Of a stretch of DNA of 64,000 nt, positions 1 to 64,000 are shown piece by piece. The notes beneath the pieces are model-generated. The model was given only the letters and a program-made list of their open reading frames with translations. It was not told where the DNA came from and ran no database searches. The DNA comes from Roseivirga seohaensis (lineage in GTDB: Bacteria; Bacteroidota; Bacteroidia; Cytophagales; Cyclobacteriaceae). Position 1 is the stretch's first letter. Each line of letters starts with the position of its first letter. The stretch is taken from the NCBI RefSeq assembly GCF_001592945.1, contig NZ_LRPB01000012.1:124001-188000 (forward strand), written 5' to 3'. A program made the translations under genes and the position numbers.

Positions 1-211
1 TGAGGCTATTTTTTGAAATATTTCTTAGAGCCTAACTCACTGATTTATCAGGAGTAATACGTAATACGATATTTTTTTTTTTAAAATAATTCATTTTCAA
101 GGGTGACTTTTCAGTGTTTAAATCATATATAAGTATAGGGCATGGTCAATGTTCCGCTGTGATCAGGTACTTAAATCCTATTTTTTTATACTCAGAACAA
201 CAAAAAGTCTT
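1..211. other. AT-rich leader region before the first gene
   Basis: No coding region is supported here. Visible items are a perfect tandem 7-base duplication (TAATACG at 55-61 and 62-68) and a run of 11 T at 72-82. No convincing TAnnTTTG promoter box was found upstream of the first gene. The tail of an upstream gene may lie at the very start, but nothing shows it. Confidence 0.5.
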
Positions 212-1696
212 ATGAAAAAGCACCTTTATTTAACCATCTTACTAATTACAGCCATTGGCTTGGGATTACTAGGCTGTTCCGAAGAAGATATCTTCGAGAA
301 AAACGCGCCTCAAGAAATTAACAGTATCATCTCACAGTTTTCTCCAGAAACTTTTAGCAAGGTTGTTTCAAGTGATTATAAAGTGGACTGGAATGTATCA
401 GCTCCACTTGAATACTCCGAAGAACTTGGTTTGGACTACTATGAGTTTGAAATCAATCTTCCTGAAAATCAAGTGTTGGCAACAAATAAACTTTATGACA
501 CAAAGCAATCATTACTTGCGGTCAAAAAAGAGAGCGGGCAATTTGATTTCTATGTGGCCAAGTATTTTATGGACCAATGGAAATCAGAAGGAAAATCGGT
601 CAAAGATGTTTCCTTTTCCAGGATGGAGAGCTTTTCAGGGCTTCTCAATGTGTTAGACAATAACAACCAAATGGTCTATGCCAAAAGAATGGACAATGGC
701 AGGGTACTGGGCGTCCCTGTCTGCCTCAACAGTGATTTCAACGATGTTAACATTGAAACTCGAATGGAAGTAGATTGCGAAGAAGTAGCCATTTATCATT
801 ATATTGACCGTTACCATATTGAACAAGGGATACCTGTCCGTAAATATTCCGACTTGGTGGGCATATCTTATGAAAGGACTTGCTCTGTCAACTATTATCC
901 AGAATTGAACTTGGAGGGAGGTGTGCCAGGCACATACTATTCCCAAAATGGTGGTGGTTCTTATGCTGGTTGTAATGACCCGCTTCGTGGGTGTTTGTTT
1001 AAAATAGAATTGGAACTGGAAGAAGAAATTATTTTAGATCCAACTTTTGTGAACACAAAGGCGGAATGTGTGTATAACAAATTGTTGAACCTTAGTGGAG
1101 GTTTCAAAAGCGCAATTCAAAAATTTGACGGGGAGTTTCCAGTTGCTCATTTGAGGTTTTCTGTAAGGAATGACTTAGGGTCGAGTGTAGCAGCAAGAAC
1201 ATACCTGCCAGTTGGAAATACAGATACCCCTGATTACGTGATAACGATTGGGTTTAATAATAATACTTCGCAAGCTGGACTAAATTTTAGGCCAACTTTG
1301 TTATCTGCTAAAACAATGGCTCACGAGATAATTCATGCTGAAATGTACCGAAAACTTTTATCTCTAATCAAAAAGGGAAATATTCAGGGCGTGACTCAAA
1401 CCGAACTTAATCAGCTTATGGCTAATGGGGATTATCCTGGGATATATGATTATTATAGAAGGTATGGAAAAGGATGGCAACATGAACAAATGGCTGCTCA
1501 TTACGTTCAAACGATAGCGGATATTACAAAAGAGTTTGATAATGCATCACAGCTGGATCAGTTTTATAATGATCTGGCTTGGGAAGGCTTGAAAGGAACT
1601 CAGGCTTGGTACAACCTTCTTCCATCAGATACAATTAGAATAACTGATACAGTAAATAATTATATTATAACAAACCACAATGATGTATGTCAATAA
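212..1696 (+). CDS. Putative zinc metallopeptidase-like lipoprotein
   Basis: A 494-residue protein. The start is placed at 212 because it gives a lipoprotein signal peptide (MKKHLYLTILL... ending in LLGC, Cys about residue 22); the frame is open further upstream but that adds only an untypical N-terminus. The C-terminal part holds HEIIHAE (His371-Glu372...His375), a zincin HExxH motif, followed about 70 residues later by WQHEQMAAHY, which could supply the third ligand. The central region is rich in Cys and Gly and not recognised. I infer an outer-membrane or surface lipoprotein with a metallopeptidase fold; substrate unknown. It overlaps the next gene by 17 bases, so the two are probably co-translated. 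Confidence 0.75.
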   Translation: MKKHLYLTILLITAIGLGLLGCSEEDIFEKNAPQEINSIISQFSPETFSKVVSSDYKVDWNVSAPLEYSEELGLDYYEFEINLPENQVLATNKLYDTKQSLLAVKKESGQFDFYVAKYFMDQWKSEGKSVKDVSFSRMESFSGLLNVLDNNNQMVYAKRMDNGRVLGVPVCLNSDFNDVNIETRMEVDCEEVAIYHYIDRYHIEQGIPVRKYSDLVGISYERTCSVNYYPELNLEGGVPGTYYSQNGGGSYAGCNDPLRGCLFKIELELEEEIILDPTFVNTKAECVYNKLLNLSGGFKSAIQKFDGEFPVAHLRFSVRNDLGSSVAARTYLPVGNTDTPDYVITIGFNNNTSQAGLNFRPTLLSAKTMAHEIIHAEMYRKLLSLIKKGNIQGVTQTELNQLMANGDYPGIYDYYRRYGKGWQHEQMAAHYVQTIADITKEFDNASQLDQFYNDLAWEGLKGTQAWYNLLPSDTIRITDTVNNYIITNHNDVCQ

Positions 1697-2126
1697 GAAG
1701 TTATGCCTATTAATTTGGCTTTGTCTTGTAAGTTTAGCGTCCATTGGGCAGACTAAGAAAGTTAACAAGGCAATAAATTTAAGTTTTAAGATCAATGACA
1801 ATTATAAAACCTCGACCCCACCTGGTTTTGTGGGAGATTCCATTGACTATTTTGAAAAAATAGACATCGGAAATAGAGAAATTACCTTTAGGATTTTTAC
1901 GGAAGAATTTAAAACGGAGCTCTCAGATAAAGGCGTGGAAACCTTAACATCAATAGATGTCCTAAAGGTTAATTTTCATTCACTCGAACAAATGTTTAAA
2001 GATTGGGAAGTGTCTGATAAAGTGTTACGTAGTGACGTATACGAACAAATTTATCTCTATGAGTTTCTTTCAGAGAATAAAATTCGTAGATATAAAGTTT
2101 ACTGGGCAGGTGGTTATGAAAATTAG
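1680..2126 (+). CDS. Small secreted protein of unknown function
   Basis: A 148-residue protein with an N-terminal signal peptide (KKLCLLIWLCLVSLASIGQ, cleavage likely after the Gln or just before it). The start overlaps the end of the metallopeptidase-like lipoprotein by 17 bases; a second ATG follows directly (1683). The mature part is charged and mixed alpha/beta in appearance, with no motif I recognise. The tight overlap suggests it is a partner of the upstream lipoprotein, but that is inference only. Confidence 0.7.
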   Translation: MMYVNKKLCLLIWLCLVSLASIGQTKKVNKAINLSFKINDNYKTSTPPGFVGDSIDYFEKIDIGNREITFRIFTEEFKTELSDKGVETLTSIDVLKVNFHSLEQMFKDWEVSDKVLRSDVYEQIYLYEFLSENKIRRYKVYWAGGYEN

Positions 2127-2144
2127 TGCATAGCATTAATTTTC
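2118..2144 (+). terminator. Hairpin over the stop codon of the small secreted gene
   Basis: GAAAATTA (2118-2125) pairs with TAATTTTC (2137-2144), and the inner TGC/GCA adds three pairs. It overlaps the stop codon at 2124-2126. There is no clear T-tract, so it may act as a 3' end stabiliser instead of an intrinsic terminator. Confidence 0.4.
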
Positions 2145-2257
2145 AGTAAACTATACTAAGATATGAGGTGATTTGGTTAGAAGAAATTGAATGACAATAA
2201 ATTGGGAGCCTTATATCAAATCAATTTATTTATAGAGAGAATAAATAAGTGGCTCTA

Positions 2258-2764
2258 TTACTTTAACCCAATAATATAGATTTCAAACTTGGGATTGGTG
2301 AGGTTTACTTTTTTTCTTCTAGCAATCTTCATGGTATATCCCGTGAGCATTAGTATGCCTGCTGTTGTTGTAGTGCTGCGGTCAAGAGAGAATTTTTGAC
2401 CGTCTACAACGGTATGATTGAACAAATCAATGGCCATTAGTCCAATTCCTACGGTAGGTAATAATGTTTCAGATGCGCCTAGAAATTTTGAGCGATTAGA
2501 TTCAGCACCTCTTACATCAATCTCTGTAATTTGGCTTGTATGAAGAATATTGTTCTCTAAAACTAAAGTGCTGTCTGCAAATTCCGTAATTCGGTCGGTA
2601 AAGAATACATCTTGACCCTTCTGTTTATACACAATTTTAGAGCCTACAAAGTACTCGTATTTACGCATCGAACCTTTCTTTCTCACTACAAGGTAGGTTT
2701 GAGAAAAGGCTGCCTCAGACAGAAGTAAAAGGCATATTATAAGGAATGGCCATTTTGCTTTCAT
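2258..2764 (-). CDS. Small secreted protein of unknown function
   Basis: 168 residues. The N-terminus is a clear signal peptide (hydrophobic FLIICLLLLSEAAFSQ). The mature protein starts with a short basic segment (VVRKKGSMRKYEYFVGSKI) and contains a weakly hydrophobic stretch near residues 100-112 and 130-145. No family is recognised; the VVRKKG...YFVGSKIVYKQKG pattern is seen in small Cytophagales proteins of unknown role, in my recollection. It lies 42 bases downstream of ilvE on the same strand and is probably in its transcript, though a functional link to branched-chain amino acids is not evident. Confidence 0.65.
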   Translation of the reverse strand: MKAKWPFLIICLLLLSEAAFSQTYLVVRKKGSMRKYEYFVGSKIVYKQKGQDVFFTDRITEFADSTLVLENNILHTSQITEIDVRGAESNRSKFLGASETLLPTVGIGLMAIDLFNHTVVDGQKFSLDRSTTTTAGILMLTGYTMKIARRKKVNLTNPKFEIYIIGLK

Positions 2765-2806
2765 AGGCCTGCAATTAAAGAAAAAAACTGGTTAAGGAAT
2801 GTTAAA

Positions 2807-3871
2807 TTAAACCTTTAGCATCCAATTAAATTTATCTTCTGCCTTACCTGTTTTAATTCTATCTAGTTCGAAAAGCACTTTGTTTGAAAACTCTCTTTCT
2901 TCGATTGGCCCCAAGTCATAAACTTCATCTTCGAAACCAATGCGGGCTATATGAGCAATAGTAGCAGCAGTACCCACGCCAAAAGCTTCTTGAAGAGTGC
3001 CGTTTTTAGCTGCCTCAACCACTTCTTTTACAGAAACTTTGCGCTCTTCCACTTTCATGCCCCAATCACGCGCTAGTGTCAATACACTGTCTCTAGTAAT
3101 TCCTTTAAGAATAGTGCCGCTGGCTGGCGCAGTAATAATTGTATTGTCAATAATGAACATTACGTTCATGGTACCTGATTCTTCAATGTACTCGTGCGTT
3201 TCGGCATCCGTCCAAATCAGCTGATCAAAACCTTGAGCTTTGGCTAGTTTAGCAGGATAAAGGCTGGCCGCATAGTTTCCACCTGCTTTAGCAAAGCCAG
3301 TTCCACCAGGCATAGCTCTAGAAAATTTCGTTTCAATTTTTACATTGACAGGGGCGGAATAATAAGCTCCTACCGGGCAAGTAATAATCATAAACTTGAA
3401 GGTGTCAGAAGGTCTGATTCCTATATATTCGTCTGTTGCGAAAATGAAAGGACGAATGTATAAAGAAGTGCCAGGTACAGATGGTACCCACTGGCTGTCA
3501 AGTTTAATTAACGTTGTTAAAGCTTCCATAAAAAGCTCTTCGGGCAATTCAGGAATACACATTCTTTCTGCAGAAATATTCAACCTTTTGGCATTGGCCT
3601 CTGGTCTGAAAAGCAATACTTCACCAGCGTCATTTTTGTAAGCTTTCATGCCTTCAAAAACTGTAATGGCATAGTGCAAAGTGTTGTTTGCCGGGCTTAT
3701 TGAAATATTTTGGTATGGTACAATCCTGAAGTTTTTCCATTCCCCGTCTCTGTAGTCCGCTTCAAACATATGGTCAGAATAAATCTTCGCAAATGGGATA
3801 TTGTGAACGTCAAGAGTGCCAATATTTGATTGGTTTACCTTGTTTATCGAAATATCAATTGTATCTATCAT
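2807..3871 (-). CDS. ilvE: Branched-chain amino acid aminotransferase
   Basis: 354 residues, the normal length of the eukaryote-like BCAT group (class IV, fold-type IV PLP enzymes). It transfers amino groups between Leu/Ile/Val and 2-oxoglutarate in the cytosol. Visible motifs: the FEGMKAY substrate-loop region (residues 72-78), the PLP lysine Lys195 in AKAGGNYAAS, the EESGTMNVMF segment and the GTAATIAHI phosphate-binding loop. A good promoter sits just upstream (3900-3930). With leucine dehydrogenase elsewhere in this window, the cell has two routes linking branched-chain amino acids to their keto acids, precursors of iso-branched fatty acids typical of this phylum. Confidence 0.95.
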   Translation of the reverse strand: MIDTIDISINKVNQSNIGTLDVHNIPFAKIYSDHMFEADYRDGEWKNFRIVPYQNISISPANNTLHYAITVFEGMKAYKNDAGEVLLFRPEANAKRLNISAERMCIPELPEELFMEALTTLIKLDSQWVPSVPGTSLYIRPFIFATDEYIGIRPSDTFKFMIITCPVGAYYSAPVNVKIETKFSRAMPGGTGFAKAGGNYAASLYPAKLAKAQGFDQLIWTDAETHEYIEESGTMNVMFIIDNTIITAPASGTILKGITRDSVLTLARDWGMKVEERKVSVKEVVEAAKNGTLQEAFGVGTAATIAHIARIGFEDEVYDLGPIEEREFSNKVLFELDRIKTGKAEDKFNWMLKV

Positions 3872-3899
3872 GTACCGATGGGTTAAGGGGAAATGAGTT

Positions 3900-3930
3900 C
3901 AAATTTAAGAAACTTCAGGGTTTGAACAAA
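3900..3930 (-). promoter_or_regulatory. Bacteroidota-type promoter of ilvE
   Basis: On the minus strand TTTG (3930-3927), 19 bases, then TAAATTTG (3907-3900): an exact match to the TTTG-N19-TAnnTTTG housekeeping promoter described for this phylum. The start codon is about 28 bases further downstream. Confidence 0.75.
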
Positions 3931-4110
3931 TAAGATCAAACCGTGAAATATTCTAAAAGAAGAGGAGTTAATACTGAGTGAAGAAATAATATTTTGAAAT
4001 AAAAATTTATTCAGAATATTGTTTTTGCTTACTGTAACTTTTGTTGGTGAGAAGTCTGTGGTTTTAATATTTTCCAAAATGGAAAGCCGACACATTTAAA
4101 TGGTAAATAC

Positions 4111-4665
4111 TTACTTAATTTTCCTAGGTTCCCACTTTACTTCTTCAATACCAAGCTCTTGTGCCATTTTTCTTCCCAACATAAAAAAGAAATCTGAAAG
4201 GCGATTAAGGTACTGAATCACTAAACCGTCCACGGGTGATTCGTCATTTAGGGCAATGCAAATGCGCTCGGTTCTTCGGCATACGCAACGAGCCACATGG
4301 GCAAATGAAACGGAGGGATGACCACCTGGAAGAATGAAATTTTTTAACGGCTCAAGATGTTTTTCCATCTCATCCATTTCTTTTTCAAGCAACTCAATGT
4401 CTGAAGGAAGAAGATCGGGTTTTACCACTTTGTCTTTTCCTGGTTCTGTGGCCAGTTCGGCTCCAAGAGTGAAAAGTCTATCTTGAATTTCTTTAAGTAG
4501 ATCCAGTCTCTTTTCATTCACGGGCTGATCTCTTAGTACACCCAAGAAAGAGTTTAGTTCGTCTACCGTTCCGTAAGCTTCGATTCGGAGATGTGCCTTA
4601 GAAACACGAGCACCACCCAATAATGAGGTGGTGCCTGAATCTCCTGTTTTTGTATAAATTTTCAC
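4111..4665 (-). CDS. PduO-type cob(I)alamin adenosyltransferase
   Basis: 184 residues, full length for the PduO/MMAB-type ATP:cob(I)alamin adenosyltransferase, which makes adenosylcobalamin from ATP and reduced cobalamin in the cytosol. The N-terminal TKTGDSGTTSLLGG loop binds ATP phosphates; the AYGTVDELNSFLG helix and the RRTER and LNRLSDFFF segments are the conserved helices of the trimer. The start is GTG. It follows the ABC ATPase gene by 7 bases, so the two are one transcript. Adenosylcobalamin would serve enzymes such as methylmalonyl-CoA mutase or a B12-dependent ribonucleotide reductase; none is in the window. Confidence 0.93.
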   Translation of the reverse strand: MKIYTKTGDSGTTSLLGGARVSKAHLRIEAYGTVDELNSFLGVLRDQPVNEKRLDLLKEIQDRLFTLGAELATEPGKDKVVKPDLLPSDIELLEKEMDEMEKHLEPLKNFILPGGHPSVSFAHVARCVCRRTERICIALNDESPVDGLVIQYLNRLSDFFFMLGRKMAQELGIEEVKWEPRKIK

Positions 4666-4672
4666 AATTCAA

Positions 4673-5425
4673 TTAATGTGTTGCGGCTTCTGCTGCTGCC
4701 TTAGCGGCTGCTTCTTTAATAGGATTACCCCTTGTAGGATTTTCGTTGATAGTGTCGGTTTCAACTAAGCCATCTCGCATTCTAATAATTCTGTGAGAAT
4801 ATTGAGCAATATCATCTTCGTGTGTTACCATGATAATGGTGTTGCCTTTGTCGTGTAGGTTGGCAAACAAGTCCATAATGTCATAAGAAGTCTTGGTATC
4901 CAAGTTACCTGTTGGCTCATCGGCCAAAAGGATCGAAGGGTTATTTACCAATGCTCTTGCAATTGCAACTCTTTGACGTTGACCCCCTGAAAGTTCGTTA
5001 GGTCTGTGATGGGCTCTTTCGGCTAATCCAACACCGTCTAGAGCAGCTAATGCTTTTTCTTCTCTTTCTGCTTTGCTATAGCCAGCATAAATTAAAGGAA
5101 GTGCAACGTTTTCTAATGAACTAGCACGTGGTAATAGGTTGAATGTTTGGAAAACGAAACCAATTTCTTTGTTTCGAACTTCTGCCAATTCATTTTCGGT
5201 CATGTCACTAACGTCCATTCCGTTCAGAACATAGCGTCCACCAGAAGGTGTATCAAGACAGCCGATCATGTTCATCAAAGTTGATTTACCAGAACCAGAC
5301 GGCCCCATGAAAGAAACATACTCTCCTTGCTTAATTTCAATGGTTACCGATTTTAGGGCGCGAATAGTTTCGCTTCCCATTTGGTAGATTCTAGATAAAT
5401 CTGTTGTACTGATTACTGTTTTCAT
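4673..5425 (-). CDS. MacB/LolD-type ABC transporter ATP-binding protein
   Basis: 250 residues. Walker [10 protein letters not shown] (about 41-49), Q-loop, signature LSGGQRQR and Walker [13 protein letters not shown] are all intact, and the [16 protein letters not shown] context marks the LolD/MacB/FtsE group that works with FtsX-fold permeases. No permease gene is adjacent, so it must pair with one encoded elsewhere. The C-terminus ends in an unusual alanine-rich tail ([14 protein letters not shown]). It is co-transcribed with the adenosyltransferase gene downstream. Likely role: extrusion or lipoprotein-related transport across the inner membrane; the specific substrate cannot be told. Confidence 0.9.
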
Positions 5426-5610
5426 ATTCGTATGACGGATGTATGTTCAATAAAGTTTAAATCAAGACTAAAAAAATAATCAAAAGTTTAATCCCGACTC
5501 AATATCTGTTGGGAATCAACAAACAAAACAACGCAATCTAGAGCGGCTAACAATATTTATTCCTTGAGCGGATACTCAAATGGATTGAAGGGTTTATTGG
5601 CGAGTCATTT

Positions 5611-8193
5611 TCAGTCGTTTAGGCTTAAAGCTCTTTGCTGAATTTGCTTTTCCTTTTGCTCAAATTGATTTTTAATCCTTTCAAACTCCACTTCCTTTGT
5701 AAATGTTGATAGCGTTTCTAAAGCAGATTTACCAAAAAATGGGAGACCTACCTCTAAGGTTTGATAAATGTAGGCTTCATATAAAAGCACACTTCTTTTG
5801 TTAACGGAAATGGCTTTTTGAAGTAATTCATAAATTTCTAGGGGAGTGGTAGAATCCATAATTCTAAGTGAGTCAACTGCCTTTAAAGTGCCTTCCTCAT
5901 TAAAGCTGTTCTCACGGGCTATGTCCAATAAGAGGGCTTTTCTTTCTTCCTGGTTCAAGTTTTCTCTTTCACTCTCATATGTTTTCCATTTTTGCAGAAG
6001 GCCAGAAGAGGGTTGATCAACGGTTTTTGCTAGAAAATCTGAATAGGTAGTAGCAATAATATTTCTGTCGAAATTATAGGATTGAGCTTCGCCCAAAAAC
6101 ACGAAGCTGAGTTCATAAGCGCCCTGTTGGTATGCCCAAATGGCTTTCATGTAACTGTAAAGCCCAGTATTTTGGCCATAGGAAGCAATGAGTTCATCCA
6201 GTAAATTAAAAGTTTCATTCACTCTACCTGAGTTATAAAGTTGAATTACCTTCCCTAGCATGAGGTAATCCTTTATGGCTATGTTTCTTGGATAGGCAAT
6301 GTATCTATCGAAAGTCTCGATAAGTTCTTTGTTGCTCGTTTTTGAGTTGAGCGCAGCGTTATACAAATAGTAAAGTTCATCAAGTAGTAAGAAAGAGTCG
6401 GTTGGTACTTTTAGCTTTAATTCAGGCTGAATATTTACAGCATTTGCAAACGCTTGTCGATTGGTAAGTGTATGAAGATCTTCAAAATGAGCTGTGCTTT
6501 GCAAAACCGAATCAATATCAAGGTTATTCTTGATGGATAAATCTAAAGCCAGAAAATTACTGGTGATTTCGGGAGTAGGTTTGTTTTGATATGCCTTTTC
6601 CAACAATAATAAAGCTGTATCCAAATGGCCGAACTCATAATGTGCTATGGCTAGGTTGTTAAGAACTCTTTGGTCATTGAGCCCGTTTTCTATCTCTTTT
6701 AAGGAAAGTAATTTATTGAAGAGTTGGTCTTGATCAGAATAAAACCTGCCCAAGCCTAATGCTGGTTTATGGTTTTCACTTCTTAAAATAGCTTCTTTAA
6801 ATCTTTTAGTGGCTTGAGCAGGATTTCCGTTGGCTTTTTCAATCATGGCCAAGCCATAGTTTGCCCTAACCCCATAGTAATCATAGAATAACGATTGCTT
6901 GTAGTATTGTTCAGCCAATAAATCATTTTCCACTTTTTCGGCCAGTGCTCCTAAAGTATTGTATTGGCCTGCTTTGATTTGGTAATAGGGACGATAGTTT
7001 AAGTAGAATAATACCCCAATCAGAAAGAAAATAACCCCTAATCTAGCTGTCAATAATGGAGCTCTTTCGCCTCTAAAAAAGGATTTCCAGGCGGGAGCAT
7101 TTGCCAATAAAGCAGGGGTGAAATTCATGAAGCAATACACATAGTACACCACAGCGAAAGCTAAGTGTGAAGCTACAATTGTCATTTTAATGGCCACTGT
7201 CAACGAGTCGTTAGCAGTGATTTCAGCATAGGCTATTACCGCCAATGAGATGGCTGCCAAGGCAGGGTAAAGCAATTTCTTAATCAGTAGAATTGGAATT
7301 TGTGATTCTACAACCGCTAGCTTGGTTTGTAAAACAAAATACCCTGAGATTACGGAGATGAAAAGAATTGTATAAGGGTTAATCAGGATTATATTTAATG
7401 AAATCTGACCCGTAAGGTTCAAGAATAACAAGGTAAGCACGAGGATATATACAGCGCCAATCACTAAGAAATGGATTAATGCGTTTTTGCCGGAAGGTGC
7501 GTTTTGTGTGGCAACCTTAAAGAGGTAGAAAAAGTTGTCTCCAGCCACAAAGAAAATGAACAATGCAGCTAATATAAGCGGAGCAAGTATGCCATAAGAA
7601 AACCAAACTAGCGTAGGGCTTGGTACAGGTGAAATAAGAGCGGCTGCAAGGGTAAAACTACTTATAAGAATGAGAGTAGAAATTAGCCTTGTTGCAAAAC
7701 CAATATTGGTTTTAATGCTTTGGAAATAGTAGCTCAAGAGCAAAAAGCCTCCAATAAAGGCGTATCCGAAGTACTGATTGCCTATGGCCAGCTCGTCTAA
7801 GCCAAAGTTAATAGATATAAATACCAAAATGCCTGCGCAGACCAAGTACCAGAAGCGCTCCAAATAGGTAATGGTTACTGTACTAATTACAAAACCAATA
7901 AGTGTTAAGGCAAAAAGTAAATATTCAGGCCATTCTAGAAAAAGGTAACGTCCCGTTTTAAATTGCTGCCAAATTAAGATTTGATCAAGCTCAAAACCCA
8001 TTGGCTTTCCGTTAATCGAAAAGTACTCTAAAAACAGGGGTGATTTAACGTATTCTGTATCGGTAATCCATGGTAAAACCAAGCTATCGCCTATAAAAAA
8101 AGTAGAAAGCAGCAGTAATCCGGCAATGGTTACAGTAGCCCAATTAAAAAGGCTAAAATACTTAATAAGAAGGTGGCTCTTTTGATTTTCCAA
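5611..8193 (-). CDS. Polytopic membrane protein with C-terminal TPR repeats
   Basis: 860 residues. The first half is a chain of roughly ten to twelve hydrophobic segments (from about residue 13 to 400); the second half carries TPR-like repeats (for example NTLGALAEKVENDLLAEQYY, VLNNLAIAHYEFGHLDTALL) and ends in a Glu/Gln-rich helix. The start is TTG, chosen because it lies 5 bases after the gatC stop and no in-frame ATG precedes the first membrane segment. Overall architecture resembles polysaccharide-related or unknown membrane/TPR proteins, but no catalytic motif is seen. It is the last gene of a plsC-gatC operon, suggesting constitutive expression. Confidence 0.75.
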   Translation of the reverse strand: MENQKSHLLIKYFSLFNWATVTIAGLLLLSTFFIGDSLVLPWITDTEYVKSPLFLEYFSINGKPMGFELDQILIWQQFKTGRYLFLEWPEYLLFALTLIGFVISTVTITYLERFWYLVCAGILVFISINFGLDELAIGNQYFGYAFIGGFLLLSYYFQSIKTNIGFATRLISTLILISSFTLAAALISPVPSPTLVWFSYGILAPLILAALFIFFVAGDNFFYLFKVATQNAPSGKNALIHFLVIGAVYILVLTLLFLNLTGQISLNIILINPYTILFISVISGYFVLQTKLAVVESQIPILLIKKLLYPALAAISLAVIAYAEITANDSLTVAIKMTIVASHLAFAVVYYVYCFMNFTPALLANAPAWKSFFRGERAPLLTARLGVIFFLIGVLFYLNYRPYYQIKAGQYNTLGALAEKVENDLLAEQYYKQSLFYDYYGVRANYGLAMIEKANGNPAQATKRFKEAILRSENHKPALGLGRFYSDQDQLFNKLLSLKEIENGLNDQRVLNNLAIAHYEFGHLDTALLLLEKAYQNKPTPEITSNFLALDLSIKNNLDIDSVLQSTAHFEDLHTLTNRQAFANAVNIQPELKLKVPTDSFLLLDELYYLYNAALNSKTSNKELIETFDRYIAYPRNIAIKDYLMLGKVIQLYNSGRVNETFNLLDELIASYGQNTGLYSYMKAIWAYQQGAYELSFVFLGEAQSYNFDRNIIATTYSDFLAKTVDQPSSGLLQKWKTYESERENLNQEERKALLLDIARENSFNEEGTLKAVDSLRIMDSTTPLEIYELLQKAISVNKRSVLLYEAYIYQTLEVGLPFFGKSALETLSTFTKEVEFERIKNQFEQKEKQIQQRALSLND

Positions 8194-8198
8194 GGGTG

Positions 8199-8486
8199 CT
8201 ATTTTAACACTTTTGGTACTTTGAAAAACTTAGAATCTTTCACCGCAGCATTTTTTAGCGCCTGTTCCTGACTCATACTGATTTCCGCTTTGTCTTTCCT
8301 AAAAACGTTTACTTCTTCTGTCATATGAGTTAAGGGTTCAACGCCTTCAGTGTCTAGTTCATCCAGTTTCCCTACCCAAGTTAGTATTTCGCTCATGTCA
8401 TTCAAAAGCTGAGTTTCTTCCTCGGGCTTAATGTTGAGTCGGGCTAAATGAGCTACTTGGTGTAATGTTTTTTTATCTACCTGCAT
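8199..8486 (-). CDS. gatC: Asp-tRNA(Asn)/Glu-tRNA(Gln) amidotransferase subunit C
   Basis: 95 residues, standard length. The protein wraps around GatA and stabilises the GatCAB amidotransferase that converts misacylated Glu-tRNA(Gln)/Asp-tRNA(Asn). The family pattern is clear: VAHLARLNIKPEE near the N-terminus, LNDMSEILTWVGKLDELDTEGVEPL in the middle and the SKFFKVPKVLK C-terminus. gatA and gatB are not nearby, common in this phylum. It overlaps plsC by 14 bases and is followed after 5 bases by the TPR membrane protein. Confidence 0.95.
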   Translation of the reverse strand: MQVDKKTLHQVAHLARLNIKPEEETQLLNDMSEILTWVGKLDELDTEGVEPLTHMTEEVNVFRKDKAEISMSQEQALKNAAVKDSKFFKVPKVLK

Positions 8487-9213
8487 GGTGTGTCAGTTTC
8501 AGTTCTTCATCTATTATCGAACGTACTTTCGCCATTAAATCGTGCACTGCAAAATCATCAGTGCCTGTTGGCCAAATGGGTTTGTGCACTTTAAGCGAAA
8601 TGGTACCTCTGTGCATGATTAAGGGTTTTTTGTCAGGTAAAAGTAGATGATTGTTGTGAATTGTTACCGGTACAACTGGGATTTGTTCTTCCACAGCAAT
8701 TTTAAAACTGCCCTCTTTAAAACGAGCCAATTCAGGCGGGTTTTTGCTTAAAATTCCACCTTCGGGAAAAAAGGTGATACTATAATCATTCGCAACGGCT
8801 TCCTTACATTTTACCCAGCTTGCATGTCGATCTCTTAAACTATTACGATCTACCAAAATATGTAGCTTGCTGTACATATAGCCCCATAATGGAATTTTTC
8901 TCAATGAGCTTTTACCGATAAATTTAAAGTTATGGTTAATAAGCCCCATGGTTGGTATATCCAGAAAAGAGAAGTGGTTGGCACAAAAGATATAGCGTTG
9001 CTTTCGGCTCAGTTTTTCTTCGTAAACAATTTTAGACCGGTTTAAAAAGAGAAAGAAGAAGAGTATTCTGGCCCAAACGTGGTTGAGAAAACCAGCAGTT
9101 TTTTCCAATGGTTTTACAAAAATAGCCAGCAGAAAAAAGGGTAGTAAGACAATGAAAACCAATGCAAAAATAACTAGGCCGTAAGCAGAATAAATTTTGA
9201 GTAGTGTTTTCAT
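8473..9213 (-). CDS. plsC: 1-acyl-sn-glycerol-3-phosphate acyltransferase
   Basis: 246 residues. Acylates lysophosphatidic acid to phosphatidic acid at the inner membrane. N-terminal membrane segment at about 11-33 and a second near 47-58; the HX4D catalytic motif is His80-Asp85 (NHFSFLD), and FFPEGG is the FPEG substrate-binding motif. The protein has the compact PlsC length. It is the first gene of an operon with gatC and the TPR membrane protein. A -7-like TATCTTCG (9234-9227, minus strand) lies just upstream but without a clear -33 box. Confidence 0.92.
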   Translation of the reverse strand: MKTLLKIYSAYGLVIFALVFIVLLPFFLLAIFVKPLEKTAGFLNHVWARILFFFLFLNRSKIVYEEKLSRKQRYIFCANHFSFLDIPTMGLINHNFKFIGKSSLRKIPLWGYMYSKLHILVDRNSLRDRHASWVKCKEAVANDYSITFFPEGGILSKNPPELARFKEGSFKIAVEEQIPVVPVTIHNNHLLLPDKKPLIMHRGTISLKVHKPIWPTGTDDFAVHDLMAKVRSIIDEELKLTHHAGR

Positions 9214-9317
9214 CGCGTTTAAGCTGCGAAGATAAAATAAAATGAGTTGCTGCTAAGGTAAATACTGTTAAGATTAAAGGAATGGCTGAGGATTGAATGA
9301 TGAGAGGCGCATAGAGG

Positions 9318-10055
9318 TTAATTATCATTCTTTAATTTTTTGAGCGGAGCACTCTTAAGCAAAGATTGCATTTGTGTGATGTCCATTTTATTCAGTTGTA
9401 TCAATCGATCGCTTTGGGATAAGCCTTGGCTTATAAATACTGCATTCATACTTTCCATATTGCTTAATACCACCAGCTGCTCAATGGTGGCTTCGTCCCT
9501 TATGTTTCCTTCCGCAGTTGGGTTTTCGGTTCGCCACTGCTTAGCTGTTTTGCCGAAGAGTGCCATGTTTAAAATATCGGCTTCACTAGCATATACCAAG
9601 TTAATTTGGCTTTTTGTTAATTCTGATGGCAGTAGATTTGCCTTTATAGCATCGGTATGAATTACATAATTGACCTTGGCTAAGGTGCGCTGTAAGTTCC
9701 AATCAAGCTTTAGTCGGTCGTTTTCATCGGCCTTTAGGCGTTGAAACTCTTTTATTAAGTATATCTTGAATTCTGCAGAAATCCACATTCCAAATTCAAA
9801 AGCAATATCTGAATGTGCAAATGAGCCACCATATCTTCCAGCAGTTGCCTTTAAGCCAATTGCATTGGTTTTTTCAACCCATTCTTTTACGCTTAATCTA
9901 TAGCTATTTAAACCTGCTTTACTTTTAATTATGTCGAATTCGCCATAATTAAAATTGGGGTTGTAAACACTCTCCCAAACGCCTAAAAATTCTATCGTAT
10001 TTCTGTTTCGTAGCCAGTCGGAAATAAAGTAATCCCCATCCTTGGCTTTTAACAT
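9318..10055 (-). pseudogene. KilA-N domain protein, probably with a broken 5' end
   Basis: The intact part encodes 245 residues matching the KilA-N DNA-binding family: WLRNRNTIEFLGVWE, SVKEWVEKTNAIGLKATAGRYGG, HSDIAFEFGMWISAEFKIYLIKEFQRLK and a conserved C-terminal helical part. The first ATG (10055) is inside the domain. Reading upstream in the same frame gives TLEVKGIAINILD, then a TAG at 10088-10086, then NGHKYISLTDM leading into the Met; KYISLTDM is the usual start of this domain. An ATG with a nearby AAGGAG lies at 10141-10139 in another frame and dies after 6 codons. So the gene most likely lost its start by one stop and one frameshift. A shortened but functional product from 10055 cannot be excluded. 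Confidence 0.7.
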
Positions 10056-10141
10056 GTCTGTGAGCGAAATGTATTTATGACCATTCTAGTCTAATATATT
10101 TATTGCTATCCCCTTTACTTCTAGAGTTCTTTCTTGCTCAT
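10056..10141 (-). other. Relic 5' end of the KilA-N gene
   Basis: See the KilA-N entry. The translated frame conserves the N-terminal strand and the YISLTD motif on both sides of the TAG at 10088-10086; the putative original ATG at 10141-10139 with upstream AAGGAG is out of frame by one base, implying a lesion between about 10126 and 10139. Confidence 0.6.
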
Positions 10142-10263
10142 CTCTCCTTATTGGTTTTATGAATACCAGTATAAGTTAAATAGACTTCAATTTTAATACA
10201 ATTCCTGTTCTGAGTTTCTAGAGGTAAATAGAAAGGTGAGGTTTTCGTCAGAGCGAAGTCAAA

Positions 10264-12465
10264 CTAATAACAATCTAGCTTAATCTGCTTTCGGTTTTGG
10301 TAAAAGCTTAGGCTTTGATTATTATTCTTTTGGCAAATTTGATCAAGTACTTGCGTCACTCCTTTTTGCATGGTAATGGAGCCGCAAATCATAATTGTAC
10401 CATTGTCTTTCAACGTTTGGGCAATAAATGGAGCATCTTTTTCTATGAGGCTTTGCACGTAAATTTTATCACAGCAACGGGAGTAGGCAGGCTTGAATGT
10501 TGTCAACTGATTGTCGGCCAAGGCGCCTTCAATGGTTTCTTTATAAATGTCGAATGAGTTGCCTGTTCGTCCCCCCCAATACAGATGAATTTCGTGTGCT
10601 CTGCCGTTACGGTTGATCATGCCTAAGAAAGGCGCAATACCAGTTCCGTTACTGATCATGATGGTACGCTTCGCCTTTTTAGGGAAATGAAAGGCTTTGT
10701 TTTGAAGCAGAAAGCCTTCGAGTGAATCGCCAATTTTTAATTCGTGCAAAAGTGTGGAACATAAACCGAGTTCATGCTTTTTTACACTGAGTAGGAGATT
10801 ACCGTCTTTTGATTTTCCCAATGAATACAGACGCTCACGAGTACTGTTTTCAGGGTAAATGGCCAGTAAATCTCCCGACTCAAATTTCTTATTTCCTTCT
10901 TGCTTTAGCTCTATAAGTGCAGTGTTATCTTCCACATTAGAAGAAATGGCACGGTTGACGACTGTGAATTTCTGTGTCTTTTTTCGGGCAATAAGGTTGT
11001 CTGGTTTGGGCAATTCAATGGTTAGCCCTACTTTTTTGCCCCAAGGATTTATCCAGCTACTAAAAGCTTCAAAGGACTGATTGTTGACCGTATGTACTTC
11101 CAGCAATTGAGTGCTTAAAGGGTGTTTTCTTAGTAAATCATCAGTATCAAAAGCAAATTTGCAAAACTCTGGGTAGGCCAATGACCCAAAACCCACTACG
11201 GAAAAAGTGAAGTCATTTTTTGGTCTAAAATCTTTAATAAAAAGTTTCTTGAATTGAGCAGCATTGCTTGGCGCTTCGCCTTGGCCATAAGTTGCCGTAA
11301 TCACCACCAAGTGCTCCATTTTCTTGAAATGGCTCAGTTTGTTCATGTCGGTGAGGTAAGAAGTTTGTTTGGCAGCTAGTAGTTGATCGTGCAGTAACTT
11401 GGCATACTTGCGCGTGGTTCCTCCTTCGGAACCTACAAGAATTACATACTTACACTGATCTTTGGGATAAGGGTTTTTGATTTTGGCGGCCCTTCTTTTT
11501 AGGGTAATGGCAAAGCCAGAATAAATAAAGAATGGCAATGTTAAGCTAGCCAAACCAAGAACAACAGACCATAGAATTGTTCCTTGACCAGTGTGAAGCA
11601 TCATGGCCAATTCAGAAAACAAGGCCACAAAAGGGTAGGGCTGCTCACTTAACGCTTCACCCGTGAATTGATTCACGATAACTTCTTTTTTCTTCAGCTT
11701 TAAGAGGAAGTAATCTTCCACATCATCACTAAACGGAAATTCAATTGACCTGAAATTCTCTAAGGTGTTTTGATTGAAAACTTCGAAGTCGGCTGTGCTA
11801 ATTTTTGGGCTGGCTTCAATGGCGTCATAATCTACAGCATGACTTATGTTTTCTTCGGGAATAATAGAAAACCTAAGCAGCGATAAGTAAGTACCCGAAA
11901 GCGAAATAACGATTAATGGGATAAGCGCCAGCCTACCTAAAATTGTATGATAATCATGGAGAAAACTGGTTTTTACCAGCTTGTTAAAGAACTGTTTAAT
12001 TCCGCCTTGGCGTCTCAAAATTAAGGCTACACCCGAAGTTGCCATTAAGAAAAGTAGGAAAGAAGCTAGTCCAATAAAGAACCTACCAATGGTGCCTAGA
12101 AAGAGAGAGCGATGGAGGCTGGTAGCGAAATTAAAAATGGTTGCCTTCTCCTTTAACTCACCAATTTTTTCTCCGGTAAAAGGGTCGATGTAGAAGTTCT
12201 TGCTACCATTTTCACCAATCACAGAGGCTGTGATAAAACCATTTTTATCTGACGAAATGCTGAGCACTTCTTCGTATTTCCCATCTATATTACTGAGCAA
12301 TTCGGCAATAGTAAGCTCAGAAGCCCCGCTGGGTTGGTAAGGTTGCGCCTTTTCAATTATAGGTTTGAAGGCCAAAATTACCCCGGTAATGGAAGCGATA
12401 AGAAGGAATAATGATGAAGATATAGCCAAAACAAGGTGGCTATATCTCCAAAAAGAAATGGTCAT
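10264..12465 (-). CDS. PepSY membrane protein fused to flavodoxin and FAD/NADPH reductase
   Basis: 733 residues. Order: TM1 (11-33), extracytosolic PepSY region (about 40-110), TM2 (128-150), TM3 (176-198), a second PepSY-like region (about 210-280), TM4 (298-322), then a cytosolic flavodoxin domain (340-480; GSEGGTTRKYAKLL and ATYGQGEAP FMN loops) and a ferredoxin-NADP reductase module (500-733; RLYSLG at 545-550 for FAD, SNGTGIAP at 605-612 for NADPH). Histidines near the membrane (His118, His172, His291) could bind haem. It should pass electrons from NADPH across the inner membrane to an extracytosolic acceptor. It is the last gene of the ankyrin-DUF2271 operon; DUF2271 is its probable acceptor. 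Ferric reduction is a possible end use. Confidence 0.85.
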   Translation of the reverse strand: MTISFWRYSHLVLAISSSLFLLIASITGVILAFKPIIEKAQPYQPSGASELTIAELLSNIDGKYEEVLSISSDKNGFITASVIGENGSKNFYIDPFTGEKIGELKEKATIFNFATSLHRSLFLGTIGRFFIGLASFLLFLMATSGVALILRRQGGIKQFFNKLVKTSFLHDYHTILGRLALIPLIVISLSGTYLSLLRFSIIPEENISHAVDYDAIEASPKISTADFEVFNQNTLENFRSIEFPFSDDVEDYFLLKLKKKEVIVNQFTGEALSEQPYPFVALFSELAMMLHTGQGTILWSVVLGLASLTLPFFIYSGFAITLKRRAAKIKNPYPKDQCKYVILVGSEGGTTRKYAKLLHDQLLAAKQTSYLTDMNKLSHFKKMEHLVVITATYGQGEAPSNAAQFKKLFIKDFRPKNDFTFSVVGFGSLAYPEFCKFAFDTDDLLRKHPLSTQLLEVHTVNNQSFEAFSSWINPWGKKVGLTIELPKPDNLIARKKTQKFTVVNRAISSNVEDNTALIELKQEGNKKFESGDLLAIYPENSTRERLYSLGKSKDGNLLLSVKKHELGLCSTLLHELKIGDSLEGFLLQNKAFHFPKKAKRTIMISNGTGIAPFLGMINRNGRAHEIHLYWGGRTGNSFDIYKETIEGALADNQLTTFKPAYSRCCDKIYVQSLIEKDAPFIAQTLKDNGTIMICGSITMQKGVTQVLDQICQKNNNQSLSFYQNRKQIKLDCY

Positions 12466-12480
12466 AAAGACTTTTGGATA

Positions 12481-12975
12481 TTAATTTGGGATGATACGTA
12501 CGTAACGGATGTACCCTTTTCCCTCGATTTTACTATTTACGCTTTCTGCATTTAAGCTCAATTCAGCATCGGTGACATGGTATTCCTGATTTTCCACAGC
12601 CGACTCAAACCTAATTTTATAGCCTGCATCAATTTTGGTTTCGTCAATCTCGAAAGCCAAAACTTGACGTTCTCCATTACCAATACTTGCGCCAGTAATG
12701 CCGTCTAGTTTTTCATTTTTCCCTGAAGAAAAAGCCCACCAGTTTTTAATGTCGCTGTACCATTCGCTATCATCGCCTTGAACGTATAAAGTGCGTTCGT
12801 ACTCGCCTTCTGGGTTCATTAATGAAATCGCTACATAAGCGTCTTCTCCAGTGTAGTTAATCATTTGAACCAAGCATTTGTATTTCACGCTGCCAATGTC
12901 AGAGGTGAAAGCCATAGCTAAAACTGACCCTGCAATCAATAATATCTTTGTTCCGAATTGCTGTATGTTCAACAT
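12481..12975 (-). CDS. DUF2271 secreted protein with a flavinylation-like motif
   Basis: 164 residues: an N-terminal signal peptide (ILLIAGSVLAMAFTS), then a beta-rich domain matching DUF2271 (the YSDIKNWWAF segment followed by LDGITGAS). DGITGAS at residues 91-97 resembles the D-x-x-(S/T)-G-A-(S/T) sequence that ApbE modifies with FMN; Ser97 would be the acceptor. From memory, DUF2271 proteins next to PepSY reductases have been proposed as extracytosolic flavoproteins. The gene is 1 base from the ankyrin gene and 15 bases before the PepSY reductase gene, so all three are one transcript. Confidence 0.8.
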   Translation of the reverse strand: MLNIQQFGTKILLIAGSVLAMAFTSDIGSVKYKCLVQMINYTGEDAYVAISLMNPEGEYERTLYVQGDDSEWYSDIKNWWAFSSGKNEKLDGITGASIGNGERQVLAFEIDETKIDAGYKIRFESAVENQEYHVTDAELSLNAESVNSKIEGKGYIRYVRIIPN

Positions 12976-12976
12976 C

Positions 12977-14482
12977 TTATTTCGCTTTTAAGAATCCTAA
13001 ATCCACCTTGTTGTTGGCTAGCTTTTCATTTTCCTGAGCTAAATCAAAAGCTGTTTCTTCAAACTCGGTAGTGCTGCTTTTGTCTGCTCCGATTGAGATT
13101 AGGTATTTCAAAATTTCATCGTCAGCAGCTTTCATTGCAGCAAGGTGTAAAACAGTTGCTCCTTCATTGTTTTTTGCGTTGACATCAATTTTCAAAGCAT
13201 GTACCTTTTTCAATAAATCCAAGTCGTTTTTGTCAATGGCTAAATGGAAAAGTGTGCTTTTATCGCCCTGTTTTTTGCTAAGGTCAAGTCCTTTTGCCTG
13301 AAGTGATTTTAATTTTTTGTCAAAGTCAGCACTGTTGTTTTTGCTGTATGCACCAATCAAGTATTGGCCTAAGCTGTTGCCTTTCTCATCGGTTACTTTC
13401 ACATCAGCACCTTTAGCAAGTAGGTAATCTACCACTTCAGCATTATTGCGCATTACCGCCATTGTCAAAGCTGATTGGCCTTCTTTATTCACATGGTTAA
13501 TGTCTTTAGTTTTTTCTGCCAAGAAAGTTACCATTTCTAAGCTGTTTCTGCCTGCCGCGTTGATTAAAGGTGTGTTTCCGTTTGAATCCGCATCATTCAC
13601 GTTCAAACCTTTACTTAAGAAGTAATTGTAAACGTCAAGGTTGGTATTTGATGCAGCGATTCTGTGTAAAGCAGAAACGCCTTCGTTTGTTTTTACTGCG
13701 GGGTTTAAGCCTAAGCTTTCAAGGTATTTGAAGTATTCCACCGTGTTTTCTCGGTTACTGCTCGCTATCAAAATGGCGTTTTCGCCTGTCACTTTGTTCT
13801 CACCGTATTTTACACCACGATCAACCAATTCTTCCAATAAATCGATGTTTCCGCTACGGGCTGCATAGTTGAACAAGCCGTTTCCATTTTTATCTAGCTC
13901 GTTCAGATCAAAACCTCTCAATTGGAAATAATCCAACATGCCATAGTTGGTCAAACGAGGGATAAGAATGTGAAGGATGTTCTTTCCTTCGGCTGTCTTC
14001 TGGTTTTTTAAATCCACTCCATTGGCTTCAAAGAAATCATAGATTTCTGGTGACTGCTGGCCGCCCGCAGCTGCAAATTGAGCTACTGTGTAGCCGTGTG
14101 AATCTCGGAGGTCTGTTTTTGCGCCTTGCGCCATTAGGTATTCCATTACCTCGATGTTGGCGCGAGAAGCTGCCCAGAAAATGTAGGTTCTTGAATCGTG
14201 CGTTCTCTTGTTTACAGAGTTGCCTTGCTCCACCAAGAACTGCACTGTTGAAAGTGGGTTGTTGTTCAGAATAGCATAAGTGGTGGCATCAAAACCACCG
14301 CTATTGGCTTGAAGTACGGAGTGACCTTTGGCCATATCAGCTTTAATGGCTTCTATGCTTGGTTTGGCCGCCCAGTATTTCGATTGAATAAATGGATTGT
14401 CGCCTTGCGCAGCGGCAAAGTTTAAACTTACCATAAACAGCATGGCTAAGGCAAAGGCTTTTGTTTTATTAAGGATTCTCAT
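12977..14482 (-). CDS. Secreted ankyrin-repeat protein
   Basis: 501 residues. A signal peptide (ALAMLFMVSLNFAAAQ) directs it to the periplasm, unusual for ankyrin proteins overall but frequent in this operon type. After it come about twelve ankyrin repeats from roughly residue 60 to 490 (for example TPLINAAGRNSLEMVTFLAE, SALTMAVMRNNAEVVDYLLA, TVLHLAAMKAADDEILKYLI). It presumably binds partner proteins in the periplasm, perhaps holding the flavin protein near its membrane reductase. First gene of the operon, with a strong promoter (14561-14590) and a 16-base palindrome further upstream. Confidence 0.88.
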   Translation of the reverse strand: MRILNKTKAFALAMLFMVSLNFAAAQGDNPFIQSKYWAAKPSIEAIKADMAKGHSVLQANSGGFDATTYAILNNNPLSTVQFLVEQGNSVNKRTHDSRTYIFWAASRANIEVMEYLMAQGAKTDLRDSHGYTVAQFAAAGGQQSPEIYDFFEANGVDLKNQKTAEGKNILHILIPRLTNYGMLDYFQLRGFDLNELDKNGNGLFNYAARSGNIDLLEELVDRGVKYGENKVTGENAILIASSNRENTVEYFKYLESLGLNPAVKTNEGVSALHRIAASNTNLDVYNYFLSKGLNVNDADSNGNTPLINAAGRNSLEMVTFLAEKTKDINHVNKEGQSALTMAVMRNNAEVVDYLLAKGADVKVTDEKGNSLGQYLIGAYSKNNSADFDKKLKSLQAKGLDLSKKQGDKSTLFHLAIDKNDLDLLKKVHALKIDVNAKNNEGATVLHLAAMKAADDEILKYLISIGADKSSTTEFEETAFDLAQENEKLANNKVDLGFLKAK

Positions 14483-14560
14483 GGGGCTATTATATGTTGT
14501 AGTAGAAGAAAGCGGGCTTTCTTCTCTCAGTTCTTATTTAGACTTATTACAAATAGAATG

Positions 14561-14590
14561 CAAATATAGAGTCCAGAGTTTATGAACCAA
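14561..14590 (-). promoter_or_regulatory. Promoter of the ankyrin-DUF2271-PepSY operon
   Basis: Minus strand: TTG (14590-14588), 19 bases, then TATATTTG (14568-14561), an exact TAnnTTTG. The expected transcript has a leader of about 70 bases before the ankyrin start codon. Confidence 0.75.
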
Positions 14591-14616
14591 GGGGGAAATG
14601 CAGCATAATTAAAATT

Positions 14617-14632
14617 TCACTAGTACTAGTGA
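14617..14632. promoter_or_regulatory. 16-base perfect palindrome, candidate operator
   Basis: TCACTAGTACTAGTGA is a perfect inverted repeat. It lies 26 bases upstream of the -33 box of the ankyrin operon and 24 bases beyond the stop codon of the LysR gene. The position fits a regulator site; which regulator is unknown. Confidence 0.45.
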
Positions 14633-14656
14633 TTGGAGGTGTTGAGTCTTAAGAAA

Positions 14657-15544
14657 TCACTCTCCAAACCACAAGTCCTTCGCTTTCCACATGGCGGGGT
14701 TGCGGTTTTCTTTTTTCCAAATTACCGATAGGGTAGTGCGTTGCGGAATGTTCTTCAACTCAATAAACTTTACATTTAAATCAAAGCCATATTGTAATGA
14801 AGTGGGTATGATAGCCACACCAAGCCCACGTTCTACCAATTTAAAAATGGTTTGGGCATGCACTGATTTATGCGATACGGTAGGAGTAAAACCTTGATCT
14901 TCGCAAATACTCATAATCATATCATAATAAAGCGGACTGTATTCGCTGGAGAAAAGAATGAAATGCTCGTCTGCCAATTGAGCTACATTCTTAAATTGCT
15001 TTTCGTTCATAAGGTGTTTTTTGGGCAGTACGATAGAAAAAGTATCTTCTAAAACGGGGTGCATATGAAACTCTTCAGGCACTCTGGAGAGCCGTACAAA
15101 ACCAAAATCAAGCTCACCCTTTTCCAGTTTTTCTACCTGAACCTTATTCGACATTTCTTCCAAATTCACCTTTACCTCAGGCAATTGGGCATTCATTTTC
15201 ACCATTAAGTCGGGCACTACGTTCTGCATAGCCGAGCCTATAAATCCGATTCTAATTTCACCTTGCTCGCCTGAATCAATTCGCTTTAACTCCTTTTTAA
15301 CCCGTGCTAAATGGTTGTTTATAAATAGAGTTTCGTGCATTAAATGTTCGCCAGCAGTGGTTAAGCTTACTTTTCGTTTGGTGCGTTCAAATAACTTCAC
15401 ACCCAAAACTTCTTCCATTTGGCTAATCTGTCTGCTCAAACCGGGCTGAGAGATGAACAGTCTTTCTGCCGCCTTTCTGTAATTAAGTTCTTCGGCTACC
15501 GCCATAAAATACTTAAGGTGCCTAAATTCCAACTGATAACTCAT
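14657..15544 (-). CDS. LysR family transcriptional regulator beside the hut genes
   Basis: 295 residues from the ATG at 15544; the frame stays open further upstream but LysR proteins normally start just before LEFRHLKYFMAVAEE, as here. N-terminal winged helix-turn-helix (residues 5-65: LNYRKAAERLFISQPGLSRQISQMEE), then a two-lobed effector-binding domain starting near GEIRIGFIGSAM. It is divergent from hutH with a 17-base palindrome in between, so I infer it controls histidine utilisation and its own gene; urocanate is a plausible ligand. The CynR/BenM-like subgroup is suggested by the LKYFMAVAEELNYRKAAERLFISQP sequence type. Confidence 0.88.
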   Translation of the reverse strand: MSYQLEFRHLKYFMAVAEELNYRKAAERLFISQPGLSRQISQMEEVLGVKLFERTKRKVSLTTAGEHLMHETLFINNHLARVKKELKRIDSGEQGEIRIGFIGSAMQNVVPDLMVKMNAQLPEVKVNLEEMSNKVQVEKLEKGELDFGFVRLSRVPEEFHMHPVLEDTFSIVLPKKHLMNEKQFKNVAQLADEHFILFSSEYSPLYYDMIMSICEDQGFTPTVSHKSVHAQTIFKLVERGLGVAIIPTSLQYGFDLNVKFIELKNIPQRTTLSVIWKKENRNPAMWKAKDLWFGE

Positions 15545-15584
15545 AGTTATTAAGTATTGATAAAATTGGTATTTATAATTATTA

Positions 15585-15601
15585 AAAGTAAGACTTACTT
15601 T
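15585..15601. promoter_or_regulatory. 17-base palindrome between lysR and hutH, candidate LysR site
   Basis: AAAGTAAG-A-CTTACTTT is a perfect 8+1+8 inverted repeat. It fits the T-N11-A type of LysR site only loosely, but sits between the divergent regulator and hutH, about 115 bases before hutH. Confidence 0.5.
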
Positions 15602-15715
15602 CGTATTAGAAAACAGGTTTCTCATACGCCCCTAAGGATCTCCTATTTTACATTGCTCTAAACTACTAGCTGTGTAGATTCCTTAGCGGGTTTTTTTGTT
15701 TAACACACATCATTC

Positions 15716-17284
15716 ATGGAAAGAGGAATATTTTTATACGGTGAAGAACACTTGACCGTAGGCAAGGCGCTTGCCATTTGTGCTGGAGAAATTGCTGGAG
15801 ATTTGAGTGTAGAAGCCAGGGCCAAGGTGGTAAAAAGTCAGCAGACCGTTGAAGAAATTGTAGCCAAGGGAAAGGCCGTTTATGGAATCAATACTGGGTT
15901 TGGCCCGCTTTGTACCACCCTTATTTCCGAAGAGAAAACAAGGCTGTTGCAAGAAAATATTCTCAAAAGCCACAGTGTGGGCGTTGGCGAATCGGTGCCA
16001 GATGACATCTCAAAACTGATGCTCATTCTTAAAATGAATTCCCTAGCACAAGGTTATTCTGGTATTGCCGAAACTACCTTGGATCGCATCAAATGGCATA
16101 TTGATAATGATATTATTCCAGTAGTGCCTAGTCAAGGTTCTGTAGGAGCTTCTGGAGATTTGGCTCCATTGTCTCACCTCTTCCTTCCCTTAATTGGTTT
16201 GGGGGAAGTTATGGAGAACGGAAAAAAGTATGATACACTTAGTGTCTTACACAAGCATGGTTTAGCGCCATTAGAATTGGGTCCAAAAGAAGGCTTGGCA
16301 CTGATTAATGGCACGCAATTTATTTTGGCCTATGCGGTGAAAGTCGTTGATAGACTTCATAATTGCCTCGACCATGCCGATTTGATTGGCGCCATGATGG
16401 TAGAAGCGCTGTTAGGTTCTTCGAAACCATTCAGACCAGAATTGCATGAATTGCGTCCGTTTAAAGGAAACCAACATGTGGCCGCTCGAATGACGGCTTT
16501 GCTTAGCGATTCCGAAGTAATGACTTCACACGCTAACTGCACTAGGGTGCAAGACCCTTATTCTTTGCGCTGTATTCCACAGGTACATGGGGCTTCGCGA
16601 AATGCTTGGTTGCATTTGAAAGAGTTAGTTGAAATTGAACTCAATTCAGTTACTGATAATCCTGTTATTTTCGATGTAGACTTGACCATTAGTGGAGGTA
16701 ATTTCCACGGTCAGCCTTTGGCCATGGCTTTAGATTACGCCTGTTTGGCTGCTTCGGAAATCGGTAATATTTCCGACCGAAGGATTTACCTTTCCCTTGA
16801 AGGGACAGTAGATAATGTGCCGAAATTGCTGATGAAGGAAACAGGTATCAATTCAGGTTTTATGATTCCGCAGTACACCACAGCCGCTTTGGCGAGTGAA
16901 AACAAAGGCTTGTGTTTCCCTGCGAGTGCCGACAGTATTCCAACTTCATTAGGTCAAGAGGACCACGTAAGTATGGGCTCTATTGGAGGAAGAAAGGCCT
17001 ACCAAGTGATAGGAAATGTAGAAAAAATATTGGGCATCGAACTGCTTTGTGCTGCGCAGGCACTTGACTTTCATCGTCCCTTAAAATCAAGTAAAATTAT
17101 TGGAGAAATGCACGACTTGGTCATAAAGCAAGTGACGCATGCCACGGTAGACAGGGTTTTCGCTCTAGACATAGAAAAAACCATCAACATAGTGAAAGAG
17201 GGAGCATTACTTTCTGTCGTTCGCCAAGAAGAAAATTATAGTACACTCAAAACTAACCATCATGAATTATTCGAAGTTTATTGA
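15716..17284 (+). CDS. hutH: Histidine ammonia-lyase
   Basis: 522 residues, normal for HAL. Converts L-histidine to urocanate and ammonia in the cytosol, the first step of histidine catabolism. The MIO prosthetic group forms from Ala145-Ser146-Gly147 in [14 protein letters not shown]. Other family hallmarks are YGINTGFG near residue 60, the NGTQF segment near 200, [16 protein letters not shown] and [11 protein letters not shown]. It heads hutH-hutU-hutI-hutG and overlaps hutU by 23 bases. The divergent LysR gene is the likely regulator; no clear TAnnTTTG box was found, consistent with an activated promoter. Confidence 0.97.
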
Positions 17285-18932
17285 GCAATACGCCAACCAT
17301 CCGCATTATAAAGCACCAACTGGCAATCAGCTTCATGCTAAATCGTGGCAAACCGAAGCACCATTGCGTATGCTTTTGAATAACTTAGATGCTGATGTGG
17401 CTGAAGACCCTTCAAAATTGGTGGTCTATGGTGGAAATGGCCAAGCAGCCAGAAACCCGGAAGCACTGAAAAAAATTATTGAATGCCTTTTGAAACTAGA
17501 AGACGACCAAAGTCTTTTGGTGCAGTCGGGAAAGGCGGTTGGTATTATCCCAACACATCCTCAAGCGCCACGCGTGCTGATTGCGAATAGCAATTTGGTG
17601 CCAGAATGGGCCAATTGGGAGCATTTCAATGAATTGAAAGAACGCGGCCTGATGATGTATGGTCAAATGACGGCTGGAAGCTGGATTTACATCGGAAGCC
17701 AAGGAATTCTTCAAGGCACCTATGAAACATTTGTGGCCTGTGGCATCAAGCATTTTCAAGGTGATTTGAAACATAAGCTGGTGGTTACTGGTGGTTTAGG
17801 TGGAATGGGGGGCGCTCAGCCTTTGGCCGCTACTTTAGCCGGAGCCACCTTCTTGGGGGTTGACAAAGACCCGGTTCGAATTAAAAAACGTTTGGATACA
17901 CGCTACATCGATAAAATGACCGATTCTTATGAAGAAGCCAGAGATTGGGCTTTGGATGCCAAGGAAAAGGGAGAAGCCATTTCCATCGGTTTGGTAGGCG
18001 ATATTGGTGATGTGCTCGAAAAACTTTTAGCCGATAATGTGATTCCTGAGATTCTTACGGATCAAACTTCTGCCCACGACCCGATCAACGGCTATATCCC
18101 TAATGGATATACCTTGGAAGAAGCCGATAAACTGAGAGCTGAAGATTCTAAAACCTACAAAGCAAAGTCGTTGAAGAGTATGGCCAGGCACGTTGGTTTT
18201 ATGCTAGAAATGCAAAAACGAGGTTCCATTACCTTCGATTATGGAAATAATTTGCGTGAATTTGCTCGTCAGGGTGGAGAGGCCAATGCCTTCGATTTCC
18301 CGGGTTTTGTCCCAGCTTATATTCGTCCTTTGTTCTGTGAAGGAAAAGGCCCGTTCCGTTGGGCTGCGCTTTCTGGCGACCCGGAAGATATTTATACCAC
18401 CGACCAAGCGTTGATGGAAGCATTTCCAGAAAATCATCATTTGATCAATTGGTTGAAGCAAGCCAGAGAGCGAGTAGCCTTCCAAGGTTTGCCATGTAGA
18501 ATCTGCTGGTTGGGCTTGGGCGAGCGTAAAAAAGCAGGGCTTATTTTCAATGAATTGGTAAGAACAGGAAAAGTAAAAGCGCCAATCGTTATAGGTCGCG
18601 ATCACTTGGATTGTGGCTCTGTGGCTTCGCCTAACCGCGAAACCGAAGGTATGTTAGATGGTAGTGATGCGGTGTCGGATTGGACATTGCTGAACCTAAT
18701 GGGCAACACTAGTGGAGGTGCTACTTGGGTATCTTTCCATCATGGTGGAGGCGTTGGAATGGGCTATTCGCAACATGCAGGTATGGTAGTTTTGGCCGAT
18801 GGCACCGCGCGTGCAGAAAAATGTTTGGAGCGCGTGCTTCACATTGATCCTGCAATGGGCGTTATTCGTCATGCAGATGCAGGCTATGACCTCGCTCAAG
18901 AAAAAAGCGATGAGTTTGGTTTGACACTTTAA
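17262..18932 (+). CDS. hutU: Urocanate hydratase
   Basis: 556 residues, typical urocanase length. Adds water to urocanate to give imidazolonepropionate using tightly bound NAD+. The NAD-binding glycine-rich segment is [13 protein letters not shown] (about 175-187). Cys415 in [13 protein letters not shown] matches the conserved active-site cysteine region. The N-terminal [16 protein letters not shown] and the C-terminal [17 protein letters not shown] segments are also diagnostic. Its start lies inside the end of hutH (23-base overlap), implying coupled translation. Confidence 0.97.
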
Positions 18933-18972
18933 CTGTCACGTGAACAAATAGGGTTTGTCAAAACCTTTTCAT

Positions 18973-19039
18973 CCTGAGCCTTTTGGGCGAAGGAACTAAG
19001 AGCTAAAAGTAGCTATTTTTAGACCCTTCGTTCCTCAGG
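18973..19039. repeat. Long interrupted intergenic hairpin between hutU and hutI
   Basis: Nested inverted segments: CCTGAG (18973-18978) with CTCAGG (19034-19039), CGAAGG (18988-18993) with CCTTCG (19025-19030), and CTAAAA (19003-19008) with TTTTAG (19017-19022). The CCTGAG...CGAAGG wording recalls dispersed intergenic hairpin repeats (REP-like) seen in this phylum. It may end or attenuate the hutHU transcript. Confidence 0.55.
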
Positions 19040-19146
19040 GAAAGAAAATAACTTATAGGGAATTTGAACATAGAATCGATAAATATGGAGTGTTACTTTT
19101 TAAGAGTGACTCAAACTCAAATCGATTCGTATCTAATTGTTTAACA

Positions 19147-20388
19147 ATGAACACCTACAAACTAATCGGTCCATTTAAGCAGGTTTTGCCCATGACGGGC
19201 TTGCCTTTGAGTGGTGCTTTAAAAGACGAACAACTGAATGTTTTGGAGGATAAAGTCGGAATTCTTCTGCAAGGAGAAACCATTGCCAAAACTGGAGATT
19301 TCGATACGCTTTTAAACGAATCCAAAATTATTGGTGCCGAAGTGGTGGAACTCGATGGTGATTTTGTGGCCTTGCCGGGCTTTATCGATTCGCATACCCA
19401 CATCTGCTCTTCGGGCAGCCGAGCACGTGATTATGCTTTTCGAAACTCAGGAAAAACCTATTTAGAAATGGCCGAGCTTGGTGGTGGAATTTGGTACACC
19501 GTAACCCAAACGCGAAATGCTTCGCAAAAAGAATTGGAGGCTGGAATTGCCGAACGAGCCAGTCGCCATTTGTCGGAAGGAGTCACTACCATTGAAACCA
19601 AAAGCGGCTATGGACTTACTGTGGATGAAGAGTTGAAAATGCTTCGCGCCATTCAAGCTGTCAATGAAAAGCACGCTGCCGATTTAGTATCTACATGCTT
19701 GGCGGCCCATATGCATCCGAAGGATTTTGAAGGCTCGAAAACGGAATATTTGGAATTAATTAGCTCACAATTATTTCCAATTTTGAAGGAAGAAAAATTG
19801 GCCAATCGCATCGATATCTTTGTGGAATCGGGCGCTTTTTCACCCCAAGAAGCAAAGCCTTATTTAGAAAAAGCCAAAGCAATGGGCTTTTCGATCACCA
19901 TTCATGCCGATCAGTTTTCAACGGGTGGAAGTCAATTGGCGGTAGAAGCAGGGGCAGTAAGTGCTGATCATTTAGAGGCCAGTACAGATAAAGAAGTTGA
20001 AATATTAGCCAAGAGCAACACGATTGCCACCGCACTTCCTGGTGCTACTTTGGGTTTGGGTTGTGCCTATACGCCTGCCCGTAAATTATTGAATGCCGGT
20101 GTCTGTTTAGCCATTGCCAGCGATTGGAACCCCGGTTCGGCTCCTATGGGCGATCTGCTTATGCAAGCTGCGGTATTGGGTTCAGCAGAAAAGCTCTCTA
20201 ATGCTGAAGTGTTGGCAGGTATTACTGTTCGCGCGGCAGCGGCTTTAGAATTAACTGATCGAGGAACTTTAGCGGAAGGAGCTTTGGCTGATTTGGCGAT
20301 TTTTCCTTGTAATAATTATCAAGAAATTCTTTATCAACAAGGCAAGCTAAAACCTGCAATGGTTTATAAAAGAGGTCAAAAAATCTGA
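19147..20388 (+). CDS. hutI: Imidazolonepropionase
   Basis: 413 residues from the ATG at 19147; an upstream GTG extension (19090) adds an untypical N-terminus and is rejected. Hydrolyses imidazolone-5-propionate to N-formimino-L-glutamate. An amidohydrolase-fold protein: metal site HTH in FIDSHTHICSSGSRARDY, substrate-binding region TKSGYGL, HADQFS with the metal His, and the catalytic ASDWNPGSAP segment. Separated from hutU by about 210 bases with a hairpin, and 4 bases before hutG. Confidence 0.96.
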   Translation: MNTYKLIGPFKQVLPMTGLPLSGALKDEQLNVLEDKVGILLQGETIAKTGDFDTLLNESKIIGAEVVELDGDFVALPGFIDSHTHICSSGSRARDYAFRNSGKTYLEMAELGGGIWYTVTQTRNASQKELEAGIAERASRHLSEGVTTIETKSGYGLTVDEELKMLRAIQAVNEKHAADLVSTCLAAHMHPKDFEGSKTEYLELISSQLFPILKEEKLANRIDIFVESGAFSPQEAKPYLEKAKAMGFSITIHADQFSTGGSQLAVEAGAVSADHLEASTDKEVEILAKSNTIATALPGATLGLGCAYTPARKLLNAGVCLAIASDWNPGSAPMGDLLMQAAVLGSAEKLSNAEVLAGITVRAAAALELTDRGTLAEGALADLAIFPCNNYQEILYQQGKLKPAMVYKRGQKI

Positions 20389-20392
20389 ACCC

Positions 20393-21361
20393 ATGAACGC
20401 ACTGAAGCCCGCAGACCTGTCGCTTTGGAAAGGCCGAAAAGATGAAAATCTTGGACGACCTAACTATTGGTATGAAATGGTGAAAGTGTCTTCGTTGGAG
20501 ACGTTAAAACCTTCTGCCAATAAGCAATTGGCCATTTTAGGCTATGCGGTAGATGAAGGGGTAAAGCGGAATCAGGGAAGGGTTGGAGCGATTGATGGCC
20601 CAGATGCCATCCGTAAAATGCTTGCCATTCTTCCAAACCATTTTCAGCAACTAACTGATATTCTAGATTTTGGAAATGTAGTTTGCACTGACGAAGATTT
20701 AGACGCAACGCACAGCCACTTAAGTAAGGCTGTAAGTCAGTTGTTGAGCCAAGGTGTATTTCCAATTTTATTGGGCGGGGGCCATGATATTGCTTATGCG
20801 CATTATACCGGAATTCGTCAGTTTTTAGATGGGCAGGAGAAGAGCCAAACCATCGGAATTATTAATATCGATGCACACTTCGACCTAAGAAGTAATAAAA
20901 ACGGCAATACTTCTGGAACGCCCTTTTTTCAAATCGCACAAGATTGTAAGGCCAAAAATCAGGCATTCGAATATTGCTGTTTAGGTATTCAGCGGTCTGC
21001 AAATACGCAAACGCTTTTCAATACGGCAGATGAATTGGGAGTTACCTATTTAGAGAATACAGAATACACCATCGAACATTGGAGCGAAGTAAAAAGCTGC
21101 TTGAATGGCTTTCTTCAAAAGGTAGATAAGGTCTATTTGACGATCGACTTGGATGGTTTTTCATCGGCTTATGCGCCCGGAGTGAGTGCCCCTTCTCCAA
21201 TGGGATTCTCGCCTGATATTGTACTGAAAACACTCGATGTATTGATTGAATCTCAAAAACTGATCAGTGTAGATTTAGCCGAATTGAGTCCAAAGTATGA
21301 CCAAGATAACGCTACTGCAAGATTGGCAGCTAGGTTGGTGCATTATATGGTTTCTCGTTGA
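20393..21361 (+). CDS. hutG: Formimidoylglutamase
   Basis: 322 residues of the arginase/ureohydrolase fold. Hydrolyses N-formimidoyl-L-glutamate to glutamate and formamide, the last step of the pathway. Manganese-binding motifs are GGGHDIAYAHY, INIDAHFDLR and TIDLDGFSSAYAPGVSAPSP. The presence of this gene, and no formiminotransferase, indicates the formamide-releasing branch. It starts 4 bases after hutI and ends only 3 bases before the convergent HTTM gene, with no room for a separate terminator. Confidence 0.93.
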   Translation: MNALKPADLSLWKGRKDENLGRPNYWYEMVKVSSLETLKPSANKQLAILGYAVDEGVKRNQGRVGAIDGPDAIRKMLAILPNHFQQLTDILDFGNVVCTDEDLDATHSHLSKAVSQLLSQGVFPILLGGGHDIAYAHYTGIRQFLDGQEKSQTIGIINIDAHFDLRSNKNGNTSGTPFFQIAQDCKAKNQAFEYCCLGIQRSANTQTLFNTADELGVTYLENTEYTIEHWSEVKSCLNGFLQKVDKVYLTIDLDGFSSAYAPGVSAPSPMGFSPDIVLKTLDVLIESQKLISVDLAELSPKYDQDNATARLAARLVHYMVSR

Positions 21362-21364
21362 GGC

Positions 21365-22750
21365 TTAACGCTGATTTTCTAAAGAAATCTCCAAGGGTAG
21401 AATCCATTTAGCGTTACCGAAAAATGGTTTTTCCTGCGCTGCTAAATCTACATTCGGATCGATAATGTACTGGTAGGCTCTTCCGTTAAGCGAAGCCAAA
21501 GCTTGTGCGTAAACTTCAACATCTACGCCCATTCGGCCATATTCCTCTTTCAAAAACTTAGCAAACTTCCAGATCATTTGTGGGTTTCCGTCCATTTTTC
21601 GCTCCTGCCAATTTTGTAGGTAACCTCCAATATTGACTTCAATGAGCTCATCAGTAGCTTTGTTTTTTACCATAAACTCGGTTCTCCCATCTTTGCTTCT
21701 CAATTTCATGTGCCAAGCATATTTATGACCCTCCTCTGTCCAATGTACGTTTCCCTTAATAAGTAAATGGCGCATGGGTAGAAAAATCTGAATAGCGAAG
21801 AAAATTCCCAACCCGTATAAAATTACCTTCTGGTATTTTTGGTTAGGGGTAAAGTCATTGGTTTCCTGAGTTTCATCGCCTTTGAATCCGATTTTCTGAA
21901 TAAGCTTTCTTGGCCAATTGGGGCTAAAGTATAAGCTTGTAGCGGCAATCATAAACCATGGAAAAATACCGATTTCGAAGAGTTCTACATTCATTAAATG
22001 GAAGAGGCAAATGGCAATAAAGCCAATTAATCGGGTGCGTTTGAATAGTAGAACAGGTACAACTGCTAAATCTAGTAATAGGCCAGAATATGACATTATC
22101 ATGACCATCCAATGCTCTGTAAAGTATTGGCCAATGATGGGGAAGTTAAGATCGCCTAAAAGCCAATCTTTGAGTGGATAGCCTCGAAGCCAGTCAGCAT
22201 TAATCTTGGCAATACCACCAAAGAAGTACGGAATACCTACCGTAAGTCGGATCAACCAAAGGTTCCAACTGGCATTGTAGGGGCTTTTTATACCCTTAAA
22301 AATTTTATAATCAATAGAAAAGCTACGGTGGGCTGGAATAAAAATGAGAATAAAACTGACGATAATAACCAAATAGAAATGGTTGAGGTAACGTGCCTGC
22401 TCTAAAAGAAAAGTATAAGTAAAGAGCAAGAAGAACAGAACGGTGCTGATTCTATACAGAAAGCCTATGGTGATGAAAATGGCCAATGCACCCAAAACAT
22501 ACCAAAGTATATACATTCCATTTTCAGACAATGGACTTAGATTGAATGGGGTGTAAGCGAAGTTGAAATAAGGAGTGACCCAATAGCGATCAATCCAATT
22601 GTACTTGAAATAACGAGTTACCTCCCAAAACATAATGCCTCCAAACATTATTCTGAAAAGCACAATCGAAGCATTGTCAATGGGCGAGAAAAGGTTTTTT
22701 AATTTGCCTTTCCCAAGTATTTCAGATATTTCTCCTTTACAAATTTGCAT
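21365..22750 (-). CDS. HTTM (vitamin K-dependent carboxylase-like) membrane protein
   Basis: 461 residues. About six to seven membrane segments occupy residues 25-320 (FRIMFGGIMFWEVTRY at the start; IYPYFFGGIAK region; DLAVVPVLLF), followed by a soluble beta-rich C-terminal domain. The pattern matches the HTTM family related to gamma-glutamyl carboxylase; Lys182 in YFFGGIAKINADWL aligns with the catalytic lysine region of the human enzyme (YFIAGLKKLDADWL, from memory). Whether the bacterial protein carboxylates anything is unknown. It faces hutG tail to tail with 3 bases between. Confidence 0.85.
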   Translation of the reverse strand: MQICKGEISEILGKGKLKNLFSPIDNASIVLFRIMFGGIMFWEVTRYFKYNWIDRYWVTPYFNFAYTPFNLSPLSENGMYILWYVLGALAIFITIGFLYRISTVLFFLLFTYTFLLEQARYLNHFYLVIIVSFILIFIPAHRSFSIDYKIFKGIKSPYNASWNLWLIRLTVGIPYFFGGIAKINADWLRGYPLKDWLLGDLNFPIIGQYFTEHWMVMIMSYSGLLLDLAVVPVLLFKRTRLIGFIAICLFHLMNVELFEIGIFPWFMIAATSLYFSPNWPRKLIQKIGFKGDETQETNDFTPNQKYQKVILYGLGIFFAIQIFLPMRHLLIKGNVHWTEEGHKYAWHMKLRSKDGRTEFMVKNKATDELIEVNIGGYLQNWQERKMDGNPQMIWKFAKFLKEEYGRMGVDVEVYAQALASLNGRAYQYIIDPNVDLAAQEKPFFGNAKWILPLEISLENQR

Positions 22751-22898
22751 TGAATAAGATTGGATTGTACTCGTGGAGCAAATCCTAGAATATGTTTTGG
22801 AACTCTAAAATACAGAAGCTTTTCTAATTCACCCATTTAACCATCGCTTTCTAACATTCTGGACGGAAACGTGTTTCTATTACATTATCTGATTTTTT

Positions 22899-23813
22899 AT
22901 GATGGGAATAAAAACATGGTGGAAATTACTGAAGCAGGCATTTAAAGGCTGGAACGAGGACGAAGCTTTTCGTCAAAGTGCAATTGTGGCTTACTACTCA
23001 ATTTTTTCTCTGCCGGGGCTTCTGATATTGCTAATCTCCATTGGAGGGGCTGTGTATGGTCAGGAGGCTGTTCAGGGTCGTTTGGTGAATGAAATTTCTG
23101 GAATGATTGGTTATGAAGCTGCACAGAGCATTGAAAATATGGTGGTCAGTTCTTACAGGAGCGACTCAGGTTTTATTATGCGAGCTGTGGGAATTGGTAT
23201 TTTACTATTTGGTGCTACTACGGTTTTCTTTCAATTGCAAAAGTCGCTCAACAATATTTGGCGTGTTGAACAAAAGCCTGGGAGTGGAATTAAGAGGCTT
23301 ATTTTCGATCGCGCCTATTCCTTAGGACTTATTTTGGCCATTGGTTTCTTACTGTTAATATCGCTAGTGATCTCTGCTGTATTGGCTGCCATTAGCGAAT
23401 GGATGAGTCGTCAATTTCCGGAATACTTACTTGTGTTGGTGAAAGTGACAGATTTTGCCATTACACTTGGGATGGCCACCATACTTTTTGCCTTGGTGTT
23501 TAAGGTATTGCCTGATGTGAGTGTGAACTGGAAAAGTGTTTGGTCTGGTGCGTTTTTTACGGCCATATTATTCATTATCGGTAAGTTCGTTTTGAGCTTT
23601 TATTTTGGTCAGGCCGAACCAGCTTCATCTTATGGAGCAGCAGGGAGTGTCGTTCTTATCATGCTTTGGATTAACTATACTTGCTTAATTATGTTTTTTG
23701 GAGCCGAGTTTACCCAAGCTTTTGCCGAACACAAAGGTTATAGGTTTAAACCTGCCGAGCATGCCAGGTGGAAAGCGCGGTACGAGAAAGATAAAGAGAA
23801 GTCTGGCGATTAA
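22899..23813 (+). CDS. YihY/BrkB family membrane protein
   Basis: 304 residues with six membrane helices (about 37-57, 98-120, 145-170, 185-207, 220-240, 250-272). The family signature is AYYSIFSLPGLLILL near the N-terminus, FGATTVFFQLQKSLNNIW in the middle, and SSYGAAGSVVLIMLWINYTCLIMFFGAEFTQAF near the end. The function is not established (it was once called RNase BN, now known to be wrong). Two ATG codons lie back to back at 22899 and 22902. It ends 4 bases from the convergent hydrolase gene. Confidence 0.9.
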   Translation: MMGIKTWWKLLKQAFKGWNEDEAFRQSAIVAYYSIFSLPGLLILLISIGGAVYGQEAVQGRLVNEISGMIGYEAAQSIENMVVSSYRSDSGFIMRAVGIGILLFGATTVFFQLQKSLNNIWRVEQKPGSGIKRLIFDRAYSLGLILAIGFLLLISLVISAVLAAISEWMSRQFPEYLLVLVKVTDFAITLGMATILFALVFKVLPDVSVNWKSVWSGAFFTAILFIIGKFVLSFYFGQAEPASSYGAAGSVVLIMLWINYTCLIMFFGAEFTQAFAEHKGYRFKPAEHARWKARYEKDKEKSGD

Positions 23814-23832
23814 AAGTTTAGACCACTTTTAA
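23810..23832. terminator. Hairpin shared by two convergent genes
   Basis: TTAAAAG (23810-23816) pairs with CTTTTAA (23826-23832); the stem covers both stop codons. It is AT-rich and weak, but is the only structure between the convergent genes. Confidence 0.35.
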
Positions 23833-24591
23833 TAAATAGTCCTGAATCATTTGGAGCGTTTCCGTTTTACGCTCATGCATGGCCATATGAGCGGTTTCTG
23901 GTAAAATGTAACCGTCAACATTTACTCGTTCTTCAATATGCTTTTCGGCTATTTCTAAAGGAACACGATCATCGTTGGCTCCACCAATAAATAAAGTTTG
24001 AAACGGAAGGCTTTTCCAAAGCTCAAACCTGTCTTTTCTTATCTTCATGGCTTCGGTGTAAGCGATAATGGTGTCTAAGGAACTTTGTAAACCGATTGAA
24101 GTGGCTAAATCGATTTCTTCCTTTAGCTCCTCTTTTCTTTTTGAATAAAAAAGTGACGGAATAAAGGGGCCAATGAATTTTGAAAGCGGATGCTTTTTCA
24201 GAAATAAAATGGATTTATTTCTTCTGTGCTTCGCTTCTTCATCATCGGCCAGAGCGGTAGAGTTGAACAAGCCTAGTCCTTGAATAAGGTTAGGATGTCT
24301 TTCAGCCAAAGCCAAGGCCACATATCCACCCAATGAATGACCAATAACTACGCATTTTTCCACCTTGATTTCAGATAGAAAACCAGCTAATTCATCAGCG
24401 ACTTCCTCTAAAGTAATGCCTTTGTTCGGTAACGTAGATTCTCCAAAACCGGGTAAATCGGGGCAAATGATTTGAAAGTGTTCTGTTAGCTTATTGGCAT
24501 AAGGAAACCACATGGATTTGTTTTCGCAAAAACCATGAATGAGAATAACCGGAAAATCTTCGCCTTGAATTGTTGCCTTAATTGCTGGCAT
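23818..24591 (-). CDS. Alpha/beta hydrolase
   Basis: 257 residues from the ATG at 24591 (an earlier in-frame Met at 24615 would add 8 residues and lengthen the overlap with dxs). Classic alpha/beta hydrolase: oxyanion HGFCENKSMW, nucleophile Ser in GHSLGG, acid in the NDDRVP strand and His in ETAHMAMHE. The substrate is unknown; the family includes esterases and MenH-like or BioH-like enzymes. The 14-base overlap with the end of dxs shows it is translated from the dxs transcript. Confidence 0.85.
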   Translation of the reverse strand: MPAIKATIQGEDFPVILIHGFCENKSMWFPYANKLTEHFQIICPDLPGFGESTLPNKGITLEEVADELAGFLSEIKVEKCVVIGHSLGGYVALALAERHPNLIQGLGLFNSTALADDEEAKHRRNKSILFLKKHPLSKFIGPFIPSLFYSKRKEELKEEIDLATSIGLQSSLDTIIAYTEAMKIRKDRFELWKSLPFQTLFIGGANDDRVPLEIAEKHIEERVNVDGYILPETAHMAMHERKTETLQMIQDYLLKVV

Positions 24592-26515
24592 GAACTGTTT
24601 TAGCAAGCTTAACACCCATCATTTCGCGCACAGCATTGGCAATTCCTGCCTCATCAAAATCACATTCGGCATGTAATTGCTCTTGAGTTCCATGTTCTAT
24701 TATGGCATCTGGAATACCCAAACGCTTAATTTGAGCACTGTAGTTATTGTCGGCCATAAACTCTAAAATGGCACTACCAAAACCACCAACTAAACAACCA
24801 TCCTCTACAGTTACTACTTTCTTGAAGTTTCTGAAAATGTCGTGAAGTAATTCTTCGTCTAAAGGTTTTACAAAACGCATGTCGTAATGCGCTGGATCTA
24901 AACCTTCGTTGCTCAACATTTCTCTTACTTTATAAACGTAATTACCAATGTGGCCAATTGTAAGTATCGCTATGTCTTTCCCATCGGCAATTTTTCTACC
25001 TGTACCAATGGTAACTTTCTCCATTTTGGTACGCCATTCAGGCATTACACCTTGGCCTCTTGGGTAACGAATAGTAAAAGCTTCGCCTTCTCTAGGAAGT
25101 TGAGAAGTGTACATTAAGTTTCTTAATTCTGCCTCATTCATTGGGGCAGCCACAATCATATTTGGAATGCAGCGCATGTAGGCGATGTCATAAGCGCCAT
25201 GGTGAGTTGGGCCATCGGCACCTGCAAAGCCCGCCCTGTCTAAAAAGAAGTTTACAGGTAAATTTTGAATGCAGACATCATGAATTACCTGATCGTAAGC
25301 GCGCTGCATAAACGAGCTGTAAATGTTACAGAAAGGAATAAGCCCTTGAGTGGCTAGCCCTGCTGAAAAAGTAACAGCATGTTGCTCTGCAATTCCTACA
25401 TCAAAAGCCCTGTCTGGCATGGCTTTCATCATAATATTCATCGAAGAACCAGAAGGCATGGCAGGCGTTATGCCCATGATTTTGTCGTTCTTTTCAGCGA
25501 GTTCCACCAAAGTATGACCGAAAACATCTTGATATTTAGGTGCTTCGGGCTTATCGCTAACTTTTTTGAAAACTTCTCCTGTTACTTTATCAAACTTGCC
25601 CGGTGCATGCCATGTAGTGGCATTACCTTCTTCGGCAGGTTTGTAGCCTTTTCCTTTTACGGTTACACAATGTAAAATTTTTGGACCTGGAATTTTCATC
25701 AGGTCGGTCATAACACTGGTTAGGTGATGAACATCGTGGCCATCTACTGGGCCAAAATACCTAAGGTTGAGCGACTCAAAAAGATTACTTTGCTTTAAAA
25801 GCATGCTCTTCATCGAGTTTTCAACCTTAGAAATAATCTCTTGTGCACTTTTTCCGAACTTGGAGAACTTACTTAGTAACCTCCAAACGTCATCTTTTAC
25901 CTTATTATAAGTTTGTGAAGTCGTTACATCCGTCAAGTAATCTTTTAAAGCCCCAACATTAGGATCTATAGACATGCAGTTATCATTGAGGATAATAAGC
26001 AGGTTGCTATTAGAAACCCCAGCGTGGTTCATGGCTTCAAAGGCAAGGCCTCCTGTCATGGCGCCATCGCCAATTACAGCAATATGATGACGGTTATCTT
26101 TTTTGTATTGGTTGGCCATGGCCATACCCAAAGCGGCAGAAATAGAAGTAGAAGAGTGGCCTACTCCAAAAGCATCATACTCACTTTCTTTTCTTTTTGG
26201 GAAGCCCGAAAGGCCTTTATAAATTCGGTTTGATTGGAAAGAATCTCTTCTTCCGGTTAATATTTTATGTCCGTATGCTTGATGCCCAACATCCCAAATG
26301 AGCTGGTCTGTAGGTGTGTTAAACACATAATGAAGTGCTACAGTAAGCTCTACTACACCCAATGAAGCACCAAAATGGCCTCCGTAAACAGATACGTTGT
26401 CAATAATAAATTGTCTTAATTCATCACAAACCTGAACAAGGTCAGCTTGATCTAATTTTTTAAGATCATCAGGTGAATCAATTTTACTAAGCAGCTTTCC
26501 CGGTTGTATCAGCAT
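24578..26515 (-). CDS. dxs: 1-deoxy-D-xylulose-5-phosphate synthase
   Basis: 645 residues, usual length. Condenses pyruvate and glyceraldehyde 3-phosphate to DXP using thiamine diphosphate, first step of the MEP isoprenoid pathway. Motifs: WDVGHQAYGHKILTGR, the thiamine-binding GDGAMTGGLAFEAMNHAG...LNDN, and the transketolase middle domain with MPSGSSMNIMMKAMPDRAFDVGIAEQHAVTFSAGLA. It leads the alpha/beta hydrolase gene. A TAATTTTG -7-like box lies at 26594-26587 on the minus strand. Confidence 0.97.
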   Translation of the reverse strand: MLIQPGKLLSKIDSPDDLKKLDQADLVQVCDELRQFIIDNVSVYGGHFGASLGVVELTVALHYVFNTPTDQLIWDVGHQAYGHKILTGRRDSFQSNRIYKGLSGFPKRKESEYDAFGVGHSSTSISAALGMAMANQYKKDNRHHIAVIGDGAMTGGLAFEAMNHAGVSNSNLLIILNDNCMSIDPNVGALKDYLTDVTTSQTYNKVKDDVWRLLSKFSKFGKSAQEIISKVENSMKSMLLKQSNLFESLNLRYFGPVDGHDVHHLTSVMTDLMKIPGPKILHCVTVKGKGYKPAEEGNATTWHAPGKFDKVTGEVFKKVSDKPEAPKYQDVFGHTLVELAEKNDKIMGITPAMPSGSSMNIMMKAMPDRAFDVGIAEQHAVTFSAGLATQGLIPFCNIYSSFMQRAYDQVIHDVCIQNLPVNFFLDRAGFAGADGPTHHGAYDIAYMRCIPNMIVAAPMNEAELRNLMYTSQLPREGEAFTIRYPRGQGVMPEWRTKMEKVTIGTGRKIADGKDIAILTIGHIGNYVYKVREMLSNEGLDPAHYDMRFVKPLDEELLHDIFRNFKKVVTVEDGCLVGGFGSAILEFMADNNYSAQIKRLGIPDAIIEHGTQEQLHAECDFDEAGIANAVREMMGVKLAKTVHASN

Positions 26516-26586
26516 TTGATTTTGGACTAAATGAATTGAGAACTTAAATACGCACGAATTGTTTGAGCCGGATTTTTTTGAAGGAA

Positions 26587-26594
26587 CAAAATTA
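26587..26594 (-). promoter_or_regulatory. Likely -7 box of dxs
   Basis: TAATTTTG on the minus strand matches TAnnTTTG; no clear TTG was found at the expected upstream distance, so support is moderate. Confidence 0.45.
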
Positions 26595-26665
26595 GAAAAT
26601 ATTTTGAGTTAGTCGGCTTCATTCTCCTAATCCTTATATATTTGGTTCATAACAATTAAGAATCT

Positions 26666-27418
26666 TTGAGTTTCGAAATAAAACTACCGCTTTTTGAGGG
26701 TCCATTCGATCTTTTACTCTTCTTTATTCAGAGGGATGAGTTGGATATTAACGACATCCCGATCAACAAGATAACCAAAGATTTTTTGGATTACCTCCAT
26801 CATTTAGAACAATTGAATGTGGAGGTGGCGAGCGAGTTTATTTTAGTGGCGGCTACTTTAATGCGTATTAAGGTGAAAATGCTTTTACCACGCCCTGTAT
26901 TAGATGAAGAAGGGAATGAGGTTGACCCTAGAGATGAATTGGTTCGGCATTTACTTGAGTACAAAAAGTATAAGTCTGTGGTGGAAAGTCTTGCCCAAAT
27001 GGAGAATGACCGCATGCAGATGGAATCGCGAGGCAATGTTTTGCGTGAGCTCAAAAAGTTATCGGAAGGCAATAATGTTGAATCCGAAATGCAACACTTG
27101 GACCTCTATAAACTACTTAAGGTTTTTCAGAAAGTAGTGAGTCGCTATGAGGTAGAGCAAAACAAACCAAAGCATGAGGTAATTCAATATCCTTATACCA
27201 TTTCATCGCAGCGAGACTTTATTATGGCTAAGCTTAGTGAAACTCCTCGAATTTCATTTGTCGAACTCATTCAGCTAGAACCTAACAAAATCGCGGTAAT
27301 TTTTAACTTTCTATCCATCTTAGATTTACTCCAAATGAGAGAAATCACTATGCATTTGGGTGAAGGCTTCAACAATTTTTGGATTGAAAAGGTTGAAGAA
27401 GAGTTGGTAGAAAAATAA
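26666..27418 (+). CDS. scpA: Segregation and condensation protein A
   Basis: 250 residues. Kleisin subunit that bridges the SMC dimer heads, with ScpB, in chromosome organisation. N-terminal helical bundle YEIKLPLFEGPFDLLLFF-type sequence (here SFEIKLPLFEGPFDLLLFFI), middle acidic linker, and C-terminal winged helix (VELIQLEPNKIAVIFNFLSILDLLQM). The start must be TTG (26666): an in-frame stop lies three codons upstream and no ATG precedes the conserved N-terminus. It shares one base with the next gene's ATG. Confidence 0.93.
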   Translation: MSFEIKLPLFEGPFDLLLFFIQRDELDINDIPINKITKDFLDYLHHLEQLNVEVASEFILVAATLMRIKVKMLLPRPVLDEEGNEVDPRDELVRHLLEYKKYKSVVESLAQMENDRMQMESRGNVLRELKKLSEGNNVESEMQHLDLYKLLKVFQKVVSRYEVEQNKPKHEVIQYPYTISSQRDFIMAKLSETPRISFVELIQLEPNKIAVIFNFLSILDLLQMREITMHLGEGFNNFWIEKVEEELVEK

Positions 27419-28467
27419 TGGAAGTAGACTCAAAAAAAGCGCTTCGTACTTTAAATCCTAAAAATGTCTGGCTTCCAGTAATTATAGGTTTGGCTATTGT
27501 GGTTTTTATCGCACTGCGCGATGATAAACTCAATGACGAATCTTTGCAGTCCATGTTAAGGATATCTGTTTTGGCCATTGTTTTGGCTTTTCTTTTTCTA
27601 ATTTCTAAAGACCTTTTAAATACAGCCCGAGTAAAGTTAGTAGGGGGAGAATCGTTTACAGCAAAGGATGCACTTCGTATTGTTTTTCTCTGGGAATTTG
27701 CCGTGGCAGTTGTTCCTCCACTTATCGGGCCCATTGCTGTGGTGGTTTATATCATTCATAAACATGGTGTAGATGTAGGTAGAGCTTTGGCTTTTGCCTT
27801 GCTCTTGGCTATGATGGATAACATCTTTTTTCTTACCGCTTCTCCTATTGCTTTACTCTTAACTAATGGTGCTGCCTTGCCGCAGTCCGAGCTGATTCAA
27901 AATGAATTGGGGGGAAGCCTGTCGTATTTCTTTTACCTAAGTTATGGCCTCATTGCTTTTTACATATCGTTTAAAATTTCGGCTTTACTTCTATTTCCTT
28001 CGGTAGTAAAAAATCTTTTACAACGAATTTCTAGGTGGTCATTTTTGAAAAAGTGGGGAGAACGTTTATCGAATAGAGCCGATGAACTTTATGAGGTATC
28101 AAAAGAATTAAGGGGTAAATCTGTTGCCTTTTGGCTAAAATTAATTGGGCTCACTTATGCCATTTGGATTGTTAAGTTTGGAGTATTAAATATGCTTGTG
28201 GTGGGCTTTGTTCCTATTAGTATAGATGAACATTTTATGCTTCTGAGCCGACATCTGATTATGTGGTTGGTGATGCTTGTTTCGCCAACGCCTGGCAGCG
28301 CGGGAACAGCCGAGTACATTTTTCCTGCTTTTTTCGAGGATTTTTTAGGTGAATACACCTTTGTGGCTAGCTTGATTTGGCGCCTGATCAGTTTTTATCC
28401 TTATCTAATTATTGGTGCTTTGATTTTGCCCGGCTGGATAAAGAAGTTGGTGGTAAAAACGAAATAA
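27418..28467 (+). CDS. Lysylphosphatidylglycerol synthase-type membrane protein (flippase-like)
   Basis: 349 residues with about eight membrane helices. It matches the LPG synthase transmembrane/UPF0104 family (flippase-like domain): GGESFTAKDALRIVFLWEFAVAVVPP, HKHGVDVGRALAFALLLAMMDN and PTPGSAGTAEY. The catalytic LPG synthase domain is absent, so it is a membrane flippase-like or unknown protein. It overlaps the scpA stop by one base and is followed by a strong terminator. Confidence 0.85.
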   Translation: MEVDSKKALRTLNPKNVWLPVIIGLAIVVFIALRDDKLNDESLQSMLRISVLAIVLAFLFLISKDLLNTARVKLVGGESFTAKDALRIVFLWEFAVAVVPPLIGPIAVVVYIIHKHGVDVGRALAFALLLAMMDNIFFLTASPIALLLTNGAALPQSELIQNELGGSLSYFFYLSYGLIAFYISFKISALLLFPSVVKNLLQRISRWSFLKKWGERLSNRADELYEVSKELRGKSVAFWLKLIGLTYAIWIVKFGVLNMLVVGFVPISIDEHFMLLSRHLIMWLVMLVSPTPGSAGTAEYIFPAFFEDFLGEYTFVASLIWRLISFYPYLIIGALILPGWIKKLVVKTK

Positions 28468-28469
28468 AA

Positions 28470-28490
28470 AAAGCGGCCATTAGCCGCTTT
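28470..28490. terminator. Bidirectional terminator between flippase-like gene and ndk
   Basis: AAAGCGGC (28470-28477), loop CATTA, GCCGCTTT (28483-28490): an 8-base perfect stem flanked by A-tract and T-rich sequence. It can serve both convergent genes. Confidence 0.85.
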
Positions 28491-28516
28491 CTTATTCTTT
28501 ATAAGGAAGGTAATCC

Positions 28517-28936
28517 TTAGAATCTTTCGAATTGAGAGAAGAAGAAGCTTCCTTCAATTGCTGCGTTTTCATCAGAATCTGAACCGTGTACTGCGTTGGC
28601 AGAAATTGATGTTGCATATTTTTTTCTGATAGTACCCTCTTCTGCATCGGCAGGGTTGGTTGCGCCTATTAGCTTTCTGAAATCGGCAACGGCATTATCT
28701 TTTTCAAGAATAGCAGCTACGATTGGCCCAGAAGACATGTATTCGCAAAGCTCACCATAGAAAGGTCTTTCACTGTGTACTTCGTAAAATTTACCAGCGA
28801 TTTCAGCGCTTAATTTTACATATTTCATTGCTACGATTTTGAAGCCAGCTTCTTCAATCATATTCAAAATTCCACCAATGTTACCTGCTTCTACAGCGTC
28901 AGGCTTAACCATTGTAAACGTTCTGTTTGTTGCCAT
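28517..28936 (-). CDS. ndk: Nucleoside diphosphate kinase
   Basis: 139 residues, normal. Transfers the gamma-phosphate between NTPs and NDPs through a phospho-histidine, His117 in [10 protein letters not shown]-terminal [10 protein letters not shown] and the [22 protein letters not shown] region confirm the family. Single-gene unit with its own promoter and terminator. Confidence 0.97.
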
Positions 28937-28974
28937 TCTAATTATGTGCTTGTTGTATTTTCTTAATTTGGCTG

Positions 28975-29006
28975 CAAAAATAGAAGATTAATTCGGATGC
29001 TCTAAC
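28975..29006 (-). promoter_or_regulatory. Likely ndk promoter
   Basis: TATTTTTG (28982-28975, minus strand) matches the TAnnTTTG -7 box; a TTAG at about 29006-29003 lies 20 bases upstream as an imperfect -33. The start codon is about 39 bases downstream. Confidence 0.55.
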
Positions 29007-29103
29007 CTGATTCTTAATATTTTAACTTATTTAACAATAGGTTAATCACTGTTAAATCATTGTTTTAGAAGCTTATTCTTATCAACTTTGCCGGCTGACT
29101 GAT

Positions 29104-29121
29104 ATACTGCTTTGGCAGTAT
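29104..29121 (+). promoter_or_regulatory. Small hairpin just before nrnA
   Basis: ATACTGC (29104-29110), loop TTTG, GCAGTAT (29115-29121): a perfect 7-base stem ending 9 bases before the nrnA ATG, so it may influence ribosome access or mark a protein site. Confidence 0.45.
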
Positions 29122-29130
29122 TTGTTGTTA

Positions 29131-30153
29131 ATGGGAGATATAAATTCTTTAATCAAACAGCTGAATACCCCGAATAAAATTGTGATTACTACACATCACA
29201 AGCCTGATGCCGATGCTTTAGGTTCTTCTTTGGGGATGGCTAACTACCTTATTAAAAAGGGACACAACGTTAAGGTGATCACGCCAAGTGACTACCCGGG
29301 ATTCTTGAATTGGATGAAAGGGAACGATAACGTTTTGGTTTATTCTGATGAGAATTCAGAGCAAGTTCAACGCTTTATTAACGAGGCTGATACTATAATC
29401 ACACTCGATTTTTCTGTTTTACACAGAATTAACGAAATGGGTGAAATGGTTAGGAATGCTAAAGCCTTTAAAGTAAACGTAGATCACCACCTAGAGCCAG
29501 AAGATTTTGCAGACTACAGACTGTGGAACACTAAAGCGGCTTCGACCTGCGAACTTTGTTTTGAGTTAATTGTGATGTTGGGCGATAAGGCCTTGATTGA
29601 TAAGGATATTGCAGAGTGTCTTTATGCGGGAATAATGACTGATACTGGCGGTTTTCGTCACCCAAATACCACGCAAAATGTTCATGAAGTGGTGGCTGAA
29701 TTGATAGGCATTGGAGCCGATAACGCCAAAATTGCTAAAGAAATTTATGACACCAACTCTCTTAACAGACTTAAATTTTTAGGTTTCGCACTAAGTCAAA
29801 AACTTGAGATTCTCCCTGAATTTCATACGGCCTACTTTGCCATTACAAATGATGAACTCAACCGGTTTGAATCGAAAACTGGAGATACTGAAGGTTTAGT
29901 GAATTATGCCCTTTCTCTTGAAGGAATTGTTTTGGCGGTTTTGTTTAAAGATAGTGGTGACGGCATAAAAATGTCATTCCGATCAATAGGTGAGTTTCCT
30001 GCCAACGAAATTGCTTCTAAATATTTTAATGGAGGAGGCCATAGAAATGCAGCTGGAGGTAAAACCGAAGGAACACTTGAAGAAACGGTAGATAAATTCA
30101 AGTCGATTTTGAAAGATTACAAACCTTTGCTAGATAGCGAAAGGAAAAAATAA
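29131..30153 (+). CDS. nrnA: DHH/DHHA1 phosphoesterase, NrnA-like
   Basis: 340 residues from the ATG at 29131 (TTG codons lie just upstream). Matches bifunctional oligoribonuclease/pAp phosphatases that degrade nano-RNA and 3',5'-bisphosphate nucleotides. DHH domain: THHKPDADALGSSLG and NVDHHLEPEDFADYR; the TDTGGFRHPNT segment; C-terminal DHHA1 with GGGHRNAAGG. Followed by two FKBP lipoprotein genes on the same strand, an arrangement common in this phylum. Confidence 0.88.
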   Translation: MGDINSLIKQLNTPNKIVITTHHKPDADALGSSLGMANYLIKKGHNVKVITPSDYPGFLNWMKGNDNVLVYSDENSEQVQRFINEADTIITLDFSVLHRINEMGEMVRNAKAFKVNVDHHLEPEDFADYRLWNTKAASTCELCFELIVMLGDKALIDKDIAECLYAGIMTDTGGFRHPNTTQNVHEVVAELIGIGADNAKIAKEIYDTNSLNRLKFLGFALSQKLEILPEFHTAYFAITNDELNRFESKTGDTEGLVNYALSLEGIVLAVLFKDSGDGIKMSFRSIGEFPANEIASKYFNGGGHRNAAGGKTEGTLEETVDKFKSILKDYKPLLDSERKK

Positions 30154-30191
30154 CCACTTAATTGAGGTAAAACACAAGGATAAAATTAGAT

Positions 30192-31100
30192 ATGAATAGG
30201 ATGAATAAATACATTGTGGTAATGATTGCCCTTATTGGGTTCTCTGGCTGTAAGCCTGAGGTGAAGTTTATTGAGTCAGAGCCGGGTGTTCAGTACAGGT
30301 TAGTTGACGAACGAGATGGGAAAAAATTGGGCCCCAATCAAGCCATGTTGTTAGACCTTAATAGTGTTTATAAAGATTCTGTAGTAATTAACCCTAAACC
30401 AGTTGGGGGCTTCTTTATCAACCCAGTTACGGGTGTCCCTCCTATGTTGGGTAAAATTCTTCAGCCTTTGGGCGAAGGAGATAGTGTGCAAATCAAGTTT
30501 GATTTAGCACAATACTCAATGTTAACAGGTATGCCTATTACTCCAGATTTAGATACTGCCGAATCTGTCTTCATGAATATTAGAGTGCTTGAAATTAATG
30601 ATGAACAAGCTTTTGTTGAGCGAGCGCAGACCGAAATTGAAAGAGAAAGTGCAAAACAGTTAGAGAAAGACAAAGCAATAATTGAAGAGTACCTAGCAGA
30701 AAATAACTTGACAGCCGAAAGTACTGAAGAAGGCCTTTACTATATTATTAAAAAGGAGGGTAACGGACCTAAACCACAAGCGGGTCAAACGGTTTCGATT
30801 GACTATGTAGTTCAATTATTGGATGGAACGTATATTGATACAAGCCATAAATCCGTTGCAGAAGAGCATGATTTTTACAACCCTCAAAGAGAGCCTTACG
30901 AGCCATATACATTTCCTTTAGGGCAAAAAGCCGTAATTGCGGGATGGGATGTAGGTATTCCTTATTTGAATAAAGGTGCAAGTGCCATTTTCTTTGTTCC
31001 TTCGGGATTGGCCTATGGTCCAGAATCAAGACCTGGTAGCCCAATTCCTCCAAATGGAATTTTGATGTTTGAGGTTGAGTTGGTTGACATTAAGAATTAA
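30192..31100 (+). CDS. FKBP-type peptidyl-prolyl isomerase lipoprotein (two FKBP-like domains)
   Basis: 302 residues. Lipoprotein signal ending in GFSGC (Cys19 if the first Met is used; a second Met at 30201 is possible). Residues 35-130 look like a degenerate FKBP domain (VQYRLVDERDGKKLGPNQAML...GEGDSVQIKFDLA); the C-terminal 190-300 is a clear FKBP domain (GQTVSIDYVVQLLDGTYIDTS, GWDVGIPYLNKGASAIFFVPSGLAYG). It likely folds outer-membrane or surface proteins in the periplasm. Related lipoproteins such as GldI act in gliding in some members of the phylum; that link here is only a possibility. Confidence 0.88.
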   Translation: MNRMNKYIVVMIALIGFSGCKPEVKFIESEPGVQYRLVDERDGKKLGPNQAMLLDLNSVYKDSVVINPKPVGGFFINPVTGVPPMLGKILQPLGEGDSVQIKFDLAQYSMLTGMPITPDLDTAESVFMNIRVLEINDEQAFVERAQTEIERESAKQLEKDKAIIEEYLAENNLTAESTEEGLYYIIKKEGNGPKPQAGQTVSIDYVVQLLDGTYIDTSHKSVAEEHDFYNPQREPYEPYTFPLGQKAVIAGWDVGIPYLNKGASAIFFVPSGLAYGPESRPGSPIPPNGILMFEVELVDIKN

Positions 31101-31111
31101 AAAATAAACTG

Positions 31112-31603
31112 ATGAAAACGATTAGAATTTTCTTGGTGTTGGGCATTGTAGCCTTGGCTTTTAGCGCGTGTAAGCCAGAAGAGGTTTTCGATACAGAAGA
31201 GCAATTTGTTAGAGATACTGTTTTAATTAAGCAGTATTTAGCTGATAATAATCTTGAGGCAGAAGTAGATGAAAGCGGTATTCGCTATATAATTACCGAA
31301 CAAGGAACAGGTGAGAATGCCAAATTTGGATCAACTGTATTGGTAAAGTATACTGGCTACTTATTGGACGGTACCACATTCGACACCAATGTTGGTGGTG
31401 CAGATTCTTTTGATTTTGTGATTGGTCAAGGTTCTGTAGTGCAAGGCTGGGATATTGCTTTTAAGCTATTTAATAAAGGAACTGAAGCTACTATATTTAT
31501 TCCATCAAAATATGGTTATGGTAATGTTGGAAACTTGTTCATTCCTGCTAATTCAGTATTAATCTTTGAGGTACGTGTAGTAGATATATTGGGCAACGAT
31601 TAA
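31112..31603 (+). CDS. FKBP-type peptidyl-prolyl isomerase lipoprotein
   Basis: 163 residues: lipobox LAFSAC (Cys20), then a short helical linker and one FKBP domain (GSTVLVKYTGYLLDGTTFDTN, VVQGWDIAFKLFNKGTEATIFIPSKYGYG, IPANSVLIFEVRVVDI). Active-site residues typical of FKBPs (Tyr in VKYTG, Asp in FDTN, Trp in GWD, Tyr in YGYG) are kept, so it should be an active periplasmic prolyl isomerase. It follows the larger FKBP lipoprotein by 11 bases and is closed by a terminator. Confidence 0.92.
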   Translation: MKTIRIFLVLGIVALAFSACKPEEVFDTEEQFVRDTVLIKQYLADNNLEAEVDESGIRYIITEQGTGENAKFGSTVLVKYTGYLLDGTTFDTNVGGADSFDFVIGQGSVVQGWDIAFKLFNKGTEATIFIPSKYGYGNVGNLFIPANSVLIFEVRVVDILGND

Positions 31604-31626
31604 GGTTTTGTTGTCGAAGAATTTGT

Positions 31627-31661
31627 AAACGGGGTCGCTTTTCTAAAGGCGCCCCGTTTTT
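31627..31661 (+). terminator. Terminator after the FKBP pair
   Basis: AAACGGGG (31627-31634) pairs with CCCCGTTT (31652-31659), with further inner pairing, followed by a T-run. Strong intrinsic terminator. Confidence 0.85.
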
Positions 31662-31672
31662 ATTTGTAGTGC

Positions 31673-32002
31673 TTAACTCTTCTTGAAATAGAGTTTCATA
31701 AGTTCATTACTCATTGGGCGTTTCCAGCGCATTTCGCTATTACTAACTTCTATTTCCCAATTTGTACGGGTGCTTTTTTCATCGCTGATTAATGTAAGGG
31801 TAGGTGAGTGAGCATCCATTTGCCAAATGCCTGTTTCTACTAAGGCTCCTTCTTTATCAAGCTTTTTGTAGCGTCTGTCCCAACCGAAGCTGTAAGTAGT
31901 TTTCTCAAGCAAATATTCAGAAATTACTTTGCCAGTAGCTGGGTCTATGCCATTGGCAATTGTAATCTCCCAACTACCGACAATCATGTCCCAAGCCGCC
32001 AT
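31673..32002 (-). pseudogene. Lipocalin-like domain, probably the second half of a split gene
   Basis: 109 residues from the ATG at 32002 (or 104 from the ATG at 31987, whose ATG overlaps the TGA of the upstream gene as ATGA). The sequence (IVGSWEITIANG..., WDRRYKKLDKEG, MRWKRPMSNELMKLYF) looks like a small beta-barrel lipocalin-like domain, similar in outline to the domain in the upstream gene. It has no signal peptide, odd for a partner of a secreted protein. Adding one A in the run of five T/A at 32006-32010 would fuse the frames into one two-domain secreted protein. Either a decayed gene or a coupled gene pair. Confidence 0.55.
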
Positions 32003-32418
32003 TGGTTTTTACTCACTTTTACCAGGCTTATGTTCACTTTATTTTCTTCTTCAATTCTCTGCAAAGTCATTTTTTCACCCTGAAATGAAATATTAAAAGG
32101 ACCGTAAGGGTCAATTCCCGCTTCGGTTGATTGTAATAAAGTGTTCTGCTGGTCATCGTAAACCCAACTGCCCAAATCGTTTTGAAGCCAGCCATTTCCT
32201 GAGGTGTAGGTGCCATCTGCTTCAAACAAAATCCATTTGGCGGTTGGGCTTAGGTTTTTGTCGTTCACCAAAACCTTTTCAATTACCCATAATCCTGTAA
32301 TAGGCGGAGGCGTGAATGAAATATTACCTGTTTTCTCATTTACAATTTGTGAGACATTTTGTGCATTGCATGGCCTAATAAGAATAACAGATAGAAGCAG
32401 AATCAATAAATATTTCAT
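31984..32418 (-). CDS. Secreted lipocalin-like domain protein (first half of a split gene?)
   Basis: 144 residues from the ATG at 32418 (an upstream TTG would add three). Signal peptide (LLILLLSVILIRPCNAQ) followed by a lipocalin-like domain: ITGLWVIEKVLVNDKN, WILFEADGTYTSGNGWLQNDLGSW. The reading ends at TGA (31986-31984) directly over the ATG of the next frame. The Trp-Gly and loops resemble periplasmic lipocalin-like proteins of the phylum. No ligand can be named. Confidence 0.65.
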   Translation of the reverse strand: MKYLLILLLSVILIRPCNAQNVSQIVNEKTGNISFTPPPITGLWVIEKVLVNDKNLSPTAKWILFEADGTYTSGNGWLQNDLGSWVYDDQQNTLLQSTEAGIDPYGPFNISFQGEKMTLQRIEEENKVNISLVKVSKNQWRLGT

Positions 32419-32529
32419 TAGTGCCAAGAGTAAATAGATGTATAAGTGAAATTAGAGGATTTGCCTTGTCCTTCAAAATCCATTTCATGCCTTTAAATTT
32501 TCTTATCTTCGTTTTCAAATTAAAAGAAT

Positions 32530-34182
32530 ATGAAAAGAAAGAATATAGCACTTTTCGCTTTGTTGGCCATGGGCTTTTGGGCTTGTCAATCGGGAGAAAA
32601 TGTAACTGAAGAAAAAGTATTTATCGATACGCTGACCATTGATCGGCATTTGAGTGTATTGGCTTCGGATGATTTTATGGGCAGAAAACCTTTCACCGAA
32701 GGAGAAGAAAAAACGATTCACTACTTAGAGTCAGAGCTAAAAGCGATGGGCTTGAAACCCGGAAATGGTAATAGTTATTTTCAGGAAGTGCCTTTGGTGG
32801 AGATTACAGGAACGCAATCGCCAACCATGACCGTAACAGGGCAAGGAAAAGCAATGAGTTTCGAAACGGGTAACGATGTAGTAATCTATACCGAAAGGGT
32901 AGAGGAAGAAGTTTCTGTTAAGGATTCTGAACTGGTATACGCAGGTTTTGGTATTGTGGCACCTGAATATGGATGGAATGATTATGAAGGGATAGACGTA
33001 AAAGGGAAAACGGTAGTCGTTTTGGTAAATGACCCTGGCTTTGGGTCGGGCGATAGCACCTTCTTTAAAGGGGACCAAATGACTTACTATGGCCGATGGA
33101 CATACAAATATGAAGAGGCAGCCCGACAAGGAGCGGCTGGGGTTCTGATTGTGCACGAAACCGTTCCGGCTGGTTATCCATGGTTGGTGGTTCAAAGTTC
33201 TTGGACAGGTGCAAAGCTAAATTTAGACGATGCCAATCCGCCCTATAAATGTGCCATTCAAGGATGGATTACTAGAAATACAGCAGTTCAATTGTTTCAA
33301 GCCGCTGGAATTAAAGATTACTCAGGAATTGCGAAAACAAAAGGTTTTAAACCACTGGCCTTGGGTTTGAAAGCCTCAATGAGTGTTCAGAATGAAATTA
33401 AAAGAGATATGTCGCATAATGTGGTGGCCATGCTTGAAGGAACAAAACGCCCTGATGAATATGTGATTTATTCTGCCCACTGGGATCATTTGGGGGTAGG
33501 GGAGCCAGTAGATGGCGATTCTATTTATAATGGCGCCCACGATAATGCCAGTGGAACTGTAGGCTTGCTTACTATAGCCGAAACTTTTGCTAAAATGGAA
33601 ACTAAGCCTGAACGATCTGTGGTATTTTTATTTGTAACGGCAGAAGAACAAGGTTTACTGGGTTCAGCGTATTATGCTCAGAACCCGCTTTTCCCAGCCA
33701 ATCAAAGTGTAGCAAACATTAATATTGATGGACTTCCGGCCTATGGCGAAATGAAGGATTTGACTATAACAGGCTATGGACAATCGGAACTAGATAATTA
33801 CGCAAAGGCCGAAGCTGACAAGCAGGGGCGTTATGTAATCCCCGATCCTGACCCAGCAAAAGGTTATTTCTTCCGTTCCGATCATTTTAATTTTGCAAAA
33901 ATTGGTATTCCGGCCTTGTATGCTTCGGGTTCTTATGAGTCGAAAGAAAAGGGAGTGGAGTTTATTGAAAAGAAAACGCAAGAGTATTTAGATATTCGAT
34001 ACCACCAGCAAGCCGACAATTATTTGCCTGAAGAGTGGGATTTGAAAGGAATTGCCCAAGATGCTGTGCTACTGTTTAATGTTGGCAATAAGTTGGCGAA
34101 TGAGACTTACTTTCCTAAGTGGAATGAAGGGTCGGAGTTTAAAGCGAAACGAGATGAGGATATGAGTTTGAAAAAGAAGTAA
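32530..34182 (+). CDS. M28 family zinc aminopeptidase lipoprotein
   Basis: 550 residues. Lipobox GFWAC (Cys19). PA (protease-associated) domain about 120-260 inserted before the peptidase domain. Two-zinc M28 ligands are present: His317 and Asp338 (AHWDH...AHDNASG), catalytic Glu372 with Glu373 (VTAEEQGLLG), Asp400 (NINIDG) and His452 (FRSDHFNF). It should remove N-terminal residues from peptides outside the inner membrane. Monocistronic, closed by a strong hairpin. Confidence 0.93.
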   Translation: MKRKNIALFALLAMGFWACQSGENVTEEKVFIDTLTIDRHLSVLASDDFMGRKPFTEGEEKTIHYLESELKAMGLKPGNGNSYFQEVPLVEITGTQSPTMTVTGQGKAMSFETGNDVVIYTERVEEEVSVKDSELVYAGFGIVAPEYGWNDYEGIDVKGKTVVVLVNDPGFGSGDSTFFKGDQMTYYGRWTYKYEEAARQGAAGVLIVHETVPAGYPWLVVQSSWTGAKLNLDDANPPYKCAIQGWITRNTAVQLFQAAGIKDYSGIAKTKGFKPLALGLKASMSVQNEIKRDMSHNVVAMLEGTKRPDEYVIYSAHWDHLGVGEPVDGDSIYNGAHDNASGTVGLLTIAETFAKMETKPERSVVFLFVTAEEQGLLGSAYYAQNPLFPANQSVANINIDGLPAYGEMKDLTITGYGQSELDNYAKAEADKQGRYVIPDPDPAKGYFFRSDHFNFAKIGIPALYASGSYESKEKGVEFIEKKTQEYLDIRYHQQADNYLPEEWDLKGIAQDAVLLFNVGNKLANETYFPKWNEGSEFKAKRDEDMSLKKK

Positions 34183-34202
34183 TTCCTTTTTCACAGTAAA
34201 AG

Positions 34203-34234
34203 CAAAGGCCGATTGATTATTCAGTCGGCCTTTG
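34203..34234. terminator. Bidirectional terminator after the M28 peptidase gene
   Basis: CAAAGGCCGA (34203-34212) pairs perfectly with TCGGCCTTTG (34225-34234), then TTTTTG. It also ends the convergent FKBP gene. Confidence 0.87.
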
Positions 34235-34242
34235 TTTTTGCT

Positions 34243-34773
34243 TTATTTTTTCACTTCTAGCAATTCAATTTTAAACTTTAAGTTGGAGTTAGGAGGAATT
34301 CGAGTTGACCCTATATTCTGGTAGGCATACACTGAAGGAATAAAGAAAGTGCCACTGCCGCCCTCTGTTAGTATTTGGGTAGAAATATCGAAACCTAAAA
34401 TAACCATGCCTCGGCCAGCTATAAAGCCAAAACGTTCATAAGTTCTGTTTGGGTTGAAAATACCATTGTTTGTGGCTACTTGTTCCAGATTGGTGTCTAC
34501 AAGGGTGCCATCTAAAAGGTAGAGTTCATAATTAACATAGACAGTATCGTCTAGGGCTACTGTTTTTCCATTCCCCTCTGTATCGATAATGTATCTTATA
34601 TCCGTTTCGTGAATTTGAACGGTTAAATTATTGGTAGTAATATAGCTATCGATTGTAGCAAGATCGATTGGCAATTGTACATTGGGGTCGTATGAGGGAC
34701 CAAAATCATCTGAACAAGATTGCGTTATGGCCATTATAGCAAGTGCTCCCAGCAAAATTTTTATTCCTTTCAT
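34243..34773 (-). CDS. FKBP-type peptidyl-prolyl isomerase lipoprotein
   Basis: 176 residues. Lipobox ITQSC (Cys20) and one FKBP domain: DTVYVNYELYLLDGTLVDTN, GMVILGFDISTQILTEGGSGTFFIPSVYAYQ, IPPNSNLKFKIELLEV. The usual Trp of the active site (GWD) is Phe (GFD), so activity may be lower or altered. It is the third FKBP-type lipoprotein within 4.6 kb. It is preceded by a separate RND permease gene on the same strand, 141 bases upstream. Confidence 0.88.
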   Translation of the reverse strand: MKGIKILLGALAIMAITQSCSDDFGPSYDPNVQLPIDLATIDSYITTNNLTVQIHETDIRYIIDTEGNGKTVALDDTVYVNYELYLLDGTLVDTNLEQVATNNGIFNPNRTYERFGFIAGRGMVILGFDISTQILTEGGSGTFFIPSVYAYQNIGSTRIPPNSNLKFKIELLEVKK

Positions 34774-34881
34774 AATTCGGTTATTTGCTCAATTCGAGCG
34801 GTCATTAATTTCTTGTGTTCTCTAAGGCTATTAGACCCCTAATTGAAATCAGAGGTTGGAATAGCACTTGTTAAAAACGCA

Positions 34882-34889
34882 CAAATATA
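34882..34889 (-). promoter_or_regulatory. Possible -7 box for the third FKBP gene
   Basis: TATATTTG on the minus strand matches TAnnTTTG, about 110 bases before the FKBP start codon; no good -33 element at the expected spacing. Confidence 0.4.
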
Positions 34890-34914
34890 TTGGAAGCAAA
34901 CAAATAAGAGGAGC

Positions 34915-37900
34915 TTATACTGTTTTAACTTTTTTAGTAAGAAAAACTGGTAAGCATACAAATACCGCTATGGTAGAAAACATAAGTCCACCGATGGTGC
35001 CAATGGCCAATGAAAACCAAAATGCCTCATTTTCTCCTTCAAGTAAAAAAGGAATTAACCCAAAACAAGTAGAAAGTATAGTGAGCATAATGGGCTGTGC
35101 TTTACCCATTACTGCCCTTAATACTGCTCTGTTGTATTTTTTCAACTTGGTGTTATTAAGGTCATTTACAATGAAAATGGCCGCATTTACTACCAAGCCC
35201 CCAAGCATTACAAAGGCAGCGTAACCTCCTTGATCAAACGAGAAGTCAAACAGAGAGAAAATGAGAAATAGACCAATAAAGGAAATAGGGATAGTGACAA
35301 TAATGTAGAAAGGCTGTTTTAGGTTTTCAAACAGAATAGCGCAAATTATAAAAATACCAATGATCAAATAGCCTAACAAGCCATATTGTCTAGCTTGTTT
35401 ATCGAAACGAAAATAATTGTCTTGAGTGTCAATTTGATAGCCAACAGGCATTATTAGTTTCATTTCTTCAATCATCTTATCGCGGTATTCAGCGCCAAAT
35501 TTTGAAGAGCCTAGATATTTAAATCCAAGTTTTCGCAAATATTGTCGGTCTTCTTTATGGATTTCATTCGCACTTTCTTCAAAAACCATGTTTGCATAGT
35601 CATTAATTTTAACAAGTCTATTAGTATCTATTGGTAGTGCTTCTTCCATTAGGTCATATTTAGAAAAGTTTTCTGCATTCAATGCCCTTATGAATATAGG
35701 GGTAAGCTCATTGTTCAAGTTAGCCATAGCCTCTGATCTGTCGGGTAATGTGTAGTCTGTAAGTACATTGGTAACAGCTCCTCTATTAATGCCTGCCTTG
35801 GCCATGCGGTCTACATCAAGGTATAGTACATATTCATTCCCTTTTACCGAACCATAACTATATCCAATTTGCTCGTTGGTTTTTACCTCTTGTATCCTTT
35901 TATGATCTTCTAGTTTTTTGGCCAAGATGTCAGCCTGGGCACTTAATTCATCATAGTTATAACCGCGCATTCTAATACCAAACTCTTGGTTTTCACCTCT
36001 TTCACCTCCAATATTGAAGCCTTGCCCTACACCTGAAATTACCCATTGTACTCCTGTTAAATCCACCGATCGGGCTTGCAAGCGCCCTTTGAGTTGATAA
36101 GGCAAAGCGGAAAACTCATATTCTGGTTCAAAGGTAATTTGTACGGTACCAGTTCTATTATTTACCCGTGTAATGTATTTATCTACACCTTTTACGCCAT
36201 CTACGAACTCTTCCACCTTGTTGATAACATAGTTAGCATCTTCCAATGTTGTACCTGTAGGCAAAGTAGCTCTTACTGTGAGTAGGGTTTGGCTCACATC
36301 TCTATAATAATAGCCTTGATACACTTCGGTGGCAAATTTCCTCATGGCTCCACCTAGAATTTTGTCAGTAATCGGACGGATATCATCTTGGTATTTGTCG
36401 CTACCAATGGTTTTGTTATACCATTCATGACCTTCCCACTGGATAGGCATTTTGAAAACAGGTAAACCGAAAGCTAGAATTACAATTACGATAAAAGCTT
36501 TTCTGTACCGAACCATAAAGTCAATGGATTTGGTGTAGCCTCTAAACCATTTTACTTTTCTGCGGAGTTGACGGATGCTATATAACCTGTTTTTCTCCAT
36601 ATCTTTTTTAAATAAAAGCTGATAAAGGGCAGGAGTGAAAAATAAGGCAATGAGTAGAGAGACGGCCAAATTGATAGCTACCACTATCGAAAAATCAGAA
36701 AGGTTTCTTCGGTCTTCTTCTGGTAAAAGCAGTACCATTAAAAGGGCCATAATTGTAGTTAGCGAAGCCGCTAAAAGTGCTACAAAAATGCCTCGGTTTT
36801 TCTTACGGTACATATGATCCATCATTACAATGGCATTATCTACTATCAATCCAAAAGAAATGGTGAGCCCGGCAATTGAATACATATGGAGCTCAACATC
36901 AAGAATATATATAATTATAGCTGTAATACATAGGTTGACGGCAATGCCCATAAAAAGGGTGACTAAGTACCTAGGATTACGATTAATGAGGAAAATGAAT
37001 ACTAAAAGGATAATGATGGAAAGAGAGGTTCTTTTGTAGATTTTGTCCATCTCTTCATTTAAAAACTCGGTGTCGTCTTGTTCTAAGAAGATACTTAAAT
37101 CGCTTTGCATGGAAGCTTGTAGCTCTTCAATTCGATCACGAATTTGCTTAGCCAATACAATTTTATTTACGCCTTCCCGAGCATAAATCTGTAGGTTAAT
37201 TGCATTGCGGCCGTTAATTCTGGTGTAACTTCTTGCTTCTTGTTCTTCTATATACACCTTGGCTACATCTTTTAAGTAAAGTTCTTTGCCTTCAATATTG
37301 CTGATAACGGCTTGTTCCAAATCTTCTAAACTAGAAAGTTCAGACGAGCTTCTGAAGTAGAACTGCTGACCTGCTGGGTTTTTGATCATTCCAGGGTAAT
37401 TTCTGTCTTGAAAAAGCCTTAAGCTGTTTACAATATCGCTTTTCGAAAGACCGTACCTCATTAATAGCAGGGGGTCAAAATCAACTGTTATTTGTAATTC
37501 GTTGGCGCCTGTTAACTCTGTGCGTTGAATTTCATTTATAGCAGCAAGCGGCTTTAGGATGTACTCATCTACATCCTTTTTGATTTTGTAAGAGGCATAT
37601 GGGCCGTTGATGGAATAGAGCAATATCGGAGACTCAGTTTTGTTCTGTGTTTCTCCACCTCGCTGTTCCACCCTAGGGTAACTCATGGTTTCAGGTAACT
37701 TCTTGTAGAGGTTCCGAATCAGTGAATTGATCTCAAACTTACGGAACTCCATATCTTCTCCTTTGTCAAAAGATAATTCGATGCTTCCGCTATTGTCTCT
37801 AGAAACACTGGTGACCTTGTTTACCCCTTCAATTTGAGAAATGGCGTTTTCAAGTGGTGAAGTAGCCAAACGTTCTACGATGTCTGGTGATGAATTTGGC

Positions 37901-38031
37901 AAACTATAAGAGATAGTAATAGCCGGCTTTGTATAGCGTGGTGTGAAATTAACATTCAGCTTTGGGATAAAAGCGATGCCGATCATCGCTAGAACCACAA
38001 ATACTATTACCATTCGAAAAGGTCGCTTCAT
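34915..38031 (-). CDS. RND-type efflux permease (solitary)
   Basis: 1038 residues, full RND length. N-terminal TM1 then a large periplasmic domain (about 30-330), TM2-6 (335-470 with GLIVDNAIVMMDHMYRK, the conserved TM4 Asp), a second periplasmic domain (550-860) and TM8-12 (870-1030). Motifs TKPAITISYSLPNSSPDIVE and FEFGxE-like loops fit the AcrB/HAE1-like group. It should drive proton-coupled export from the periplasm. There is no adaptor or outer-membrane channel gene beside it, unlike the second RND system in this window. Confidence 0.9.
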   Translation of the reverse strand: MKRPFRMVIVFVVLAMIGIAFIPKLNVNFTPRYTKPAITISYSLPNSSPDIVERLATSPLENAISQIEGVNKVTSVSRDNSGSIELSFDKGEDMEFRKFEINSLIRNLYKKLPETMSYPRVEQRGGETQNKTESPILLYSINGPYASYKIKKDVDEYILKPLAAINEIQRTELTGANELQITVDFDPLLLMRYGLSKSDIVNSLRLFQDRNYPGMIKNPAGQQFYFRSSSELSSLEDLEQAVISNIEGKELYLKDVAKVYIEEQEARSYTRINGRNAINLQIYAREGVNKIVLAKQIRDRIEELQASMQSDLSIFLEQDDTEFLNEEMDKIYKRTSLSIIILLVFIFLINRNPRYLVTLFMGIAVNLCITAIIIYILDVELHMYSIAGLTISFGLIVDNAIVMMDHMYRKKNRGIFVALLAASLTTIMALLMVLLLPEEDRRNLSDFSIVVAINLAVSLLIALFFTPALYQLLFKKDMEKNRLYSIRQLRRKVKWFRGYTKSIDFMVRYRKAFIVIVILAFGLPVFKMPIQWEGHEWYNKTIGSDKYQDDIRPITDKILGGAMRKFATEVYQGYYYRDVSQTLLTVRATLPTGTTLEDANYVINKVEEFVDGVKGVDKYITRVNNRTGTVQITFEPEYEFSALPYQLKGRLQARSVDLTGVQWVISGVGQGFNIGGERGENQEFGIRMRGYNYDELSAQADILAKKLEDHKRIQEVKTNEQIGYSYGSVKGNEYVLYLDVDRMAKAGINRGAVTNVLTDYTLPDRSEAMANLNNELTPIFIRALNAENFSKYDLMEEALPIDTNRLVKINDYANMVFEESANEIHKEDRQYLRKLGFKYLGSSKFGAEYRDKMIEEMKLIMPVGYQIDTQDNYFRFDKQARQYGLLGYLIIGIFIICAILFENLKQPFYIIVTIPISFIGLFLIFSLFDFSFDQGGYAAFVMLGGLVVNAAIFIVNDLNNTKLKKYNRAVLRAVMGKAQPIMLTILSTCFGLIPFLLEGENEAFWFSLAIGTIGGLMFSTIAVFVCLPVFLTKKVKTV

Positions 38032-38189
38032 CTTGAAAAATAATAAGCTCTTAGATATTCAACTTTAAATAAGTCTTTATTGGGTTGAAATGAAAATAAA
38101 AAACATGATAAATTTAATAAATTTTTAATTAAGGCAAATACAGTCTACTATAAAATTAGGTGTATGACTTTTATTTTAGTTATAACTGC

Positions 38190-38197
38190 TATATTTG
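38190..38197 (+). promoter_or_regulatory. Promoter -7 box of the beta-propeller gene
   Basis: TATATTTG exactly matches TAnnTTTG; a TTTT-like -33 lies 17 bases upstream. The expected leader is under 20 bases. Confidence 0.6.
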
Positions 38198-38220
38198 GTT
38201 TGAACCAATAGTAGTACTGT

Positions 38221-39342
38221 ATGATGCTGAAACTTATATCAAAATTATTGGCAACTAGTTTTATGCTAATGTGCATACTATCCTGTAATTCGGTTAAAGA
38301 TGAAAGCATCATTGTTTTTGGTGAATTAGAACAAGAAGAGTTTAGTGCTTTTTTATCGAGTACAGAACTCGAAGTTATTCCTTTGGCTACTGATGAGATG
38401 GTGATTGGTGGTTTCAGCATGGCGAGAAGTACCGATAATGAATACTTTGTCTTTTCTGGTCAAGAAGGTAAAGTACACCGTTTTGGTAGTTCAGGTAATT
38501 TTATAAATACCATTGGCCAAATAGGAGATGGCCCCACAGAATACAGAAGCCCAGCGGGTTTTGTGCTCTCTAACGATACTTTGGTAATACTTACATATAA
38601 GAAAGGTTCATCCTTATTTTATTATTCAAAACAAGGCGATTTTCTTAAATCCATGGATTTTGAAGAAAGCAGTTATGTGTCTTTTGAGTTGACGGACTAC
38701 GGTTACGTGTTTTCTACAGGAGCCAATAAAGTGTTTGAGAATAAGCACAACTTACATAGCCGGAATTTTAAAGGCGAATTGATCAGTAAGTTCTATCCTA
38801 TTGTTGACAGAGCCATGTTTTCTACAGGAGCTAATAATTTCGGTAGAGGAGAAAATGGCAGTCTTTACTTCGAGCCATTTAATAATCAGGTATATAAAGT
38901 TGAAAAGGATAGCTTGATGCCTACCTATGAATTCGATTTTGGTGATTTCAACCTAAAAGAGAATGCCTTTGATAGCGAGGATCCTTTTGAGAATTTTGAA
39001 AGGATTATGAATAATGGTATGGCCTTTATTCTGGCCTATTCTGAATCAGAAAACTATGCCTACTTCAATATAATGCTTCAGAAAAAAACTGATAAGCCTA
39101 AAGCATTTCATTTATTGTTGAATAAGAAAACAGGCAAATCTAAGCTAATCAAGAGTTTGGAAGAAACTGCTCCGGCCTTTCAGTTTATGGATGGAGATCG
39201 TTTGCTTTTTCTTTTTCATGCGGGTGACATACTAAATTTAGAGAAGGAAAATCCTGGGCTTTTTGGAAAACATCAACAGGTGATCGACAATATTAAATCA
39301 GACGACAATCCAATAATCGTAATTGCTAAAATTGATTTCTGA
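38221..39342 (+). CDS. 6-bladed beta-propeller lipoprotein
   Basis: 373 residues. Lipoprotein signal with LMCILSC (Cys about 21). The rest is repeating blades with the 6-bladed propeller wording: GKVHRFGSSGNFINTIGQIGDGPTEYR, an NHL-like pattern found in many Bacteroidota lipoproteins of unknown role. It presumably sits on the outer membrane. A propeller like this often pairs with a small thioredoxin-like or NVEALA protein; here it overlaps the next gene by one base (TGATG). Confidence 0.82.
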   Translation: MMLKLISKLLATSFMLMCILSCNSVKDESIIVFGELEQEEFSAFLSSTELEVIPLATDEMVIGGFSMARSTDNEYFVFSGQEGKVHRFGSSGNFINTIGQIGDGPTEYRSPAGFVLSNDTLVILTYKKGSSLFYYSKQGDFLKSMDFEESSYVSFELTDYGYVFSTGANKVFENKHNLHSRNFKGELISKFYPIVDRAMFSTGANNFGRGENGSLYFEPFNNQVYKVEKDSLMPTYEFDFGDFNLKENAFDSEDPFENFERIMNNGMAFILAYSESENYAYFNIMLQKKTDKPKAFHLLLNKKTGKSKLIKSLEETAPAFQFMDGDRLLFLFHAGDILNLEKENPGLFGKHQQVIDNIKSDDNPIIVIAKIDF

Positions 39343-39788
39343 TGAAAAAAAGCATGCCCTTGTTTTTTGTAATTGTTGCCTTGATCTTGTCCTGCTCTTC
39401 AGGTCCAAGAAAGCTTGTGCTCCCAAAACTGCCTGTGGTTTCTATTCAACCCGAGGCCGAAAATGAAAAGTCTCCTTTCGAGCTCACTCGAAATACATAT
39501 GTGGCTTACATTTATAAGAAGTGGCAAAAAGATAGACTTTATCAAATCGAGTTGGCAGTGGCTGATTGCATTAAGAAGAATATGGATTACCTTATTTATG
39601 TAGAAGCTGACACAGAAACTGAGGTAAAACAGTGGTTGACAGAGTTAGACTACAAATATTCGGTAGTTGTAGATAAGGAATCTCTTTTTAGAGAAGCCAA
39701 TGGAGAATCTGTAGAAGGATATAATGGCTATATTATAAATAAGGACAGAGATATATTGGGGAGTCCGAGAATTCAATATCGCCAATAA
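39342..39788 (+). CDS. Small lipoprotein, thioredoxin-like without CxxC
   Basis: 148 residues. Lipobox LILSC (Cys18). The part from about residue 50 (TYVAYIYKKWQKDRLYQIELAVADCIKKNMDYLIYVEADTE... YSVVVDKESLFREANG... YIINKDRDILGSP) resembles the fold order of thioredoxin-like/peroxiredoxin-type small lipoproteins of the phylum, including a VxxLxG-P ending, but lacks the redox Cys pair. Family call is tentative. It shares one base with the propeller gene and is clearly cotranscribed. Confidence 0.6.
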   Translation: MKKSMPLFFVIVALILSCSSGPRKLVLPKLPVVSIQPEAENEKSPFELTRNTYVAYIYKKWQKDRLYQIELAVADCIKKNMDYLIYVEADTETEVKQWLTELDYKYSVVVDKESLFREANGESVEGYNGYIINKDRDILGSPRIQYRQ

Positions 39789-39938
39789 GATTATGGTTAG
39801 TTTGAGTAAATACTAAGTAGAATTTTGTAGGTAATTAGGCTTAAGTCGATCTCTATTTGGAATTAATTTTTACCAGAAACTTAAATAACTAGTCAATTAG
39901 TTTTTTGAAATCATATTTTAGCATTATTTTGGACTATT

Positions 39939-41003
39939 ATGAAAAGATTTTTTTTGATATCGACCTGTTTTCTATTGTGTTTAGCTTGTAAAGACCAAAC
40001 CGTAAAGGTTGAAGAGGTAGACCAAGAAGCCTTAAGAAAACAAGTGCAACCTACTGAGGTAAAAGTAGCAACAGCAGAATACAGACCTTTCGAATTTTTA
40101 GTAAGTGCTACTGGTACTATCGAGTCCGACTATGAACTGGAAATTATTTTTGAAACCAGCGGATATTTAAAAGAGCTCAATATTGAAAACGGACAAAGGG
40201 TTAAAAAAGGGCAGGTCATTGGTCAATTGCAAAACGATAAAGAAAAATTTGCCCTAGAAAAAGCTCAGGTAGCCTTTGATAAAGCGTATCTAAATTACCG
40301 TAATGACTCGATTGCAAGAGGTAGCAATATTAACAAGGATGTTACCAATACTTTTGAATTGAACTCTGGAATGAAGGGAGCTAGAATTGATCTACGAGAA
40401 GCCCAAATCAATTTAGAGAACACCATTATTAAGGCACCTTCTGACGGTGTGATTGTTGATTTAGAAACAAAGGAGGGAAGTCTTGTTTCGGCAGGAAAAG
40501 TACTTTGTTCAATTTACAATGATAAAAGCCTTACACTTACCGCCAAGGTTTTAGAGCCCGACTTTGGTTATATAAAACGTGGCCTTGTAGCAGACGTTTA
40601 TCCGCTAGCCCGAAGAGATCAATCTTTTTTGGCCACTGTAAATGAGATCAACCCAAGGGTGAATGAAGAAGGAATGGTTCAGATAGAATTAAAATTGAAC
40701 CAATCAGAAGGACTTTTGCCAGGCATGAGTGCTAGCGCAATTATACGTGTACCTCAAGAATTGCACATTATTGTACCGAGAGAAGCGGTAGTGATTAAGC
40801 AAGGGAAGCCAGTTATTTTTACTGTAGTAAATGGAATGTCTCAGTGGAAATATGTAGAGATAGGACTTGATAACGGAACGGATGTAGAAGTGCTAGACGG
40901 CCTTAAAGAAGGCGACCAAGTGGTACTGACCAACAATATTCAATTAGCGCACGATGCTAAAGTTAGCATTGCCGAAGAAGACCTCACCAACTCTAACCAG
41001 TAA
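39939..41003 (+). CDS. RND efflux periplasmic adaptor (membrane fusion) lipoprotein
   Basis: 354 residues. Lipobox LCLAC (Cys17). Barrel-sandwich/lipoyl half domains flank a coiled-coil hairpin (about 95-145: KFALEKAQVAFDKAYLNYRND), then beta-barrel and membrane-proximal domains (VLEPDFGYIKRGLVADVYPLAR, GMSASAIIRVPQELHIIVPREAVV). It links the RND permease directly downstream (3 bases) to an outer-membrane channel not found here. Confidence 0.92.
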   Translation: MKRFFLISTCFLLCLACKDQTVKVEEVDQEALRKQVQPTEVKVATAEYRPFEFLVSATGTIESDYELEIIFETSGYLKELNIENGQRVKKGQVIGQLQNDKEKFALEKAQVAFDKAYLNYRNDSIARGSNINKDVTNTFELNSGMKGARIDLREAQINLENTIIKAPSDGVIVDLETKEGSLVSAGKVLCSIYNDKSLTLTAKVLEPDFGYIKRGLVADVYPLARRDQSFLATVNEINPRVNEEGMVQIELKLNQSEGLLPGMSASAIIRVPQELHIIVPREAVVIKQGKPVIFTVVNGMSQWKYVEIGLDNGTDVEVLDGLKEGDQVVLTNNIQLAHDAKVSIAEEDLTNSNQ

Positions 41004-41006
41004 GCA

Positions 41007-44000
41007 ATGGTTAAATTTCTGATCAATCGACCTGTTGCGGTATTCCTCAGCTTTATAGGTATTTTATTTTTTAGCTTTTTAGCTTTACAAAGGTTGCCGG
41101 TTTCTTTATTGCCCAATATAGAGGTGCCTGCTATTATAGTTAAGGTAAACTACCCTAATAACCCGCCTAGCATTATTGAGAATAGCATCCTCAGCCCAAT
41201 CCGCACTTCGCTAAACACGCTAAATAACCTAAAGTCGGTTGAAAGTATTGCTAATAGTGAAACTGGAATGCTCAAATTACAATTTGAGTTTGGCACTAGA
41301 ATGGACTTGGCCTACATCGAGATCAATGAAAAGATTGATAGGCTTCAGGAAAATCTGCCGCGTGATATGGATAGGCCGCAAGTGGTACGAATCAATACTT
41401 CAGACATTCCAATTGCTAGAATTCAGGTAATTCCTAAAGAAGGAAGTGACTACACACAAACATCAGAACTAACCGACCGAGTTTTAAAGAAAAGAATAGA
41501 ACAAATCAGTGGAGTGTCCATTGTAGACGTAAATGGTTTTCAAGGTCAGTTTATAAGCATTACCCCAGATTTAGACAAGATAAGAGCCCTTGGTCTTTCT
41601 GAACAACAAATTGATCAGGTTTTACAGGGAGCCAATCGCGATTTAGGTAGACTTTCGGTAAAGGATGGTCAGTATCGATATTTTGTCCGAATTGCTAACC
41701 GCTTAGACAATATTGATGAGATTGAACAACTTCCAATTATCAATAGAGAAGGTGATGTAATTAAGCTAAGTGCAATTGCTGAAGTTAAGTTTCAGTCCGA
41801 TAAAAGGCAGGGCTATCACTTGAGCAATCAAGAAGAGGGCTTGGTGGTAACGGTGCATAAGCAGGCCAAGGCCAAAATGACGGAATTGACACCATTGCTT
41901 TATGAAGCAGTGGAGGAGTTTAAAAAGGATTATCCGCAAACTAACTTTGAACTTACTCAAGATCAATCAATTTTGCTTAATGCTGGAATCGATAACTTAA
42001 AAACCAGCCTTATCTATGGGGGCATCTTCGCCTTTGCTGTACTTTTTCTTTTTATGGGAAATGTGCGCATGCCAATTATGATGGGAATTACACTTCCTAT
42101 TTCACTTCTGATAAGCTTTTTATTCTTCTATGCTTTTGGTCTTTCTGTAAACATTATTTCACTAAGTGGTTTAGCGCTTGGTTTAGGAATGCTGATCGAT
42201 AACTCAATTATTGTGATCGACAACATTACTAGAAAAAGGAAAGATGGGCTGGATATAGTGGAAGCCTGTGTGCAAGGGGTAAATGAAGTAATGACCCCGC
42301 TCATTAGTTCTGTATTGACCACATTGGCAGTATTCGTTCCCTTAGTTTTCCTTAATGGACTCTCGGGTGCGTTGTTTTATGATCAAGCACTTTCCGTAGC
42401 TATCATTCTAGGCACATCTTTAATGGTGGCTTTCGTGCTATTGCCTTTGCTTTATCGTAAGTTTTTTGAAAACCTGAAAAGACCTATTAAGGAAGATAGT
42501 CTGATTTTTAAAGGAATTCTGAAATTGTACAAAGCCATTTTTAGTGTGGTTTGGCGATTTAAAACCATAAGCCTTATTCTACTGATTGCTTTGATTCCTT
42601 TGGCTTATTTTATGATTATTGGCGCTCATAAAGAGGGCTTGCCAGCCATTGAGAAAACAGAAACTTTGGTAACTATTCAATGGAACGAACCCCTTGATGC
42701 TGAAGAAAATAAAAGAAGGGTGTTAGACCTCATAGCTAAAACAGCTGGTTCTACCCCAAGCGAATCAGATATTGGGTTGAAACAATTTTTATTGGCGGAA
42801 CAGAGTAATTCTATTGAAAGTGCTGAAGTGTATTTCAAGTCCGAGTCTACCGAAGCTAAATTAGATTTAGAGCAAAAGCTGACGGCTTTTTTAACGAATA
42901 ATTATAGAAATGCTTCATTCCAGGTAGAGGATGCTCCAAACGCTTTCGATCAAATTTTTAGCTCAGATCAAAAATTCTTTATTGTAAAATGGAAGCAGCT
43001 TTCTGGTAATCAACGCCTTGACGAAGGAATGCTTGCTAAGCTTGAAAACGATGTGGCAGAAATTGTAAATGAGCCACCGCGCCCAGGGAATGGTTTTCAG
43101 TTTGGTGAGTCTATGGAAGCCGTGATTGATAATAAAGCTTTGTCTTTTTATGGTATTTCAGAAAACGCCATGAAAGATGCGCTTTCAAAAGCATTAGATG
43201 GTTATATGGTTACTGAAATCAGACGTTTTGGTGAGGTGACACCCATTTGGATTCAACGCGGATCAGAGGATTTTAGAAGTAAGCTAAATGGCATATCCGT
43301 ACAAGGAAGAAGAAATCAATCGTATCCGCTTTCGAGCTTTGTTAAATTCGAATACATTAAAGACATCAAAGCTGTAACCGCTGATAAAACGGGAATTTAT
43401 CAGAGTTTAGAATGGGAAAACCTTGATGACGCTTCTATAGAAAAACTACAAGCGCAATTGCCGGCAAAGGCAGCTCAATACGGTCTGTCTGTCGATTTTG
43501 ATGGCGCTTATTTTCAAGGGCGTGAAAACCTTCAGCAGTTGATTTTCATTTTAATGATCTCTGTACTTCTGCTCTATTTCATTTTGGCCGCTCAGTTCGA
43601 ATCATTAGTTCAGCCTTTAATTGTCATTTTCACTTTACCGCTTGGGGTGTCAGGTGCGCTTTTGGTATTAATGATTTCTGGAGGAACGCTCAATGTAATG
43701 TCGGCCATTGGTATAATTGTAATGCTAGGAATTATGGTGAACGATGCCATTCTAAAAATTGATACCATAAACAGGTTAAGGGAAGAATTTTCGTTGAGTG
43801 ATTCTACAAATACCAAACGCCAAATATTACAGAATGCCATAGCAAAAACTGGTCAAATAAGGCTCAAACCTATATTAATGACCTCGATTACAACCATTTT
43901 AGCATTATTGCCAGTTGTCTTTTCAAGCGGAATTGGTGCAGACTTGCAAAGACCGCTAGTTTACACGGTTATAGGCGGTTTGACCATAGGTACTTTTACC

Positions 44001-44054
44001 GCTCTGTTTTTTGTTCCGTTGTCTTACTGGGTAATTAGTAAGAAAAGGGATTGA
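41007..44054 (+). CDS. RND-type efflux permease
   Basis: 1015 residues. Twelve TM helices with two large periplasmic loops; TM4 GLGMLIDNSIIVIDNITRKRKDG carries the conserved Asp; EVPAIIVKVNYPNNPPSIIE at the N-terminus and the FTLPLGVSGALLVLMISGGTLNVMSAIGIIVMLGIMVNDAI C-half confirm the family. Translation is probably coupled to the adaptor gene. Together they form an efflux pump needing a TolC-like channel from elsewhere. Substrate class (drug or metal) cannot be decided. Confidence 0.93.
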   Translation: MVKFLINRPVAVFLSFIGILFFSFLALQRLPVSLLPNIEVPAIIVKVNYPNNPPSIIENSILSPIRTSLNTLNNLKSVESIANSETGMLKLQFEFGTRMDLAYIEINEKIDRLQENLPRDMDRPQVVRINTSDIPIARIQVIPKEGSDYTQTSELTDRVLKKRIEQISGVSIVDVNGFQGQFISITPDLDKIRALGLSEQQIDQVLQGANRDLGRLSVKDGQYRYFVRIANRLDNIDEIEQLPIINREGDVIKLSAIAEVKFQSDKRQGYHLSNQEEGLVVTVHKQAKAKMTELTPLLYEAVEEFKKDYPQTNFELTQDQSILLNAGIDNLKTSLIYGGIFAFAVLFLFMGNVRMPIMMGITLPISLLISFLFFYAFGLSVNIISLSGLALGLGMLIDNSIIVIDNITRKRKDGLDIVEACVQGVNEVMTPLISSVLTTLAVFVPLVFLNGLSGALFYDQALSVAIILGTSLMVAFVLLPLLYRKFFENLKRPIKEDSLIFKGILKLYKAIFSVVWRFKTISLILLIALIPLAYFMIIGAHKEGLPAIEKTETLVTIQWNEPLDAEENKRRVLDLIAKTAGSTPSESDIGLKQFLLAEQSNSIESAEVYFKSESTEAKLDLEQKLTAFLTNNYRNASFQVEDAPNAFDQIFSSDQKFFIVKWKQLSGNQRLDEGMLAKLENDVAEIVNEPPRPGNGFQFGESMEAVIDNKALSFYGISENAMKDALSKALDGYMVTEIRRFGEVTPIWIQRGSEDFRSKLNGISVQGRRNQSYPLSSFVKFEYIKDIKAVTADKTGIYQSLEWENLDDASIEKLQAQLPAKAAQYGLSVDFDGAYFQGRENLQQLIFILMISVLLLYFILAAQFESLVQPLIVIFTLPLGVSGALLVLMISGGTLNVMSAIGIIVMLGIMVNDAILKIDTINRLREEFSLSDSTNTKRQILQNAIAKTGQIRLKPILMTSITTILALLPVVFSSGIGADLQRPLVYTVIGGLTIGTFTALFFVPLSYWVISKKRD

Positions 44055-44516
44055 ATTTTCGGTAAAAGCAGATGGGCATTGAACAGCGTTTTTATAACAA
44101 ATGCTTTAATGCTACCCACTTTTATTCGGTACTAATTTTTGAGTTAGAACATTACTTTCCAGTTCCTTCAATCCATGACCATCAATTGCAGGGTAAAACA
44201 TTGCTAATTTTAAGTTGTAACCTATCCAATATTTAGCGTTTTGCTTTTATCTATCTAGGAATTCAAAGTTTGTAAAAAGACAGATATGGCCGATCATGGA
44301 AAATTGTACCCATCTAACACAACCTATTCAGGGTCAGGGGTGTCTTGATTGTTGAACAACAGATACCAGTAAGTAATTAATTAATAGAGCCCTCATAAAT
44401 ATACTTGCAATTGATCTTATATCTTTTATATATTTGACGGCACTATTCTGAATTTTGATTATTTGAACTATAAATGTTAAAATACAAATAGCTGTCATTT
44501 CTTTTTTTCTTACATT
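44055..44516. other. 462-base intergenic region with an operon promoter
   Basis: No supported gene. It holds a promoter (44405-44436) for the following operon and an 11-base palindrome TTGTTGAACAA near 44350. A 19-codon frame at 44296-44355 is too short to support. Confidence 0.6.
44405..44436 (+). promoter_or_regulatory. Promoter of the STN-TonB receptor/DUF4249 operon
   Basis: TTG (44405-44407), 21 bases, TATATTTG (44429-44436): a full TTG-N-TAnnTTTG promoter. The start codon of the first gene is about 80 bases downstream. Confidence 0.7.
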
Positions 44517-45221
44517 ATGATTCGACTTTCTCTTATAACCCTCCTTATACTTATTCAAATTAAGGTGTATGGACAACAATACAACCTAAAGGATTTTAAC
44601 CTAGAAGGAGATATTAACACGTGGTACAGTGCACGTTTCGATTCGGTAAATATTAAACCGATGACAGGAGTGCTCGCAAGCTTGGCTTCACAAAGGCCAA
44701 AGGTCAATGCTTTTTTTACAGAGAATACGCTGGACTGGATGAAGGCCAGCATTATGTATGATAATCAGCGCTACGATAATGTTCGCATTAAGTATGATAT
44801 AGAGCAGCAGCTTGCTTACATCTCGCACCCTTTGAATAAGCAAACCATTACCCTAGATCAACAACTGGTTAATTGGTTTAGAACTCCTGCCGGAATATTC
44901 AAACCAAAGAATGAAGCAACAGGCTACTACCTGATAATCTTTGAGGGAGAACAGCTTTCACTAGTTAAAGAAAGCTCCAAACGGCTGGTTATCCAAAATC
45001 GTGAGTTTGACTATGCACGTACGGATGAACTCTTTTTATTGACAAATAATGAGAAGGTGCGCATCAAGAATAGAAAGTCTTATCTAAAACAATTCCCAAC
45101 ACACAAAAAGGAAATAAAAAAGTTTATGCGATCTCAAGAATCTCGTGAAATAAATAGAATGGGTAAGGAAAGTTTCCTGATCCACTTGGCTAAGTACTGT
45201 GATAACCTTTCTATCCAATGA
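44517..45221 (+). CDS. Secreted protein, unknown, first gene of the TonB/DUF4249 operon
   Basis: 234 residues with a signal peptide (ILIQIKVYGQQ cleavage region). Basic C-terminal half ending in a helical segment (RSQESREINRMGKESFLIHLAKYCDNL). No family recognised; a pattern of mixed strands and lysine-rich helices. Its last codons overlap the next gene's ATG (ATGA), so it is an integral member of the operon, perhaps a periplasmic partner of the receptor. Confidence 0.7.
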   Translation: MIRLSLITLLILIQIKVYGQQYNLKDFNLEGDINTWYSARFDSVNIKPMTGVLASLASQRPKVNAFFTENTLDWMKASIMYDNQRYDNVRIKYDIEQQLAYISHPLNKQTITLDQQLVNWFRTPAGIFKPKNEATGYYLIIFEGEQLSLVKESSKRLVIQNREFDYARTDELFLLTNNEKVRIKNRKSYLKQFPTHKKEIKKFMRSQESREINRMGKESFLIHLAKYCDNLSIQ

Positions 45222-48010
45222 GAAAAATAATCGCAATTAGCTTATTGGTTCTAAGTCTCAATGGCTTTGCCCAGCAAAATCAACCAACCTTTTCTGGAAC
45301 ATATGAAAGCGCTCCGTTTGAAAAGGTTGTTTTAGATATGGAAGCCAGCTTGGCTTATACTTTTTTCTATAAAAAGGAGTGGATTGATTCACTACAGTTT
45401 ACGGGCGTATTTAATCAAACACCTTTAGAGGCTGCACTAAACAAGCTTGTTGAAAACACTCCTTTAAGGTTTTACCTAGATGGGGAAAAAGTGTATTTAA
45501 CTAACGGAATTACCATTATTACTACTCCTGAAATTGTAAGTAATGTGTTAGCTCAAGCGAATAAACGTAAAGAAGAACCGAAGGTAGACGAAGCGAAAGA
45601 GCTTCTTTTTACCAAAGAGTTTAAGGGCGAAACGCAGAACAGCAAAGACCTAGAAAATTATGTTTTTGAAGTGGGAAGTAGAGCGCAGTTTAAAGCGGGA
45701 AGTAATTCAACGCTGGTGGGGTATATTAAAGACAATATGACTGGAGAGCCAGTAGAGGGAGCTCTTGTATATACATCCGATGGTAATAAGGGATCTATTT
45801 CTGGTAAAGATGGCTTTTATTCTTTGAATATCCCGAATGGAAAACATGAGCTGCAAGTGCAGTTCACTGGAATGAAGCGAGCCAGAAGAAATATTATTCT
45901 CTTTTCAGATGGCCAGCTGAATATCGGGATGGATGTAGATGTAATTGCTTTAAATGAGGTAGTTGTAGAAGCCAATAGAGGAGCCAATATTGAGCGATTA
46001 ACTACAGGGGTTGAACGACTCAATGTTGAACAATCTAGAACAGTACCTGTGGTTTTGGGTGAAAAAGATATTTTAAAAGTTGCCACTACTTTTGCAGGTA
46101 TTCAAACCGTAGGAGAAGGCGCTGCAGGGTTTAATGTTAGGGGAGGAAAATCTGATCAGAACCTATTCCTTTTCGAAGGCGCTACAGTATATAATGCATC
46201 ACACTTTATGGGCTTCTTTTCAGTATTCAACTCTGACGCCCTTCAGGGAATGGAAATTTTCAAAAGTGGTATTCCTGCCAGTCGTGGAGGAAGGTTGTCA
46301 TCAGTTTTTGAAATCACAGCCAAAACAGCCAATAAAGAAAAACTTGTTGTGGAAGGCGGGGTGTCACCAATTACCTCTAGAGTAACGGCTGAAATTCCTA
46401 TTATAGAAGGTAAATCGTCTCTTTTGGCCAGTGGAAGGGTTACCTATTCTGATTGGATTCTTCAGAGTGTAGCCCATTCTGATTTCAAAGGCAACAAGGT
46501 TTCTTTCAGTGATTTTATTGTTAAATACGATCATGAAATCAATCAAGAAAACAAATTGTCACTTTCGGCTTACCTGAGTAAGGATGACTTCCGATTAAGT
46601 TCTGATACACTGTTTTCATTCTCTGATTTCTCTTATATCAATGAAATGGCTTCCGCTAAATGGCTACACAGAGTAAACGAAACTATGGATGCTTCTCTAA
46701 TAGCTACATACAGCAAATATGAGTATGACTTCGAGTCAACTCAGCTGGTGAAAAATGCTTTTGGACAAGATTTTGGAATAAAAGAGTATGGAGCAAAACT
46801 TGATATTAATAAGGATTTGCAGGCTGCTCACCAGCTCAATTTTGGATTGGAAGCAAAAAGATATGACATCAATCCAGGCACTAAGTCCCCCATTGGCCAA
46901 GAGTCTATTGCCGCTACCGTTAAACTAAGTCCAGAACAAGGAATTGAAGGAGGGCTTTATGTTTCTGATAAGCACGAAATCAATGAAAAGCTGAGTTTTA
47001 ATTATGGTCTTCGATATAGCTTTTTCACATATTTAGGCCCAGGAGTTACCAGCCTTTATTTAGAAAATGCTCCAAAAAATGCCGATACCCAGACTGGTCA
47101 GACAATCCATGGAAAAGGTGATTTTATAAAAACTTATCAAGGCCCTGAATTACGATTGGCCGCAAGGTATATGTTAGGCGATAGTCGTTCTGTAAAGCTC
47201 AGTTACGATAAAAGCAGACAGTACCTGCATGCGCTATCTAACAGCTCATCTTTGTCGCCAACTGATATTTGGAGGCTTTCAAACAGTTACATAAAACCTC
47301 AAACTGGCGATCAAATATCGCTCGGCTATTATGAAGACTTTTTAAATAGTGAACTAGAAACTTCACTTGAATTATATGCGAAGAAATTAGATAACCTGCT
47401 CGATTTTAAAACAGGAGCTGATTTTCTGCTAAATGACAGAATTGAATCTATTGCGCTTCAAGGTCCTGGAAAATCATACGGTTTAGAACTGTCTTTGAAG
47501 AAATCAACAGGTCGATTGAACGGTTGGTTTAACTATTCATATGCACGTACTTTTATAAAGCTAGATGGAGAGTTTGATGAGGAAACGGTCAATAACGGAA
47601 AGTTCTTCCCTACCAATTACGATAAACCACACACTATCAATTTGGTGAGTAACTATGAAATTACATCAAGGTTTACTGTATCGTATAACCTTGCTTACAG
47701 CACAGGCCGACCTATTACTTTCCCTACAGGACTTTATAAACTGAACGGGGTTGAAATTTTAAACTATTCCAATAGGAATGAATACCGAATTCCAGACTAT
47801 TTCAGAATGGATTTGGGCTTTACCTTAAAATGGGGGCATAGAATAACTAAAGGGGCTCACTCTTTCTGGTCTGTCTCAATTTATAATCTCGTTGGTAGGA
47901 AAAACCCATTCTCTCTTTACTTCGATTTAGAAGATGGGGTAGTAAAAGGATACAAACTATCTGTATTTGGCTCGCCAATCCCGACCATCTCTTACAACTT
48001 TAAATTCTGA
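45218..48010 (+). CDS. TonB-dependent receptor with STN and carboxypeptidase-like domains
   Basis: 930 residues. Signal peptide; STN (secretin/TonB N-terminal) domain about 22-95 (TFSGTYESAPFEKVVLDMEASLAYTF); CarboxypepD_reg-like domain about 165-250 (LVGYIKDNMTGEPVEGALVYTSDGNKGSISGKDGFYSL); plug about 255-400 (GVERLNVEQSRTVPVVLGEKDILKV, NVRGGKSDQNLFLFEGATVYNASH); then a beta-barrel ending in aromatic Phe (SYNFKF). An STN domain usually contacts an anti-sigma factor, but no sigma or anti-sigma gene is nearby. Substrate unknown. Confidence 0.92.
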   Translation: MRKIIAISLLVLSLNGFAQQNQPTFSGTYESAPFEKVVLDMEASLAYTFFYKKEWIDSLQFTGVFNQTPLEAALNKLVENTPLRFYLDGEKVYLTNGITIITTPEIVSNVLAQANKRKEEPKVDEAKELLFTKEFKGETQNSKDLENYVFEVGSRAQFKAGSNSTLVGYIKDNMTGEPVEGALVYTSDGNKGSISGKDGFYSLNIPNGKHELQVQFTGMKRARRNIILFSDGQLNIGMDVDVIALNEVVVEANRGANIERLTTGVERLNVEQSRTVPVVLGEKDILKVATTFAGIQTVGEGAAGFNVRGGKSDQNLFLFEGATVYNASHFMGFFSVFNSDALQGMEIFKSGIPASRGGRLSSVFEITAKTANKEKLVVEGGVSPITSRVTAEIPIIEGKSSLLASGRVTYSDWILQSVAHSDFKGNKVSFSDFIVKYDHEINQENKLSLSAYLSKDDFRLSSDTLFSFSDFSYINEMASAKWLHRVNETMDASLIATYSKYEYDFESTQLVKNAFGQDFGIKEYGAKLDINKDLQAAHQLNFGLEAKRYDINPGTKSPIGQESIAATVKLSPEQGIEGGLYVSDKHEINEKLSFNYGLRYSFFTYLGPGVTSLYLENAPKNADTQTGQTIHGKGDFIKTYQGPELRLAARYMLGDSRSVKLSYDKSRQYLHALSNSSSLSPTDIWRLSNSYIKPQTGDQISLGYYEDFLNSELETSLELYAKKLDNLLDFKTGADFLLNDRIESIALQGPGKSYGLELSLKKSTGRLNGWFNYSYARTFIKLDGEFDEETVNNGKFFPTNYDKPHTINLVSNYEITSRFTVSYNLAYSTGRPITFPTGLYKLNGVEILNYSNRNEYRIPDYFRMDLGFTLKWGHRITKGAHSFWSVSIYNLVGRKNPFSLYFDLEDGVVKGYKLSVFGSPIPTISYNFKF

Positions 48011-50238
48011 TGGGGATGAAAATAACTCACATAAGAACAAACCGATTTTTGGCTATAATTACGCTGTTTTTTGTAGCAATTATAAATGCTTTAGCTCAAA
48101 CCGAAAATGTAAGAGAGCGAGTGTTTATCGATGTTAATACTCACGATTTACTTGTAGGAGAAACCCTTCAGTATTCAACTTTCTGTTTAAGTAATACAAC
48201 AAACAAACCTTCGGCTCTTAGTAAATACCTTTATGTTGAATTAATAGGTGAAGGAGGAGTTGTTTTTCAACGAAAACACCAGCTAGAAAATGGAAAAGCC
48301 AGCGGGGAATTTTTCATTCCATCTAATATAGAAACCGGTAAATACTACCTTGTGGCTTACACTCGCTGGATGCGAAACTTCGATGATGTAACCCAAGCTC
48401 CACTTATATTCATAAACCCATATAAAGGGCATACAAATGCAGATGTTTTAACTGAAGACGTAACGGTAGAATTTAATACGGTTTCGGGTGTTTTAATAGC
48501 AAATACTGCCAATAATGTGGTTTTTAAAGTGAGCCAAGGCAATAAACCGTTGATAAGGAAAGGCCGAGTAATTAGCGAAGATGGAAAGCAAATAGTAGAT
48601 ATTAATAGCGATGCCAATGGCTTTGGTGCTTTTGAAATTACCCCTGAAAAGGGAAAGTCCTACCAAATGCTTATTGAAAACCCTGAAGGAGGTTTTAAAT
48701 TCTTTGACCTACCTTCTGCTACGGACACAGGTGTGGGGCTAAATATTTTGCATACCAATGCTGAAATTGAATTGAAGCCGTATGGTGATGTGAAAGGTGG
48801 TAGGCTTTACATTGAGCATCAAGGAAACGTAGTTTTAGAGCGCGATGTACAGAGCACCTACCCAATTAGAATAAAAAGAACAGAATTACCTTATGATGTT
48901 TTAAGGGTTTCTTTTAAAGATAACCAAGGAAAGTTAAGCTATTTGGTGCCTTTGTTCAATACAAAACTTGGTTTAGAAACATCACCAACTATTCTTGAAA
49001 CCCGATCGCCAGCCGTAATTGAGCAGCAGCTTGCCAAAGGAAATTATAGTGTTTCTATTCGTAAATCATTTGGCAATCAAACACCGCAAATGCATGCGGC
49101 TTTCTCTAAAGAAGGTCTGAGTTTACCAGAAAATCTTGATTACACTGAACTACAAAATGCAGCAAGTTTTTATCGAATAGAGGAAAAAGAATTACCTACC
49201 AGCATTTCATTTTTACCAGAGTACCGTTATCAATTGCTTGAAGGTGTCTTGAAAGCAGAAAGTGGTTCAGCTTCTGTGGAAAATAAAAATGTTATACTTA
49301 GCCTGACCGGTGAAAAAATTCTGAATATGTCTGTAGCAAGAACAGACAGTGAGGGGCGATTTTTGCTCGAGTACCAAACAATGAATCGAGGAAAGCAAAC
49401 GGATGCTCACCTTACCATGCCTGAGTTTGAAAGCGAATATTCCTTTGAGATCAGCGATAACTTTAAGAAGCAACATCAGTTGGATTTCTCTCCAGTAATT
49501 ATTGATACAGCCCAACTTGCAGAAATTAGAGAGCGTAGTATCATCAGTCAGCTAGAAAACGCCTACTTCACACCGCTTATCGATTCTTCAGAAATTGAAA
49601 ACAATATTTTACCAACAATGAATGCCTTTAATGCTCATTACGAATTCGATGATTATGTAAGGTTCCGTACTTTAAAAGAGCATTTAGTAGAGTACATTTC
49701 TGTGGCGGGAGTAAGAGAGAAACGTGGCGTGAAACGTTTTGTGGTTTACGATTTAGATTCAAATTTTGATTTTGAGCTGGAGTCATTGGTGTTGCTAGAT
49801 GGTGTGCCTGTTCACGCCCCCGATTTACTAGAATTCAGCCCATACAGAATAAAAAGTGTAGATATAGCCAATAAACGCTATTTTTTAGGCTCTTATATCG
49901 CAGATGGAGTACTAAGTTTTAAAACTATAGAAGGCAACCTTGGAGGCTTTGAAATAAAAAACAATCACATGGCCTTCAGTTTGTTAACTCCTGAAGCAGA
50001 ACCAAAAACTGCAGGAGGAAACCCCTTAGAAGACCTGAGAACTCCAGACGCTAGAATTCAATTGTTATGGGCTCCTGAATATGAGGTAGCCGAAGACGGA
50101 GTAGAACAAATTCAATTCAATACTTCAGATGTAGAAGGGGATTTTGAATTGGTGATTGAAGGTTTTACAGAAGAAGGAATACCAGTTTCAATAATTAAAA
50201 AAATCAAGGTAAAAGAGCGTACGAATGAAAAAGGTTAA
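48010..50238 (+). CDS. Secreted protein with MG2-like (macroglobulin) N-terminus
   Basis: 742 residues. Signal peptide (LAIITLFFVAIINALAQ). Residues 30-140 look like an MG2 beta-sandwich of the alpha-2-macroglobulin type (RVFIDVNTHDLLVGETLQYS..., GKYYLVAYTRWMRNFDD); a later plug-like segment may resemble TonB receptor parts (VLLDGVPVHAPDLLEFSPYRIKSVDI: receptor-plug wording). The stop-start overlap with the receptor (TGATG) shows tight linkage. It likely assists at the surface as a large lipoprotein-free partner; no catalytic motif seen. Confidence 0.72.
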   Translation: MGMKITHIRTNRFLAIITLFFVAIINALAQTENVRERVFIDVNTHDLLVGETLQYSTFCLSNTTNKPSALSKYLYVELIGEGGVVFQRKHQLENGKASGEFFIPSNIETGKYYLVAYTRWMRNFDDVTQAPLIFINPYKGHTNADVLTEDVTVEFNTVSGVLIANTANNVVFKVSQGNKPLIRKGRVISEDGKQIVDINSDANGFGAFEITPEKGKSYQMLIENPEGGFKFFDLPSATDTGVGLNILHTNAEIELKPYGDVKGGRLYIEHQGNVVLERDVQSTYPIRIKRTELPYDVLRVSFKDNQGKLSYLVPLFNTKLGLETSPTILETRSPAVIEQQLAKGNYSVSIRKSFGNQTPQMHAAFSKEGLSLPENLDYTELQNAASFYRIEEKELPTSISFLPEYRYQLLEGVLKAESGSASVENKNVILSLTGEKILNMSVARTDSEGRFLLEYQTMNRGKQTDAHLTMPEFESEYSFEISDNFKKQHQLDFSPVIIDTAQLAEIRERSIISQLENAYFTPLIDSSEIENNILPTMNAFNAHYEFDDYVRFRTLKEHLVEYISVAGVREKRGVKRFVVYDLDSNFDFELESLVLLDGVPVHAPDLLEFSPYRIKSVDIANKRYFLGSYIADGVLSFKTIEGNLGGFEIKNNHMAFSLLTPEAEPKTAGGNPLEDLRTPDARIQLLWAPEYEVAEDGVEQIQFNTSDVEGDFELVIEGFTEEGIPVSIIKKIKVKERTNEKG

Positions 50239-51475
50239 TTACAAGACATTAGCCAAACTATGGCTGTTAATGTTGGTGGTGTTTGCTACTACTTCTTGTA
50301 TCGAAGAGATAGAAACAGCTTCTTTTACTTATGATAGACTTTTGGTGGTAGATGCCAATATATCTGACCAAGCCAAAGCTCATGAAGTCCGTTTGTCTTA
50401 TACTACTCCAGTAGATGGAGATGTTGATGATGCTTTTAATGCAGTTATAGGAGCAGAAGTTTGGATAGAAGATGACCTTGGCAATCGTGTTGATTTTTAT
50501 GAACAAAGTGCGGGTGCTTATTTTACTGCTGACACTTATGCTGGCGAGGCAGGCAGGAGCTATTCGCTGTTTATTACCACCAATGACGGAAAGCGATATC
50601 AATCATCATTTGAAAAACTGGTGGCAGCACCAGAGGTGAGTGAAATCTACAATCGTTTTGCAATAGAATCAACAGACCAAGAGGGAGGCGCTACACCTGG
50701 AGTTCAGTTTTTTATCGATGTTAAAGAGGCAGACCAAAGCACTCAATTTTATAGATACGAATGGACTGATGCTCATCAAGTAATGGTTCCCTTTGTTAAA
50801 AAGTGGGAAGCAACACCTTATTATGTGGGTTTAGCAATGTTCTATAGAATTACCCCTTTTAATGAAGATGTGCAGGAATGTTACAGAGAAAATCAATTCA
50901 ATGAGCTGATACTGGCTACCTCAGCAACAAACATTAACGGTGAGTTAAGTGAAATACCAATTAGCTTTTCTCCAGCTACTGATTTCGATGTCACCACCAT
51001 GTATTCTATTGAAATTACACAGCGAGCTATTAGCCCGCAGGCTTATAGCTACTACCGAAAAATTAAACTCTTCAACGAATCAAACGGTTCGTTGTTCGAT
51101 AAGCAGCAAGGAATAATTGTAGGGAATATTCGGTCTATCGACTCTCCTGATGAGCAAGTGTTGGGCTATTTCGAAGTGGCTGGCGCAAGTAGCAAAAGGG
51201 TTTTTTTAGCTCCTTTTGAGCTAGACCCTGAAGTTTATGAATATGTAACCAAGCCTTGTGAAACATATTCAGCTATGGCATTTGATGGTTCATTAAATAC
51301 TTTTTATGAAGCTACCGATCTTCCTGAAGATTTGAGAGGCTCTGTAATTCCTATACGTGAACTTTATGAGCTTTACGATTACGATCAGTATACTGGCACT
51401 AAATTTTTGGCACATCGCCTTTGTGCAGACTGTAGAAAGAAAGGTAGTATAGGAAAACCAGAATGGTGGCAATAA
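50225..51475 (+). CDS. DUF4249 lipoprotein, paralogue 1
   Basis: 416 residues; lipobox ATTSC (Cys about 26). Full DUF4249 family length with IEEI at the start of the mature protein and FTYDRLLVVDANISDQAKAHEVRLSY. Four later cysteines are shared by the three paralogues (CYREN, CETY, C-x-x-C in RLCADCRKKGS) and a fixed KPEWWQ C-terminus. DUF4249 genes often sit beside TonB receptors and may contact them at the outer surface. It overlaps the MG2-like gene by 14 bases. Confidence 0.88.
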   Translation: MKKVNYKTLAKLWLLMLVVFATTSCIEEIETASFTYDRLLVVDANISDQAKAHEVRLSYTTPVDGDVDDAFNAVIGAEVWIEDDLGNRVDFYEQSAGAYFTADTYAGEAGRSYSLFITTNDGKRYQSSFEKLVAAPEVSEIYNRFAIESTDQEGGATPGVQFFIDVKEADQSTQFYRYEWTDAHQVMVPFVKKWEATPYYVGLAMFYRITPFNEDVQECYRENQFNELILATSATNINGELSEIPISFSPATDFDVTTMYSIEITQRAISPQAYSYYRKIKLFNESNGSLFDKQQGIIVGNIRSIDSPDEQVLGYFEVAGASSKRVFLAPFELDPEVYEYVTKPCETYSAMAFDGSLNTFYEATDLPEDLRGSVIPIRELYELYDYDQYTGTKFLAHRLCADCRKKGSIGKPEWWQ

Positions 51476-51572
51476 TATGAATTGAAAGGAATGTAGTTCT
51501 TCAATGTAGAGTTATTTCAATATGACTCTTCCAGTCTTAAATGATTTAAAGAAAATGGAAAAGAGGTTCAGA

Positions 51573-52826
51573 ATGAAGAGGATAACAGAAGGAGCATTGA
51601 CTCGAGTTTACTTAATACTCTTGGTCTTGTTCGCAACTTCCTGCATTGAAGAGATAGATACGACCTCTTTTACATATGAAAAACTACTGGTGGTAGATGC
51701 CAATATTTCTGATCAGGCAAAAGCCCATGAAGTACGTTTATTTTACACCTCGCCCATCGATGGAGATGTGGATGATACATTTAATGCTGCAACAGGCGCC
51801 ACAGTTTGGGTGGAAGATAATCTGGGGATTCGCACATACTTTACAGAACAAAGTTCAGGTAATTACCTTTCTTCAGCCGCCTTTGCTGGAGAAGCGGGAA
51901 AAAGTTATACGCTTTTTATTACTACTCGTGAAGGAAAAAGATATCAGTCATCTGTAGAGAAATTAGTTGCTGCGCCAGAAATCACAGGAATTTATAATCG
52001 TTTTGCTGTTGAACCTGTTGGTCAAGAAGCTATTTCCACCCCAGGGATTCAGTTTTTTATTGATGTAGAAGATGACAGTCAAAGTACTCAGTTTTATCGT
52101 TATGAATGGACTGATGCCCATCAAGTTATAGTTCCTTTTCCAAAAAAATATGAGACAACAATTATATATCCTGGTGGAATGTCAGAACCCATTTATATTC
52201 TTGATCCCTTTAATATTAATGTAAGCGAATGTTATAGGGAAAGTAGATTTGATGAAGTGGTGTTAGCCTCGTCTGCTAGTAACAGTAATAGGGAACTACG
52301 TGAAATTCCAATCTTCTTTTCAGAAGCGTCCAATTTTGATGTCACTACCAAATATTCTATTGAAGTAACCCAACGAGCTATAAGTGTTCAGGCATATGGT
52401 TACTATCGAAAAATAGAAATGTTTAATGAATCCAATGGTTCATTGTTCGATAAACAACATGGTGCAATTGTGGGGAATATTTTATCAATGGATTCACCAG
52501 ACGAAAAAGTATTGGGTTATTTTGAGGTTTCTGGAGCGAGCAGCAAAAGAGTCTTTCTAGAGCCTTTTCAGTTAGATGAAAAAGTAATGGACTATGTAGT
52601 TCGCACTTGTGAAGAGTATGATGTCCTAGAATTTGAAGGAGACCTGAATTCATTTTATAAAGCCACTGGCGTTCCAGAGATATTGTGGGGAGATGAACTG
52701 GTAAAACGAGCTTTTTATGAAGTTTATGATTATGACCCACTTAATGACACGAAGTTTCTTGCCCACCGCCTTTGTATAGACTGTCGAACAAGAGGAAGTC
52801 TTGGAAAACCAGAGTGGTGGCAGTAA
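51573..52826 (+). CDS. DUF4249 lipoprotein, paralogue 2
   Basis: 417 residues from the ATG at 51573, chosen because it gives the same signal-peptide length as the other paralogues (lipobox FATSC); the frame is open farther upstream. The mature N-terminal third (51651-52000) is almost identical at DNA level to the matching part of paralogue 3. The C-terminal half is the most divergent of the three (DPFNINVSECYRES, VPEILWGDELVKRAFYEV) but keeps CEEY, RLCIDCRTRGS and KPEWWQ. Separated from paralogue 1 by about 97 bases. Confidence 0.88.
   Translation: MKRITEGALTRVYLILLVLFATSCIEEIDTTSFTYEKLLVVDANISDQAKAHEVRLFYTSPIDGDVDDTFNAATGATVWVEDNLGIRTYFTEQSSGNYLSSAAFAGEAGKSYTLFITTREGKRYQSSVEKLVAAPEITGIYNRFAVEPVGQEAISTPGIQFFIDVEDDSQSTQFYRYEWTDAHQVIVPFPKKYETTIIYPGGMSEPIYILDPFNINVSECYRESRFDEVVLASSASNSNRELREIPIFFSEASNFDVTTKYSIEVTQRAISVQAYGYYRKIEMFNESNGSLFDKQHGAIVGNILSMDSPDEKVLGYFEVSGASSKRVFLEPFQLDEKVMDYVVRTCEEYDVLEFEGDLNSFYKATGVPEILWGDELVKRAFYEVYDYDPLNDTKFLAHRLCIDCRTRGSLGKPEWWQ
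51651..52000 (+). repeat. Near-identical 350-base tract, copy A (paralogue 2)
   Basis: Aligned by eye without gaps to 52934-53283 with only about two dozen mismatches. Flanking parts of the two genes are far less alike. Confidence 0.8.
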
Positions 52827-52853
52827 TGATTTTTTTATTATATAAAGATTGAG

Positions 52854-54095
52854 ATGAAAAAGGGCAAATACAGAAGATTACTAAAGCTTTGCCTAGTATG
52901 GTTGCTAGTGTTTTTCACTACCGCCTGCATTGAAGAAATAGATACAACCTCTTTTACATATGAAAAACTACTGGTGGTGGATGCCAATATTTCTGATCAG
53001 GCAAAAGCCCATGAAGTACGTTTGTTTTACACCTCCCCCATCGATGGAGATGTAGATGATACATTCAATGCTGCAACTGGCGCCACAGTTTGGGTAGAAG
53101 ATAATCTGGGGATTCGTACATACTTTACAGAACAAAGTTCAGGTAATTACCTTTCTTCAGCTTCTTTTGCTGGAGAAGCGGGGAAAAGCTACACGCTTTT
53201 TATTACTACTCGTGAAGGAAAAAAATATCAGTCATCTGTTGAGAAATTGGTGCCTGCGCCAGAAATCACAGAAATTTATAATCGTTTTGCAATAGAATCA
53301 GCGGGGCAAAAGGCAACCTCAACCCCCGGGGTTCAGTTTTTTATTGATGTGGTTGATGCTCAGCAAAGCACACAGTTTTATCGTTATGAATGGACTGATG
53401 CTCATCAAGTTATGGTTCCATTTACTAAAAAGTATGATGCCGTGTTTGCGGGTTGGGCAGGTTATGTGATTTCTCCATTTAACGAAGATGTTAAAGAATG
53501 CTATAGAGAAAACAGCTTCGATAATCTAATACTGGCCAACTCAGCAAGTAGCTCTAATGGCGAGTTACGCGAAATACCAATTAGATTTTCAGCAGCGTCT
53601 GATTTTGATGTTACCACCATGTACTCTATTGAAATAACGCAGCGAGCAGTCAGTGCTGAGGCTTATAGTTATTACAGGAAAATCAAGCTTTTCAACGAAT
53701 CCAACGGCTCTCTTTTTGATAAACAACAGGGTATTATTGTAGGAAATATTTCATCAATAGACACTCCTGATGAGCAAGTATTGGGGTACTTTGAAGTTTC
53801 TGGTGCCAGCAGCAAGAGAATCTATATAGGGCCTTCTGAATTGGATGAAGAAGTTCTGGAATATGTAGTCAGACCATGTGAGAAATACTCTGAAATGGGA
53901 TTTGAAGGTTCATTAAACACTTTTTATGAAGCTGAAGATCTTCCCGAAGACCAAAGAGGAGCAGTGATACCTATAAGAGAATTATACGAACTATACGATA
54001 TAGAGCAAGGAACCGGAATGAAATTACTTGCCCATCGCCTTTGTTCTGACTGCAGAAAAAGAGGTAGTCTTGAAAAACCAGAATGGTGGCAATAG
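52854..54095 (+). CDS. DUF4249 lipoprotein, paralogue 3
   Basis: 413 residues; lipobox FTTAC (Cys about 24). Mosaic character: its N-terminal third matches paralogue 2 almost perfectly at DNA level (52934-53283), whereas its C-terminal half reads much closer to paralogue 1 in protein (ISPFNEDVKECYREN, YSIEITQRAVSAEAYSYYRKIKLF, AVIPIRELYELYD). Keeps the four shared cysteines and the KPEWWQ end. Last gene of the operon; no terminator hairpin is obvious before the convergent DUF4293 gene. Confidence 0.88.
   Translation: MKKGKYRRLLKLCLVWLLVFFTTACIEEIDTTSFTYEKLLVVDANISDQAKAHEVRLFYTSPIDGDVDDTFNAATGATVWVEDNLGIRTYFTEQSSGNYLSSASFAGEAGKSYTLFITTREGKKYQSSVEKLVPAPEITEIYNRFAIESAGQKATSTPGVQFFIDVVDAQQSTQFYRYEWTDAHQVMVPFTKKYDAVFAGWAGYVISPFNEDVKECYRENSFDNLILANSASSSNGELREIPIRFSAASDFDVTTMYSIEITQRAVSAEAYSYYRKIKLFNESNGSLFDKQQGIIVGNISSIDTPDEQVLGYFEVSGASSKRIYIGPSELDEEVLEYVVRPCEKYSEMGFEGSLNTFYEAEDLPEDQRGAVIPIRELYELYDIEQGTGMKLLAHRLCSDCRKRGSLEKPEWWQ
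52934..53283 (+). repeat. Near-identical 350-base tract, copy B (paralogue 3)
   Basis: Direct-repeat partner of 51651-52000; see that entry. Offset between the copies is 1283 bases. Confidence 0.8.
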
Positions 54096-54112
54096 GCTTT
54101 TGCCGTTTTCTG

Positions 54113-54613
54113 CTACCTAATTCTATCTACCGACTTTACCAGTTGCTCGTCTTTACGAATAAAACGGTTGGCCAACGCATTTAAAATTAAGGCTCCAGCA
54201 GGCAACATAAAGCCAAGGTGAAAACCGCCCTGCACTTGTGGCATTACTATTTCTTCAAATTGGTTTACTTTAAAAAAGCATACGCCCAAATAACTAACCA
54301 TTAAAAGCGAGTTAAGTGCGCCCAATTTCATTTGGTTTAATCTGTTCTTAAACTGGAAAATAGAAAACAAAGCCACTAAAGAAGCCGCAACAGCCAATGC
54401 TGCCAAATACCAAGTACTTTCAGTTTGCGTGATTACATCGTCAGAAGAATCTTGAGGCATTTCTCCCATATCAATCACCTTCATTTCCATAGGTGAAAAT
54501 AAAATTCCCGTTGAAGTTTCTGGGTTTACTTCGCTCCAAATGTAGAAGGCTAAAACCATACCCATACAAATAGAAACGCCTAATAAAAGAATGCTCTGAA
54601 TTCGCTGTATCAT
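54113..54613 (-). CDS. DUF4293 membrane protein
   Basis: 166 residues with four membrane segments (about 6-27, 69-88, 98-114, 129-148). MIQRIQS at the start and DEQLVKSVDRIR at the end are the diagnostic ends of DUF4293, a Bacteroidota-specific family of unknown function that is often near rho, though not here. Monocistronic, with a TAnnTTTG box 21 bases upstream of the start. Confidence 0.9.
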   Translation of the reverse strand: MIQRIQSILLLGVSICMGMVLAFYIWSEVNPETSTGILFSPMEMKVIDMGEMPQDSSDDVITQTESTWYLAALAVAASLVALFSIFQFKNRLNQMKLGALNSLLMVSYLGVCFFKVNQFEEIVMPQVQGGFHLGFMLPAGALILNALANRFIRKDEQLVKSVDRIR

Positions 54614-54633
54614 GTCTTTTTTGAATTATGCTG

Positions 54634-54641
54634 CAAATATA
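54634..54641 (-). promoter_or_regulatory. Likely -7 box of the DUF4293 gene
   Basis: TATATTTG on the minus strand, exact TAnnTTTG; the -33 element is unclear. Confidence 0.5.
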
Positions 54642-54803
54642 ACCAAATCACTTTGAGTTGGAAGTCATTTAATTCATCAAGAATTAGGCTAATGATCTTC
54701 ATCTAAAAGAATGTAGTTGATTTGTCTATTCTGGTAAATCTTTTCCTTGCTATTTAATTTGAGTTAAATTCGTGTCTCGAAAATCACAAACCCAAATTTG
54801 TTT

Positions 54804-56003
54804 ATGGAAACTGCTTATATCGTTGATATCGTAAGAACCCCAGTAGGAAAATTCGGAGGCACATTGGCATCAGTTCGCCCTGATGATTTAGCGGCCCATG
54901 TCATTAAAGCTTTGATGGCACGAAACCCTTCTTTCAATCCTAAATTTGTGGAAGATGTGATTTTTGGAGCAGCTAATCAAGCCGGAGAAGACAACCGTAA
55001 CGTGGCTAGAATGGCGCTGCTTTTGGCTGGCTTACCTATTGAAACAGGTGGAGTTACCGTGAACCGTCTATGCGCTTCTGGGCTTCAGTCAATTATGGAT
55101 GCCTCGCGTGCGTTGATGTTGGGCGAAGCGGGTGCGTATATCGCTGGCGGTGTAGAAAGTATGACGCGCGCTCCTTTCGTTTTGGGCAAATCTGAAACTG
55201 CATTTGGTAGGGCTACCGAAATGTATGATACTACAATTGGCTGGAGATTTATTAACCCCAAACTTTCAGAATTACATTATCCGTATGGAATGGGCGAAAC
55301 AGCTGAGAACGTAGCTGAAAAATGGAAAGTGAGCCGTGAAGCACAAGATGAATTTGCACACCATACGCAGTTAAAATATCAATCGGCTCATGAGGCTGGA
55401 AAATTTAAAAATGAATTAGCACCAGTAGAAATTCCACAACGAAAAGGTGATGCTATCCTCTTTGATAAGGATGAGCACCCTAGACTTTCTTCTGTAGAAA
55501 AACTAGGCACTTTAGCGCCTGCTTTTAGGAAAGGAGGCTCAGTTACAGCGGGCAATTCTTCAGGAATTAATGATGGAGCTGCCGCAAGTTTAATTGTGAA
55601 TGAAGCCACTTTAAAGCAATTCAATTTAAAACCAATGGCGCGAGTAGTTTCTATGGCTATTGCAGGTGTTTCTCCCGACTGCATGGGGGTAGGGCCAATT
55701 CCGGCTACACAAAAAGCATTAAAAAGAGCAGGGCTTACTGCAAACGATATTGATTTGGCCGAGGTAAATGAAGCGTTTGCGGCACAAGCCATTCCTTGTG
55801 TTCAAGAACTCGGGTTGAATCCTGACATTGTGAATGTAAACGGTGGGTCAATTGCCATCGGTCACCCACTGGGCGGAAGCGGAACTCGTATTTCGGCTAC
55901 TTTGCTGCACGAAATGCAGAAACGTGAAAACGTAAAATACGGCTTAGCAACCATGTGTATTGGTGTAGGTCAAGGCGCAGCCATTATTTACGAGAAACTG
56001 TAA
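54804..56003 (+). CDS. Acetyl-CoA acyltransferase (thiolase)
   Basis: 399 residues from the ATG at 54804 (a TTG two codons upstream is not needed). Degradative-type thiolase that cleaves 3-oxoacyl-CoA. Active-site Cys90 in NRLCASGLQSI, NEAFA, His in SIAIGHPLGGSGTR and second Cys in CIGVGQGAA. Sequence type is near PcaF/PaaJ-like 3-oxoadipyl-CoA thiolases, but no aromatic degradation genes are nearby, so general beta-oxidation or acetoacetyl-CoA use is equally possible. A small 43-base gap leads to truA. Confidence 0.9.
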   Translation: METAYIVDIVRTPVGKFGGTLASVRPDDLAAHVIKALMARNPSFNPKFVEDVIFGAANQAGEDNRNVARMALLLAGLPIETGGVTVNRLCASGLQSIMDASRALMLGEAGAYIAGGVESMTRAPFVLGKSETAFGRATEMYDTTIGWRFINPKLSELHYPYGMGETAENVAEKWKVSREAQDEFAHHTQLKYQSAHEAGKFKNELAPVEIPQRKGDAILFDKDEHPRLSSVEKLGTLAPAFRKGGSVTAGNSSGINDGAAASLIVNEATLKQFNLKPMARVVSMAIAGVSPDCMGVGPIPATQKALKRAGLTANDIDLAEVNEAFAAQAIPCVQELGLNPDIVNVNGGSIAIGHPLGGSGTRISATLLHEMQKRENVKYGLATMCIGVGQGAAIIYEKL

Positions 56004-56018
56004 TTTAGAACTACTTCT

Positions 56019-56039
56019 GACTTCGGTCTTCCGACTTCG
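56019..56039 (+). repeat. Short direct repeat in the thiolase-truA gap
   Basis: GACTTCG occurs at 56019-56025 and 56033-56039 with related CGGTCTTC between. Such CTTCGG-rich spacers recur in this phylum, in my recollection. Significance uncertain. Confidence 0.35.
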
Positions 56040-56045
56040 TGCTCA

Positions 56046-56792
56046 ATGAGATACTTCATCGATATAAGCTACAAAGGAACCAGCTACCATGGTTGGCAAA
56101 TCCAAAAGAATGCTCATACGCTTCAGGCCGAGATTGAGAACGCACTTTTCAGATTATTAGGCGTCCAAACCCCCATTATGGCAAGTGGTAGAACCGATGC
56201 TGGCGTGCATGCTAAACAGCAAATTGCCCATTTCGATACCGCAGAAGCAATTGATGTTGAGCAATTGAAATTTAGGTTGAATCGTTTTTTTGCTCGCGAT
56301 ATTGTGATTAACAGTATTGTGGAAGTCAAACCCGATGCGCATGCAAGATTTAATGCTACAGAAAGAGCCTATGAATACTATGTAAACCAGAACAAGAACC
56401 CTTTTTTACAAGAGCTGAGTTATTATTTCCCCAAACCATTGAATATAGATTTAATGAACCAAGCGGCCTCTAAGTTATTGGGAGTTCAAGATTTTGAAAG
56501 CTTTAGCAAAGTAAAAACCGATGTGAATAACTTTATTTGTAACATAACCAGAGCGGAATGGCAAATCGAGAACGATTCTTTGGTTTTTCACGTTACTGCC
56601 AACAGGTTTCTCAGGGGTATGGTGCGGGCCTTGGTCGGTACTTTGCTCGAAGTAGGCCTCGAAAAAATAACAGTAGAAGATTTTAAAAAAATTATAGAGC
56701 AAAAAGATCGAACTGCCGCAGGTGATGCAGCTCCACCAAAAGGTCTGTTTTTGTCGAAAGTTACGTATCCTAGTTCTCTATATAGCAACTAA
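56046..56792 (+). CDS. truA: tRNA pseudouridine(38-40) synthase
   Basis: 248 residues, usual length. Converts U38-40 of tRNA anticodon arms to pseudouridine. Catalytic Asp51 in SGRTDAGVHA; N-terminal IDISYKGTSYHGWQIQ and the C-terminal NRFLRGMVRALVGTLLEVG motif are diagnostic. Followed after 4 bases by an ABC exporter gene that starts with TTG. Confidence 0.95.
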   Translation: MRYFIDISYKGTSYHGWQIQKNAHTLQAEIENALFRLLGVQTPIMASGRTDAGVHAKQQIAHFDTAEAIDVEQLKFRLNRFFARDIVINSIVEVKPDAHARFNATERAYEYYVNQNKNPFLQELSYYFPKPLNIDLMNQAASKLLGVQDFESFSKVKTDVNNFICNITRAEWQIENDSLVFHVTANRFLRGMVRALVGTLLEVGLEKITVEDFKKIIEQKDRTAAGDAAPPKGLFLSKVTYPSSLYSN

Positions 56793-56796
56793 TCCT

Positions 56797-58569
56797 TTGG
56801 AAAAAGAACAAGTTAAAAGCGGTAATATTGTTGATTTTAAAGTGCTCAAGCGACTTTTTCGCTTCGCTAAGCCTTATCTCAAGCAATTTTATTTACTCGT
56901 ATTTCTTACCGTTTTGCTCGCTGTTTTGGTGCCCATCAGGCCATACATCGTGCAGCTTTCCATCGATACTTATGTGCCGCAAGGCGATTACGCAGGCCTA
57001 ATGACCATGCTGATTATTTTGGTCATCCATCTGGTTGTTTTGGCCATTGTGCAATACGCCCATACCTATCTTTCGGGCTGGGTGGGGCAAACCATTATTA
57101 AAGACATACGCATAAAACTTTACGAGCACCTTCTAAAACTGAAGTTGAAGTTTTTCGATAAAACTCCAATCGGTAGGTTGGTAACTCGAAATGTTTCGGA
57201 TATTGAAACACTTTCAAATGTATTTAGCGAGGGCATTGCAGCCTTGATTGGCGACCTGCTTCAGCTCGTTTTCATCATGGGCTTTATGTTCTACCTTGAT
57301 TGGCGATTAACGCTGATCAGTTTAGCCACTTTGCCGCTGCTTATTTTCAGTACCTACATTTTCAAAGAGAAAATCAAAGTCACTTTTAACGATGTTCGGA
57401 ACGCAGTTTCTAACCTAAATTCTTATGTGCAAGAGCATGTAACAGGAATGAACATTGTTCAGATATTTAATGCTGAAGAACGCGAATACGATAAATTCAA
57501 AAAGATAAATAAGGAGCATGAAAAGGCACATATTAAGTCGGTGCTATATTATGCTATCTATTTTCCTGTGGCAGAAATTATTCAAGCAGCGGCCATTGGT
57601 ATGGTGGTTTGGTACGGTGCAAGGGGTATTTTGAATGACTCTGGCATTGGGCCTGGCCTTATCATTTCCTTCATTATGTACCTTCAAATGTTCTTCCGCC
57701 CAATAAGGATGATTGCCGATAGGTTTAACACCCTACAAATGGGAATTGTAAGTTCGAACCGGATTTTCACCCTTTTAGATAGCAATGAAAACATTGCCGA
57801 TGAAGGCACTTATATGCCTGAAAAATTCAAAGGAGATGTAAAATTCAAGAATGTTTGGTTTGCTTATAATGACGAAGAATACGTACTAAAAGATATTTCT
57901 TTCGAAGTTAAAGAAGGAGAAACCATTGCTTTGGTGGGAGCAACGGGAGCTGGAAAATCTTCCATCATCAATCTTTTGAGCCGCTTTTATGAAATCAATA
58001 AAGGCACCATTGAAATTGACGGTCATGACTTGAAAGAATATGACCTTTCTGCTTTGCGTGAAAAAATAGGAGTGGTTTTGCAAGATGTTTTCTTATTTTC
58101 AGATACCATTCGCTATAACATTACCATGGGTAACCCTGATATTTCTGATGAGAAAATTCAAGAGGCAGCGGCACTTGTTGGGGCAAAAAAGTTTATTGAA
58201 CGACTGCCAGGTGGCTACGATTATAATGTAATGGAACGTGGTGCTACGCTCTCGGTAGGGCAACGCCAATTGATTTCCTTTGTGCGCGCCATGGTGTACG
58301 ATCCTCAAATTATAGTGCTCGATGAAGCCACTTCTTCTGTAGATTCAGAAACAGAGGAAATGATTCAACATGCCATTGAAAAACTGATGACAGGAAGAAC
58401 AGCCATTGTGATTGCCCATAGGCTTTCTACCATTCAGAATGCCGATAAAATAATCGTGCTCGATAAAGGTGAAATCAAGGAAGTTGGTAGCCACCAAGAA
58501 CTTTTAGATAAAGGTGGATTCTACGCCAACTTGTATAAAATGCAGTACAAAGAAGTGAAAACAGTATAG
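56797..58569 (+). CDS. ABC exporter half-transporter, MdlB/TM288-like
   Basis: 590 residues from a TTG at 56797, 4 bases after truA; an ATG at 56722 would lie inside truA and give an untypical N-terminus. Six TM helices (about 30-315), then an NBD with Walker A GATGAGKSS, a non-consensus signature LSVGQRQ, and a consensus Walker B VLDEATSSVD with the catalytic Glu. This is the TM288/MdlB pattern: a canonical catalytic Glu with a degenerate signature. It thus probably works with the opposite-strand half-transporter below. Its last codon is 2 bases from the GyrI-like gene. Confidence 0.92.
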   Translation: MEKEQVKSGNIVDFKVLKRLFRFAKPYLKQFYLLVFLTVLLAVLVPIRPYIVQLSIDTYVPQGDYAGLMTMLIILVIHLVVLAIVQYAHTYLSGWVGQTIIKDIRIKLYEHLLKLKLKFFDKTPIGRLVTRNVSDIETLSNVFSEGIAALIGDLLQLVFIMGFMFYLDWRLTLISLATLPLLIFSTYIFKEKIKVTFNDVRNAVSNLNSYVQEHVTGMNIVQIFNAEEREYDKFKKINKEHEKAHIKSVLYYAIYFPVAEIIQAAAIGMVVWYGARGILNDSGIGPGLIISFIMYLQMFFRPIRMIADRFNTLQMGIVSSNRIFTLLDSNENIADEGTYMPEKFKGDVKFKNVWFAYNDEEYVLKDISFEVKEGETIALVGATGAGKSSIINLLSRFYEINKGTIEIDGHDLKEYDLSALREKIGVVLQDVFLFSDTIRYNITMGNPDISDEKIQEAAALVGAKKFIERLPGGYDYNVMERGATLSVGQRQLISFVRAMVYDPQIIVLDEATSSVDSETEEMIQHAIEKLMTGRTAIVIAHRLSTIQNADKIIVLDKGEIKEVGSHQELLDKGGFYANLYKMQYKEVKTV

Positions 58570-58571
58570 AT

Positions 58572-59102
58572 ATGGAAAAGTATGTCATAATCGCTTTAGC
58601 GGTGGTGGTAATGGGTTTGGGTGCATTGTATGTGTATTTAGGTGGACTCAACAGTATTGAATACACAGTTGAAAATGTGAACAATTACCACCTAGTGGGC
58701 AGAATGTTTCAAGGAAAGGCAGATGCCAAAGAGATTGAAGACTATTTCTTTGAAGCTAAAGATTTTGCCATTGGGGGCACTATTGACGGTGAATTGACCA
58801 TTCTACATTACAACGATACCACTTTAGCGAAAAAGGAAATCAAACTTCTTATTGGTGTTTTACTCAATAACGCAGCCGATACACTTGACTTACCTGCTGG
58901 TTATGCCTTAGTAAAAGTGCCTGCACAAAAAGCAATTCGCGCCACTATTCTTGCGAACAATGCGGTAATTCCTGGTCCGGAAACCATTGAGGCGAGATTA
59001 ATAGAAAAGGCAGAAGAAACTGGCTTGATACCTCAAACATTCACCATCGAAAAATACCTTTCTGAAACAGAAATGGTGATTGATATGCCAGTGAAGAACT
59101 AA
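58572..59102 (+). CDS. Membrane-anchored GyrI-like domain protein
   Basis: 176 residues: an N-terminal membrane anchor (VIIALAVVVMGLGALYVYL, 5-23) and a soluble domain outside or inside the membrane resembling the GyrI/AraC effector-binding fold (YTVENVNNYHLVGRMFQGKA..., KEIKLLIGVLLNN, PQTFTIEKYLSETEMVIDMPVKN). Such domains bind small hydrophobic or cationic molecules. It sits between two ABC exporter halves and is co-transcribed with the first, so it may bind the exported compound. Confidence 0.72.
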   Translation: MEKYVIIALAVVVMGLGALYVYLGGLNSIEYTVENVNNYHLVGRMFQGKADAKEIEDYFFEAKDFAIGGTIDGELTILHYNDTTLAKKEIKLLIGVLLNNAADTLDLPAGYALVKVPAQKAIRATILANNAVIPGPETIEARLIEKAEETGLIPQTFTIEKYLSETEMVIDMPVKN

Positions 59103-59116
59103 GCTTTCCGCAGCTT

Positions 59117-60901
59117 TTAATCCACCTCTTCCTGCTGTAGTTGCTTATCGTAAAGCTCTTTATAAACTCCGTTTTTAGCAAGTAGGGTTTCGTTGGTGCC
59201 TTGTTCTATGATTTCACCATCATCTAACACAATGATTTTATCAGCGAGTTTGGCGGAAGAAACACGGTGAGAAATAATGACCGAAGTTCTTCCTTTCATA
59301 ATGCGTTGAAGGCTATTAAGAATCGTGTTTTCGGTATTTGTATCTACAGCAGAAAGTGCATCATCCATAATCAAGATTTTAGGATTTCGCACAATAGCTC
59401 TGGCAATGGATGCCCTTTGTTTTTGTCCACCAGAAAGTGTGATTCCACGTTCGCCTAGCATGGTTTCAAAACCTTTCGGGAAATCCATTATGTTTTCATA
59501 CAAATCGGCATCTTTAGCAGCCTGAATAATATCTTCTTTAGAAATACCGTCAGCACCAAAAGCAATGTTACTTCCAATAGAATCACTAAAAAGGAAAACA
59601 TCTTGTGGCACATAGCCCGTTTGAGATCTTAATTTCGACAGTCGGTAATCTTTAATACTGCGGCCGTCAATAGATATTTCGCCACCTGTGGCATCGTACA
59701 TTCTTCCAATCAAATTGGCGATGGTGCTTTTACCTGAACCAGTAGTGCCAATAATAGCAATCGATTCTCCGGCTTTCACCTCAAAGCTAATATTCTTCAA
59801 AGCCATGGTGCCAGAATCTGGATAGGTAAAGCTTACATTTTCAAATTTGATATTCCCGTTCAGCTCTACATCTAAGTTCTTTTCAGAAACAATGTCATTT
59901 TTCTCTTTCAAGAATTCGTTGATTCTTTTTTGCGAAGCAGCGGCCATTTGAATAATACTGGTAATCCATCCCAAGGCGGTTACGGGCCATGTGAGCATGT
60001 TTACGTAAATCACAAACTCGGCAATGTTACCGTAGCTGATCTTTCCATCGATAACCTGATTACCGCCTATGTAAATGGTAAGGATTACGCTCAGACCAAT
60101 CAAAGCCATAATTAAGGGGTGGAAAAGCGAGTTTACGAAAACCAATCGGAGCGATTTGTGCTTGTAGTTTTCGCTTTCTTTCAAGAAGTTTTTAACGGAA
60201 TCTTTTTCGCGTACAAAAGCCTTGATTACGCGGATTCCAGAGAATGCCTCTTGCGTAAAGGTAGACATACTCGAAAGGCTCTGCTGAATTTCCTCCGATC
60301 GCTTGTTGATCACATTATTTACGAAGTAAATACTTACAGAAAGTAAAGGAAGCGGTAGAAGCGCATAAAAAGTGAGTTCTGCATTCACTTTCAGCATTTC
60401 GTAAATTACCATTGGAAAAAGAACGAGCAGGTTGATACCGTACATAATTCCAGGTCCTAAATACATGCGCACACGGCTTACATCTTCCGAAATTCGGTTC
60501 ATTAAGTCGCCAGTATTGTTCTTTCTGTAAAAGCTAAGGGGGAGGTTCTGGTATTGAACATAGACTTCATTCTTCAAGTCGTATTCAATTTTTCTAGACA
60601 TTACAATAATGGTTTGCCGAACTAAAAAGAGAAAGAAGCCTCTAAGTAAGGCCATTACAAGAATTAAGATACCGAGAATAACAACCCCAACTTCAAGCTT
60701 ATTGAAAAGAGTACCTCCCAAGTTGCCACCTTCAAAAACATGATAAAGCGCAAAACTCTCTGTAACATAATCAATTGCGTAGCGCACCACCTTGGCAGGC
60801 CAAATGGCGAAATAGTTAGATACGATCAAAAAGATGATTCCTAAAACAAGAAGCAGCTTATACTTGAGAAGGTATTTATTAAGGTGGCTTAGTTCTTTCA
60901 C
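59117..60901 (-). CDS. ABC exporter half-transporter, MdlA/TM287-like
   Basis: 594 residues, GTG start. Six TM helices (about 14-300) and an NBD with Walker A GTTGSGKST, consensus signature LSGGQKQR, but Walker B LIMDDALSAVD with Asp replacing the catalytic Glu. This is the degenerate-site half of TM287/MdlA type. It complements the other half (56797-58569), which has the catalytic Glu but the degenerate signature. It reads toward that gene, with the GyrI-like gene in between; separate promoters would be needed for balanced levels. Confidence 0.92.
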   Translation of the reverse strand: MKELSHLNKYLLKYKLLLVLGIIFLIVSNYFAIWPAKVVRYAIDYVTESFALYHVFEGGNLGGTLFNKLEVGVVILGILILVMALLRGFFLFLVRQTIIVMSRKIEYDLKNEVYVQYQNLPLSFYRKNNTGDLMNRISEDVSRVRMYLGPGIMYGINLLVLFPMVIYEMLKVNAELTFYALLPLPLLSVSIYFVNNVINKRSEEIQQSLSSMSTFTQEAFSGIRVIKAFVREKDSVKNFLKESENYKHKSLRLVFVNSLFHPLIMALIGLSVILTIYIGGNQVIDGKISYGNIAEFVIYVNMLTWPVTALGWITSIIQMAAASQKRINEFLKEKNDIVSEKNLDVELNGNIKFENVSFTYPDSGTMALKNISFEVKAGESIAIIGTTGSGKSTIANLIGRMYDATGGEISIDGRSIKDYRLSKLRSQTGYVPQDVFLFSDSIGSNIAFGADGISKEDIIQAAKDADLYENIMDFPKGFETMLGERGITLSGGQKQRASIARAIVRNPKILIMDDALSAVDTNTENTILNSLQRIMKGRTSVIISHRVSSAKLADKIIVLDDGEIIEQGTNETLLAKNGVYKELYDKQLQQEEVD

Positions 60902-60976
60902 GTTTTGCTTAACAGAACAGGTTGCAATAAGGTTGCCTGTCGTCAGTTATTCTTTAGAATTCTTCACTTTTTCGCT

Positions 60977-60984
60977 TACTTTTG
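60977..60984 (+). promoter_or_regulatory. Promoter -7 box of the leucine dehydrogenase gene
   Basis: TACTTTTG exactly matches TAnnTTTG; a TTTA at 60953-60956 lies about 20 bases upstream as a weak -33. Leader about 60 bases. Confidence 0.6.
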
Positions 60985-61053
60985 CCCACTAGTAGAAAAG
61001 GCCAAATCAGCGAAGGATGTGGCAAATATAACTTAAACTACAAATTGACAATA

Positions 61054-62157
61054 ATGGTAGAGGTAAACGGAACAGAAAAAGTGGGGAGCATCTCAATTTT
61101 CGAACAAGCTGCCAAGCTAGGCCATGAGCAAGTGGTTTTTTGCCACGATGAACCAACTGGTTTAAAAGCAATCATCGGTATTCATAACACAGTATTGGGG
61201 CCAGCCCTAGGCGGAACCCGTATGTGGAACTACGCAACTGAAGAAGAGGCAGCCATAGATGTTTTAAGACTTTCAAGAGGAATGACCTACAAGGCGGCCA
61301 TATCTGGGCTTAATCTTGGTGGAGGAAAGGCTGTAATCATTGGCGATCCTGCTAAATTAAAGAATGAAGCGTTTCTTCGCAGATTCGGTAAGTTTGTAGA
61401 CAGCCTAAATGGTAAATACATTACTGCTGAAGACATGAATATGAAAACCAGCGATATGGAACATATCGGTATGGAAACAAAACATGTAACTGGTTTACCT
61501 GTTGAAATGGGCGGTAGTGGAGACCCTTCTCCGGTTACAGCTTATGGTGTTTATGTTGGTATGAAGGCCGCGGCAAAAAAAGCTTATGGCTCTGATTCGC
61601 TTGCTGGTAAGAAAATATCTGTTCAAGGTGTTGGTCAAGTAGGAATGTACTTGGTTGAGCATTTAACAAAAGAAGGGGCTCAAGTTTTTATGACCGATAT
61701 CAACCAAGACAGGTTGAAAATGGTTTCTGAGAAAACAGGTGCAACCGTAGTAGGAATGGACGAAATTTACGGTTTAGATGTAGATATTTATGCGCCTTGT
61801 GCTATGGGAGCAACCATTAATGACGACACTCTTTCGAAGCTTAAATGCTCAGTAATCGCTGGAGCAGCTAACAACCAGTTGAAAGATGAGGCACGTCATG
61901 GCAACATGCTCATCGAAAAGGGTATTGTGTATGCTCCTGATTTTGTAATAAATGCGGGTGGTATTATTAATATTACTGGCGAACTTAGAGGTTCGTATAG
62001 TAAAGACTTGGCCTATATGTGGACCGAGAAGATTTACGATACATGTACAAATATTTTAGCGAAAGCTGATCAAGACGGAATTCCTTCTCAGAAAGCAGCT
62101 ATGTTATTGGCTGAAAAGAGAATTGAAGACGTAGGTAGAGTTAAACTTTCATTTTAA
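61054..62157 (+). CDS. Leucine dehydrogenase (Glu/Leu/Phe/Val dehydrogenase)
   Basis: 367 residues from the ATG at 61054; a TTG at 60982 would add 24 untypical residues and overlap the promoter. NAD+-linked oxidative deamination of leucine, valine and isoleucine. Substrate domain has GPALGGTRMWNY and the catalytic Lys80 in GMTYKAA with GLNLGGGKAV following; the NAD domain starts at SVQGVGQVGMYL. Length matches leucine rather than glutamate dehydrogenases (about 450). Complements ilvE at the other end of the window. Followed by a terminator. Confidence 0.9.
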   Translation: MVEVNGTEKVGSISIFEQAAKLGHEQVVFCHDEPTGLKAIIGIHNTVLGPALGGTRMWNYATEEEAAIDVLRLSRGMTYKAAISGLNLGGGKAVIIGDPAKLKNEAFLRRFGKFVDSLNGKYITAEDMNMKTSDMEHIGMETKHVTGLPVEMGGSGDPSPVTAYGVYVGMKAAAKKAYGSDSLAGKKISVQGVGQVGMYLVEHLTKEGAQVFMTDINQDRLKMVSEKTGATVVGMDEIYGLDVDIYAPCAMGATINDDTLSKLKCSVIAGAANNQLKDEARHGNMLIEKGIVYAPDFVINAGGIINITGELRGSYSKDLAYMWTEKIYDTCTNILAKADQDGIPSQKAAMLLAEKRIEDVGRVKLSF

Positions 62158-62165
62158 TATAATGC

Positions 62166-62204
62166 AAGGGGGTTGTTAAAACTCCCTTCTACTTTTTATT
62201 TTTA
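62166..62204 (+). terminator. Terminator after leucine dehydrogenase
   Basis: AAGGGGG (62166-62172) pairs with CTCCCTT (62182-62188), followed by CTACTTTTTATTTTT. Confidence 0.7.
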
Positions 62205-62224
62205 CCGTTCTTTAAAATTTTGAA

Positions 62225-63403
62225 ATGCTTAACAGGAGATCACTAAGAGTAAAAGCGATGCAGTCATTATTCGCTTATGGTCAATGCAAAGAAGCTAACT
62301 ATAACCTAGGTTTGGCTGAAATTGATGAGGCTTTCCTACCCGATTTAAACTCGATGGAAGTTCAAGACCGTGATTTACTAAAAACACAAAGACAGCAATG
62401 TAAGCGTGTTTATGCCAATAAAATCAATGGTACGGCATTAGATCCATCTGAGGTAATAGCAGAGGTAGCCCAGAAGGAGGCAAACAATGCTTATAAAAGC
62501 TACTTGGCAAGCCAAAAAAAGGATTTCGATCATATGCTGTCTTCTATGATTCTCGATGCAGAATCTTTGGTAGATCGATTCTTAGAAGTAGTGAGCTTGC
62601 TAATTGCATGGTCTGACTACTCAAAGGTAGAAGCAGATAAAAAATCTAAACTTTCTCCTGAAAAGCTCATTGTGGGCGATTATAACTTTTCTAAAAACAA
62701 GGTGATTGAGTTTTTCAGAAACTCTTCTAAGGTTCAGGTAGCTTTGGTGAAAAGAAACATAGGGTGGGAAGACGAAGAAGAGAATGTAAAGAACTGGTAC
62801 AAAGAAGTTTTGAAGAAGGATGAGGTATACAACGAATACCGTAGAACAGCCAATCCTTCATTCGAAGAGGATAAAGCAATTGTAGACCACATTGTTAAGC
62901 AGGAGGTCTTTAAAATTGACATGATTTTATCCTTCTTCGAAGAAAGAGATATTTTCTGGCAAGAGAACAAGGCAATTGCTCGTAGTTTGGTGAGTCGCTC
63001 CATACGCGACCTCGAAGAAACCAGCTCGCCAAAAGAGTTTGACCTGCCAGATTTCTCTAACAACTGGGAAGAGGACAAGTCCTTTTTCGAGAAAATATTT
63101 AGATCAGTTGTTGAGAACGATGAAGAATACAGCAAAATTATTGGTGCAAAAACAAAGAATTGGGAAGTTGACAGGCTGGCAATTACCGACCAAATCATAC
63201 TGAAAATGGCAATTGCCGAAATGCTGAATTTCCAAAGTATACCTGTAAAGGTTACTATAAATGAGTATATTGAGCTTTCGAAAAACTACAGTACTCCAAA
63301 GAGTAAACAATTCATAAACGGAATACTTGATGTGATCAGTGTAGAGCTAAAAACATCAGGAATGTTGAAAAAGAGTGGTAGAGGTTTAATGGATAATAAA
63401 TAA
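62225..63403 (+). CDS. nusB: Transcription antitermination factor NusB (long form)
   Basis: 392 residues, far longer than the 140-residue E. coli protein; Bacteroidota NusB proteins carry such N-terminal extensions. The N-terminus RRSLRVKAMQSLFAY resembles the RNA-binding NusB start, and the C-terminal part (about 265-385: DFSNNWEEDKSFFEKIFRSV, DRLAITDQIILKMAIAEMLNF, KVTINEYIELSKNYSTPKSKQFINGILDVI) is the NusB helical domain. It functions with NusE in rRNA antitermination. Leads ytxH and a DUF1573 gene. Confidence 0.93.
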   Translation: MLNRRSLRVKAMQSLFAYGQCKEANYNLGLAEIDEAFLPDLNSMEVQDRDLLKTQRQQCKRVYANKINGTALDPSEVIAEVAQKEANNAYKSYLASQKKDFDHMLSSMILDAESLVDRFLEVVSLLIAWSDYSKVEADKKSKLSPEKLIVGDYNFSKNKVIEFFRNSSKVQVALVKRNIGWEDEEENVKNWYKEVLKKDEVYNEYRRTANPSFEEDKAIVDHIVKQEVFKIDMILSFFEERDIFWQENKAIARSLVSRSIRDLEETSSPKEFDLPDFSNNWEEDKSFFEKIFRSVVENDEEYSKIIGAKTKNWEVDRLAITDQIILKMAIAEMLNFQSIPVKVTINEYIELSKNYSTPKSKQFINGILDVISVELKTSGMLKKSGRGLMDNK

Positions 63404-63409
63404 ACGTTA

Positions 63410-63715
63410 ATGAGTAAAGGATCAAGCAACGTATTAGCATTTGTAATTGGCGCAGCCACGGGTGCTATTTTGGGTATTTTGTATGCCCCAGATAAAGGAT
63501 CGAACACAAGAGACAAACTTTCGTATCAGCTAGATAAGTATAAGAAACAGCTAGAGGATTTATTGGAAGACCTTATCAACGGAAAACATGAAATAGCCTC
63601 TGAAGCAAAAGCTGAAGGAGAAAAAGTGGTTTCCGAAGCACGTTTGAAAGCAGAACAATTATTAACAGATGTAGACAATCTGATTGGTCAGATTAAGTCT
63701 GGAGACAAACACTAA
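63410..63715 (+). CDS. YtxH domain-containing protein
   Basis: 101 residues: a glycine-rich membrane segment (AFVIGAATGAILGILYAPDKGSNTR, the YtxH signature) then a charged coiled-coil tail rich in Lys/Glu/Ala. A small inner-membrane protein of unclear role. It begins 6 bases after nusB and 10 bases before the DUF1573 gene, in one operon. Confidence 0.88.
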   Translation: MSKGSSNVLAFVIGAATGAILGILYAPDKGSNTRDKLSYQLDKYKKQLEDLLEDLINGKHEIASEAKAEGEKVVSEARLKAEQLLTDVDNLIGQIKSGDKH

Positions 63716-63725
63716 ATATAGAATT

Positions 63726-64000
63726 ATGAAAACTAAATTATCTCTATTGAGTTTAGTAGCATTGCTTTTTATCGCATCTTCTTGCGGTAATGCCGACATG
63801 GAAAAGCGACTTGCTACTTTGGAAAGAAGAGTCAATCAACTTGAGAATGGCGGTGTAGTAAGAAATAACGGCACGCTACCAGCTCAAACTGTAGTGAATA
63901 ACCCAGAACAAAACCTTAGTGCTAATGCAGCCTTTAAGTGGGATCAAACACTTTATAACTTCGGCACAATTCAGCAAGGAGAAGTGGTGAATCATACATT
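63726..64000 (+). CDS. DUF1573 lipoprotein (partial, continues past the window)
   Basis: The first 91 codons are visible. Lipobox IASSC (Cys20), a short coiled coil (LATLERRVNQLENG), then a linker leading to FKWDQTLYNFGTIQQGEVVNHT, the start of a DUF1573 immunoglobulin-like domain. In this phylum nusB, DUF1573, yajC and further genes often follow in order, so yajC is expected beyond the end. Confidence 0.85.
   Translation, partial: MKTKLSLLSLVALLFIASSCGNADMEKRLATLERRVNQLENGGVVRNNGTLPAQTVVNNPEQNLSANAAFKWDQTLYNFGTIQQGEVVNHT

Follow-up and report, generated by a model that had tools for sequence, protein, structure and literature searches.

A conserved Bacteroidota module of an STN-bearing TonB receptor, DUF4249 lipoproteins, and a plug-bearing macroglobulin-like protein

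Lipoprotein-lidded TonB transporters are one of the main nutrient gates of the Bacteroidota, and the STN domain has so far been read as a signalling device. The pedal-bin transporters SusCD, BtuBG, and XusAB share a surface lipoprotein over a TonB-dependent barrel (PMC10404256, PMC13142918, PMC7782687). The receptor of the BT2172-BT2173 system was reported to belong to a subfamily found nearly always beside a DUF4249 gene, and disruption of either gene was described as having similar consequences (PMC11003636). STN domains classically signal, and the docking of STN onto FecR has been established elsewhere (PMC11637429).

The window analysed here, a stretch of 64,000 nucleotides from Roseivirga seohaensis, contains six same-strand genes (Table 1) that are the form taken in Roseivirga by a module conserved in the Bacteroidota, consisting of a small exported protein (g1), a TonB receptor (T), a DUF4249 lipoprotein (D), and a macroglobulin-like protein (M). 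Like BT2172-BT2173, as presented in PMC11003636, the module joins a TonB receptor to an adjacent DUF4249 gene. The common T-D pair seen in the first of our two surveys (the form compared here, rather than that of BT2172 itself) has no M or g1; its receptors are mostly 743-872 aa long, and its lids mostly 266-332 aa. FecIRA-type signalling shares with the module an N-terminal STN on the TonB receptor, but in the module M, often with g1, replaces the adjacent FecR. Compared with SusCD, BtuBG, and XusAB, the lipoprotein is from another family and two additional exported proteins are present. T resembles SusC in its CarboxypepD-like N-terminal extension (NTE), whereas the STN precedes the NTE in T and follows it in the SusC hybrids described in PMC7782687. 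M resembles alpha-2-macroglobulin and complement C3 in having an MG2 domain within a multi-MG fold (model residues 34-738), but differs from both in lacking a conserved CxEQ thioester motif (present in 1 of 72 M sequences), and in carrying a TonB plug between its CarboxypepD-like and last MG-type domains.

Table 1. Positions of the module genes, their domains, and the candidate promoter, numbered from the first base of the window.
Feature	Positions	Strand	Basis
Six ORFs: g1, T, M, D1, D2, D3	44517..54095	+	
Candidate promoter TTG-N21-TATATTTG, Bacteroidota-type	44405..44436	+	pattern scan and comparison of genomes
g1: exported, 234 aa, signal peptide (by eye), beta-rich body, helical C-terminus, no recognised fold	44517..45221	+	ORF, AF2 model
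T: TonB-dependent receptor, 930 aa, STN - CarboxypepD-like NTE - plug - barrel	45218..48010	+	ORF, profile matches
T, STN/FecR_C-like periplasmic domain, residues 29-93	45302..45496	+	profiles, homologues
T, CarboxypepD_reg_2 (NTE) domain, residues 168-250	45719..45967	+	Pfam profile
T, plug domain, residues 286-358	46073..46291	+	Pfam profile
M: macroglobulin-like, plug domain, no barrel, 742 aa, signal peptide without lipobox (by eye)	48010..50238	+	ORF, profiles, model
M, MG2 domain, residues 50-117	48157..48360	+	profile matches
M, CarboxypepD-like domain, residues 403-490	49216..49479	+	94.1%, 1.2e-7 against the same domain of T
M, plug-like domain, residues 541-650	49630..49959	+	profile comparison, paralogues
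M, C-terminal Ig/MG-type domain, residues 653-735	49966..50214	+	structure model; MG7 likeness inferred
D1: DUF4249 surface lipoprotein, C-terminal Cys extension	50225..51475	+	Pfam, alignment
D2: DUF4249 lipoprotein; probably starts later than annotated, ATGs at 51555 and 51573	51522..52826	+	ORF, Pfam, alignment
D3: DUF4249 lipoprotein	52854..54095	+	Pfam, alignment

The initial annotation had described six genes welded by overlaps and driven from one good promoter. The six ORFs are present, and the first four do overlap (by 4, 1, and 14 bases), but the fifth is separated from the fourth by 46 bases and the sixth from the fifth by 27, and the true start of D2 may lie 33-51 bases further in. 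The proposed promoter element is there, as a Bacteroidota-type pattern and as a 9/12 match in a sigma-70 scan, and its 32 bases are identical in R. ehrenbergii and conserved at 31/32 positions in genome G014, where just 279 of 465 columns align over the surrounding 440 bases. Neither kind of match is in excess in the window, however, with 19 sigma-70 matches against 32.4 expected, and nine Bacteroidota-type patterns on both strands against 14.7 expected under a first-order model. Four other genomes of the genus lack the stretch in the 250 bases preceding the g1 ORF, and of 72 module loci across the phylum a single one has it. Searches for RNA control elements returned one sub-threshold chance match for this part of the window, and the only match in six module loci was an unrelated SAM riboswitch.

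The assignments made for the individual products were upheld, some of them through their homologues. T matched CarbopepD_reg_2 (2.8e-14) and Plug (2.1e-05), and failed the SusC/RagA equivalence test (TIGR04056; 51.1 bits against a cut-off of 368). Its STN-like domain is sub-threshold alone (FecR_C, 24.2 bits against a cut-off of 24.4; STN, 14.8 bits), but among 15 aligned homologues FecR_C was matched in nine, STN in two, Plug in all 15, a barrel model in four, and OMP_b-brl_4 in seven. The three lipoproteins matched DUF4249 with E values of 1.2e-38 to 4.3e-41, each with a lipobox cysteine, and passed the cut-off for DUF4249 only, not for SusD. The lipobox cysteine aligned in 105 of 105 module DUF4249 proteins (81 of 104 fit the strict lipobox pattern), and so did Cys 219, 345, 400, and 403, which are absent from all seven short DUF4249 lids aligned. 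Some 300 bases near the start of D3 (alignment columns 150-450) are almost identical to D2, which may reflect gene conversion or phase variation among the lids. By sequence, no solved DUF4249 relative was found, the best profile match being to a biofilm protein (0.0084), and the neighbours of orphan lids, inspected by eye, gave no substrate clue.

M is a macroglobulin-like scaffold with a TonB plug domain and without a barrel, an unusual protein type. The window protein by itself gives a weak MG2 match (E 0.0018, below the Pfam cut-off), but MG2 was matched in 53 of 72 M homologues (best 2.3e-11), and the M profile matched the MG2 domain of complement C3 (4e-5) and the SusC plug 5t3r (8.6e-6). 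An AF2 model of M (pLDDT 82) aligned to C3 over 214 residues at 3.2 A, with a Z score of 17.0. The Plug match is also weak in single members, of which 4 of 72 pass E 0.01 with Pfam; direct plug-plug comparison of M with T by hhalign gave 43% and 2.5e-4, and an M paralogue outside the module (locus L158) scored above the Pfam cut-offs for both MG2 and Plug. No profile matched a barrel in M, and its modelled secondary structure shows no sign of one.

The first gene, claimed to be secreted, does encode a signal peptide as judged by eye. Neither Pfam (searched to E 1) nor NCBIfam (to E 0.1) has a family matching g1, and comparison of its AF2 model (pLDDT 88.1) with the PDB revealed nothing convincing (Foldseek best E 0.17; best Z 3.0 in a second look with VIA). 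Three sequence matches to engineered proteins (best 2.2e-05) lay in the lysine-rich helical end, and were set aside. In one draft genome (L266), g1 (128.7 bits) is fused in frame to the N-terminus of a receptor without an STN, and M still adjoins. Fusion to the periplasmic N-terminus of the receptor suggests a periplasmic location for g1, and the persistence of M where the STN is gone suggests that M may bind something besides the STN.

A whole-profile locus search with M gave no conserved stretch, and a receptor profile was used instead. At least 592 relatives were confirmed, and the 80 loci nearest in T among the matches listed, drawn from across the phylum, were taken for the counts. D adjoins in 77 of these loci, g1 in 76, and M in 75, and all four gene kinds stand together in 69, showing that the linkage is not strain-specific; in five of the 11 other loci the contig ends on the side of the missing gene, and in L089 T stands at the contig start. 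The six-gene system proposed at the outset is a local variant, with its lids duplicated, of a module that has four parts. The suggestion of a nutrient-handling outer-membrane complex fits this conserved TonB receptor-DUF4249 module. No description of the four-gene set was found in the literature searched, but the novelty claimed for the combination does not extend to the T-D pair, published as BT2172-BT2173 in the account of PMC11003636. Flanking genes brought out no comparably recurrent family: the commonest clusters occurred at 12, 11, and 10 of the 80 loci, and among the best 25 families listed for 113 immediate neighbours none exceeded 4/113, with four sigma factors, three of them of housekeeping type.

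For the receptor family of T, a FecR gene, usually with an ECF sigma gene, is the alternative neighbour to M. Two DUF4249-driven surveys yielded 138 chains with a full receptor, after 6 of 89 and 2 of 80 loci without a DUF4249 chain, and 21 of 86 and 5 of 78 chains without a full receptor (in the first survey, in reach), had been set aside. An STN receptor adjoined M in 11 chains and FecR in 12, never both and never neither; M without an STN occurred once, and 114 chains had none of the three. These classes include two receptors whose STN was read from the sequence rather than reported by Pfam (L227, L231), one with a truncated N-terminus kept in the no-STN count (L216), and one assigned to the FecR group on inspection (L254), where FecR lies beyond the 3.5 kb limit, upstream of the first receptor of a tandem. 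All 12 FecR proteins scored above the Pfam cut-offs for FecR and FecR_C, and an ECF-type sigma gene lies upstream in 10 of the 12 loci. A perfect STN-M pairing in the first survey (5/5 against 0/60, p 1.2e-7) was discarded once five more STN-like receptors without M, all with FecR, were recognised; the association including them is [[5,5],[0,55]], p 3e-5.

M and FecR exclude each other beside the 23 STN receptors with p = 7e-7 under the assumption of independent loci, a value that overstates the number of independent events because the M group is essentially one clade. A tree built by a quick method gave four independent STN/M contrasts on its best topology and one on starred branches, counting all 27 rows labelled "module" beforehand from the 80-locus set as STN plus M, including L122 (M unseen, contig end) and L149 (no STN match). 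The FecR-linked receptor of L231 branches as sister to the module clade. The DNA of the 80 module loci, 58 of which have more than 3.5 kb upstream, yielded no FecR-like gene, and the sole profile match was a receptor itself. No sigma or anti-sigma gene was present among the 11 flanking genes scanned in the window, in agreement with the absence first noted there.

These findings are best accommodated, with a probability that we put at roughly 0.5, by a lipoprotein-lidded, TonB-powered importer in which the STN would dock on periplasmic g1 and/or M instead of FecR. D1-D3 would serve as alternative surface lids that catch substrate over the barrel of T. T would retain its STN "antenna" in the periplasm after the loss of its FecI/FecR partners, in place of which M, exported and probably periplasmic, and in one large clade also g1, would be supplied. 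Docking of the STN, or of the N-terminus generally, on g1 and/or M would create a standing periplasmic assembly that may receive cargo, if transport is inward, or re-seat or gate the plug, with no transcription signal. A universal STN partner g1 is not, as 4 of the 11 STN-plus-M survey chains lack it. A conserved family that keeps the STN, and has FecI/FecR swapped for exported scaffolds, makes the role of an STN without an anti-sigma factor directly testable.

One alternative is that the locus encodes an ordinary lidded importer of the BT2172-BT2173 type, with M and g1 as surface parts that capture substrate or bind protein and have nothing to do with the STN. Protein binding is typical of macroglobulin domains, the M and D genes are direct neighbours in most module loci, and most receptor-lid pairs have no STN, M, or FecR (114/138 chains). 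Against a surface location, the signal peptides of M and g1 lack a lipobox by eye, Pfam and NCBIfam scans found no type IX sorting domain in either, and the L266 fusion points to the periplasm; furthermore, in the surveys M adjoins T only where the receptor has an STN or a g1 fusion (12/12). We regard this alternative as unlikely, though not implausible.

It is distinctly unlikely, in our judgement, that the STN is a partnerless relic of a FecR-regulated ancestor, M and g1 having been recruited for an unrelated job and the exclusion reflecting a single ancestral replacement. The module receptors do form one clade with a FecR-linked sister, and the independent contrasts are few, but an STN profile match is found in 78 of 80 module receptors across the phylum (the other two gave none), and four STN-less receptors within the module clade (L210, L211, L212, L214) also lack M. 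A relic would be expected at times with neither partner, a state seen in 0 of 23 STN receptors. Unrecognised signalling, by which M and/or g1 would relay STN occupancy to a distant sigma/anti-sigma pair or other sensor, is very improbable. In its favour, signalling is the classical role of the STN (PMC11637429), the partners may be encoded in trans, and sigma-type genes without FecR occur somewhere in 8 of 80 module loci (in L161, an STN-plus-M locus, as a same-strand ECF sigma gene downstream of M), but no regulator recurs, the sigma-like clusters reaching 6 and 5 of 80 loci, and no transmembrane segment past the signal peptide, or cytoplasmic part, was noticed by eye in M or g1.

Beyond the docking of the STN on periplasmic g1 and/or M, a further proposal, which we consider unlikely, is that M acts as a plug in trans: a periplasmic macroglobulin arm, recruited when the FecR-type anti-sigma factor was lost, would dock on the STN/g1 platform, and its own plug would seal or ratchet the barrel during the import of large cargo. 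If this is true, a TonB transporter would have a second plug that can be exchanged, and the STN a non-signalling use.

The module is patchy across both the phylum and the genus. Of 198 genomes of the phylum, 46 have a match to the g1 family, some of them outside modules, as do 7 of 19 in the genus. The genus also carries tandem arrays of larger M-like plug-macroglobulin proteins (L158, L159).

Six open reading frames on one strand of the window encode a small exported protein (g1), a TonB-dependent receptor (T), a macroglobulin-like protein with MG2 and plug-like domains (M), and three DUF4249 lipoproteins (D1-D3), the proposed lids. The six-gene surface system of the initial annotation was borne out in the main. 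Its welding by overlaps holds for g1/T (4 bases), T/M (1 base), and M/D1 (14 bases), but gaps of 46 and 27 bases precede D2 and D3, and the true start of D2 may lie downstream of the annotated one. An RND efflux adaptor and permease were found among the upstream flank genes scanned, and a DUF4293 gene on the other strand, a thiolase, a tRNA pseudouridine synthase, and two ABC exporters among those downstream; none of them encodes a sigma or anti-sigma factor, in agreement with the reported absence of such a pair.

Features of the module, its flanks, and individual loci of relatives
Feature	Sequence	Coordinates	Length (aa)	Remark
Six-gene module	window	44517-54095		one strand
g1	window		234	exported protein
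T	window		930	receptor
STN, then CarboxypepD-like NTE of T	window	45302-45967		STN first
M	window		742	macroglobulin-like
D1	window		416	lid
D2	window		434	lid
D3	window		413	lid
D2 and D3	window	51522-54095		mosaic identity
RND efflux genes	window	34915-44054		two AcrB-type permeases encoded on different strands, one accompanied by its HlyD-type adaptor; adjoin module upstream
M28-family peptidase gene	window	32530-34182		upstream of efflux genes
Module receptor	L139	9917-12667		itself matched by FecR-derived profile, 4e-06
Second DUF4249, two fragments	L065	7800-8977		apparently broken copy or assembly fault
Receptor split across two frames	L068	1923-4675		apparently broken copy or assembly fault

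A scan of a species-genome collection with a profile of T confirmed at least 592 relatives, which were ranked by likeness to T. Among the best 80 of these, D lies beside T in 77 loci, g1 in 76, M in 75, and all four genes in 69, a conserved linkage. The order g1-T-D-M occurs in 50 of the same best 80, and the median spacings in module loci are -1, 3, and 4 bases. A downstream part is missing from L082, L112, L122, L150, and L151, where the contig ends, and T stands at the contig start in L089. The 80 loci include members of Cytophagales, Flavobacteriaceae, Chitinophagales, Mucilaginibacter, Parabacteroides, other Bacteroidales, and one MAG labelled Chlorobiota. Within Roseivirga, T has a 98% match in R. 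ehrenbergii. The seven g1-bearing loci of the genus mapped besides the window all have the order T-M-D and carry one to three lids, an arrangement found again in L109. Prevalence is patchy, with g1-family matches in 46 of 198 genomes of the phylum, some of them outside modules, and in 7 of 19 Roseivirga genomes, including that of the window. Within the flanks fetched, no further gene family recurred in more than 12 of the 80 loci, and none accounted for more than 4 of the 113 genes immediately adjoining the module.

T carries an STN/FecR_C-like domain, a CarboxypepD-like NTE, and a plug. Profiles for CarbopepD_reg_2 and Plug matched 15/15 of its homologues, FecR_C 9/15, and STN 2/15; STN was detected in 78 of the 80 module receptors. 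Pfam matches place STN before the NTE in three FecR-linked relatives as well, the reverse of the order in the SusC hybrids described in the accessible part of PMC7782687, where the NTE precedes STN. According to the portion available of PMC11637429, FecR-type anti-sigma factors possess an STN-like C-terminal domain, which serves as a docking site for STN domains. The match of the L139 receptor to a FecR-derived profile is consistent with an STN-like fold common to the FecR C-terminus and the receptor STN.

Two surveys sampled T-D pairs without selecting for M, using 169 loci from the DUF4249 matches of three genome searches. Chains (runs of adjoining genes around DUF4249) with a full receptor numbered 65 in the first survey and 73 in the second, before which the STN profile was rebuilt. 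In the first, M adjoins in five chains, all with STN, and five STN-like receptors lack M; a FecR gene lies 34-104 bases upstream of all five, and an ECF sigma gene accompanies four. The other 55 chains have neither M nor FecR, one having an upstream sigma gene. The second survey yielded six chains with STN and M and no FecR, six with STN and FecR and no M, 59 with none of these, and one (L266) with M and no STN; L254, first scored as neither, sits in a tandem gene run headed by FecI/FecR. Overall, STN was accompanied by M in 11 chains, by FecR in 12 (all above Pfam cut-offs), and by neither in 0, while M occurred once without STN and 114 chains had none. The mutual exclusion of M and FecR beside these 23 STN receptors gives p = 7e-7 if the loci are taken as independent, which they are not, because the module receptors form essentially one clade with a FecR-linked receptor, L231, as its sister. 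In the quick tree this clade, on a starred branch, holds 44 rows, 39 of module type; five short rows within it all lack M, four lacking STN and one being truncated. A single module clade with a FecR-linked sister suggests that FecR was replaced by M in one exchange. No FecR-like gene was found in the fetched DNA of the 80 module loci, the sole profile match being a receptor itself. Sigma-type genes occur somewhere in 8 of the 80, and in L161, a locus with STN and M, an ECF sigma gene lies downstream of M in the same orientation, which leaves room for a signalling link.

The MG2 match is weak for the window M alone, and was obtained in 53 of 72 homologues. The M profile matched solved SusC plugs (8.6e-6) and the complement C3 MG2 domain (4e-5). 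In profile-profile comparison, M aligns with the CarboxypepD-plug stretch of T in the same order (71.7%, 3.5e-5), or by domain at 94.1% (1.2e-7) for CarboxypepD and 43% (2.5e-4) for the plug; 13 other pairings and 10 column-shuffled controls all gave at most 2.4%. As modelled by AF2 (pLDDT 82, pTM 0.72), M shows no apparent barrel and matched C3/alpha-2-macroglobulins by Foldseek (3e-14, with low global TM) and VIA (Z 17.0, 214 residues, 3.2 A, across model residues 34-735). M belongs to a wider macroglobulin-plug family, because one of its paralogues outside the module, in L158, exceeds the Pfam cut-off for MG2 (at 35.3 bits) as well as that for Plug (at 30 bits). Macroglobulin-plug genes, mostly of 814-1191 aa, form tandem arrays in two same-genus genomes (L158, G007:C72; L159, G011:C57), some with an extra N-terminal CarboxypepD domain; the 19.9 kb fetched contains no DUF4249 gene. 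No Ton box was recognisable by eye in the M plug, which is therefore probably not pulled by TonB itself; it may gate the barrel, receive cargo, or merely bind.

The g1 model is confident (pLDDT 88.1), with no convincing match in the PDB. In L266, a single 1122-aa frame joins g1 (residues 32-254, 128.7 bits) to the receptor (match from residue 331) and is followed by D and M; the stretch between the two matches gave no STN hit even with filters off. Because TonB receptors have their N-terminal domain in the periplasm, the fusion points to the same location for g1, beside the receptor N-terminus. It comes from one draft genome; no second was found in 60 sampled relatives or other ORF sets. The STN of T would dock on g1 and/or M, forming a standing periplasmic assembly. 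The retention of M without STN in L266 counts against STN as its sole contact, and the absence of adjacent g1 from 4 of the 11 surveyed STN-M chains against g1 as a general partner.

In the accessible part of PMC10404256, Bacteroides TonB-driven barrels are fed by lipoprotein lids. PMC11003636, the sole paper on DUF4249 in the full-text search, describes in its available portion BT2172 and BT2173 (TonB transporter and DUF4249) as a conserved operon, disruption of either having similar consequences. The proposed novelty thus fails for the T-D pair and stands, as far as the searches reach, for the four-part module in which the partner of STN has been swapped; the matches listed, from a search whose scope excludes most subscription papers and preprints, do not describe these four genes as a set. 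The evidence supports reading the module as a conserved nutrient system.

D1-D3 match DUF4249, and module members extend C-terminally past the Pfam domain. All 105 module DUF4249s compared share Cys 219, 345, 400, and 403, Pro 412, and Trp 415 (D1 numbering), whereas seven short DUF4249s have gaps or other residues there, except one Pro at 412. The cysteines may form disulfides or, alternatively, a metal site. By simple pattern, orphan lids carry the motif, and L213, L069, L070, and L071 lack it; it is neither confined to M-bearing chains nor found in all of them. Multiple lids are frequent, two or more occurring in 18 of the best 80 loci. Orphan Cys-type lids also occur with no receptor nearby in L209, L217, L228, and L238, alone or in runs of up to three, and may serve as additional lids for a receptor encoded at another site; further orphan DUF4249s, outside the Cys-type tally, lie in L250 and L253. 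The four consecutive 75-base blocks that make up alignment columns 150-450 show 90-97% identity between D2 and D3, against 49-85% in the rest of the alignment; this mosaic pattern suggests either gene conversion or domain-wise divergence. A similar contrast was seen in R. ehrenbergii.
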